DNA of 34,806 nucleotides from assembly GCF_000828085.3 (NCBI RefSeq), contig NZ_JXCA02000011.1, positions 34,539 through 69,344 of the forward strand, written 5' to 3'. Below the pieces are notes generated by a model, which worked only from the letters and a program-made list of their open reading frames with translations, was not told where the DNA came from and made no database searches. Shown piece by piece: positions 1-34,806 of this stretch (positions are counted from its first letter, which is position 1; each line of letters starts with the position of its first letter). The DNA is from Scytonema tolypothrichoides VB-61278 (GTDB taxonomy: Bacteria; Cyanobacteriota; Cyanobacteriia; Cyanobacteriales; Nostocaceae). The position numbers were made by a program, and so were the translations under genes.

Positions 1-2
1 CC

Positions 3-1619
3 CCCGCCGTAGGGGTGTTGCTGGCGGTTACGGTGCCGCACGAGTTTTTCAACCGATGGCTGAAAGCACCGAGCGAGAATGATGTGTTGCTGCGGGGCAG
101 CAAGCTAACCCCGATGAGCAAGGCGCGCTATGCCTACCGCAAGCGCCTCGATGCCGAATCCCGTGCAGCGAAAGAGACCTTTCCCTTCGGCGGACTGGAG
201 ATTCCGGTGCGGGAACTGACGACCCACCTGGTAGCGGCGGGTTCCAGCGGTTCCGGGAAGTCCATTACGTTGAAGCTCATTATGCAAGCGTGCCTGCCAA
301 TGGTTACACCCGTTAATGAGGTGCGTGCCGTAGTGTTCGACCCCAAGCATAGTGGGCTTGCGGAAGTATCGGGCATCAAGGGCTTGAGCGCCGATATTAT
401 CACCCTCAACGCCTTTCAGCGCGGTGCAGCACGGTACGACATCGCGAAGGATTATACCAGTTATATCCACGCGCAAGCCTTTGCCGATATTCTGATTCCA
501 GAGCCGAAAAGTAGTGAAAAGTCCGATAAGTTTTTCCGTGACGCGGCAGTAGGCATTCTTACCGGGGTTACTCTTCTCTTCATCACCAATGCACCGGGCA
601 ACTGGCGGTTAAGTGACATTGTGCGTGCCTTCAGTAGTGAGAAGGTGTTGATCGCCCTGCTGTCCAGCGACAGCCAGACCGCCTACTATCTCAACTCTTT
701 GGGCAGTGACAAAACCACCGCCAACATTCTTGCCAGTGTGTGCGCGGAAATCTACCGCTACCTGCCGATCGCGGCGCTGTGGGAGCACGCCACCACCAGC
801 GTCAGTGTTTCGCAATGGTTGCAGGGCGGGCAAATCTGGCTGCTGGGCGAGGATGAAGAGGCGCGACCCGCCATGAATGCCTTGAACCGGTTGATTTTAA
901 CCCGCATGAGCCAATCCCTGCTCAAGGAAGGCGATCATTCCGAACCGCGAACCTTTATTTTTCTCGACGAGTTGCAAAGCATACTCGTGGAAGCCTTGCA
1001 GGAAATTGCGACCAAAGGGCGTTCCAAGGGCATCTGTCTCATTGCGGCGTTTCAATCCATACAAGGCATGGTTCATCGCTACGGACGGGAAGTGACGGAT
1101 AGCATCCTGGGGCAGATTCGGCATAAGGCTTACTTGAAAATGTCCGATGCCCCGACAGCGGAATGGGCATCGTCCCAACTGGGCGATATGGAAGTGCGAC
1201 GACAGCAAGCGAGTACCGCCTTCAATCGCGGTATCGCAGGGCTGATCGGGTGGAGCAGCCGCACCGGCGGAAGCCAGACCATTCAGCAGACCAGGCTGGT
1301 GATGCCGTCCCAGTTCATCAACATCCCTCCCGTCCACTCTGGCACAGGGCAAGGACTGACGGGGTATTTTCAGACCAGCAGCATCAATTACAAGAACTAC
1401 ACGCCCTGGCATGTCCTCAAGGAGCAGTTACAGTCCCCCGATGAATACGTGCATGAAACGGCCGCTCCCGCGCACTGGCAACGCCTGGAGCCGTGGACGC
1501 CGGAGGATTGGGCGCGATTGGGGATTGCAGACGTTATGTACAGAGTGACGATGGGCGATGAAGTGGCACCCAAGCATACTGACGATTATTCATCCAGAGG
1601 AGGGCGCTACCATGTTTAA
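3..1619 (+). CDS. Type IV coupling protein (VirD4/TraD family), 5'-truncated by window edge
   Basis: This is the ATPase that would link a relaxase-DNA complex to a type IV secretion channel at the inner membrane. The frame is open to the left edge and the first residues are hydrophobic (AVGVLLAVTV), as expected at the end of an N-terminal membrane segment, so the true start lies outside the window. Counting from the GTG at 15, Walker A (GSSGSGKS) is at about residues 76-83 and Walker B (TFIFLDEL) at about 313-320, followed by an AAFQS motif near 345-349 typical of the TraG/TraD/VirD4 P-loop core. The last codons overlap a well-formed ribosome-binding site (GAGGAGGG) that serves a tiny following frame. 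A TraL-like ATPase gene lies downstream on the same strand, which supports a transfer module. No relaxase is visible nearby. Family assignment is secure; the exact subtype is not. Confidence 0.88.
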   Translation, partial: PAVGVLLAVTVPHEFFNRWLKAPSENDVLLRGSKLTPMSKARYAYRKRLDAESRAAKETFPFGGLEIPVRELTTHLVAAGSSGSGKSITLKLIMQACLPMVTPVNEVRAVVFDPKHSGLAEVSGIKGLSADIITLNAFQRGAARYDIAKDYTSYIHAQAFADILIPEPKSSEKSDKFFRDAAVGILTGVTLLFITNAPGNWRLSDIVRAFSSEKVLIALLSSDSQTAYYLNSLGSDKTTANILASVCAEIYRYLPIAALWEHATTSVSVSQWLQGGQIWLLGEDEEARPAMNALNRLILTRMSQSLLKEGDHSEPRTFIFLDELQSILVEALQEIATKGRSKGICLIAAFQSIQGMVHRYGREVTDSILGQIRHKAYLKMSDAPTAEWASSQLGDMEVRRQQASTAFNRGIAGLIGWSSRTGGSQTIQQTRLVMPSQFINIPPVHSGTGQGLTGYFQTSSINYKNYTPWHVLKEQLQSPDEYVHETAAPAHWQRLEPWTPEDWARLGIADVMYRVTMGDEVAPKHTDDYSSRGGRYHV

Positions 1620-1662
1620 TCCATTATATTCTGTATTCGTCGAACACCTAGCGCTGGGATAG
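1612..1662 (+). CDS. Tiny 16-codon frame with strong ribosome-binding site; leader peptide or truncated gene
   Basis: An ATG at 1612 overlaps the coupling-protein stop and is preceded, at about 7 bases, by GAGGAGGG, one of the best Shine-Dalgarno sequences in the window. The frame ends after 16 residues (MFNPLYSVFVEHLALG) at an in-frame TAG. The same frame then stays open to another stop near 1713. It may be the truncated start of a lost gene or a coupling peptide for the ATPase gene that begins at 1776. Nothing shows that it is translated. Confidence 0.25.
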   Translation: MFNPLYSVFVEHLALG

Positions 1663-1775
1663 AAAGCGCCCTACGGAAAAAGAGACGTGGTTTCAGCCAC
1701 TTGTCGAAGACCTTAAGCTATCTTCAGTCCGCTAAGCCGCTGCCCTTTGATTGTCGTTTACAAAGTGCCACAAAA

Positions 1776-2483
1776 ATGCAAGCCGTTATCGTCCACAATC
1801 CCAAAGGCGGGGTGGGGAAAAGCGTTGTATGCCGTACGCTTTACCAATATCACCTTGACCGGAGCTACCCCTTCATCGCCTTTGACACTGATCGCAACAA
1901 TCCTGACTGCTACCGCTGCTATAAGAGCGAAATCCCCGTCAAATTGGCGATTTTCAGTGAGGCGAATCGTTACGAAGACGCCGCCAACATCATTTTCAAC
2001 GATGCCATCCATCACCGGGTCATCGTCAATCTGCCCGCACAAGTTCACCAGCCGCTCAAAGAATGGCTGGAGAAAAACGAACTCCTGGAAATCGCCCCCG
2101 ATGTGGGCGTAACCTTCCATCTGTGGTTCGTCACCGATGCCGGGTACGACAGTTTACAGCTATTAGAAAAAACCCTGGATTTATACCAGGACAAGATGAC
2201 CTACACCGTCGTCCGCAACTACGGACGCGCCGATGATTTTGAAGCGTTGGAGACTCACCTGAACATTCAGAAGCTTGCCAAACGATACCAGGCAACCTTC
2301 ATCGACTTCCCTGCCCTGGTCGGCTCGGTCATACGAAACCGCATGGACAGCGAATCCCTCAGCTACGGCGCTGCCCTGACCCGCGATGACTTCGGTATCA
2401 TCGAGAAACAGCGCATCCGTAAATTCTTGCGGGAGGCGTACAGTGCGTTCGATAGCACGGGGGTGTTCAATGCCAGCAACTAA
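1776..2483 (+). CDS. ParA/MinD-type ATPase, TraL-like, of the transfer module
   Basis: A 235-aa deviant-Walker ATPase. The start is placed at the ATG at 1776 because the P-loop follows at once: KGGVGKS at residues 10-16 includes the signature lysine of the ParA/MinD class. A TTG start at 1701 would add 25 residues before the usual N-terminal strand and is less likely. The motif around residues 36-42 (IAFDTDRN) fits the second conserved strand of the family. It lies between a VirD4-type coupling protein and a small membrane protein and overlaps the latter by 14 bases. This recalls the TraL ATPases of IncP-type transfer regions rather than a partition gene; a separate parAB pair is at 6.1-7.8 kb. 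A role in DNA transfer is inferred from context. A plasmid-positioning role cannot be excluded. Confidence 0.7.
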   Translation: MQAVIVHNPKGGVGKSVVCRTLYQYHLDRSYPFIAFDTDRNNPDCYRCYKSEIPVKLAIFSEANRYEDAANIIFNDAIHHRVIVNLPAQVHQPLKEWLEKNELLEIAPDVGVTFHLWFVTDAGYDSLQLLEKTLDLYQDKMTYTVVRNYGRADDFEALETHLNIQKLAKRYQATFIDFPALVGSVIRNRMDSESLSYGAALTRDDFGIIEKQRIRKFLREAYSAFDSTGVFNASN

Positions 2484-3105
2484 TAATGGCAAAGCCCAGG
2501 ACTTGCTTGATCGGGTGCTGTCGGGTAAGCCCGACGAAACCAAAGCGAAAGTCTTGGATCTGGTGCTGCGCCTCGGCATCAACCCGCAGGACGAGCTTTT
2601 CATCATCATGATTGCCCTGAACCACCTGCAAGTGCTGGTGGAAGACGCGCCCCAGGACTGGCAGACACTTTTCCTCGATTTTCAAGGAGAACTTGAGGAA
2701 TGGAGCACCATCAACATCGAAACCCTCAACAGCCTCATCCGCAAGTCGGAACAGGAACGCATTCTCGCGGAAACCTCGCAGCTGCTCGTCAGCGCCTTGA
2801 CCAACTCAACGGAATCCTGGAACAGACTGAGCGGCACCTTGGAGACATCACCCCTGCTGTCGAAAAGCTCCATGCTAATATCCTCCATACACGAACTGTC
2901 GGAGCAGTTGCAGAGCATTCAATCGGCACAGAACAAACAAGGACAAATGATCACACGCCTACAGCACGCCATGACCACGAAGTCGAGCGTTAAACTGCAT
3001 CTGCCGCCTTGGTTGGCAATCCTCCTCGGTGTTCTGACCATCAGCAGTATCTATAATTACCTGCTGTTGAACGCCATCAACGGGGCGATCGCCAAAGGCG
3101 GTTGA
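2470..3105 (+). CDS. Unrecognised tail-anchored coiled-coil protein of the transfer module
   Basis: A 211-aa protein I do not recognise by name. The ATG at 2470 lies inside the end of the preceding ATPase gene (14-base overlap), so the two are probably translationally coupled. The N-terminal half is helical and acidic (LLDRVLSGKPDETKAK, then LEEWSTINIETLNSLIRKSE). The middle is rich in Ser, Gln and Leu and likely forms a coiled coil. A single hydrophobic segment near residues 175-200 (PPWLAILLGVLTISSIYNYLLL) ends in a short tail, so it is probably anchored to the inner membrane with the bulk in the cytoplasm. Pairing with the ATPase and the coupling protein suggests it is a membrane partner of the ATPase, in the position TraM has beside TraL. 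That is inference from order alone. Confidence 0.6.
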   Translation: MPATNNGKAQDLLDRVLSGKPDETKAKVLDLVLRLGINPQDELFIIMIALNHLQVLVEDAPQDWQTLFLDFQGELEEWSTINIETLNSLIRKSEQERILAETSQLLVSALTNSTESWNRLSGTLETSPLLSKSSMLISSIHELSEQLQSIQSAQNKQGQMITRLQHAMTTKSSVKLHLPPWLAILLGVLTISSIYNYLLLNAINGAIAKGG

Positions 3106-3227
3106 CCTGCCCTCTTCCCGTTGCCCGCAACTTCGTTCAGAATCATTGTGTCAGTCTTGCCTTGGTGTTTACCAATGAGGGCTTTTTAGGCGGGGAGATC
3201 CCCCGCACCTCCTAACCACAAGGGTTT

Positions 3228-3263
3228 GATAGGGATAGGGATAGGGATAGGGATAGGGATACG
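3228..3263. repeat. Short tandem repeat, GATAGG unit
   Basis: Five perfect head-to-tail copies of GATAGG (3228-3257) are followed by one variant copy, GATACG. It sits between two convergent gene blocks, just past the 3' end of the minus-strand gene at 3295-4014. It is a likely slippage hotspot. No function is evident. Confidence 0.85.
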
Positions 3264-3294
3264 ATTGCTTTGCAAATCATAGATTATCGGGTGG

Positions 3295-4014
3295 TCAGTG
3301 TAGAGAAGCACTGTTCCGGGTAATGGTCGTTTCCACCATTGCATTCAATATCTTGCGATGCTCCCGCTCCTCATCCCAGCGACGAAATTGTTCTTGCTGG
3401 GCGGCTTTGAATTCCTGATGAATGCCTGCAATCCGCGTCCACTTCTCGCGGAATCTCCGATCTACCTTGCAACGAACGGGGAAAATCACATGAACATCGA
3501 ACTTATGCCAGACGCGCTCCAGCTTTAGACGGGCGCACATGACCGGGTAGCGCCAAGTCCCAACCCCCATGTATGTGTCCCATTCCGCTTTCTTTCTTGC
3601 CTGTTCCGCTGCGCGACGAACGTCTTCTTCTTCCTGTTTACGGCGTTCCTCTTCTTCACGTTGCTTGGCGATGCGTTCATGGCTTGCGCGGACACTAGCG
3701 CGTATCTCTTGCCCTAGTTCTTCAAAATATTGTTCCCGGCTCTTGCCAATGAAGGCAAGGTATGTATCAAGCGCGCGCTGCTTGTAATCGCGGATTTTAT
3801 AAGCAACCGGACTTTCCCAGTCGAGCTTAATAAGGTCGAATGTTTTGATGTCGAATTTTTCATAACCCAACCGGTGCATTGTCCAATAGCGTCCTTGATA
3901 AGGGTAATTAGGATAATGCTCGTCATGCAATTGGTCGAAGCGGTATTTGTAATAATCTTCCCGCAAGTGGATAAAGCGTGCGTTTTTAGTCCATGTTAAA
4001 AAATGCTCATCCAT
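3295..4014 (-). CDS. Unrecognised charged coiled-coil protein
   Basis: A 239-aa soluble protein with no family I can name. The N-terminal 90 residues are rich in Tyr, His and Asp (HLREDYYKYRFDQLHDEHY). A highly charged helix at about residues 115-145 (KQREEEERRKQEEEDVRRAA) is almost certainly a coiled coil. The C-terminal part is basic and aromatic and again charged near the end. The ATG is preceded by AGGCGG at suitable spacing. It lies 42 bases downstream of the 612-aa gene on the same strand, so the two probably form one operon. No signal peptide or membrane segment is visible. A nucleic-acid or transfer-related role is possible given the neighbours but is not shown. Confidence 0.6.
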   Translation of the reverse strand: MDEHFLTWTKNARFIHLREDYYKYRFDQLHDEHYPNYPYQGRYWTMHRLGYEKFDIKTFDLIKLDWESPVAYKIRDYKQRALDTYLAFIGKSREQYFEELGQEIRASVRASHERIAKQREEEERRKQEEEDVRRAAEQARKKAEWDTYMGVGTWRYPVMCARLKLERVWHKFDVHVIFPVRCKVDRRFREKWTRIAGIHQEFKAAQQEQFRRWDEEREHRKILNAMVETTITRNSASLH

Positions 4015-4056
4015 AAATTACCGCCTATGAAATTAAACGAAAAATCAAAAATCTTG

Positions 4057-5895
4057 TCAACGTTCAATTTCTTGGTTTCGGTCATCCTGTGAACGCGAAA
4101 GGGATTGCGTTCGGTTATTTGATTGGAATTGCTGATAACGTGCTTCTTTCTCGACATCCGTCAATTCCAGTTTCTCCAAACGTCGTTCTGTTGTTAGTAA
4201 TTTGTTGTCTTTTCTTAGCTTCTCTACTCTTTTTACTTCACTTATCTGAAATTCATCAGTTTTAATAGTCCATTCAACGACATCTAATTCCTGCTTTAAC
4301 CGCCCTGTCGATTCGTTGAAACGCGGACTATGCTGTTTTAGGACTTCGATGATCTCTTCGCGGCTATGCCCTGCTTGCATGAGGCTGATACTAAGACGGC
4401 GTTCATCCAATGTTTTCCCTGACGCCATTATCCGCCCATACTCAACAAGGAATTGTGTTTTGGTCGATTGATCGTCTAGATTCCCGGCTACGGCGTTGTA
4501 CTGCACCAGTTTAGCGGTTGCCTGTTCCTTGGTATCGCGGATTTTTTCAATATTTCGCTCTGCCCAGTGAGCGATTAGCTCTTGGTGCTGGTCAAGCTCG
4601 TGCGGATTGATTTTTGCCTCGTAAAATTTGCTACCTTGCTGCTGTTGCCATTGGCTAGTCTTGTGGTGGATTTTAATGGAACCTTCATTATAGACCCCCG
4701 CAATAACGGTTTTCTGATCGTATTCTGGTAAGAACTTTGCTTCCAGTGCGTTTTTAGCATCGAACAACGGACGAAATGCCCCATCCTTAATGGTACGCTC
4801 TACTTCCTGCGGGGAAAATCCATCATGATACAGACGATTGGCGGCGAATTTATCAAATTCGATTGCCCGATACGGATGTTTGGCAAGGTCGAAGTACTCA
4901 CTGCCCAAATGTGAAACGACGTTATGCAGCAGATAGTCGTACTTCTCATCTGGTGTCCCTACCAGGTAGCTTTTTCCGAATTCATCCGCGTTCAATGCGG
5001 TGCGGCTGATACGATGGGCTAAACCTGGATCATGAGCTTTGTGGGAAATCGCTTCTTCAATGGAAGGTGGTTGCTGTTTGACATCCTCGATACGTTTACT
5101 GATCGCTTTGATTTCTTCCCCATGAGAAAAACGGACTTCCCCAACATTTTCAATGTATTCGCCTTTGTTTCTCCGCGTCAGACCGTCACGCTGTTTTTCC
5201 AACCGTCGTAGAGATGTATCCCGTTCCACCTGTTTGATTTCATAGAACGGCTTACCTTTTGAGACTTTCTCTTCAACATTCACTTTCTGCTGTGCTTGGT
5301 CGATGAACACCCGGACATCCCTGCCCCACTCCTTAGCAAGCTCGTATGCTTGCTTGAGGTCTTCCGGGTCGAGGGAGCGGATCACCGAGCCTGCAACCCG
5401 CCCTACCCTCCCTTGCGGCGTGTAAGAAACAGCAGTGACGCCTATTTCCAGGGCTTTCGTCGCTTTCGGATGCTGTTGCTTGAATTCCTGCGCCTTGCCC
5501 TGTGCCTTGGCAAGCAACTCTTTTGCGCGTTGCAGCGTGCGACGCGGGGGTTTCTCTTTCTCCGATGACTGTTCTGTGTGGCGCTCGCTTATGTCGAAGT
5601 TTTCAAGGTTAAAACCATCGGAAACAGCCTCGTAAGCATCCTTCACCGCTTTTTGGTCGTTCCCCCTGCCCGTCCCGCTTTGACCGCTAGGTTGGGTAGA
5701 TTGGGCGGTTTTCATCACTTCGGCAGTGGTTCGTTGCGCCTGCCGCTCGTCAATTGCTGGCGGCGCTGCCGATTTCATGGCTTCGGCCGTAACGGCATGG
5801 GGATTTTCAAGGATTTCGCGAATCCGCTGATTCGCCCGTTGGGCTTCCTTGGCTACCTCCAGAGCATCGTCGTACCGGCTTGGGTTTTCGTCCAT
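4057..5895 (-). CDS. Large unrecognised plasmid protein with relaxase-associated-like C-terminal segment
   Basis: A 612-aa hydrophilic protein. The first 125 residues are low-complexity and rich in Ala, Gln and Glu, and probably disordered. Residues around 125-150 are Lys/Ala-rich (LAKAQGKAQEFKQQHPKATK). The middle holds short blocks such as YDYLLHNVVSHLGSEYFDL. Near residues 520-545 the stretch LSISLMQAGHSREEIIEVL resembles short helical segments found C-terminal to relaxase and primase domains of conjugative plasmids. No HUH relaxase motif or nucleotide-binding motif is visible. It heads a two-gene minus-strand unit with the coiled-coil gene at 3295-4014, next to transfer genes on the opposite strand. 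It could be a transfer accessory protein or a relaxase derivative that has lost its catalytic domain; confidence in any function is low. Confidence 0.6.
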   Translation of the reverse strand: MDENPSRYDDALEVAKEAQRANQRIREILENPHAVTAEAMKSAAPPAIDERQAQRTTAEVMKTAQSTQPSGQSGTGRGNDQKAVKDAYEAVSDGFNLENFDISERHTEQSSEKEKPPRRTLQRAKELLAKAQGKAQEFKQQHPKATKALEIGVTAVSYTPQGRVGRVAGSVIRSLDPEDLKQAYELAKEWGRDVRVFIDQAQQKVNVEEKVSKGKPFYEIKQVERDTSLRRLEKQRDGLTRRNKGEYIENVGEVRFSHGEEIKAISKRIEDVKQQPPSIEEAISHKAHDPGLAHRISRTALNADEFGKSYLVGTPDEKYDYLLHNVVSHLGSEYFDLAKHPYRAIEFDKFAANRLYHDGFSPQEVERTIKDGAFRPLFDAKNALEAKFLPEYDQKTVIAGVYNEGSIKIHHKTSQWQQQQGSKFYEAKINPHELDQHQELIAHWAERNIEKIRDTKEQATAKLVQYNAVAGNLDDQSTKTQFLVEYGRIMASGKTLDERRLSISLMQAGHSREEIIEVLKQHSPRFNESTGRLKQELDVVEWTIKTDEFQISEVKRVEKLRKDNKLLTTERRLEKLELTDVEKEARYQQFQSNNRTQSLSRSQDDRNQEIER

Positions 5896-6085
5896 CGGCT
5901 ATGGCTGAGTGCATACCCCAATGGTAGCGAAGAATATCCTCCTTACGCGGGCGACACGCTAAGAGGGTTGGGCTTACGTAGGGTTCAGACGGCTCAGAGG
6001 TGAGAAAAACGCCATTCCCGCAAGCCGATTTACGGACTTGGCATCCTTATCCTGCTAAAGCCTTGGTATCGGTGCAGGAAATCCT

Positions 6086-7030
6086 TTACAGCAGTTTTTC
6101 CATCCTCTGCAGCAGTTCCTCGAATTCCTCTTGCTTACGCGCATCGTCCCATGTTTTGACTTTCTTCGCTTTGGCATAGAGCGCTTTCAATCGCGCCGGG
6201 TAGGCAAGGCTTTTGTCGGTTTTCTCTCCCTGCCCTTTCGCTTGTGCCGCTTTGTATGCGGCGATTTTTTCCTTGATCTGACTTAACGATAAATTCTTCT
6301 CGATCGCTTCTTTCAGGAGCGCTTTACGCGGCTTTGCCTCTTTGAGCGTCGCAATGGCGCGTGCCTTGGTGTATTCTAAGCGTCCTTCTCTCAACGCTTC
6401 TAAAATTTCTTCCGGCACATTTAATAAAGGCAACCGCGCCGTTCGGAAGCTTTCGGTGCTGATGTTGCTTGTTGCAGCAAGAATAGATTCAATTTTATTA
6501 AATTGACTGAAAACGTTTTCAGTCAACTCTAAGCTACGTTTTTTAGCATTGAGAGCTTGATCAATGATGGAAACCACGTCTTTTCGCGGGAGCGCTAACT
6601 CCAGACTCAACAATTCCAGAAGACCTTCGGTTTCCTCGACGGGATTGAGGTCTTCCCGTTGCAGGTTCTCAACCAGGGCGAGTTGATAGGCTTTCCTGTC
6701 ATCCAGATCGCGGATGACGACGGGAACTTCGTCAAGCCCCGCCTCTTTGGCGGCACGATAACGCCTTTCCCCCGCAATCAGTTCGTAGCGCTCGTTCTCA
6801 AGGGGACGCACCAGTAAGGGTTCGAGAATGCCATGCACCTTGATAGAATGCGTCAGCTGCGCCAGCTTTTGCGGATCAAAATAGCGGCGTGGTTGCGATT
6901 TGGGTAAGACAATCTTCGTTAAGGGCAAAGCCGTAATGCTATCGGCACTATCGACCCCCTGCCCTGCCAAAACGTCCAGCACATCGGGAACACCAAACTT
7001 GAAAACATCGGGTTTTTTATTTGCTGCCAT
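6086..7030 (-). CDS. parB: Partition protein ParB
   Basis: A 314-aa ParB/Spo0J-type centromere-binding protein and CTPase. The N-terminal ParB/sulfiredoxin-like domain is clear: the segment after residue 40 reads ITALPLTKIVLPKSQPRR, followed by the signature GERRYRAAKEAG, the conserved phosphate-binding arginine box, and then LALVENLQREDLNPVEE. A helix-turn-helix region follows, with a lysine-rich C-terminal dimerisation tail. Several starts are possible. The ATG at 7030 (MAANKKP) overlaps the end of parA by 14 bases, and another ATG lies three codons upstream at 7039. Overlap with parA implies one co-translated operon. It should load on a parS site and be moved by ParA to segregate the replicon. 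The most likely cis sites are upstream of parA, in the origin region. Confidence 0.92.
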   Translation of the reverse strand: MAANKKPDVFKFGVPDVLDVLAGQGVDSADSITALPLTKIVLPKSQPRRYFDPQKLAQLTHSIKVHGILEPLLVRPLENERYELIAGERRYRAAKEAGLDEVPVVIRDLDDRKAYQLALVENLQREDLNPVEETEGLLELLSLELALPRKDVVSIIDQALNAKKRSLELTENVFSQFNKIESILAATSNISTESFRTARLPLLNVPEEILEALREGRLEYTKARAIATLKEAKPRKALLKEAIEKNLSLSQIKEKIAAYKAAQAKGQGEKTDKSLAYPARLKALYAKAKKVKTWDDARKQEEFEELLQRMEKLL

Positions 7031-7784
7031 GTGCATCATCCAATGTTTTCGCGATTTCCTGAAGTATCGACACGGCGTGGTGCTTCGGGTTGTATAAAGC
7101 TAAAGGTAGTTGCTTTTGGGAAGCGTTAGCAAAATCGGTTGTTCTCGGAATGGTTGGGAACACTTTACCGACTTTCGACAGCTGCTCGTAAATGGCTTTC
7201 AAACTGTTCTCTCCCTGCGAAGTCCGTCCATCGTACATTGTGGGAATGAATCCCGCAATTTTCAATTTCTTGTTTGCTATTTTCAGGGTTTTAACAATCG
7301 TCGTCAATAAAAGCTCCGTTCCTTTGAGTGCTTTAAACTCGGTTTGAATAGGAACCAAAACATGGGTTGCCGCGACCAGGCTCATAATACTGAGGATGCC
7401 CAAGCTTGGCGGGCAATCGATGAGGATGTAATCGTAATCATCCGTAATGCTTTCCAGCGCTTGTTTGAGCCGCAGTTCTCCCATCATTGCCCCTACCAAC
7501 TCCATTTCGGCGGTACTGAGGCTGATATTGGAAGGTACCAGATCCATACCGGAGACATTGCGGATGATCGCAATGTCTTCTTCTCTGACAACGGCATCGT
7601 AAAGAGTTTTTTTCAATTCTATCGGTTCCAACCCCATGAATACGGTCAACGAGCCTTGTGGATCATCATCCACGAGCAACACTTTCCGCCCTAGCTGGCT
7701 CAAGTGGTACCCGATATTCTGCGTGAGGGTTGTTTTTCCTACGCCGCCGGATTGGTTGAATATCGCGTATATCGAAGCTGCCAC
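7017..7784 (-). CDS. parA: Partition ATPase ParA
   Basis: A 255-aa ParA-type Walker ATPase. The deviant Walker A motif is SGGVGKTT at residues 12-19, with second-strand motif VLLVDDDPQG and Walker B YDYILIDCPPSLG. The start is uncertain. The frame extends upstream to a TTG at 7961 with no ATG in between. I chose the GTG at 7784 because it puts the P-loop in its usual place directly after the first strand and gives a length typical of short ParA proteins lacking an N-terminal helix-turn-helix. The FNQSGGVGKTTLTQN context is common in cyanobacterial plasmid ParA proteins, although the initiator next door looks proteobacterial. ParA would form a nucleoid-bound gradient that moves ParB-parS complexes. 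It is transcribed with parB away from the origin. Confidence 0.88.
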   Translation of the reverse strand: MAASIYAIFNQSGGVGKTTLTQNIGYHLSQLGRKVLLVDDDPQGSLTVFMGLEPIELKKTLYDAVVREEDIAIIRNVSGMDLVPSNISLSTAEMELVGAMMGELRLKQALESITDDYDYILIDCPPSLGILSIMSLVAATHVLVPIQTEFKALKGTELLLTTIVKTLKIANKKLKIAGFIPTMYDGRTSQGENSLKAIYEQLSKVGKVFPTIPRTTDFANASQKQLPLALYNPKHHAVSILQEIAKTLDDAHGSK

Positions 7785-7896
7785 AATTTCTGTGCCTTGA
7801 ATGAGTAATCGTACCTTCAGAGTAGTATCATCTCGCCATCTTTGTACAATCGCTATTAGGATACCCTTCTCATCGATTGCTACAGGTAGCTGTCCA

Positions 7897-7951
7897 CCCC
7901 TACGAAGGGCATTTTCAAGAGGCAACCGCCCTTGTTCAGCGGTAGTAGGGG
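7897..7951. repeat. Nested inverted repeat upstream of parA
   Basis: Two nested inverted repeats occur here: an outer pair CCCCTAC (7897-7903) and GTAGGGG (7945-7951), and an inner pair AAGGGC (7905-7910) and GCCCTT (7928-7933). It lies about 110-170 bases upstream of the chosen parA start. It may be a parS or ParA operator; that function is inference from position. Confidence 0.45.
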
Positions 7952-8005
7952 TTACTGCCAATAGTAGCGAAAAACATCGCCGCTTTGCCGATAAAATTGG
8001 GCGCT

Positions 8006-8127
8006 GGATAGGGGTTGGGTGAAAAAATCTACTACCCTACCTGCAAAAGTCATCCCCCATTCAAAACGCCTTAAAATGCCATCAAGAGGTATTTCCTTAT
8101 AGGTGGAATAGGGGTTTGTGTAAAAAA
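8006..8127. repeat. Two imperfect direct repeats between parA and the iterons
   Basis: A segment at 8006-8027 (GGATAGGGGTTGGGTGAAAA) recurs in variant form at 8105-8127 (GGAATAGGGGTTTGTGTAAA), about 99 bases away. Both have TAGGGG followed by GTG and an A-run. They may be further binding sites of the partition or replication proteins. The rest of 7962-8311 holds no gene that I can support. Confidence 0.4.
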
Positions 8128-8311
8128 CCACAAGCTTACCCCGTACTACGATATGACTGATGGGGTGATTTATAGTACGCAGCCGTGCCCGCGTGCATAC
8201 GCGCAGTGTTGTTAAAAAAGAGTTAAAGGTTAAGTGTTAAATATAGGTATAAGTTACATCAAAAATGTCACATTGTAACCCCTTGAAATATAGCAGAGTT
8301 GCTCAGGTTTC

Positions 8312-8634
8312 TGTCGCTGAAGTACCGTATGGCTGTCGCTGAAGTACCGTAACATCGTCACCGAAGTACCGTACCATTGTCGTCGAAGTACCGTGCCTCT
8401 GGGTAAAGAAAAATGCCAAGTTATCCACAGGCGCACCCGTTAAAAATTCTACCAGAGGCTTCTTTTTTTTCACAAAACAACTTCCCAGCCTTTGAAGATC
8501 GCCTTCTTGCGAAAGTTTTACGTTGACCGTCGTTCAAGTACCGCATACTCGTCACTCAAGTACCGCACTCCTTGCTCTTAAAAAATGGCGTCTGTGTCGC
8601 TGGAGTACCGTACGTTTGTCGCTGAAGTACCGTA
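8312..8634 (+). repeat. Replication origin: eight iterons in 22-bp phase
   Basis: Eight copies of an 18-bp iteron, consensus TGTCGCTGAAGTACCGTA, lie in one orientation just upstream of repA. Approximate positions are 8312-8329, 8334-8351, 8356-8373, 8378-8395, 8528-8545, 8550-8567, 8595-8612 and 8617-8634. Within each cluster (4, 2 and 2 copies) starts are exactly 22 bases apart, two helical turns, and the last two clusters are 45 bases apart. The third and fourth copies vary in the left half, copies five and six carry CAAGTACCGCA, and copy seven GGAGTACCGTA. A DnaA box lies between the first and second clusters. This is the expected layout of an iteron-controlled theta origin bound by the adjacent initiator. 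The last copies overlap the probable repA promoter region, which would allow autorepression. Confidence 0.92.
8421..8429 (+). promoter_or_regulatory. DnaA box
   Basis: The sequence TTATCCACA is a perfect match to the strict DnaA box consensus. It lies inside the iteron region, 26 bases after the first cluster, and is followed by an A/T-rich stretch with a T8 run near 8463-8470 where unwinding could start. Confidence 0.85.
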
Positions 8635-8669
8635 GCAATATAAAAATTTACTAAAAGTGGAAATGCGTT

Positions 8670-9704
8670 ATGGAAGATGATAAGCCATTGAAATTACGCG
8701 ATGAAACAGATTTTTTCGTCTGCGATGTTTTCGATGCCGTACCGAAAGATGACATCGCAAGCATGGAACATCCGATTTTCTCCTTGTCAGCAAAACCCGA
8801 CAAAGAGGTACGATGCTACCAACTCAATGGCTACAACATCAAGATTACCCCAAGCGGCATCGGTCTGGCGACGATCCATGACAAGGATATTCTCATTTAC
8901 TGCATGAGCCAGATTGTCGCCAAAATGAATAAAGGCGAGAAGTTAAGTAAAACTGTCAGGATTAAAGCACGCGATTTGTTGATTTCTACCAATCGAGGGA
9001 CAGGTGGAAGAGACTATAAACTGTTGAAGGACTCTTTCGAGCGGCTCAGGGGTACGTCAATAACGACGGATATTGAAACGAATAACAAGAGAATAGTGGA
9101 AGGGTTTGGGTTAATCGATAAGTGGAAGATTATCACCGAAGATTTGAAAACGGATAAAATGGTTGAGCTTGAAATAACCTTATCGGATTGGATGTATAAC
9201 TCTATTTTAGGCAAAGAGTTTTTGACAATATCCAAGAATTATTTTGAGTTAAGGAGTGCTTTAGATAGAAGGATTTATGAGCTTGCAAGAAAATACTGTG
9301 GCAAGCAAAACGAATGGCGAATAGACATAAATAATCTCAAGGAAAAGTGTGGATCTCAATCAAATATAAGGCATTTTAAATATTTGATTGGTAAAGTATG
9401 CGAAAGCCAACAAATACCTGATTATGAGATATTTCTGGATCAGAATATTGTTTTATTCAAGAATAAAAAAGAACAGCATCAATCATTAATTTCAAAAAAG
9501 CAAAATATACAGTTGAAAAGCAGCACGTATGAAAAAGCGCGTAGTGCTGCTCCTGGGTATGATGTATATGCCTTAGAACAGGAATGGTTGCAATGGTGGA
9601 AAGATAGCGGTGAACCGGAACTACGATCCTCCGATGCGGCTTTCATCGGCTTTTGCCGTCAGAAATACCAAAATAGTGTAAAGCCTTATGGTTTACTGTT
9701 ATAG
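8670..9704 (+). CDS. repA: Replication initiator protein, RPA (RepA) family
   Basis: A 344-aa plasmid initiator. The segment at residues about 44-80 (LNGYNIKITPSGIGLATIHD, then KDILIYCMSQIV) and the following KTVRIKARDLLISTNRGTGG and LLKDSFERLRGTSITT match the conserved core of the Replication initiator protein A family (Pfam RPA, PF10134), which is typical of proteobacterial plasmids. A C-terminal extension (residues about 290-344) ends in EWLQWWKDSGEPE and FIGFCRQKYQ, a tail also seen in this family. It directly follows its iteron array, which it should bind to recruit DnaB and DnaA and, at high copy, repress itself. The ATG at 8670 has only a weak purine-rich stretch (GTGGAAA) ahead of it. 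Base composition drops in the middle of the gene (9.0-9.5 kb) compared with its ends. Confidence 0.9.
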   Translation: MEDDKPLKLRDETDFFVCDVFDAVPKDDIASMEHPIFSLSAKPDKEVRCYQLNGYNIKITPSGIGLATIHDKDILIYCMSQIVAKMNKGEKLSKTVRIKARDLLISTNRGTGGRDYKLLKDSFERLRGTSITTDIETNNKRIVEGFGLIDKWKIITEDLKTDKMVELEITLSDWMYNSILGKEFLTISKNYFELRSALDRRIYELARKYCGKQNEWRIDINNLKEKCGSQSNIRHFKYLIGKVCESQQIPDYEIFLDQNIVLFKNKKEQHQSLISKKQNIQLKSSTYEKARSAAPGYDVYALEQEWLQWWKDSGEPELRSSDAAFIGFCRQKYQNSVKPYGLLL

Positions 9705-9781
9705 TATCCATCATTGTAACCGAAGGCTTCATCCGCAAACAGCGCTTCTCAGCGTAATGTCAAGTAACGTTGAAGCTGGCA

Positions 9782-10273
9782 TTATTTCTTATTAAGAAGA
9801 CGATGGCAAGCGGAACCGCCGCCATACGATAGACAATCTGCGTATTCCGGGTATTTCGGTTGACTGAAGAATGTAAAAACAATACCCATCGCCAGTACAA
9901 TGACAGCAAATGCTATTATTCCGCCTGTTCCATCATCGCGGCCGCTCTGCACCCCCTTAAATGCCTTAAATAAGGATGCTTGATTGTTTTTGTAATATTC
10001 CATTGATTGGGCTACTAGCACTGCTGCTTCATTAGTTAATACCATCCATCCGTTGCGATGGTATTGTTGATAATAATACGTAAAATACTCTCTCGCTTGC
10101 TGTAACGATTCAACTGGAATCGAATGAAACAACACTAATTTATGGCGGATTTTATCCCGTAAGGCATACCTTAATTGATCCAATCCTTCCTGAGTATTCT
10201 GTGTTGTGCTTAAAAGTGTATAACTGTTTGTGTCCTGGTCGCCAACCAAAAGAATAAAACCAGCTTCACCCAT
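9782..10273 (-). CDS. Unrecognised tail-anchored protein, possible degenerate GIY-YIG-like domain
   Basis: A 163-aa protein. The N-terminal hundred residues begin GFILLVGDQDTNSYTLLSTT and later read REYFTYYYQQYHRNGWMVLT. This order loosely resembles the small T5orf172/GIY-YIG-like domains (GYIY...KIG, then E/Y-rich helix, then GEWF), but the catalytic Arg and Glu are not evident, so this is a weak analogy. A hydrophobic segment at about residues 117-136 (GGIIAFAVIVLAMGIVFTFF) is followed by a short tail containing two Cys (YADCLSYGGGSACHRLL). It is likely a membrane-tethered protein with a cytoplasmic head. It stands alone between repA (convergent) and vapC. Function unknown. Confidence 0.55.
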   Translation of the reverse strand: MGEAGFILLVGDQDTNSYTLLSTTQNTQEGLDQLRYALRDKIRHKLVLFHSIPVESLQQAREYFTYYYQQYHRNGWMVLTNEAAVLVAQSMEYYKNNQASLFKAFKGVQSGRDDGTGGIIAFAVIVLAMGIVFTFFSQPKYPEYADCLSYGGGSACHRLLNKK

Positions 10274-10385
10274 GATTTTTAGTTACATGCTATCGCTACC
10301 TTACTCTAACTGTAGCGCTGATATTGTACCGAGCACATTGATTGGAAAAGGTAAGCTAGCAAAGTTTAGAACAGTATAAACTATA

Positions 10386-10414
10386 TAAATAGTATTAATT
10401 ATTTATACTATTTA
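10386..10414. repeat. 10-bp perfect inverted repeat in A/T-rich DNA downstream of vapC
   Basis: Arms TAAATAGTAT (10386-10395) and ATACTATTTA (10405-10414) are perfectly complementary across a 9-base A/T spacer. It lies 44 bases past the vapC stop. It could end the vapBC transcript or act as an operator for the minus-strand gene at 10273. There is no clear T-run, so terminator status is unproven. Confidence 0.4.
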
Positions 10415-10457
10415 AAGCCTTCTTCTTGGTTGGTGATAAAATGAAATACTCCTGTCC

Positions 10458-10871
10458 TCAGCCGAGCGGGTACAGGTCAATGCCAGATTTTGCTGCTTGC
10501 TCGATTAACCGTTTGTCGGTTGTCGCCAGAGGAACTTTAAGCTGTCGGGCAACCGCCAGATACAGGCAATCATGAAAAGGGTGCCGGAGATCCAAGCACA
10601 CCTGCACCGCTTCTGCAAATACCGATTCGGCAGCAATCAGACTGACGGCATGACTGTCCAGCATAGAAACCCAACGCGTTATCATCAAATGGGCTTCATC
10701 AGCGGTGATTCTGTCCATGCGGGCCGCTTTCGCGATCGCCGCTGTCACTTCCAGGCGCAGAATGTCGGGGGCAAGCAGTTTTTTTCCGAGAGTGAAAAGG
10801 TCAACCGCCGCTGCCGAAAGGGGTTCCGCCAAGAACCATTTAACGGCGATGCTGGCATCGATGGTGATCAT
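10458..10871 (-). CDS. vapC: VapC-type PIN-domain toxin
   Basis: A 137-aa PIN-domain ribonuclease, the toxin of a type II toxin-antitoxin pair. The metal-binding acidic residues are in their usual places: D5 (MITIDASIAVKWF), E41 (ILRLEVTAA), D101 (HPFHDCLYLAVA) and D119 (LATTDKRL). Length is normal for VapC. The ATG overlaps the antitoxin stop as ATGA (4 bases), so the pair is translationally coupled with the antitoxin first. VapC enzymes cut tRNA or rRNA; the target here cannot be told. The likely role is stabilising the replicon by post-segregational killing, beside parAB and resolvase/res. All four key acidic residues are present, so the toxin should be active. Confidence 0.9.
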   Translation of the reverse strand: MITIDASIAVKWFLAEPLSAAAVDLFTLGKKLLAPDILRLEVTAAIAKAARMDRITADEAHLMITRWVSMLDSHAVSLIAAESVFAEAVQVCLDLRHPFHDCLYLAVARQLKVPLATTDKRLIEQAAKSGIDLYPLG

Positions 10872-11134
10872 TCCCGTTCATCCCGTACTTCACGGATCAG
10901 TTTGTCCGTGAATCCTTCGGGGAGAAGTCCATGCTTTTGTTCGGTTTCGGCTAAGTGCTGTCGAATTTTCTGTACAAAATCCTGTTGCGGTTTGAGTGCC
11001 TGGGACAAAAGAAGCTGCCGGACAAACCCTTCAAGGGTTTTGAATCCCGACGCTTGCGCTTGCTGATGAAGACAGGGGATAACCCAGGGTTCAAGATTGC
11101 GAACCTTGATAGTTCCAGGATTCAAGGTTTCCAT
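10868..11134 (-). CDS. vapB: Ribbon-helix-helix antitoxin (VapB/FitA-like)
   Basis: An 88-aa antitoxin. The start is placed at the ATG at 11134 (METLNPGTIKVRNLEPW); the frame is open much further upstream but that part runs through the res-like region and has no protein character. The N-terminal GTIKVRNLEPWVIPCLHQQA followed by ASGFKTLEGFVRQLL matches the ribbon-helix-helix fold of FitA/VapB antitoxins, which normally read TI-x-VRNL and then an R-A-x-x-x-G helix. The C-terminal 40 residues are charged and would wrap around VapC. It probably binds its own promoter just upstream, next to the resolvase binding region. Confidence 0.8.
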   Translation of the reverse strand: METLNPGTIKVRNLEPWVIPCLHQQAQASGFKTLEGFVRQLLLSQALKPQQDFVQKIRQHLAETEQKHGLLPEGFTDKLIREVRDERE

Positions 11135-11337
11135 CGTTGCACCCGTTACGTTGATAGCTATTTTTAACGGAAATGGGAGTAGGGGTAAACACAAAATTCT
11201 GTTATTAAAGGAAATTCTTAAAAACGGTTTTTCCCCCAAATATAAAAAACAGTTTGGAGGACAATATTGATATTGGCAGGAGTCGCTGGACGCGATTCTA
11301 CACCAAATCGTTTTTGGTGGATAAAAGGGGGGTTGTT

Positions 11338-11471
11338 CGTCTCTAAAATGTTTGAAAAAATAAAGAGACGCGCCGAATAAGGAGACATATTTTAGAGACG
11401 GTTTTTGCTGGTGCGGACGCCGGAAAGAGGGTAGGGGGAATATCGTCCCTAAAACGGTCGTTTTAAAGACG
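11338..11471. other. Putative resolution (res) site of resolvase 1
   Basis: The segment upstream of the 11509 resolvase holds repeated half-sites of form CGTCTCTAAAA. A 12-bp perfect inverted repeat has arms CGTCTCTAAAAT (11338-11349) and ATTTTAGAGACG (11389-11400). A further partial half-site (AATAAAGAGACG) is at 11359-11370, giving a 33-bp element 11338-11370. A 28-bp near-palindrome at 11444-11471 has arms CGTCCCTAAAACG and CGTTTTAAAGACG, with two mismatches and a GT centre. Two to three paired half-sites, including a 28-bp one, just before a serine resolvase fit a Tn3-type res layout. The region also carries the vapB-resolvase intergenic promoters. Confidence 0.65.
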
Positions 11472-11508
11472 TACAATGGCTACAAAAAAGCCATAAGAAA
11501 GATAAAAT

Positions 11509-12063
11509 ATGGCAGACATTCTTGGTTATGCACGTGTCTCCACTCAGGAGCAGGACTTGGAAGGGCAGCGGCTGCGCCTTAAGCAAGTCGGCGCGATCAA
11601 AATCTTTGAGGATGTCATCAGCGGCAAGAGCTTTCAGCGGTCGGGTTTAGAGTCGATGATCAACTATGCCCGGAAGGACGATATCATCTGTGTTGTCCGC
11701 CTTGACCGCCTGGGGCGCAGTCTAAAACAACTTCTGGAAACCGTGGAACGCTTCAAGCAGCAGGGAATTGGGCTGATGTCACTGGAGGAGAAAATTGACA
11801 CCTCATCCGCCGCCGGCGAGCTGGTGTTTCATGTCTTTGGTGCGATCGCCCATTTTGAACGCAGACTTATTGTCGAACGTACCAAGGACGGCATTGCGGC
11901 GGCACGCAGTAAAGGTAGGCATCCAGGACGTCCTAAATTAAGCGCTGAGACCTTAAATGCGGCATTTGTACTCATTGATAATGGGATGTCGCCTACTAAT
12001 GCAGCGAAGCAGTTAGGGATTGGTCGCAGCAATCTTTATGACGCGCTCAAAAACCGCAGTTAA
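11509..12063 (+). CDS. Serine resolvase 1 (small serine recombinase)
   Basis: A 184-aa resolvase/invertase. The catalytic N-terminal domain reads GYARVSTQEQ with R9 and nucleophile S11, and LDRLGRS supplies D66, R67 and R70, the active-site set of Tn3/gamma-delta resolvases. The E-helix region (FGAIAHFERRLIVERTKDG) and a linker GRHPGRPKLS lead to a C-terminal helix-turn-helix (SPTNAAKQLGIGRSNLYDAL). Length is normal for a complete enzyme. The inverted-repeat cluster directly upstream is its likely res site. It probably resolves plasmid dimers, since it sits in a stability region with parAB and vapBC, or it is left over from a transposon; no transposase gene is present. Confidence 0.93.
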   Translation: MADILGYARVSTQEQDLEGQRLRLKQVGAIKIFEDVISGKSFQRSGLESMINYARKDDIICVVRLDRLGRSLKQLLETVERFKQQGIGLMSLEEKIDTSSAAGELVFHVFGAIAHFERRLIVERTKDGIAAARSKGRHPGRPKLSAETLNAAFVLIDNGMSPTNAAKQLGIGRSNLYDALKNRS

Positions 12064-12129
12064 TTTCTCATTAAGATACTCGTTTCTGTACCGTGTTCAA
12101 AAAATAAGCGATAGATATGGTCACAGTCC

Positions 12130-12825
12130 GTGTATAATCAGGACGCACATAATTACCCAAGAGCCAAAGATTTGAAACCGCCACTTACAATAGAATTATT
12201 ACTACAGGAGGCTGCGCTATTTTCCGAGGTGGAAAGTAAATACGACGAACCTGTTTTATATGGTGTAACGGACGGTAAGGCTGTGGGCACTTATCTTGAA
12301 CATAAATTCAAGGCATATCTAGCTGGTAATTATCAATATGAAACTGGCAACTCTGCTTCTGGGATAGATTTTCTAAACCTTGAAATCGACATGAAAGTGA
12401 CAAGCATTAAGCAGCCGCAATCTTCATGCCCTTTCAAATCTGCACGCCAGAAAATTTATGGGCTTGGCTATAATTTGTTGATATTCGTTTACGATAAGTT
12501 TGATGATATTAAAAATCAAACAGGCAGGCTTAATATGCTGCATACGATTTTTGTGCATAAAGAACGTACTGCAGATTATCAAACGACAAAGGGTATTCTT
12601 GATATACTCAAGAGAGACGGTAACTTAGACGATTTACTCGCTTTCATTGAGGATAAAAACCTCCCAGTTGACGAAATTGAAGCAAGAAATATTGCGGAAG
12701 CTATCCTTAAAACACCACCGCTACAAGGCTATCTGACCATCTCAAATGCACTGCAATGGCGGCTTCAATATAGCCGTGTTATTCAGAAAGCCGGTGAAAT
12801 AGATGGACTCTACAAGGTACGTTGA
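12130..12825 (+). CDS. Type II restriction endonuclease (PD-(D/E)xK-like)
   Basis: A 231-aa protein directly followed by a DNA adenine methyltransferase, the classic order of a Type II restriction-modification pair. A probable PD-(D/E)xK nuclease core is visible: E57 (GTYLEHKFKAYL) on the first helix, then D80 (SASGID) and D87-x-K89 (LEIDMKVTS), with hydrophobic strands between and the following strand NLLIFVYDK. It starts with GTG at 12130; no in-frame ATG is available upstream. Its stop is one base before the methyltransferase ATG. The base composition is clearly A/T-richer than the DNA to the left, a sign of transfer with its partner. I do not recognise the specificity. The assignment rests mainly on the pairing and the active-site pattern. 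Confidence 0.72.
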   Translation: MYNQDAHNYPRAKDLKPPLTIELLLQEAALFSEVESKYDEPVLYGVTDGKAVGTYLEHKFKAYLAGNYQYETGNSASGIDFLNLEIDMKVTSIKQPQSSCPFKSARQKIYGLGYNLLIFVYDKFDDIKNQTGRLNMLHTIFVHKERTADYQTTKGILDILKRDGNLDDLLAFIEDKNLPVDEIEARNIAEAILKTPPLQGYLTISNALQWRLQYSRVIQKAGEIDGLYKVR

Positions 12826-12826
12826 G

Positions 12827-14362
12827 ATGTCAGAAACTATAAATACTAGTAAGAAAAAGATTTTTGGGGACTTTCAGACACCAAAGAATTTGGCTGTTGA
12901 GGTTATGAATTGCCTTAAGCAATCGCTAAATATACAGCCTGCTGCCATTATCGAGCCGACCTGTGGGAAAGGCGCTTTTCTGCTGGCTGCAATAGATGGG
13001 TTCCCTGATGCATCTAGCTACATGGGTGTTGAAATTAACACAGACTATTTTCGTGAACTAAATGGGTCACTAAAAAATTTTGATAGGCTTCGTGATATTC
13101 AGACGTTTAATTTCGATTTCTTTGCAGTAGATTGGCACAAGCAAATTTCATTGCTTCCCGAACCTATTTTAATTACAGGAAATCCACCGTGGGTTACAAA
13201 TTCGAGCCTCGGTGTGCTTGAAGCAAACAATCTGCCTATGAAAAATAACTTTCAGGCAAGAAATGGATTGGAAGCGATAACCGGCAAGGCCAATTTTGAT
13301 ATTTCCGAGTGGATGATACTGCAATATCTTGAGTGGTTAAAAAGTAAAAAGGGTACTATTGCTGTTCTCTGCAAAACCGCAGTGGCACGAAAAATCCTTT
13401 TCCAAGTATGGAAGCAAAATAAGCCGATAGAGTATGCGGCCATTCATATGATTAATGCACTTTCTCACTTTGGAGCTTCAGTGGATGCGTGCCTTTTTGT
13501 AGTGCAAGTCGGTACGGAAAGTAACTACCATTGTTTTGTTTTCAATGGATTAACTCATTGCAAAGCATATGAGCAAATAGGTTACAAGGATGACATGATT
13601 TTGTCGGATATTGATGCCTATTCTAAATTCTCTGATCTCAAAGGTAAGGACAGTTTTTATACATGGCGGTCTGGGATTAAGCATGATTGCAGTAAAGTCA
13701 TGGAGCTATCTTGGGATAAAGGTTCACTCACGAATGGTCTAGGACAGTCAGTAAATATCGAAGATACCTATACCTACCCACTGCTAAAAAGTTCTGACCT
13801 TGGTAATGGTCGAGTGAAAAAATGCCGTAAAAAAGTTATTGTTACGCAAACTTATATTGGAGAGAATACTGCTTTAATTCAAAATTTAGCTCCTCAAACA
13901 TGGGATTATTTGGAAATACACCGAGAAACTTTAGCGGCGCGAAAAAGCTCTATTTATAAAAAGCGACCTCCTTTCTCGATTTTTGGCGTAGGTGACTACA
14001 GCTTTGCACCGTGGAAAGTTGCTATTTCAGGACTTTATAAACAACTCAAGTTTTTTTCGGTTGGCCCGATAGACGGAAAACCTGTCATGTTCGATGATAC
14101 AGTTTATTTTCTTCCCTGTCGGTCGCAAGGTGAAGCTGAATTTATTTGTGCGCTGCTAAATTCGCAAGAAGCACGTACTTTTTTGGAGTCGATGATATTT
14201 TGGAATGACAAGCGCCCCATTACAATTGATCTTTTAAAGCGTCTTTCGATAGTAAAGCTTGCTAAGCTTCTCAAGAAAGATGAAGAGTATATGCATTATA
14301 CTTCTCCTTGTGATACTAGAGAAAGCCATAATTTACTTGAGTTAGATTTGGTATTTGCTTAA
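12827..14362 (+). CDS. N6-adenine DNA methyltransferase of a Type II restriction-modification system
   Basis: A 511-aa adenine methyltransferase. From the ATG at 12827 (MSETINTSKK) the motifs run in gamma-class order: motif X near residues 11-19 (KIFGDFQTP), motif I at 43-49 (EPTCGKG) binding S-adenosylmethionine, then catalytic motif IV NPPW at 119-122. A long C-terminal half (from about residue 250) probably holds the target recognition domain, including ARKSSIYKKRPPFSIFG and FSVGPIDGKPVMFDDTVYFL, a layout typical of Eco57I/TaqI-like enzymes. An ATG eight codons upstream, inside the endonuclease gene, is possible but less likely. It would protect host DNA from the 12130 endonuclease. Target sequence not deducible. 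Confidence 0.88.
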   Translation: MSETINTSKKKIFGDFQTPKNLAVEVMNCLKQSLNIQPAAIIEPTCGKGAFLLAAIDGFPDASSYMGVEINTDYFRELNGSLKNFDRLRDIQTFNFDFFAVDWHKQISLLPEPILITGNPPWVTNSSLGVLEANNLPMKNNFQARNGLEAITGKANFDISEWMILQYLEWLKSKKGTIAVLCKTAVARKILFQVWKQNKPIEYAAIHMINALSHFGASVDACLFVVQVGTESNYHCFVFNGLTHCKAYEQIGYKDDMILSDIDAYSKFSDLKGKDSFYTWRSGIKHDCSKVMELSWDKGSLTNGLGQSVNIEDTYTYPLLKSSDLGNGRVKKCRKKVIVTQTYIGENTALIQNLAPQTWDYLEIHRETLAARKSSIYKKRPPFSIFGVGDYSFAPWKVAISGLYKQLKFFSVGPIDGKPVMFDDTVYFLPCRSQGEAEFICALLNSQEARTFLESMIFWNDKRPITIDLLKRLSIVKLAKLLKKDEEYMHYTSPCDTRESHNLLELDLVFA

Positions 14363-14573
14363 ATCAATCATGATCTGAGGGTGTCCAGAATCGAGTGTTA
14401 ATTCGTGCATATTTAGAGTATTATTGCTAGGGACTTTCATACAAGGGCAGAGAATGGCAAAAGCTTGCGAAAAGGAAAAGGGCTGGCGATGTGAGATCTT
14501 AACAATATCAGCTAATTGCTTTGGATTGAATTGGTTGTCATAATTTAAACTTCGCAATTGAGAAGCTGAATAT

Positions 14574-17500
14574 ATGTCCACTATCGCAACATTTATCGGA
14601 ATTGATCGATACGCCGCACTCGATGTGCGGGATTTATCCGGTGCGCGGCGCGATGCCTTGGGGTTGTGGTGTTTGTTTAGCGACTCCGTTTCTGACATTA
14701 AGCCTAGAATGGTTTGTAATGAAGAGGCTACCACTGTCACCGTGCGTGAGGCTATACGCACCACATTGAAAGAAGCCACCGCAGAAGATACAGTAATCTT
14801 CTCATTTTCCGGTCATGGCACTCCTGACCACCGATTAGTTTTGCACGATACGCACCGTGAAGCGTTGCATGAAACGACTATTCCGATGGCGGAAATCGCG
14901 GATGCGTTCCGCACCAGTAAAGCAGGAACTATTATCTGCATTATTGATTGTTGCTTCAGTGGCGGTGCACCAGCACGCGTTCTTGATGATGCACCTATTC
15001 CGCGTGATTTAGGCGACCCGTATGCAGAAATTGTCGGCTCTGGCAGGGTTTTGATTGCTGCATCGGCTGCGACTCAAGTTGCTTATGAGCACCCTACTGC
15101 ACGTTATGGTCTTCTGACGAAAGCAATCATTGAAGTTTTAAGCGACGCTGGAGAACCGCTCGGTATTGGCGAAGTGCTTGACCGAATCATGGATAGGGTG
15201 CGGGCCGACGCGGGCAAAATAGGCGTAACGCAAACCCCGTATCTGGTGAATAAAGTGGAAGGTGGCATGAGGCTGCCGGTCTTTCGTAAGGGAAAGACCT
15301 ATCGTAAAGCGTTCCCGGAAACCGGCGGGATTATGGTTGGCAGTGCGATTGGAGATTTGACAGTTTTTGGTATTCCTTTGGACGTATTAAACAGGTGGTC
15401 AGCGCGTTATTCGTCAGGGCTTAATCAACTACAGCAGCAAGCTATTAACGAAGGGCGAATTTTGGATGGGGCATCTTTGTTTGTAGTTGCTCCAACCAGC
15501 TCTGGCAAGACGTTCATCGGTGAACTGGCTACCGTGCGGGCAGTCGCCGAACATCGCAAAGCGGTATTTCTTGTTCCTTACAAAGCGCTCGTGAACGAGA
15601 AATTTGATCAATTTCAGGGCCTATACGGTGATCATCTTGATTATCGGGTGATACGCTGTACTGGCGACTATGGTGATCAGGTGGCAGCGTTCATGCAAGG
15701 CAAATATGAACTGGCTATATTGACTTATGAAATGTTCCTGAACATTGCTCTCGATAAACCGGCGTTGCTGCACAACTTGGGCTTGGTGGTGCTTGATGAG
15801 GCGCATTTCATCACCGATCCCTCACGAGGCATCACAGTCGAATTGCTGTTAACCTATCTTCTTTCTGTCAGGGAGCGCGGTATAGCACCGCAACTCATCA
15901 CGCTTTCCGCCGTTATTGGGGGAGTCAATGACTTCGATGCTTGGCTGGATTGCAAGGTGTTGATGAGTGATCAGCGTCCTGTGCCTCTTGTCGAAGGTGT
16001 CATCGATCGCACCGGAGCTTTTCAGTATGTTGATGCTGAGGGGCAACCACGCATGGAACAGTTTATACCCAAATGCTCTATCGTACAGCGGAGAGATAAA
16101 CCTAGCAGTCAGGATGTCATTGTACCGTTAGTCAATAAACTGGTGAATGCTGGCGAAAAAGTGATTGTTTTCCGCAACCAGCGTGGGAAGGCACAAGGAT
16201 GCGCGGCTTATCTGGCAAATGATCTTGATCTTCCTCCCGCAACAGAAATCCTCTCATTACTGCCGACGCGTGATAGCACTACGGCATCCGCAAAGCTGCG
16301 CGAATGCCTAAATGGTGGAACAGCTTTTCACACTTCAAATCTGACGCGCGAAGAACGGGAAATTGTTGAACGCGCTTATCGAGAGCCTGACAGCCTCGTT
16401 AAGGTTCTCGGCGCGACGACAACTGTAGCCGCCGGTATTAATACGCCAGCTGATACTGTTATTATTGCTGAACAGGAGTTTAAGGGCGATAACGGCAGAC
16501 CCTTTACCATTGCCGAATATAAGAATATGGCAGGACGGGCGGGCAGGCTTGGTATAAGCGAACGCGGGCGTTCTATCATTTACGCAGAAACGCCTTTACA
16601 GAGACAACAGCTTTTTGACCGATACGTGCAAGGAACACTCGAACCGTTACGATCTTCGTTTTCTGTGCAGGATATTGAAACCTGGATCATTAAACTGCTG
16701 GCACAGGTGCAGTCCGTTTCAGCAGGAGAGGTCATACATCTTTTATCCAAGAGCTACGGCGGCTATCTTGAGAACCGTAAAAATCCTAAGTGGCAGCATG
16801 AAATGACAGCCACCCTAGAAAAAATACAGCAACAAATGCTTGAACTAGGTTTAATCGAAGAAGAACTCGGTCAAATTCGGCTTACATTGCTGGGTCGGGC
16901 ATGCGGTACATCATCGTTAAGCTTCGCATCCGCGATGAGGCTGGTGAAACTGGTCAAGGAAATAGGAGTGCATACGCTTACGCCCAAAATTTTGATCGCT
17001 CTCATTCAGGCGTTGCCGGAAATGGATCAGGGTTATACTCCATTTTTTGTCAGAAGCCCCGGCAAAGAAGCGGCTTGGCGTGAAAAAGTAAGAGAGATGT
17101 ATGGTATTGAAACTGTACAGGCATTGCAAAGATTCGCTCCCGATAATGCTGGGTATGTAAAGCGGTGCAAGCGTGTCTGCATGCTTTATAACTGGATCAG
17201 CGGAGTTTCGGTGGAAGAAATCGAGCGTCTCTTTACGACAAATCCTTATGCGGCTCCGTTTTATTATGGCGATGTCCGTAATATTGCTGACTCAACGCGT
17301 TTTCACCTACGTTCGATACGGCAGATTGTTGCACTGCTATTGGTAAGTACCCTGGCATTTGAGGAAGAAATTGATAATTTACTGTTACAGCTTGAGATAG
17401 GTATTCCCGCTGATACCCTTGACTTGTTAAAGTTGCCTATTTCTTTGTCGCGGGGCGACTATCTTGCTCTTCGCAAGGCTGATGTAATGACATGTAATCA

Positions 17501-17591
17501 GCTATGGCAAAAAACGGATGTGGAGTTAAATTCTCTTTTGGATAGTGTTACTGTTGCACGGTTAAGAGCCTACCGCGAAACTATACTGTAA
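14574..17591 (+). CDS. Caspase-like protease fused to Ski2-like DEAH helicase
   Basis: A 1005-aa fusion. Residues 1-235 are a caspase/metacaspase-like C14 domain: strand IATFIGIDRYA at the start, catalytic His81 in FSFSGHG, catalytic Cys127 in IIDCCFSGG, and the later strand GRVLIAASAATQVAYE. Residues about 265-700 are a superfamily 2 helicase: a Q-like LNQLQQQA (residues 283-290), motif I APTSSGKT (306-313), motif II DEAH (408-411), motif III LSA near 445, TTTVAAGIN near 615-623 and motif VI MAGRAGRLG (652-660). That set and spacing mark the Ski2/Hel308 group. The C-terminal 300 residues fit a winged-helix, ratchet and helix-hairpin-helix tail. It starts at the ATG at 14574 after GAGAAG. The 211 bases before it hold no supported gene. 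It follows a restriction-modification pair and precedes a res/resolvase. A helicase sensor coupled to a protease effector in phage defence is inferred. Protease substrate unknown. Confidence 0.88.
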   Translation: MSTIATFIGIDRYAALDVRDLSGARRDALGLWCLFSDSVSDIKPRMVCNEEATTVTVREAIRTTLKEATAEDTVIFSFSGHGTPDHRLVLHDTHREALHETTIPMAEIADAFRTSKAGTIICIIDCCFSGGAPARVLDDAPIPRDLGDPYAEIVGSGRVLIAASAATQVAYEHPTARYGLLTKAIIEVLSDAGEPLGIGEVLDRIMDRVRADAGKIGVTQTPYLVNKVEGGMRLPVFRKGKTYRKAFPETGGIMVGSAIGDLTVFGIPLDVLNRWSARYSSGLNQLQQQAINEGRILDGASLFVVAPTSSGKTFIGELATVRAVAEHRKAVFLVPYKALVNEKFDQFQGLYGDHLDYRVIRCTGDYGDQVAAFMQGKYELAILTYEMFLNIALDKPALLHNLGLVVLDEAHFITDPSRGITVELLLTYLLSVRERGIAPQLITLSAVIGGVNDFDAWLDCKVLMSDQRPVPLVEGVIDRTGAFQYVDAEGQPRMEQFIPKCSIVQRRDKPSSQDVIVPLVNKLVNAGEKVIVFRNQRGKAQGCAAYLANDLDLPPATEILSLLPTRDSTTASAKLRECLNGGTAFHTSNLTREEREIVERAYREPDSLVKVLGATTTVAAGINTPADTVIIAEQEFKGDNGRPFTIAEYKNMAGRAGRLGISERGRSIIYAETPLQRQQLFDRYVQGTLEPLRSSFSVQDIETWIIKLLAQVQSVSAGEVIHLLSKSYGGYLENRKNPKWQHEMTATLEKIQQQMLELGLIEEELGQIRLTLLGRACGTSSLSFASAMRLVKLVKEIGVHTLTPKILIALIQALPEMDQGYTPFFVRSPGKEAAWREKVREMYGIETVQALQRFAPDNAGYVKRCKRVCMLYNWISGVSVEEIERLFTTNPYAAPFYYGDVRNIADSTRFHLRSIRQIVALLLVSTLAFEEEIDNLLLQLEIGIPADTLDLLKLPISLSRGDYLALRKADVMTCNQLWQKTDVELNSLLDSVTVARLRAYRETIL

Positions 17592-17761
17592 ACTTCAAGA
17601 TTAAATGGCACCTTTAACAATGAAAAGCATTCATATCTTTCAATAAGAGTGCCAAATAATTCTAAAAAATGGTGCCATTTAATTTTAAAATTTACACCAA
17701 CGTCAAGATGCAAAGCCTTGCGGATAGAAAAAGGTACAGTAAGTCTACCTCCTGAATGCAT
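17570..17761 (-). pseudogene. AbrB/MazE-like antitoxin remnant, antisense to the end of the caspase-helicase
   Basis: A 63-codon minus-strand frame begins MHSGGRLTVPFSIRKALHL followed by DVGVNFKIKW. This matches the SpoVT/AbrB swapped-hairpin signature (KGRLTIP, IRKALGL, GD). The usual first strand before the GR motif is missing, because an in-frame stop lies five codons upstream of the ATG. The last 30 residues do not look like an antitoxin tail and run into the 3' end of the caspase-helicase gene. It is best read as a remnant of an AbrB-type antitoxin whose toxin is lost, with a small chance of being a live DNA-binding peptide. Confidence 0.4.
17601..17682. repeat. 12-bp perfect inverted repeat after the caspase-helicase gene
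   Basis: Arms TTAAATGGCACC (17601-17612) and GGTGCCATTTAA (17671-17682) are perfectly complementary, 58 bases apart. GTGCCA recurs at 17649 and GTGCCATTT at 17819. It starts 10 bases past the stop codon at 17591, so it could shape the transcript end, act as a protein-binding pair, or be the ends of a small inserted segment. No T-run follows. Confidence 0.55.
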
Positions 17762-17869
17762 TTTGGAGGTGGCTTAAACAGCGGAAGAAGAAACAGATAA
17801 TTCCATTACGGCTCACCGTGCCATTTTTTTGATCTCTTGGCAAGATTTTCAAGATATACCTAAGTAAAG

Positions 17870-17989
17870 TGTCAACATAGGGTATACTCTAACTAGACAT
17901 TTACTCTTTCGGCTTTAAACTGTCAGAATAGGGTGCTATTTTGAATTTATTGACAATTGTCTAGTAAAGTCATAGAATCTAATATGACA
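17870..17989 (+). other. Tn3-type res site of resolvase 2 (three subsites)
   Basis: Three TGTC...GACA-type subsites lie directly before the 18007 resolvase. Site I is at 17870-17899 (30 bp, with central TATA in GGGTATACTC), site II at 17921-17955 (35 bp), and site III within 17958-17989, with a tight inner pair GTCATA (17969-17974) and TATGAC (17983-17988). The order short-long-short, with site III next to the resolvase start, copies the res layout of Tn3-family elements. Sites overlap the resolvase promoter, which would give autorepression. Confidence 0.8.
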
Positions 17990-18006
17990 TTTTTGGCGAA
18001 AATCGC

Positions 18007-18558
18007 ATGATCGGACAACGTATCGGGTATATTCGGGTGAGTAGCCTCGACCAAAATCCCGAACGACAACTGGAGGGCATCGCCACTGATCGGCTATTTA
18101 TTGATAAGGCGTCGGGCAAGGATACGAGTCGTCCCAAACTCGAAGAGATGCTGCGTTTTGTGCGTGAAGGGGACGTAGTGCTTGTCCACAGCATGGACAG
18201 GTTGGCACGTAATCTGGATGATTTGCGACGCATCGTCCAAAATCTCACCGGGCGGGGCGTTCGGGTGGAGTTTGTCAAGGAGGGATTGCATTTTACGGGA
18301 GAAGATTCCCCGATGGCGAATCTCCTATTATCAGTGATGGGGGCCTTTGCCGAATTTGAGCGGGCGCTGATTAAGGAAAGGCAGCGCGAGGGTATTGCCC
18401 TTGCCAAAGGGCGCGGTGCATACAAAGGGCGCAAAAAGTCTCTCACACAGACACAGATTGTAGACATCCGGGCAAGGGCAGCAAGGGGGGAAAGTAAAAC
18501 TCAGTTGGCGCGAGAATTCAGCATCAGCCGGGAGACACTTTATCAATATCTGCGTTAG
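18007..18558 (+). CDS. tnpR: Serine resolvase 2 (Tn3-family TnpR-like)
   Basis: A 183-aa resolvase. GYIRVSSLDQNPERQLEG carries R10 and nucleophile S12; SMDRLARNLDDL carries D64, R65 and R68; FAEFERALIKERQREGI is the long E helix; the linker YKGRKKSLT leads to a helix-turn-helix (GESKTQLAREFSISRETLYQYLR). It is full length and very like the TnpR/TniR resolvases of mercury-type Tn3 and Tn5053 elements. A three-subsite res region lies directly upstream. No transposase or terminal repeat was found, so it is either a resolution module adopted by the replicon or the remains of a transposon. It bounds the defence island on the right and differs in sequence from resolvase 1. Confidence 0.95.
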   Translation: MIGQRIGYIRVSSLDQNPERQLEGIATDRLFIDKASGKDTSRPKLEEMLRFVREGDVVLVHSMDRLARNLDDLRRIVQNLTGRGVRVEFVKEGLHFTGEDSPMANLLLSVMGAFAEFERALIKERQREGIALAKGRGAYKGRKKSLTQTQIVDIRARAARGESKTQLAREFSISRETLYQYLR

Positions 18559-18629
18559 ATTTTTTATAACAGCGCCATAAATACAAGTTTTTAGACGATA
18601 TACATACGCTTCTATCCAGGCCTTTCCGT

Positions 18630-18909
18630 ATGACGCCGACAAAGCTCCGCATGGTGATGGAACAACCGGGAAAACAAAGGTTGGGGGGTATGCAGGGAAA
18701 TCGGCACCTCTCGCCAAGTCCTTTATCGATATGTTGACGCAAAGGGCAACCTCCACCCGTTGGTCAAAAACTGCTTGATAGACGCAAGCATTAGTCAAAA
18801 TGCAAAGAATTATCGGGCAAACCCATTGATGCTATGGCTTGAAAAGAGAAGATTCGTCGAGCGAAACGGTGTCATCCGAGCAGGTAAGAGAAAGCGCGTT
18901 CGTTCATAG
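18630..18909 (+). pseudogene. Frameshifted remnant of a serine resolvase C-terminal domain
   Basis: Two overlapping frames on the plus strand together read like the helix-turn-helix end of a resolvase. One gives MTPTKLRMVMEQPGKQRLG and the next, from the G6 run at 18683-18688, gives VCREIGTSRQVLYRYVDAKG. Dropping one G joins them. The second frame stays open for a further 45 or so codons to a TAG at 18907. The first lacks the catalytic domain. It lies just after resolvase 2 but is not part of that gene, which has its own complete domain. Apart from this, 18559-19014 holds nothing I can support. Confidence 0.55.
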
Positions 18910-19014
18910 TGAATAATCTCCATCGCGCCTTAGACAAGCAAAAACCACAAAGGGGCCGCTGCGCGGGAGAGATAGGAGAAGATGCCAGAAAAGGGGTAGG
19001 GGGCAGCAATTCAA

Positions 19015-19398
19015 TTAGACAAATTTGATAGATCCGACAAGAAAATTGCTGTCTTTGTTTTTTGACAGCAGAACATCTAGTGTGTTTTCTGGTGAAATGA
19101 TTTCCTTTTCAAGGGAATAGATAAGATTGACCGTAGCTTTGTTGTCTTTTGTCAATTCATCCTCAACATTTTGACTGCTTCTGTGGCGATTTATAGCGAT
19201 AACCTGCTGGATAGTCTTTCCTTTTGCATAAAAAGTTGAAACTTCGCATACAAGTACAATCTCCTCATTCAACTCAAATACTGAAGTTATTTTTCCTTCC
19301 AGCTTGTTATCACCTATAGATGACACAAAATCCCAGGGTTCTCCTATTGACGCGAAGATCCTACGCCCAACAAATGGATGATCAGTATGGTTGTACAT
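19015..19398 (-). CDS. Probable immunity protein for the RHS toxin
   Basis: A 127-aa soluble protein I do not recognise by family. The ATG at 19398 (MYNHTDHPFVGRR) overlaps the end of the RHS toxin gene by 17 bases, the usual arrangement of a polymorphic-toxin immunity gene directly behind its toxin. It looks like a small mixed alpha/beta protein (IVLVCEVSTFYAKGKTIQQV), with no signal peptide. Its A/T-rich composition matches the toxin tip of the neighbouring gene and differs from the G/C-rich RHS core, which is typical of exchangeable toxin-immunity cassettes. It should bind and neutralise the C-terminal toxin domain in the cytoplasm. The role is inferred from position; no immunity family was identified. 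Confidence 0.6.
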   Translation of the reverse strand: MYNHTDHPFVGRRIFASIGEPWDFVSSIGDNKLEGKITSVFELNEEIVLVCEVSTFYAKGKTIQQVIAINRHRSSQNVEDELTKDNKATVNLIYSLEKEIISPENTLDVLLSKNKDSNFLVGSIKFV

Positions 19399-22300
19399 TA
19401 ATAATTTCAACCTTAACTGGGTCCGTCGTCATATACTCGCGTCCACCCCCTCTACCTCCAAATGCCGGAGCAACCCTCGCACCAGCGATTGTAAAAGACG
19501 GTTCATTTCTAATCTGAAATTCCATCTGTACTTCAGGCTGCTGTGGTAAAGATAACCGATCTTGTACCTTAGTAGCACTACGAAAACGTGAATCCGTAAA
19601 GAAAGTTTCTCCTTCTCGACCACCACGCAAAAAGCCAGTTTCTTTTACTGCTTCTGCTTCCGCTTTGGTCATACTCCTGTAGAAAGTCTTAGCATTAATA
19701 TCAACGACTTCTGAAACGACAGCTTTATTCCGAGCAATTTTTCCTACTCTGTCCCTGATCAAAGTAGCGATCAACGCCCCTTCACCAGTAGGACCACCTG
19801 CTGCAAAATCAATACCTGCTCCTACACCCAAAGCTACAATATCTGGATTACGTGCTATCCAGTCTGCGGTAATATCCCATGCCTCATCGGCCTTGCCGAC
19901 GACGTAGTCCGCAGCCATGCCACTGGGATCGGTGGCGTTCAGGGGGTCGTTATTCACATAGGCATACAGATTCAGCCCTTCAGCAATCGGGTCGGTTTGC
20001 AGGAACCGCCCGATGCGCGGGTTGTAGGCACGGGCTTTGTAGTGGTACAACCCGGTTTCCGCGTCGTAGCGCTGTCCGGTATAACCAAAGCTGGTTCCTG
20101 TAAGCGATGCCGATTCCCCGAACGGCCCATAAGCATAGCGCCCGTTGACGATGCGGCTGGCATCCACCAGCGCGATGACGGAACCTAAGGAATCATGGTG
20201 GGTGTATTGTATACCGCTCAACGTGCCGCCACTGAAGCTGCGCACCGCGACCAGTTCGTCGTTACCGGTACCCCAGACGAATTGCTTCTGAAGGGTCGTG
20301 CCGTTGCCGGCGTACTCCGCAATTTCCCGGCCTCCGGCATAAAGATAGATGGTCTTCACGCCGTTCACTGTCTTGGAATACCGTCGTCCCAGCGGGTCGT
20401 AGGTGAATGCCGCCACCGTCGGCGACGCTTCCGCTCGCACCAGGCGGTTTTCCGTGTCGTAGGTGTACGTCCATACCCCGTTGCCGGTCAGGTTCCCCTG
20501 CTGGTCATAGGTATACGGCGCACCCACGTTCTGGTACTGGTTGACGCTGTTCGCCGTGCCGTAGTTTGCTGTCGTGGTGGAACCCGCCGTGCCGCCGGGA
20601 TGCCAGGAATAGGCATCTACGCTGACCACCAGGCTGTTCCGGCGGTGCGTCTTGTCGTAGCCGTAGTTGAAGGTCAGCGATTCGGTAGGGGATAAGCCGT
20701 GTGACAGAACGTCCAGATCGCCGTCGTCTTCCCAAGCGTAGTTCGCCACCCCGCCATTGCCGTAGTTCATCAGCACACGACGCAACAGCGGATCGTAGCT
20801 GTAGCCTGCCAGATACCCCGCCGTGCCGTTCTCTTTGATGATCACCACACTGTTCGTGGCATCGTGCCCATACAGCACGTCGAAACCGCCGGGATAGAGA
20901 ATCCGGGTGCGATTGGCTTTATCGGCGTAGTTATACGTGACGGTCTTGACACTGCCGTCGTTGCGGCTCTCCGAGAGCAACCGTCCGACGGCATCGTACA
21001 CGAACGTCCAATCGCCCACATAGGCATCCCCTGCGCCCAGCGTGCCCGTGAACGACGCGCGGGTGTGTCTGCCCGTCTTGTCGTAGGCATAGGTGGTGGA
21101 CGCCTGATCCTGCGGTGTCTTCACCGTCATCCGGTTGAGGTGGTCATAGGCATACAGAACGGTGTTCCCCGGCGTGCCCGTCACGCTGCGGATGCGCCGA
21201 CTCCCCATGTTGTCGGCCGCATCGTAGCTGAACCCGTCGTAGCTGCCGTCGGCGTACTGCGTTTGGCTGAGGCGGTCGAAGCCATCGTAGATGAAATTGG
21301 TCTGGTTGCCGCGCGCATCGGTGATCCGTCCGCGCGTGCCGTTGCCGTAATACAGGTAGGTCAGCGCCCGCGTGCTGCCATCGCTCGCGCCGAAGCCGTA
21401 AGTGACCGTGTTGACGCGCCCCACCACATCGTAGGTGGTGCGGACTTTCCGCCCTTCGGCGTCGGTGACGGTTTTCAGGCGGCCCAGTTCGTCGTAATCG
21501 TAAGTAGTGGTATTATTCGACGGGTTAGTGACGGTTCGTTTCTGGAAGGTGTCGGAGTACGTCATCACCGTCTCCAGGTATGTGGTGCCTGTTTTGAGGG
21601 CTTTGCTGCGTACCAGGTTGTCGTCCGCATCGTAGACAAACTGCGTATCCGGCGCTACCTGGCTTCCTGTGCCGTCGGGATCGGGCAGCGTCATCCGCGT
21701 CATTCGGCGCTGGGTGTCGTACACCATCGTGGTGGTATCATTCACGTCGGTGCGCGGCCCGTCGATACTGGTCTGGTTGCCTACCCCGTTATAGGTGAAC
21801 GTGGTCGTCAGGTTGAGCTTGCCGGTTCCTGCATCTTCCACCACCTGCGTCATGACTTCGGTCGTCGGGCTATAAGTGTTCTGCGTTACCGTATTCAGGG
21901 GATCGGTAACGGTCAGCACCTGCCCCCGGCTGTTGTAGGTAAAGCGGGTGACGGACGGGGTTTGCGGCCCGCCGCCGTCCGGGTCGGGGCTGGTGATGCT
22001 GAGCAGGTTGCCGTTCGCTGCGTCGTAGCTGAATGTTGTCACCCGTCCCAGGGCATCGGTGATCGTGGCGGGTTTTTGCCACGTGTTGTTATAGGTGGTG
22101 ACGGTTTCCGTCGGTAATAGCGCTGAAGGAACTGCCGCTGTGCAGTTGTAGATCGGGTTGGCTTCGCCGCTGATGGTCTTTTTCGACAAGCGGCGCGCCA
22201 GGGTAACGTTGTTGAACGCATTATACTCGAACGTACTGGCGTTGCATTCCGGCTTGATAAGACGGATCAACCGGTTCATGCCGTCGTATTCTTTTTTGGT

Positions 22301-25300
22301 TTCCTTGCCCGATTCGTCGATCTCACGAATGGCGCTGCCGTACGGATTGAAGTAGAGGATGTGCCGCCCGCCCAAGGGATTGACTTCCTCGGAACGCGCA
22401 CCAGCAAAATAGTAATTCCAGGGCTGCCCGTTGCCATCGGTTTGCGTCGCTACTCGTCCCAGGGAATCGTAGCTGTTGGTGACGAACGGCACGGTGGGGT
22501 TATTCGGGTCCGGCTGCCGTGACGGAAAGAAGATTTGCGTCATCCGTCCCGGCACGTCATAGGCGAACGTCGTCTTGTTGCCTAATGTGTCGGTAAAGCG
22601 CAGCAGATTGCCGTCTGCATCGTAGCTGTAGGTTACCGTTCGCCCGGCAACGCCGCTATTATCGGATACTTGATTGATATATCCTGTGCCGCTGTCATAG
22701 CCGATCGTCAACGAACGCCCGGTGGTGTTGGCCACCGACGTCAGCTTGCCACCCGTATACGTGAAATTTACCTCTGGCCCAGCCGGATGCACCCAATTGG
22801 CGATATCTCCGGTACTGTTGAAATTCAGCGCAATCTTGTCGGGGGTTTCGTACGTGAACGTGCCGTCCGTGTCGCGCGTCAGTGTCGTGGCGCTGTTCGG
22901 CGGTGGGTTGTACGCAACGGTGCCGTCGGGCAGTTCGCGCTTGACGAACATCTCCGACAGGTTTCCTTTGGTCACGGTGACGGTATTGTTCACCAGCTGC
23001 TCGGCAAGCCAGCGGTTGGAAAGCGCCACGATCACGCTGCGGTCGAGTTGCTGGGTTGGTGTGTAGAGCAGATCGAGGGCAATGAACTTTTCAATGATGC
23101 TGGCGGCTCCATCGATCGCCGAATCCTCACCCATCCCCTGGAAACCATCACTGCCCACATCGGTACGGATAGCGAAGTTGTGTGTCCAGCCTTTGCCCAA
23201 AGCGCCATTGAGGCGGCGCTTGCCGGAGTTGTAATGCTTCTGAAAACTTAAGGTGTAAGGAAAAGCTCCGTTGCCGATGACCAAATCATCGTGACTATAC
23301 GTATAATTGCCGGTGAATAAATCAATCGGCTCTTTTGACCACTCGGTGATCGCTTGAAACACATTCTGTGTATTCGACGCGAGTTGGTTGCGCTGTAATC
23401 GGGTTGATACTGTAGCATCCGATAAGGCAGTTGTAGAATACCCACCCGCCAGTCCGCCGCTGATAAAGGCCAGGATGGAACCGTCCGGTCTTTTGGTGAA
23501 AAAACCTGCTCCCCTCCAGTTCCCCGATGTAAGCTGTCCGTTTTCCGGGAGAAAAACGCGGGCGTTGAGCGTGTTGATTTCATTATCGATAATGCCCAAA
23601 GTACCTGCACTATAGCCTCCCCCGGCTACCGGCTGGGAAATAACCGGACGAACAACGGAAGCGTAATTGGACTGCGTAGCATCGTATATTTTGTAGCCTT
23701 GCAGCGATGCCAGATCGAGAAGACGGACTGTCGAGACGGCATCGGTGGATAAATTCTGCTCGATGACGGTGGATTCAAAGATACTGCTGTGGCTGAGAAA
23801 CTCATACCGAACGCTTTCCCTTCGCGTGGTATCGAGTGTCTGACTGACAACGGATACCATGCTTGATAAATCCACGTAGGGCGCATTCTGCGGAGCAGCG
23901 TTGCGTCCGGCAATGCCGACGATGTGATGGAAATTACTCGTCGTGCTGGCGATGCGGTCGGACAGATCCAGACTATAAACATTTTCCGCCAACCAAGTGT
24001 TGCCCAGCATCGCCAGGTTTTCGCCGAGGACAGGTTCCGTGCTATCTCCCAGACCGCTTTCCTTCGCCGCTGCCACCCGTTCGCGGTTGTATTCCATAAG
24101 CCCGCGCCCGGCAGGACCCCAGCCGTTGATAACCGTGTAGACGCCGCCGCCCCTGAGATTGTTGACGACGGTTTGATCCGCGCCCGTACAGATTGCCCCG
24201 GTGCAACTGTAGCCGTTATGGACAATCGTGACGGTAAGCTGACTGACAGCTCCAGGCATTACCGCTGTGCCAGGGCTTCCTACCGCTGCGCCATCCACCG
24301 ATAACAGGGGCTGATTGGAAGCGTTATAGGTAATGGTCAACCGTTTTCCGTAAAGATAATCCGAGGTGAAGGTCTGATCGATACCCTGGTACTGCACGCG
24401 CAGGGTCGGCTTGTAGGTATTGGGAATATCGGTCCATTCCACTTCCGGGTTGGCAGAATCCACGAAACGGTAGGGCAATACTGTTTGCCGCAGCGGTGCG
24501 CCAACATAAGGTTTGATGGTGCGACCACCCAGAATATCATCAACCGTCGCATCGGGATTATTGGTTTTGATATAGTTCACCAAGGTGTTGGTATAATTCC
24601 GGAGATTGCTGCGGATGCCTGCACGGTTCAGATTCTGCACATAGTCTGCCGTTACCGTCGCCCCGGTCAATGCACTGTTCGCATTGCCGCTCAGGAAAGA
24701 CGCCTGATCATAGCCCATCGCCGTAGCAACGTTGATGCCGCTCTTAACGATGTGGCTCTTGAAACTGGGGTCGAAAACGTAGTCCGTGCCCCCAATGTTG
24801 ACCTTGACCCACACATGGGTAATCTGAATGCGATTGAGGCTGCCGTCCGGATTGGAAAACGATTTATGGGGAATGCCGCCTTGCGAAAATACGGTTGCCG
24901 CCGCGATGCGACTGCTGGTGCTGATACCGAGCCAATCCTGGACTTGCGCTGCATTTAATTCGATTTGCCCCCGGACAAAATGTGCGGTGAAGCCTGCCTG
25001 CCGCAGCAGCGCCACCATCAACGCCGCCTGGTCGAAATCCGTCCCGGCATGATCGAGCAGTGTTCCCAGTGCTCCTTTTTGCACGCCAAAGATAGGATAG
25101 TAGGCGATGTTGTTATGGACGTATTCGTAAATCAGATCCGGATCGTTCTTCAGGGCACGCGCCAGTTCGGCGATGGACGCGGGCGAAGAGGGCGAAGCAG
25201 CGCTGCTTCGCATCAGGCGGCTGAGGAAACCGCCCCTTACTGTCGTTCCGCCATTGAGATTTTCCGGCAGTTTGCGGCTTTCGATGACGGGAATCGCTTC

Positions 25301-25426
25301 TTCCGGAGTCGCCGGGGGCATGTTCACCAGCTTCATGCCATTGTCACCACCCATCTGCGCCTGTGCCAGAACCGACTGTATGAGGAGGGCAAAAACAATG
25401 AAAATGGGTAAGAAACGGCGATTCAT
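19382..25426 (-). CDS. Secreted RHS/YD-repeat polymorphic toxin with transglutaminase-like N-terminal domain
   Basis: A 2014-aa protein. The start is the ATG at 25426 (MNRRFLPIF), preceded by a G-rich ribosome-binding site. Residues 1-23 form a Sec signal peptide ending LAQAQ. About 80-220 is a transglutaminase-like domain (DLIYEYVHNNIAYYP, then HVWVKV, then FDPSFK), but the usual nucleophilic Cys is replaced: the site reads GTDFDQAALMVALL. From about 690 come many YD repeats (YDADGNLLRFTD, YDELGRLKTVTD). The RHS core ends in YDAETGLYHYKARAYNP, then GRFLQTDP and NDPLNATDPSGM near 1837. The last 177 residues are the variable toxin, with FYRSMTKAEAEAV, then REGETFFTDSRFRSATKV and a late VKVEI. 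This order resembles small ADP-ribosyltransferase toxins of the Tre type, which is an inference. Expected role: contact-dependent or secreted killing of competitors. Confidence 0.9.
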   Translation of the reverse strand: MNRRFLPIFIVFALLIQSVLAQAQMGGDNGMKLVNMPPATPEEAIPVIESRKLPENLNGGTTVRGGFLSRLMRSSAASPSSPASIAELARALKNDPDLIYEYVHNNIAYYPIFGVQKGALGTLLDHAGTDFDQAALMVALLRQAGFTAHFVRGQIELNAAQVQDWLGISTSSRIAAATVFSQGGIPHKSFSNPDGSLNRIQITHVWVKVNIGGTDYVFDPSFKSHIVKSGINVATAMGYDQASFLSGNANSALTGATVTADYVQNLNRAGIRSNLRNYTNTLVNYIKTNNPDATVDDILGGRTIKPYVGAPLRQTVLPYRFVDSANPEVEWTDIPNTYKPTLRVQYQGIDQTFTSDYLYGKRLTITYNASNQPLLSVDGAAVGSPGTAVMPGAVSQLTVTIVHNGYSCTGAICTGADQTVVNNLRGGGVYTVINGWGPAGRGLMEYNRERVAAAKESGLGDSTEPVLGENLAMLGNTWLAENVYSLDLSDRIASTTSNFHHIVGIAGRNAAPQNAPYVDLSSMVSVVSQTLDTTRRESVRYEFLSHSSIFESTVIEQNLSTDAVSTVRLLDLASLQGYKIYDATQSNYASVVRPVISQPVAGGGYSAGTLGIIDNEINTLNARVFLPENGQLTSGNWRGAGFFTKRPDGSILAFISGGLAGGYSTTALSDATVSTRLQRNQLASNTQNVFQAITEWSKEPIDLFTGNYTYSHDDLVIGNGAFPYTLSFQKHYNSGKRRLNGALGKGWTHNFAIRTDVGSDGFQGMGEDSAIDGAASIIEKFIALDLLYTPTQQLDRSVIVALSNRWLAEQLVNNTVTVTKGNLSEMFVKRELPDGTVAYNPPPNSATTLTRDTDGTFTYETPDKIALNFNSTGDIANWVHPAGPEVNFTYTGGKLTSVANTTGRSLTIGYDSGTGYINQVSDNSGVAGRTVTYSYDADGNLLRFTDTLGNKTTFAYDVPGRMTQIFFPSRQPDPNNPTVPFVTNSYDSLGRVATQTDGNGQPWNYYFAGARSEEVNPLGGRHILYFNPYGSAIREIDESGKETKKEYDGMNRLIRLIKPECNASTFEYNAFNNVTLARRLSKKTISGEANPIYNCTAAVPSALLPTETVTTYNNTWQKPATITDALGRVTTFSYDAANGNLLSITSPDPDGGGPQTPSVTRFTYNSRGQVLTVTDPLNTVTQNTYSPTTEVMTQVVEDAGTGKLNLTTTFTYNGVGNQTSIDGPRTDVNDTTTMVYDTQRRMTRMTLPDPDGTGSQVAPDTQFVYDADDNLVRSKALKTGTTYLETVMTYSDTFQKRTVTNPSNNTTTYDYDELGRLKTVTDAEGRKVRTTYDVVGRVNTVTYGFGASDGSTRALTYLYYGNGTRGRITDARGNQTNFIYDGFDRLSQTQYADGSYDGFSYDAADNMGSRRIRSVTGTPGNTVLYAYDHLNRMTVKTPQDQASTTYAYDKTGRHTRASFTGTLGAGDAYVGDWTFVYDAVGRLLSESRNDGSVKTVTYNYADKANRTRILYPGGFDVLYGHDATNSVVIIKENGTAGYLAGYSYDPLLRRVLMNYGNGGVANYAWEDDGDLDVLSHGLSPTESLTFNYGYDKTHRRNSLVVSVDAYSWHPGGTAGSTTTANYGTANSVNQYQNVGAPYTYDQQGNLTGNGVWTYTYDTENRLVRAEASPTVAAFTYDPLGRRYSKTVNGVKTIYLYAGGREIAEYAGNGTTLQKQFVWGTGNDELVAVRSFSGGTLSGIQYTHHDSLGSVIALVDASRIVNGRYAYGPFGESASLTGTSFGYTGQRYDAETGLYHYKARAYNPRIGRFLQTDPIAEGLNLYAYVNNDPLNATDPSGMAADYVVGKADEAWDITADWIARNPDIVALGVGAGIDFAAGGPTGEGALIATLIRDRVGKIARNKAVVSEVVDINAKTFYRSMTKAEAEAVKETGFLRGGREGETFFTDSRFRSATKVQDRLSLPQQPEVQMEFQIRNEPSFTIAGARVAPAFGGRGGGREYMTTDPVKVEIINVQPY

Positions 25427-25533
25427 ACATCCCCCCCGCAGCAATACCTTTTGGGATAGCAGGGAGCCGTTAACAGCCCGTTAAAAGGTCTGGGATTAGG
25501 ATGATACTGACTGGGTTTGCGAAGGGTTGTCGT
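25427..25533. promoter_or_regulatory. Divergent control region between the RHS toxin and the mini-YD gene
   Basis: This 107-base gap separates the two divergent secreted YD-repeat genes. It contains the G-rich ribosome-binding site of the toxin (next to 25427-25440). No clear operator or strong promoter boxes were found. The tight head-to-head arrangement suggests shared control. Confidence 0.35.
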
Positions 25534-25740
25534 ATGAAAAAGTATATTCTGGGAGCAGCACTGGTATTAACGGTTCTAGGTTCCCTACCGGCGTTTGCCG
25601 ACAGCGTTGCCTATACCTACGACGCGCAAGGACGCCTCAAGGCCGTTGTTTTCCAAAACGGCACCACGATTACCTATACTTACGACAAGGAAGGCAACCG
25701 TACTAGCGTAACGACCACATGTTCGGCAAGCGGCTGTTGA
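25534..25740 (+). CDS. Secreted mini YD-repeat peptide
   Basis: A 68-aa precursor. The ATG at 25534 begins a strong Sec signal peptide (MKKYILGAALVLTVLG, then SLPAFA and a cleavage site before DSV). The mature part of about 46 residues holds two YD-repeat units: VAYTYDAQGRLKAVVFQNG and TITYTYDKEGNRTSVT. It ends in two Cys (TTCSASGC), which could form a disulfide. The frame is open further upstream to 25501, but the ATG at 25534 fits the signal peptide. It is transcribed divergently from the 2014-aa RHS protein. A free YD hairpin of this size may dock on the RHS shell, act as a plug or be the remnant of a second RHS gene; none of these is shown. Intact signal and repeat phase argue against random sequence. 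Confidence 0.65.
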   Translation: MKKYILGAALVLTVLGSLPAFADSVAYTYDAQGRLKAVVFQNGTTITYTYDKEGNRTSVTTTCSASGC

Positions 25741-25899
25741 GAATACAGAGGTTGTATACATAAAGACATTACATCGTTATTCATTATTTCAAAGTCAAGC
25801 CTCTCTGCGTTCCTTACCCAGGAGAAGAATAAGGCATTTGAAATCACTTTAATTGGGATAATGGTTTTGAGTTAGACCAGCATTGAGTCTCCATCTACC

Positions 25900-27072
25900 A
25901 TGAAAAATCTCAAAAGCCTTTCTAAAACCTCAGCTTTCAAGTTCGTGATTTTACTGGGATTCGTGAGTTTATGCGCTGATGCTACCTATGAAGGAGCGCG
26001 TAGCATTACTGGAGCTTATCTTGAAGTTTTGGGCGCTAGCGGTACAGTCGTGGGTTTAGTCGCAGGTTTTGGAGAGTTAATAGGTTATGGTTTTCGGTTG
26101 GCTATAGGTTATCTAAGTGACCAGACGAAAAAATATTGGAGAATTACCACTCTAGGCTATTTCATCAATACGGCAGTTGTACCGCTTTTAGCCTTAGCAG
26201 GACGTTGGGAAGTTGCAGCAGGATTGATGATTGCAGAACGCACAGGTAAAGCGATTCGCACTCCGCCGCGAGATGTGTTGCTTTCCCATGCAGCAAGTCA
26301 AATTGGTAGAGGCTTCGGTTTTGGTTTGCATGAGGCGATGGATCAGATTGGTGCTGTGATGGGACCACTGGCTGTAGCAGCAGTGCTTTATTTACACGGA
26401 GGGTATCAGAACGGCTTTGCAATTTTGATTGTACCAGCAGTATTGGGGTTAATTGTGCTTTTAATGGGGCAACGAGTTTATCCGAATCCCCGTGACTTTG
26501 AAGCAAACACACCAACACTCAAAGGGGAGGGATTACCGCGAGTTTTTTGGATTTATCTTAGTGCAGTAGCATTAGTTGCAGCAGGATACGCAGATTTTCC
26601 CCTTATTGCTTATCACTTACAAAAAGTAGGGATTGCATCAGGGCAATCTATTCCTTTGCTTTATTCAGTAGCTATGGGAGTTGCTGGAATAGCTGCATTA
26701 GTATTCGGACGTTTGTTTGACCGCAGTGGTATTTCTATCCTCATAATTGCAGTTTTTATATCATCTTTGTTTCCCCCGTTGACTTTTTTTGGAAACATCA
26801 ATCTTGCACTCCTGGGAATGATTTTGTGGGGTGTAGGAATGGGAGCGCAAGAATCAATTATGAAAGCTGCTGTTGCTGGGATGGTTTCGATAGATAAACG
26901 TGCTAGTGCGTATGGCATTTTTAGCGCAGGCTATGGTTTATCTTGGTTTTTGGGTAGTGCGTTAATGGGGATTTTGTATGATCGTTCAGTTAGTGCCTTG
27001 GTTGCATTTTCAGTTGTTATTCAAGTTACAGCAATTCCGATTTTTTGGCAGGTGAGAAGGCACAACAGTTAA
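25900..27072 (+). CDS. Major facilitator superfamily transporter
   Basis: A 390-aa membrane protein with about 12 hydrophobic segments, the normal length for the superfamily. The loop between segments 2 and 3 reads GYLSDQTKKYWR, a version of the GX3D-X2-(R/K)XGR/KK family motif. Between segments 4 and 5 it has AERTGKAIRTPPRDVLLSHAAS, a block common to a broad family of predicted drug and metabolite exporters in bacteria. Codon use is A/T-rich like the following ars genes and unlike the RHS gene, so it likely arrived with the arsenic cluster. It does not resemble ArsJ, the known arsenic-linked MFS exporter, in its first segments. Substrate unknown; efflux of an organoarsenical or drug is a guess from context. 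Confidence 0.82.
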   Translation: MKNLKSLSKTSAFKFVILLGFVSLCADATYEGARSITGAYLEVLGASGTVVGLVAGFGELIGYGFRLAIGYLSDQTKKYWRITTLGYFINTAVVPLLALAGRWEVAAGLMIAERTGKAIRTPPRDVLLSHAASQIGRGFGFGLHEAMDQIGAVMGPLAVAAVLYLHGGYQNGFAILIVPAVLGLIVLLMGQRVYPNPRDFEANTPTLKGEGLPRVFWIYLSAVALVAAGYADFPLIAYHLQKVGIASGQSIPLLYSVAMGVAGIAALVFGRLFDRSGISILIIAVFISSLFPPLTFFGNINLALLGMILWGVGMGAQESIMKAAVAGMVSIDKRASAYGIFSAGYGLSWFLGSALMGILYDRSVSALVAFSVVIQVTAIPIFWQVRRHNS

Positions 27073-27395
27073 ATTGAAGGAGGGCAGGTTAACGTTAGAG
27101 CCATTAGTTATAATGTGGGGCGAAAAGTATTAATCTTCATGGTTGTAAGCGGCACCACCACCTTGGGTTTTTTAGCAACAATAGGTCAGAAGTTGGTTGG
27201 TACTTGAGTTCTATCTTGAACGGCGTGCATCATTACAAGGAAACCTTTATCTGGACGGCTTAAGATAAAAACCCCCTATTACCTTGAACAACAAAATTAA
27301 AATCCTTGCCGATCTAAAAGGGTGGGGCAGTAGTATCCTTATCAAAGCACTGAATGATTACCTTATTTAGCGTCGTCTAGATTGTTGTCTGCTGG
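27073..27395. other. Intergenic stretch without recognisable gene
   Basis: These 323 bases between two convergent genes hold only very short frames (one of 22 codons beginning at the ATG at 27139). I see no repeat, terminator or RNA gene that I can support. Confidence 0.5.
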
Positions 27396-27596
27396 TTATG
27401 ACAATCTGGGGTCAGACTTTCCTTTATAGAGAAGACGGCTAATAATAGTAGCACTTAATGCGCCCCCGATGACTATTAATGTTATGGGACGTGAACCGAC
27501 TGATAGAAACATCAAAACACCAGTGGCGGCTAGAACTGTTTGTGTGATACCGAGAAATATTCTTAACCAACCCCAAATAAAAACATGGCCCGTCAT
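27396..27596 (-). CDS. Small two-helix membrane protein
   Basis: A 66-aa protein with two hydrophobic segments, about residues 10-30 (LRIFLGITQTVLAATGVLMF) and 35-55 (RPITLIVIGGALSATIISRL), and a charged C-terminus (LYKGKSDPRLS). The ATG is preceded by GAAAG. It lies on the minus strand just downstream of arsC and may be read as part of the arsC-arsH-arsI transcript. The even hydrophobic pattern and WGWLRIFLG start support a real gene, perhaps an accessory in a metal-resistance operon. No family is recognised. Confidence 0.5.
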   Translation of the reverse strand: MTGHVFIWGWLRIFLGITQTVLAATGVLMFLSVGSRPITLIVIGGALSATIISRLLYKGKSDPRLS

Positions 27597-27679
27597 CTTT
27601 CGTTTTCCGGTAATATTTCAAAATCCCTGACGATGGTAGATATCGCCAGGATGCAGTGTCATATGTCAAAAGAAACAAC

Positions 27680-28075
27680 TTAACTTAGGGCTTTAATTAG
27701 CTTTTCCACCCGTTCTTTAACTTCACCTCGAACCCGGCGAAAAGTTTCTATCGGTTGTCCCTCTGGGTCATCAAGCTGCCAATCCTCAAACACCGAACGT
27801 AGTACCCATGCTTCCGGTAAATTCACCCCGCAGCCACACAAAGAAATTACAGCGTCATAGTCTGATGGCTGAAAATCGCTTAAGGGCTTGGACGTTTGAT
27901 GGCTGATATCAATGCCAATTTCAGCCATGATATCAATGGTCTTGGGGTCTACATGAGAAGCTTCTAGCCCAGAACTGCTAACAGCAATTTTGCCTTCTCC
28001 TAATGTCCGAGCAAACCCTTCTGCCATTTGGGAACGGCGAGAGTTTTTCTTGCACACAAACATGACTTTTTTCAT
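27680..28075 (-). CDS. arsC: Arsenate reductase ArsC, LMW-phosphatase type (cyanobacterial-like)
   Basis: A 131-aa arsenate reductase of the low-molecular-weight phosphatase fold. The start at the ATG at 28075 (MKKVMFVCKKNS) matches the family. The catalytic loop is C8-KKNSR-R14 followed by SQMAEGFARTLG (C-X5-R), and the redox pair is C80/C82 in SLCGCGVNLP. These three cysteines correspond to Cys8, Cys80 and Cys82 of the Synechocystis enzyme, which uses glutathione/glutaredoxin. The loop residue before R14 is Arg rather than the Cys I recall in Synechocystis. FEDWQLDDPEG supplies the conserved DP. It converts arsenate to arsenite, which Acr3 exports. It is the third gene of a minus-strand ars unit (arsI-arsH-arsC). 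Confidence 0.93.
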   Translation of the reverse strand: MKKVMFVCKKNSRRSQMAEGFARTLGEGKIAVSSSGLEASHVDPKTIDIMAEIGIDISHQTSKPLSDFQPSDYDAVISLCGCGVNLPEAWVLRSVFEDWQLDDPEGQPIETFRRVRGEVKERVEKLIKALS

Positions 28076-28112
28076 GATGTTGTTCTTTGTTGGTAGATGA
28101 CTGGTAAAATTT

Positions 28113-28778
28113 TTATAAGCCTTGCTTGGCATTCACTTCTAAAGCACTATTCGCTATTGCGATGACCTCTTTGGCAGCTTTTTCCTTCCGTTCGCTATAG
28201 CGGTCTGTGAGATAATCCACTTGCGGACGTAACAGCAGGGTGAACTTGTAAAGTTCCTCCATCACATCAACCACCCGGTCGCGGTAAGGGGAATCTTTCA
28301 TCGTGCCGTCTTCGTGAAACTCTTGGTAAGCTTTGGCAACGCTGGACTGATTCGGAATCGTAAACATCCGCATCCAACGTCCTAGAATCCGCAGAGTGTT
28401 GACAGCATTGAAAGATTGAGAACCGCCACTGACTTGCATCACTGCCAAGGTTCTCCCTTGGGTCGGTCTGACCGCACCTATACTAAGGGGAATCCAGTCA
28501 ATCTGGTTTTTCATGATACCCGTAATATTGCCGTGCATTTCAGGGCTTGACCAGACTTGACCCTCTGACCACTGGCTCAATTCCCGTAACTCCTGTACCT
28601 TGGGATGGGTTTCTGCTACGCTGTTGTGAATCGGTAATTCACGCGGGTTGAAAAACCGGACTTCTGCCCCAAATTCCTTCATTATTCGGGCGGCTTCCTC
28701 TGCTAAAAGGCGACTGTAGGAACGCTCCCGTAAAGAACCGTAGAGGAATAAGATTCTCGGTTTGTGATCAAAGGTCAT
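28113..28778 (-). CDS. arsH: ArsH, NADPH-dependent FMN oxidoreductase of arsenic resistance
   Basis: A 221-aa flavoprotein. The ATG at 28778 ([20 protein letters not shown]) is chosen over an in-frame TTG 17 codons upstream. The FMN-phosphate loop is [10 protein letters not shown], and the core motifs [20 protein letters not shown] and [20 protein letters not shown] are those of ArsH. The tail reads [20 protein letters not shown]. ArsH oxidises trivalent methylarsenicals to less toxic pentavalent forms using NADPH. It lies between arsI and arsC on the same strand, and arsC begins 37 bases after its stop. Placing ArsI and ArsH together gives the operon activity against methylated arsenic as well as inorganic arsenate. 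Assignment is secure. Confidence 0.95.
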
Positions 28779-28903
28779 GATACAACAAAAACTGGTGATG
28801 GCTAAAGATGATGGGGCATTGATAGGCAATGTGCTGCTCGTCAGCCCTAAGCAATTCCAAGATTCATGAAAATAAATTTTCGCTCGTCTTTAACGCTGTC
28901 CTT

Positions 28904-29359
28904 TTAGGCACAGCATGATTTCAAGGCAGGTGATGCAACCATTTCGGCATGGGTTGCCGCTATCACATTTTGCTCTGGTGTCGTATCTGCCACTTTGACG
29001 ACAAATACTTCCCACTTGTTCTGGTCTGGATCTGTAACCCACACTTTGTCTTGCAACGCATAGCAGCAGTCAGTGTTTTCCTCGGTAAACAAATCCAGTC
29101 CAGCTTCTCTGAAACGTTTGACCGCCGCTTGTACATCCTGGGTGCTTTCCACCTGCACGCCCAAATGAGACAAGGCACCGCCAGAACGCACACTAGAAGC
29201 CAGATTCAACGTCAAGTTCAAGGGGGGATTAGCGATATCAAACTTGGCGTAGTCCACTTTATGTTTTACGGGCTTAACGCCAAACATCGCCTGATAGAAA
29301 GTAATAGATTTGTCCAAGTTGGTAACATTCAACGCTACATGGGTTTTGAGAACTGCCAT
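28904..29359 (-). CDS. arsI: ArsI/CadI-type VOC dioxygenase, C-As lyase
   Basis: A 151-aa vicinal-oxygen-chelate protein. Likely Fe(II) ligands are H7 (THVALNV), H65 (LSHLGVQV) and E117 (NKWEVF). A vicinal cysteine pair, C98-C99 (NTDCCYALQDKVWV), is the trivalent-organoarsenical site of ArsI. A second Cys pair is near the C-terminus (C149-C150). ArsI cleaves the carbon-arsenic bond of methylarsenite and roxarsone-type compounds. The ATG follows AAGGAGG at 7 bases, the best ribosome-binding site in the ars region. It is the first gene of the minus-strand unit and faces arsR across an operator-rich intergenic region. Confidence 0.9.
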   Translation of the reverse strand: MAVLKTHVALNVTNLDKSITFYQAMFGVKPVKHKVDYAKFDIANPPLNLTLNLASSVRSGGALSHLGVQVESTQDVQAAVKRFREAGLDLFTEENTDCCYALQDKVWVTDPDQNKWEVFVVKVADTTPEQNVIAATHAEMVASPALKSCCA

Positions 29360-29414
29360 AAATATTCCTCCTTATCGTTCTGTATTATATTGATTCTCAT
29401 CTATATTTATATAT

Positions 29415-29456
29415 ATCAATATATTTGCAATATATATTGATGAATGTCAATATATA
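29415..29456. promoter_or_regulatory. Two overlapping ArsR operators between arsI and arsR
   Basis: In the 100-base divergent gap, a 27-bp imperfect palindrome at 29415-29441 runs from ATCAATATATT to AATATATATTGAT. It overlaps a perfect 10-bp inverted repeat with arms TATATATTGA (29431-29440) and TCAATATATA (29447-29456), with a 6-base spacer. Both contain the TTGA/TCAA half-sites typical of ArsR/SmtB operators. A further ATATTGAT half-site is at 29387-29394. The inner repeat ends three bases before the arsR ATG. Confidence 0.8.
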
Positions 29457-29459
29457 AGT

Positions 29460-29798
29460 ATGAACTTTTCTCAACAGAATCCCGCTTGTTGTCCGTCACT
29501 GCTATCGAGTTTTATTGATGGGAATCAAGCAGCGCAAATGGCAGCTATCTTCCGCGTCTTGGGAGAACCTGCCCGGTTGCAATTGCTTAGTCTGATTGCT
29601 GCTCAACCAAACCGGGAAGCCTGTGTCTGTCACTTAATAGAACCGTTGGGATTATCCCAGCCCACCGTGAGCCATCATTTAAAAGTGATGTACGAAGCTG
29701 GGTTGCTTCAAAAAGAACGACGCGGTACCTGGATATATTACCGGCTTGTTCCTGAACGGATTGAAGCATTGCGAAGTGCTTTGGCTCTTCCCGCCTAG
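29460..29798 (+). CDS. arsR: ArsR/SmtB-family arsenic-responsive repressor
   Basis: A 112-aa winged-helix repressor. LQLLSLIAA, LSQPTVSHHLKVMYEAGLLQK (recognition helix) and RRGTWIYYRL (wing) are the family core. The sensing motif is ACVCHL with C55 and C57, and an extra pair, C10-C11, lies near the N-terminus (NPACCPSLL), which could give the third ligand for As(III). It is divergent from arsI, with a palindromic operator ending just before its start codon, so it represses both directions until arsenite binds. It differs in sequence from the second arsR at 32763-33077. Confidence 0.93.
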   Translation: MNFSQQNPACCPSLLSSFIDGNQAAQMAAIFRVLGEPARLQLLSLIAAQPNREACVCHLIEPLGLSQPTVSHHLKVMYEAGLLQKERRGTWIYYRLVPERIEALRSALALPA

Positions 29799-29937
29799 AA
29801 ACCATAAGGATATTTAATTCAGGGGTTGTCCTCCTCGCGCCGTTAGAACGTGCATGATGGGTGTTGAGGTCGGGGCGCTTGTGTCGTAATGAGATATTGT
29901 TGAGAAGATGAGGATGAGTGGGTACGTCATGGTATGC

Positions 29938-30396
29938 TTATTCTCCTGCCAACTTCCGTAAAAAAGTGCTTTGGGCTTCTCGCAGTTCAACATCAGGGTT
30001 TGCCTCCTGGATGGTCTGAATCGCTGACTCATAAGACGAACCAGCATGGATCAGATAGGCAGCCAGTATCGTTCCCGTCCGCCGTCTGCCACTGGTACAG
30101 TGGATTGCAACAGCATTGCCTTGGCGATTTTGGCTCTCAACAAAGTTTTGTAATTGCCGGACTTGTTCTCGACTTGGTGGTATACCTCCTTTTGTTGGCA
30201 ACCAGAGGTAAGGAATGTTTGCTTGCTCATATAAATCCAAGTTCGAGGGGTCATCCATAACGGAGACAATTGCACTTACACCCGCATTTTGTAGCGCGGT
30301 CAATTCCTCTGCCATTGGCTTGCGAACACCTGCCAATTTGTCAGGAATCACCCACCACAAATTTTCTGAAATGGGCTGATTCAGTTGCTGTTCCAT
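29938..30396 (-). CDS. Dual-specificity protein phosphatase family protein of the ars operon
   Basis: A 152-aa cysteine phosphatase. The P-loop is HC100TSGRRR106TG (C-X5-R) with the following helix TILAAYLI. An upstream acidic stretch (VSVMDDPSNLDLYEQANIP) could hold the general acid. It lies 31 bases downstream of acr3 on the same strand. Phosphatases of this type often sit next to acr3 in cyanobacterial ars operons, where their task is not settled; a rhodanese- or arsenate-reductase-like role is possible because both arsenate reductases and phosphatases use C-X5-R loops. This is the last gene of the second ars unit. Confidence 0.82.
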   Translation of the reverse strand: MEQQLNQPISENLWWVIPDKLAGVRKPMAEELTALQNAGVSAIVSVMDDPSNLDLYEQANIPYLWLPTKGGIPPSREQVRQLQNFVESQNRQGNAVAIHCTSGRRRTGTILAAYLIHAGSSYESAIQTIQEANPDVELREAQSTFLRKLAGE

Positions 30397-30427
30397 TGAT
30401 TGAAATCCTCATCTGATTTTTAGGAGG

Positions 30428-31495
30428 CTAAAGCGTTTCCGAGGTAGATGCTGCAAAATAGCGTCTCTGAAACCAGAACGAAACATTTACCAGACCAATC
30501 AACACGGGCACTTCCACCAATGGACCAACGACAGCGGCGAATGCTGCCCCCGAATTAATGCCGAACACTGCAATAGCCACAGCGATTGCCAGTTCAAAAT
30601 TGTTGCCTGCCGACGTAAACGCAACGCTTGCGGCTCTGGAGTAATCTGCTCTAATTCGCCATGCCATGTAGAAACTGATGAAAAACATCACCAGGAAATA
30701 GATGATCAGCGGAACTGCAATCCGCACCACATCAAGGGGAATCTGGACAATCAAATTTCCTTTCAGGCTGAACATCACCACAATCGTAAAGAGCAAGGCA
30801 ATCAGTGTCAGGGGGCTGATTTTGGGTACAAACTCTTGATGGTACCACTGTTTGCTTTTTGCTTTGACCAGAAAGAAACGAGTGAAATAGCCAGCTAGGA
30901 AGGGAATCCCAAGATAAATAAAAACACTTTTAGCAATCTCGGCAATGCTCACGTTTACAACGCTACCCTTCAACCCAAACAATGGCGGCAGCACACTGAT
31001 AAACAACCAGGCATAAGGACTGTAAAAAATGACCTGAAAGATACTGTTGAAAGCAACCAGTCCCGCCGTGTATTCGGTATTGCCTCGCGCCAGATCACTC
31101 CAGACGACAACCATTGCAATACATCGGGCTAACCCAATCAGGATTAATCCTACCATGTATTCCGGGTAGCCACGCAGGAAGGTAATTGCCAGGAGAAACA
31201 TCAAAATTGGTCCGATAATCCAATTCTGAAGCAGCGATATACCGAGAATTTTACCATTGCGAAAGACATCGCCTAATTCCTCGTATCGCACCTTAGCGAG
31301 AGGGGGATACATCATCAGAATCAACCCAATAGCAATCGGAATATTGGTTGTTCCTACCTGGAACTGGTTGATAAACCCTTCTGTCCCAGGAAAAAAGTAG
31401 CCCAAACCGACCCCAATAGCCATTGCCAGAAAAATCCACAAGGTCAGGAAGCGGTCAAGGAAAGAAAGCTGTTTAGTAAGGGGTTTATTTTTCAT
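30428..31495 (-). CDS. acr3: Arsenite efflux transporter Acr3
   Basis: A 355-aa inner-membrane carrier with about ten hydrophobic segments. The conserved Cys in transmembrane segment 4 is C125 ([20 protein letters not shown]), required for As(III) transport in this family. [19 protein letters not shown] carries the conserved Asn-Asn-x-Glu, and [15 protein letters not shown] closes the core. Length and motifs are typical of Acr3(1)/ArsB-Acr3 proteins. It exports arsenite using the proton-motive force. It is flanked by a PstS-like lipoprotein gene upstream and a phosphatase downstream, a set seen in cyanobacterial ars clusters. No ArsA ATPase or ArsD is present. Confidence 0.95.
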
Positions 31496-31585
31496 CAGTT
31501 ACTCATCATTTGTTTGATAAATGCCTATCCTGCGAATATCTTTGGCTGACATGAGTTAGCGACCTTTAAAAGTGGATTCATCAAC

Positions 31586-32644
31586 CTAAAACTGTTTCTG
31601 TTTTCGTAATAATTCCGCAATTGTTAAGTCAAGTTGCGCTTTTCCAGCAAACACTGTCCCTGCCTTACCAGTGCCTAAGTGAACAGAATCAATGCGGTAA
31701 ACTTCATCGGGTAAAGGCACATAACCCACAATCCTTGCTGCTGTCGGTGCTTTTTTAAGGTAGAAATCAGCGAATTGATAAATAGTCCCTCTATTTTTAG
31801 CATTCCAATAATTGACGTAGATAAATAAAGGTCGAGAAAGGGGCTGATACTTGGCTTGTTCTACCGTTTGGCGTGACGGTAACACTGATCCTTTTCCGTT
31901 GTTGACGGCTAGAACTTTCAACTTAGTTTGATTTTTTTCGTAATAAGCAAAGCCGAAGTATCCTAAAGCATTTGGGTCTTTGCTGATTCCTTGTACTAAA
32001 ACTTCATCATCTTCGCTGGCTGTGTAGTCATTGCGGCTAGATCTAACTTTGCCTACTGTTGCTTCTGTGAAGTAGTCAAAAGTACCAGACTTCTTCCCTG
32101 CACCATATAAAGTCAGAGGGCGATTTGGGAAAGACGCTCGAATCTGATTCCAACGGGTAATTTTTCCTTGCGCCTCCGGTTCCCAAATCTTTTTCAATTC
32201 TGCTACGGTGATATCTTTCGCCCAGTCGTTTTGCGGATTAACGGCGATAGTTAAGGCATCAAACGCTACAGGAAGCTCCATGTATCGTACACCATTCTTA
32301 TTGCAGACTTCCATCTCTTCTTTCAAAATCGGTCGAGAAGCATTGTTAATGTCTGTTTCGCCAGCACAAAACTTTTCAAACCCGCCCGTCGTACCGGAAA
32401 CGTTAACTGAAACTTCCACCTTGTTTTGGGGGGAAGCTTGAAACTCTTTAGCGATTGCCTGGGTAATTGGATAGACCGTGCTAGAGCCATCAATTTTAAT
32501 TGTTGTTTTTGTAGGATTAGCAGAATGAGCGACATCAGTGACCTTCTGTGGTCGCTGATTTTCAGTCGATGTGTTGGATGTTGCTGTACAACTGCTTGTT
32601 AAGGCTAACATCCCCAGTGCGAGAGCCAATTTCATTCTTCTCAT
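31586..32644 (-). CDS. PstS/SphX-like phosphate- or arsenate-binding lipoprotein
   Basis: A 352-aa periplasmic solute-binding protein. The ATG at 32644 ([11 protein letters not shown]) is preceded by GGTGAGG and is chosen over an ATG eight codons upstream. The signal ends in a lipobox (ALTSSC19), so it is likely lipid-anchored. The mature part has the PstS-type anion-binding signatures [35 protein letters not shown], and [12 protein letters not shown]. It lies between arsR2 and acr3 on the minus strand, with an operator-like repeat upstream. In ars clusters such proteins may bind phosphate selectively or capture arsenate; no cognate permease or ATPase genes are here, so it may serve a chromosomal Pst transporter or act as a periplasmic buffer. 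Confidence 0.87.
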
Positions 32645-32690
32645 TGACCTCACCCCTTTATGGGTCATATCAAGGATATCTTTCTATCAT

Positions 32691-32706
32691 TTCAAAATAA
32701 ATTGAT
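32691..32706. promoter_or_regulatory. Putative second ArsR operator upstream of the PstS-like gene
   Basis: TTCAA (32691-32695), six bases, then TTGAT (32702-32706) matches the ATCAA-N6-TTGAT pattern at 9 of 10 positions. It lies about 50 bases upstream of the PstS-like start, after arsR2. It would allow direct control of the pstS-acr3 segment. Confidence 0.45.
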
Positions 32707-32762
32707 TTGTCAACCCAGAAAGTACCAAAATACAACATTTCGTTACAAAAAAAGTTGATGAG

Positions 32763-33077
32763 TTACTTGGTGTCAGCGCATGGAGGGCTAGGCAACATCA
32801 AGCTAAAGCGGCGGAACTCCGCGAGATACTGCTCTAGGGCAACAAATTGAGGCAGATTCAGCCTGTAGTAAATCCAGCGTCCTTCTTGTCGAGAGCGAAC
32901 CAAGCCAGCTTCCTTCAAGGTTTTTAGGTGAAAGGACAGTTTGGATTGAGTGGTTCCCAAGTGTTCACACAAGTCACAGACACATAACTCTTGAGAGCGC
33001 AACAATTCCAAAACCTGTACTCGCAAGGGGTCAGATAGGGCATGAAAGCCAGGAACGACAGTATCAGTAATAGTCAT
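32763..33077 (-). CDS. arsR: Second ArsR-family repressor
   Basis: A 104-aa repressor. The sensor helix reads ELCVCDLCEHLG, the classic ArsR As(III) motif, with C32, C34 and C37. The recognition helix is TQSKLSFHLKTLKEAGLV and the wing is RQEGRWIYYRL. The ATG at 33077 follows a TTG. It is the first gene of a minus-strand unit (arsR2, PstS-like, acr3, phosphatase), and a perfect operator overlaps its start codon, so it should control that unit. Two ArsR proteins with different Cys patterns in one cluster suggest that two operons from separate sources were joined. Confidence 0.95.
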   Translation of the reverse strand: MTITDTVVPGFHALSDPLRVQVLELLRSQELCVCDLCEHLGTTQSKLSFHLKTLKEAGLVRSRQEGRWIYYRLNLPQFVALEQYLAEFRRFSLMLPSPPCADTK

Positions 33078-33091
33078 CAAGTTTTCTTGAT
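33076..33091. promoter_or_regulatory. ArsR operator ATCAA-N6-TTGAT over the arsR2 start
   Basis: ATCAA at 33076-33080 and TTGAT at 33087-33091 form a perfect inverted repeat with a 6-base spacer. This is the operator form I associate with cyanobacterial ArsR. It covers the start codon of arsR2, so bound repressor would block its transcript. Confidence 0.8.
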
Positions 33092-33297
33092 ATATCTTTC
33101 TAATAACTATAGTAGAACCATCACCAAGCTACCATCACGAAAATCGAAAGAGATTGGGCACAGACTCGTTTTTTAATGCCTTCTATTCAAATTTTCGTCT
33201 AATATTAAAAAAATTTACAAATATACCCGGAAACCATCGATAGGACTTTCTGAATTTCCCCAACCGGAAACGAGAAACAAGGCACAGAAGGTGGTAG

Positions 33298-33504
33298 GCT
33301 ACCGCCTTCGACCATGAACGGTTTGCTTATGAGGCCAAACATACATCCCATCGGCGGCTGATAACCTATGACGATGCTCCAGAGATCCACAACCTGTTCG
33401 ATTTTGCTCACATTGAGGAATGGCGCTGTCAGTACTCTATGAATAATTACAAACAACAGTATGCAGGCAAAGGAAGCGAACTGTTGATTCGGAATTACGC
33501 CTAA
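33298..33504 (+). pseudogene. 3' fragment of a D12-class DNA adenine methylase
   Basis: The plus strand encodes, without a start, the end of an adenine methylase: HERFAYEAKHTSHRRLITYD, then DAPEIHNLFDFAHIEEWRCQ, then YSMNNYKQQYAGKGSELLIR and a TAA at 33502. The phrases YDD-x-PEI, YSMNNY and KG-x-ELLI are typical of the C-terminal part of Dam/D12 (MT_D12) enzymes. The frame is closed by a TAG at 33295. The N-terminal domain with the DPPY motif is absent. It is the trace of a lost methylase gene between the ars cluster and the WGR gene. Apart from it, the 33092-33593 stretch is empty. Confidence 0.7.
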
Positions 33505-33593
33505 AAACGATACAAGAAGCCAGTGTTTTGGTCTTGTTCAAGCAAGAGGATTAGCGTATAAGGCACTAATTATTATTTTCATGAGGGCTATCC

Positions 33594-34097
33594 ATGAAAA
33601 CGCATGAGGAAATTGAGGGACTGAAAGAGAAGTGGCTTGCCTCTCCCACCTGGAACATTGAAGAAACTAAAGGATTCGAGAAGTACAAACTTGAACTGCT
33701 GTTGTTTCGGATGAAACCCGAAAATCTCGAAAGGGCACTGGCTTTTGAGGATCAACCGTATTCTGCATTAACAGCGCGTCAGCCCTGTATCTCACAACGG
33801 ACAACAGCCGATGGCTACAATCGATCAAATAATATTGGGTGGAAAACAGTTCCCATATTTCAGTTCCACAAATTCATCAACCGGCGCTGGCAAACGGATA
33901 AACGGTATTACACTGCGGAAGTTATCCAGGATTTGTTCGGCACTTGGATTTTGCGCCTGAGTTGGGGCGGCCTGCACAGTAAAAAAGGAAGCTGGCAGGA
34001 AAAAGCGATGTCCAGTTACGAGGAGGCGTTGCTGTCCCTTACGGAAGTGGACAAGCGGCGTCAGCGCCGGGGCTATTGTTCGATGAAACGCTCTTGA
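33594..34097 (+). CDS. WGR-domain protein with N-terminal acidic helical segment
   Basis: A 167-aa protein in two parts. Residues 1-55 (EEIEGLKEKWLASPTWNIEE, then GFEKYKLELLLFRMK) form an acidic helical segment. Residues about 85-162 match a WGR domain: FHKFINRRWQTDKRYYTAEV, DLFGTWILRLSWGG, then EALLSLTEVDKRRQRRGY. WGR domains bind nucleic acids and occur in PARPs and in small plasmid and restriction-associated proteins. The linker (residues 58-84, DQPYSALTARQPCISQRTTA) has little character and may be out-of-frame sequence that joined two formerly separate small genes. The start ATG at 33594 has GAGGG at about 8 bases upstream. Function unknown; DNA or RNA binding is likely. Confidence 0.65.
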   Translation: MKTHEEIEGLKEKWLASPTWNIEETKGFEKYKLELLLFRMKPENLERALAFEDQPYSALTARQPCISQRTTADGYNRSNNIGWKTVPIFQFHKFINRRWQTDKRYYTAEVIQDLFGTWILRLSWGGLHSKKGSWQEKAMSSYEEALLSLTEVDKRRQRRGYCSMKRS

Positions 34098-34359
34098 AAC
34101 CCTGCTTCCGGAACAGGAAGGGCTACGGTCCAATCCCTGTTGCTCTTTTGATAGCACAAAGACTGTCAACGTATCGAATCACAAAACATTTAGATAAAAC
34201 CGGGTCGCAGAGCCAGTGGCGTGTGAAATGGTCTTACCCTTCTTTTTTACTACAAATTCTATTCATTTTTAAGGTGCAATCGCGTGCAGACGATCACGTT
34301 CTGCCTTGTCGGGAAGGAAACGCATGAAAGAGCCACGCAACCTGCAGGAAAGGACATAC

Positions 34360-34382
34360 GGTACAATCTGTACCAGGGTACA
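34360..34382. promoter_or_regulatory. Tandem palindromic operator before the ribbon-helix-helix gene
   Basis: Three alternating half-sites, GGTACA (34360-34365), TGTACC (34369-34374) and GGTACA (34377-34382), form two overlapping perfect palindromes with spacers of 3 and 2 bases. They lie 14 bases before the start codon of the RHH protein, as expected for autorepression by a dimeric RHH regulator. The 34098-34396 stretch otherwise holds no gene I can support. Confidence 0.65.
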
Positions 34383-34396
34383 TACGCGGTGTAGAT

Positions 34397-34612
34397 ATGA
34401 CCGGCACAGAACGCGAATCGATCAACTTCAAACTTCCTAAAACCCTTACCAAAGCCCTCCGCACCGCTGCACGCGAACGCAAGATGACGGCTACCGATTT
34501 AGTCATACTCGGCTTGCATCACGTCCTGGGGGAGGTTTCCGGTATGGAAAACAGCGTAGAAGCGCGCTGTCACTGTAAGGATAAGTTGAGCAACTTTGAA
34601 GGCATAAGTTGA
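34397..34612 (+). CDS. Ribbon-helix-helix regulator, 3' end probably altered
   Basis: A 71-aa protein. Residues 8-45 (ESINFKLPKTLTKALRTAAR, then ERKMTATDLVILGLHHVLG) have the strand-helix-helix pattern of CopG/Arc-type repressors and antitoxins (strand INFKLP, then TATDLV). The last 20 residues (VEARCHCKDKLSNFEGIS) look foreign, and the TGA stop lies within the second of four direct repeats that begin at 34581, so the reading frame probably runs into the end of an inserted element. Tandem palindromes before the ATG suggest it controls its own promoter. No toxin gene follows in the window. Confidence 0.6.
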   Translation: MTGTERESINFKLPKTLTKALRTAARERKMTATDLVILGLHHVLGEVSGMENSVEARCHCKDKLSNFEGIS

Positions 34613-34724
34613 GCAATCAATTTTTTGAAACCTAATTAAATTCGATATAGCGTAAAGTAGAAATATGAAGATTTGAAAGCATAAGGTGAGCAAACGTTCT
34701 ATTTAGAAAGTATAAGTTGAGCAA
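34581..34724 (+). repeat. Four direct repeats of ATAAGTTGAGCAA, possible mobile-element end
   Basis: Copies lie at 34581-34593, 34604-34616, 34681-34693 (ATAAGGTGAGCAA) and 34712-34724. Copies two and three are preceded by TTTGAA and GC (TTTGAAGGC, TTTGAAAGC). They start inside the 3' end of the RHH gene, and TGTCACTG just ahead (34568-34575) has the 5'-TG expected of IS21-type ends. Multiple transposase-binding repeats at an element terminus, or iterons of another replicon, are both possible. The last 80 bases hold no other feature. Confidence 0.75.
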
Positions 34725-34806
34725 ACATTTTCAACACGAGTGTTCGTACATATATAACGTTGTGCTTCCATAAACAGTAGAAGGAACCCGGACGGAAGAC
34801 CCCGGA

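Follow-up and report, generated by a model that had tools for sequence, protein, structure and literature searches.

A conserved fusion of a caspase with a Hel308/PolQ-type helicase, probably mediating helicase-gated protease immunity on bacterial mobile elements

A gene in the 34,806-nucleotide stretch of Scytonema tolypothrichoides VB-61278 DNA that was analyzed here (hereafter, the window) encodes a caspase-like domain and a Hel308/PolQ-type helicase in a single polypeptide chain. This fusion is real and conserved, and probably functions in helicase-gated protease immunity. An immune switch is considered probable because bacteria that are only distantly related share the fusion, frequently close to genes for defence against viruses. 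The best explanation of the results, which we consider rather likely, is that the gene is a mobile, single-gene immune sensor-effector, with the helicase sensing abnormal DNA and activating the caspase. The chances appear about even that the caspase is gated directly by the Hel308-type DNA helicase, making the protein a one-chain immune receptor that mobile elements have carried across phyla.

The fusion gene (14574-17591, plus strand, stop codon included) starts with ATG and contains no internal stops. The caspase domain (residues 1-225; 14574-15248) is matched by the Pfam Peptidase_C14 profile over residues 4-225 (E 6.5e-14; 52.6 bits against a cut-off of 21.4) and is followed by a linker (residues 226-280; 15249-15413) with an AFP motif at 246-248 that is conserved both in the 13 rows of alignment A1 and in all 17 family members. 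The helicase consists of RecA-like domain 1 (Pfam DEAD, residues 285-448, E 1.5e-22; 15426-15917), with APTSSGKT as motif I and DEAH as motif II; RecA-like domain 2 (Helicase_C, residues 562-660, E 9e-8; 16257-16553), with motif VI, MAGRAGRLG, at its end; and a Hel308/PolQ-type C-terminal part delineated by the A1 profile alignment (residues 700-1005; 16671-17588), all on the plus strand. The Pfam scores for C14, DEAD and Helicase_C exclude chance resemblance for both the caspase and the helicase. By script, the motifs start at residues 80 (GHG), 125 (DCCFSG), 306 (APTSSGKT), 408 (DEAH) and 652 (MAGRAGRLG), and include the functional residues H81, C127 and K312. The open reading frame, the motif script and the Pfam matches together confirm the preliminary description of one intact 1005-aa frame that joins an H81/C127 caspase dyad to a full helicase of the Ski2 superfamily. 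Among the best 25 of the 33 PADLOC matches, there was no model that covered both domains.

Structure prediction, which had been proposed for both parts of the protein, covered the caspase domain and the full-length protein: the caspase-domain model (mean pLDDT 64.1) retrieved the MALT1 paracaspase in a Foldseek search (E 4.1e-8), as well as caspases, with which the superposition was loose (rmsd 5-11), and the full-length model was poor (mean pLDDT 52.2), which places the contact between caspase and helicase beyond modelling. Hel308 and PolQ were the top Foldseek matches of the full-length model (E 2.4e-25) and HamB ranked 43rd, a ranking that lends weak support given the TM score of 0.33 and rmsd of 17. 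Searched by sequence against the PDB, the caspase part on its own had no match up to E 1. The fold and the His-Cys dyad place the N-terminal domain among the caspases (clan CD, peptidase family C14), with predicted proteolytic activity. The predicted catalytic His81 (14814-14816) and each residue of Asp125-Cys126-Cys127 (14946-14954), where Cys127 is the predicted catalytic cysteine, are invariant in all 17 family members (plus strand in both cases). By analogy with MALT1 and metacaspases, we take Asp125 to line the S1 pocket and to favor a basic P1 residue, so that its invariance makes specificity for basic P1 residues a concrete prediction.

The roles of the two halves might also be reversed, with the caspase as the regulator and the helicase as the effector, such that self-cleavage upon an upstream signal would free a Hel308-type helicase to unwind or dismantle the DNA of the invader; we consider this unlikely. 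The idea draws on the best NCBIfam caspase model, that of the EACC1-associated caspase (caspase_w_EACC1), which scored 99.7 bits and did not reach its cut-off of 140, and on the available part of Kaur et al. 2020 (PMC7159879), where self-cleavage of EACC1 systems is proposed to deploy C-terminal effectors. The loop after the catalytic cysteine indeed contains a possible self-cleavage site, Arg144 (15003-15005, plus strand; R in 17/17), together with a residue, 135, that is basic in 17/17; in the linker, in contrast, there is no fixed basic residue at position 245, the sole position checked. Furthermore, there is no 5' EACC1-like gene, and the upstream genes vary among the loci. In the window, the 211-base gap before the fusion gene holds no EACC1 gene with one transmembrane helix, its only plus-strand open reading frame of at least 20 aa being 39 aa long. 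The sub-threshold score and the lack of an upstream EACC1 gene rule out an EACC1 system. The two-gene EACC1 systems resemble the fusion in the broad type of their N-terminal caspase and carry a different C-terminal domain, for which they have many alternatives, whereas the helicase of the fusion is constant in 17/17.

The helicase half was traced nearly end to end, including the C-terminal part, to the Hel308/HELQ/PolQ type. The A1 profile (1017 positions) matched Hel308 structures with E values of 1e-80 to 2e-92, spanning positions 267-998 on one of these structures and reaching 998-1007 in the Hel308 alignments, and matched the PolQ helicase domain with an E value of about 1e-64 (profile positions 264-1007). 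The NCBIfam Hel308-type models jointly cover residues 280-979. On this basis, the protein is assigned to the Hel308/PolQ type, with an SF2 core and a matching C-terminal part; it falls far short of the NCBIfam equivalog cut-offs for a Hel308 orthologue (277.5 versus 887 bits and 212.8 versus 1200 bits). Unlike Hel308, the fusion has an N-terminal caspase and a bacterial host, Hel308 being said, in the available part of PMC12278908, to be missing from bacteria. K312, D408, E409, R655 and R658 are invariant in 17/17 family members. The DEAH form of motif II is unique to the window member, the fourth position being Q in the other 16 of the 17.

The preliminary description had likened the helicase to HamB of the Hachiman system, a kinship that did not hold up. 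The HamB models are the best PADLOC helicase matches (3.3e-35), which could suggest a Hachiman variant with a caspase in place of HamA, but the best one gives the fusion helicase 119 bits, whereas two HamB proteins from other loci reach 1139 bits (L035, which is truncated) and 1387 bits (L012). The HamB structure was matched by the A1 profile in the core only, and in the helicase tree, the fusion rows form their own clade, separate from the HamB rows; this tree has long branches on several rows and includes no supported grouping of the fusion clade with the archaeal Hel308-like row. PADLOC, run on nine other ORFs of the window, found no HamA (DUF1837) gene. Taken together, these results reject membership in Hachiman/HamB, and we regard a Hachiman variant as very improbable. 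The likeness lies in the general design: Hachiman, too, ties a Ski2-like helicase that serves as DNA sensor to an effector. According to the available parts of the respective reports, HamB detects damaged DNA and then releases the effector (PMC12278908), and in HamMAB, the protease form of Hachiman, the HamA chain starts with a protease (PMC12799240). The fusion differs from these systems in comprising one chain rather than two or three, in having a caspase rather than a trypsin or nuclease, and in its helicase, which is not HamB.

Apart from the window member, 16 full-length homologues were identified: 2 in the scan of genome contigs, 12 in plasmid records and 1 each in two other searches. 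In all 17 proteins, both active sites are intact and the domain order is identical. Trees built separately for the caspase and helicase halves (14 of the 17 rows, with three near-duplicates left out) contained the same two groups, separated by a branch with 100/100 support, and each of these groups mixes Bacteroidota with alphaproteobacteria. No starred split in either tree is opposed by a starred split in the other; the starred helicase split that unites Bosea with Rhodopseudomonas has no counterpart in the tree of the caspase half, which groups Bosea with Rhizobium (62/64). Thus, the two halves share one history. The dN/dS values were 0.024-0.174 for the caspase part and 0.025-0.049 for the helicase core (five differing pairs), and 0.06-0.159 for the C-terminal region (four pairs, with saturation in the fifth); the values for the Chryseobacterium and Bosea/Rhodopseudomonas pairs are rough because dS is saturated, and the two Bradyrhizobium sequences are identical and hence uninformative. 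Purifying selection acts on both halves. The preliminary description had allowed for a rare chance fusion lacking homologues of the same order; the homologues, the intact sites in 17/17 and the concordant trees of the two halves rule this out.

The fusion is an accessory gene, sporadic across phyla. Within the genus, the full-length fusion was found in 1 of 7 genomes, and within the phylum in 1 of 386, in both cases the window's own genome; in a further genome set, it was found in 2 of 395, a count that includes the genome on which the search was centered. Records near the window genome were possibly omitted from several of the searches. Because the genome-contig scan relied on short peptide patterns, which reach close relatives only, its two matches are a lower bound. 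Further scans of viral contigs confirmed the fusion in none. Among the plasmid records, 12 of 72,556 carry the fusion at 80% coverage or more.

Comparison of ORFs of at least 80 aa across the 17 loci showed a single one common to all, the fused gene. Of the ORF clusters, those represented in 8, 7, 6, 5 and 5 loci overlap the fused gene itself, and the next most common ORFs, resolvases and three genes of a multiubiquitin operon, occur in 4 of the 17 loci each; for the multiubiquitin genes, the four loci are two near-duplicate pairs. In keeping with the earlier remark that no separate substrate, gasdermin or nuclease gene is adjacent, a recurring neighbor of any kind is absent across the 17 loci, and a system of several genes that depends on an obligatory partner is ruled out. 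The database search proposed for the fusion and its neighbors yielded homologues of the same order with defence genes nearby. A named defence gene was present within 8 kb at 8 of the 10 non-duplicate plasmid loci and in 1 of 10 control stretches from the same plasmids (one per plasmid; Fisher p 0.0055), as judged by a keyword list drawn up after the loci had been viewed; with L010 judged on its own annotation, the count is 7 of 10 (Fisher p 0.020). The list treats 'caspase family protein' as defence, which is the only ground for counting L015, and no named defence gene was found at L013, where the record ends upstream, or at L019.

A mobile-element helicase for repair or replication restart, with a caspase that merely trims itself or its partners and without any immune role, would fit the affiliation of the helicase with a DNA-repair family; the sporadic presence (1/7, 1/386 and 2/395 genomes, with the centering genome counted), the mixed defence neighbors and the strict retention of the caspase dyad argue against it, and we rate it as quite improbable.

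In the window, the fusion gene is preceded by a type II restriction endonuclease gene (12130-12825; PADLOC REase_II, 4e-104) and a type II DNA methyltransferase gene (12803-14362; PADLOC MTase_II, 9.5e-164; Pfam N6_Mtase), and followed by a resolvase gene (18007-18558; Pfam Resolvase, 2e-37), in agreement with the preliminary description; all three are on the plus strand. A second resolvase gene, additional to those described earlier, lies upstream of the restriction-modification pair (11509-12063, plus strand; Pfam Resolvase, 1.6e-42). Pfam matches in this segment include plasmid partition, replication and conjugation genes, with the maintenance genes at 6086-9704: ParB (6086-7039, minus strand), ParA (7017-7961, minus strand) and RepA (8670-9704, plus strand). 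The fusion gene accordingly sits on a plasmid-like segment. Photosystem II genes identify the host as a cyanobacterium. DNA searches of window parts against plasmids matched 52 bases of 11,400, and in a second search, none; the promoter and terminator scan produced counts within two standard deviations of those in shuffled sequences.

The plasmid setting raises the question of an addiction or competition device of benefit to the plasmid rather than the cell, which would kill or arrest the cell upon damage to or loss of plasmid DNA, or upon entry of a rival plasmid or a conjugating strand. The 12 plasmid records with the fusion are in line with such a device, although this count is biased by the use of a plasmid collection, and so is the proximity of RepA, ParA and ParB genes to the fusion both in the window and at the Manganitrophus locus. 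However, the fusion is also carried by large Chryseobacterium contigs (706,591 and 1,462,563 bases) with phage-type integrases nearby, and a recurring antidote-like gene is absent among the 17 loci; we find this reading improbable.

Under the favored explanation, that of an immune sensor-effector, we infer the defence role, the trigger and the substrate as follows. The Hel308/PolQ-type helicase (residues about 260-1005) would survey DNA and engage structures, probably 3'-tailed, gapped or forked, that arise as phage or plasmid DNA is replicated or during repair. Engaging this DNA ligand in an ATP-driven manner may alter the shape or oligomeric state of the protein, bringing the N-terminal caspase domains together and activating them by proximity. 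The caspase would then cleave proteins of the host or of the invader on the C-terminal side of a basic residue, leading to an abortive outcome, growth arrest or cell death before the invader multiplies. Many Ski2-family helicases use RNA as substrate, so the ligand could also be RNA. Parts of this mechanism have a precedent in HamB, whose sensing of damaged DNA sets an effector free according to the available text of PMC12278908.

If this explanation is correct, one chain would combine two functions that known systems split over several proteins, the sensing of DNA structure and the activation of a caspase. DNA would then be the direct trigger for a bacterial caspase, and a single purified protein together with a DNA oligonucleotide would allow sensing, ATP use and proteolysis to be studied. 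The link between Hel308/HELQ/PolQ repair helicases and immunity that the available part of PMC12278908 suggests for Hachiman would also be extended.

The caspase-nuclease system Canu likewise includes a caspase-fold protease within an immune locus, and a likeness to MALT1, the best Foldseek match of the fusion caspase-domain model, is reported for CanA in the available part of the source. In contrast to Canu, no nuclease neighbor recurs across the 17 loci, and the window ORFs scanned had no Pfam match to an Ig-like domain or a gated MBL-fold nuclease, with no CanC model among those used. The novelty suggested in the preliminary description holds for function, which is apparently unstudied, in that no functional study of a caspase-helicase fusion was found in the literature searched, and does not extend to the architecture. 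Caspase-helicase architectures were listed, without a study of function, in 2010 (PMC2853523, as far as its available part goes) and in 2012 (PMC3501461). The 2010 report includes Acaryochloris marina gene 641257535, described as a metacaspase with DEXDc and HELICc domains; judging by these reported domains alone, this is another cyanobacterial protein that combines a caspase with a helicase. The contig of locus L028 comes from a viral collection; the scanned neighbors of the fusion there encode OmpA, an S1/P1 nuclease, a serine recombinase and an HNH protein, which is not proof of viral origin.

The caspase-helicase gene (14574-17591, forward strand) is an intact frame that starts with ATG and encodes 1005 amino acids without an internal stop codon; the positions of His81, Cys127, Lys312, DEAH (408) and MAGRAGRLG (652), located by script, agree with those in the preliminary description. 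Pfam matches cover a C14 caspase domain (residues 4-225; 6.5e-14), a DEAD domain (285-448; 1.5e-22) and a Helicase_C domain (562-660; 9e-8). Among 72,556 plasmid records, 161 contain some match to the fusion (tblastn, E up to 1e-5), and in 12 of these the match, at 35-51% identity, spans 80% or more of the query; the next-best plasmid row, among the best 60 of 109 (E up to 1e-8), is helicase-only, with 70% coverage and 25% identity. The fusion is also carried by two Chryseobacterium genomes and one viral-collection contig; within the phylum of Chryseobacterium, it was found in 2 of 395 genomes, the centre genome included, which adds one further member. In total, there are 16 full-length homologues (12 from plasmids and four others), or 17 proteins with that of the window. 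Partial matches were detected in 19 of 50,697 phage records, none reaching 80% coverage. The annotations of these 12 plasmid proteins, DEAD/DEAH box helicase in eleven cases and superfamily II helicase in one, make no reference to the caspase half.

Residues G80, H81, D125, C127, K312, D408, E409, R655 and R658 are invariant in all 17 aligned proteins, whereas the fourth residue of motif II is H in the window protein only and Q in the other 16. The fusion is thus real and conserved, and a chance joining of the two domains, the outcome against which the preliminary description had set its proposal, is rejected, given the 16 homologues and the invariance of the key catalytic and motif residues of both domains.

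Trees of the two halves (residues 1-235 and 280-965) were built for 14 of the 17 rows, with the near-duplicates L016, L020 and L032 left out. Both trees recovered the same two groups, separated by a 100/100 branch: Fibrella, Hymenobacter, Agrobacterium, Bradyrhizobium, Manganitrophus and the cyanobacterium in one, and Chryseobacterium, Bosea, Rhodopseudomonas, Rhizobium and the viral-collection contig in the other. There are no conflicts between the starred splits of the two trees; the starred helicase split uniting Bosea and Rhodopseudomonas is absent from the caspase tree, which pairs Bosea with Rhizobium (62/64). Neither tree supports a particular placement of the window row within its group. 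The most parsimonious interpretation is a single old fusion that subsequently spread by horizontal transfer. The dN/dS values are 0.024-0.174 for the caspase part and 0.025-0.049 for the helicase core, each calculated from five pairs, two of them with saturated dS; one further pair consists of identical sequences.

The likening of the helicase to HamB of Hachiman was not borne out. A profile of 13 fusion proteins matched archaeal Hel308 structures (E 1e-80 to 2e-92) and the helicase domain of human PolQ (E about 1e-64) over nearly the whole length, but the HamB structure over profile positions 298-670 alone (6e-29), and the fusion scored 119 bits with the best HamB model, whereas two HamB proteins reached 1139 and 1387 bits. 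When 18 helicases were placed in one tree, the nine fusion rows formed a clade (99/99) and the three HamB or HamB-like rows their own (97/97). By profile, the closest counterpart of the helicase is Hel308/PolQ instead of HamB. The fusion matches Hel308-type NCBIfam models (residues 280-979), with scores below the orthologue cut-offs. We make no claim on the deeper order of the tree, because many rows are long-branched and the joining of the archaeal Hel308-like row to the fusion clade is unsupported. Two further bacterial plasmid helicases match Hel308-type models (L036, 3638-7018; L038, 3899-6787), with no caspase model among their NCBIfam matches at 1e-10; in the Rhodococcus helicase of this pair, about 160 residues precede the helicase match.

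For the protease half, the closest curated model is the EACC1-associated caspase, with a score below its cut-off, and no PDB sequence matched the domain up to E 1. The structural model is of middling confidence (mean pLDDT 64.1, pTM 0.69); its top match is the MALT1 paracaspase (E 4.1e-8), loosely superposed (TM 0.53-0.60 over the MALT1 rows), with caspases and metacaspases ranking below. The invariant Asp125, two residues N-terminal of Cys127, suggests, by analogy with MALT1 and metacaspases, that the fusion caspase cleaves after Arg or Lys. Two positions in the loop that follows the catalytic cysteine may be sites of self-cleavage: Arg144, also invariant, and residue 135, R or K in all 17 proteins.

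The restriction-modification pair (type II) and the downstream resolvase reported to flank the gene were confirmed, and there is another resolvase upstream. The fused gene is the only ORF common to all 17 loci (all-against-all comparison, ORFs of at least 80 aa), and several loci include integrases or resolvases in the stretch shown. Genes around the fusion include those for type I restriction in L008, Piwi in L009, ABC-three-component in L011 and, in both L014 and L020, a multiubiquitin-ThiF operon; L012 has restriction together with SAVED and HamB, and TIR and caspase genes occur in L017 and L018, in the latter along with Mokosh. Of ten plasmid loci, counted without the near-duplicates L016 and L020, a named defence gene was present within 8 kb in eight (L009, L010, L011, L012, L014, L015, L017 and L018), L010 being scored through its counterpart L020 rather than its own annotation and L015 on a caspase-family gene only. 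L013, where the record ends 3.7 kb upstream, and L019 have none within 8 kb. Of ten control stretches, each on the opposite side of the plasmid from the fusion, one contained such a gene (L045, MmeI); neither count included toxin-antitoxin, Fic, DUF6088 or phospholipase-D-like genes. This excess (Fisher p 0.0055; 0.020 with L010 by its own annotation) is support, not proof, because the term list was drawn up after inspection of the loci and each plasmid had a single control.

In Bosea and Rhodopseudomonas, a single island may hold two caspase-based systems, as two TIR genes and caspase-family genes recur near the fusion (L017, 12177-18922; L018, 5167-7059). In Manganitrophus (L012, 14744-18967), a full-length HamB (1387 bits) adjoins a gene annotated as SAVED domain, with no HamA annotation in the stretch shown. 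Two genes lie directly 3' of the Chryseobacterium fusion (L007, 11117-15068), one for a 263-aa protein that matched nothing in Pfam, NCBIfam or PADLOC at the thresholds applied, the other for a HamB-like helicase of 1052 aa (only 134 bits); they are perhaps a Hachiman-like pair with a different effector.

The fusion is probably an immune sensor-effector. By analogy, helicase-gated activation of the caspase is most likely: the Hel308-type half would engage abnormal DNA, ATP use would alter the helicase state, and the caspase domains would be brought together and activated. Two reports provide precedents: in Hachiman, HamB senses damaged DNA and then frees the effector (PMC12278908), and in HamMAB, DNA sensing and oligomerisation switch on a protease (PMC12799240). 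The chief rival is the reverse order, in which the caspase would free the helicase as the effector, comparable to the caspase-released effector proposed for EACC1 systems (PMC7159879). Earlier surveys list an Acaryochloris marina metacaspase with DEXDc and HELICc domains (2010; PMC2853523) and, among 671 prokaryotic caspase homologues, assign helicase activity to 12 (2012; PMC3501461), with no test of function in the passages concerned; in the open literature searched, we found no functional study of a caspase-helicase fusion.

The genome containing the window (7.9 Mb) encodes photosystem II proteins, which mark it as cyanobacterial, and the window itself is plasmid-like, because it carries genes for a type IV coupling protein, a RepB-primase-like protein, ParA, ParB and RepA. 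This genome alone had a full-length fusion match among seven genomes of the genus and among 386 drawn from the phylum. An inverted repeat (17587-17615/17668-17696; 29-base arms, 86% complementary) overlaps the fusion stop codon and is a candidate terminator, resolvase site or remnant element. A 2020-aa protein that combines RHS repeats and a transglutaminase-like domain (19382-25444, reverse strand), overlapped or flanked by several small ORFs, is perhaps a polymorphic toxin. A possible arsenic-handling cluster (25900-32668) encodes an MFS transporter, an FMN reductase resembling the product of a gene annotated arsH in L014, an SBF-family transporter and a phosphate-binding-like protein; the DNA of the MFS gene is ~84% identical to three Nostoc plasmids.
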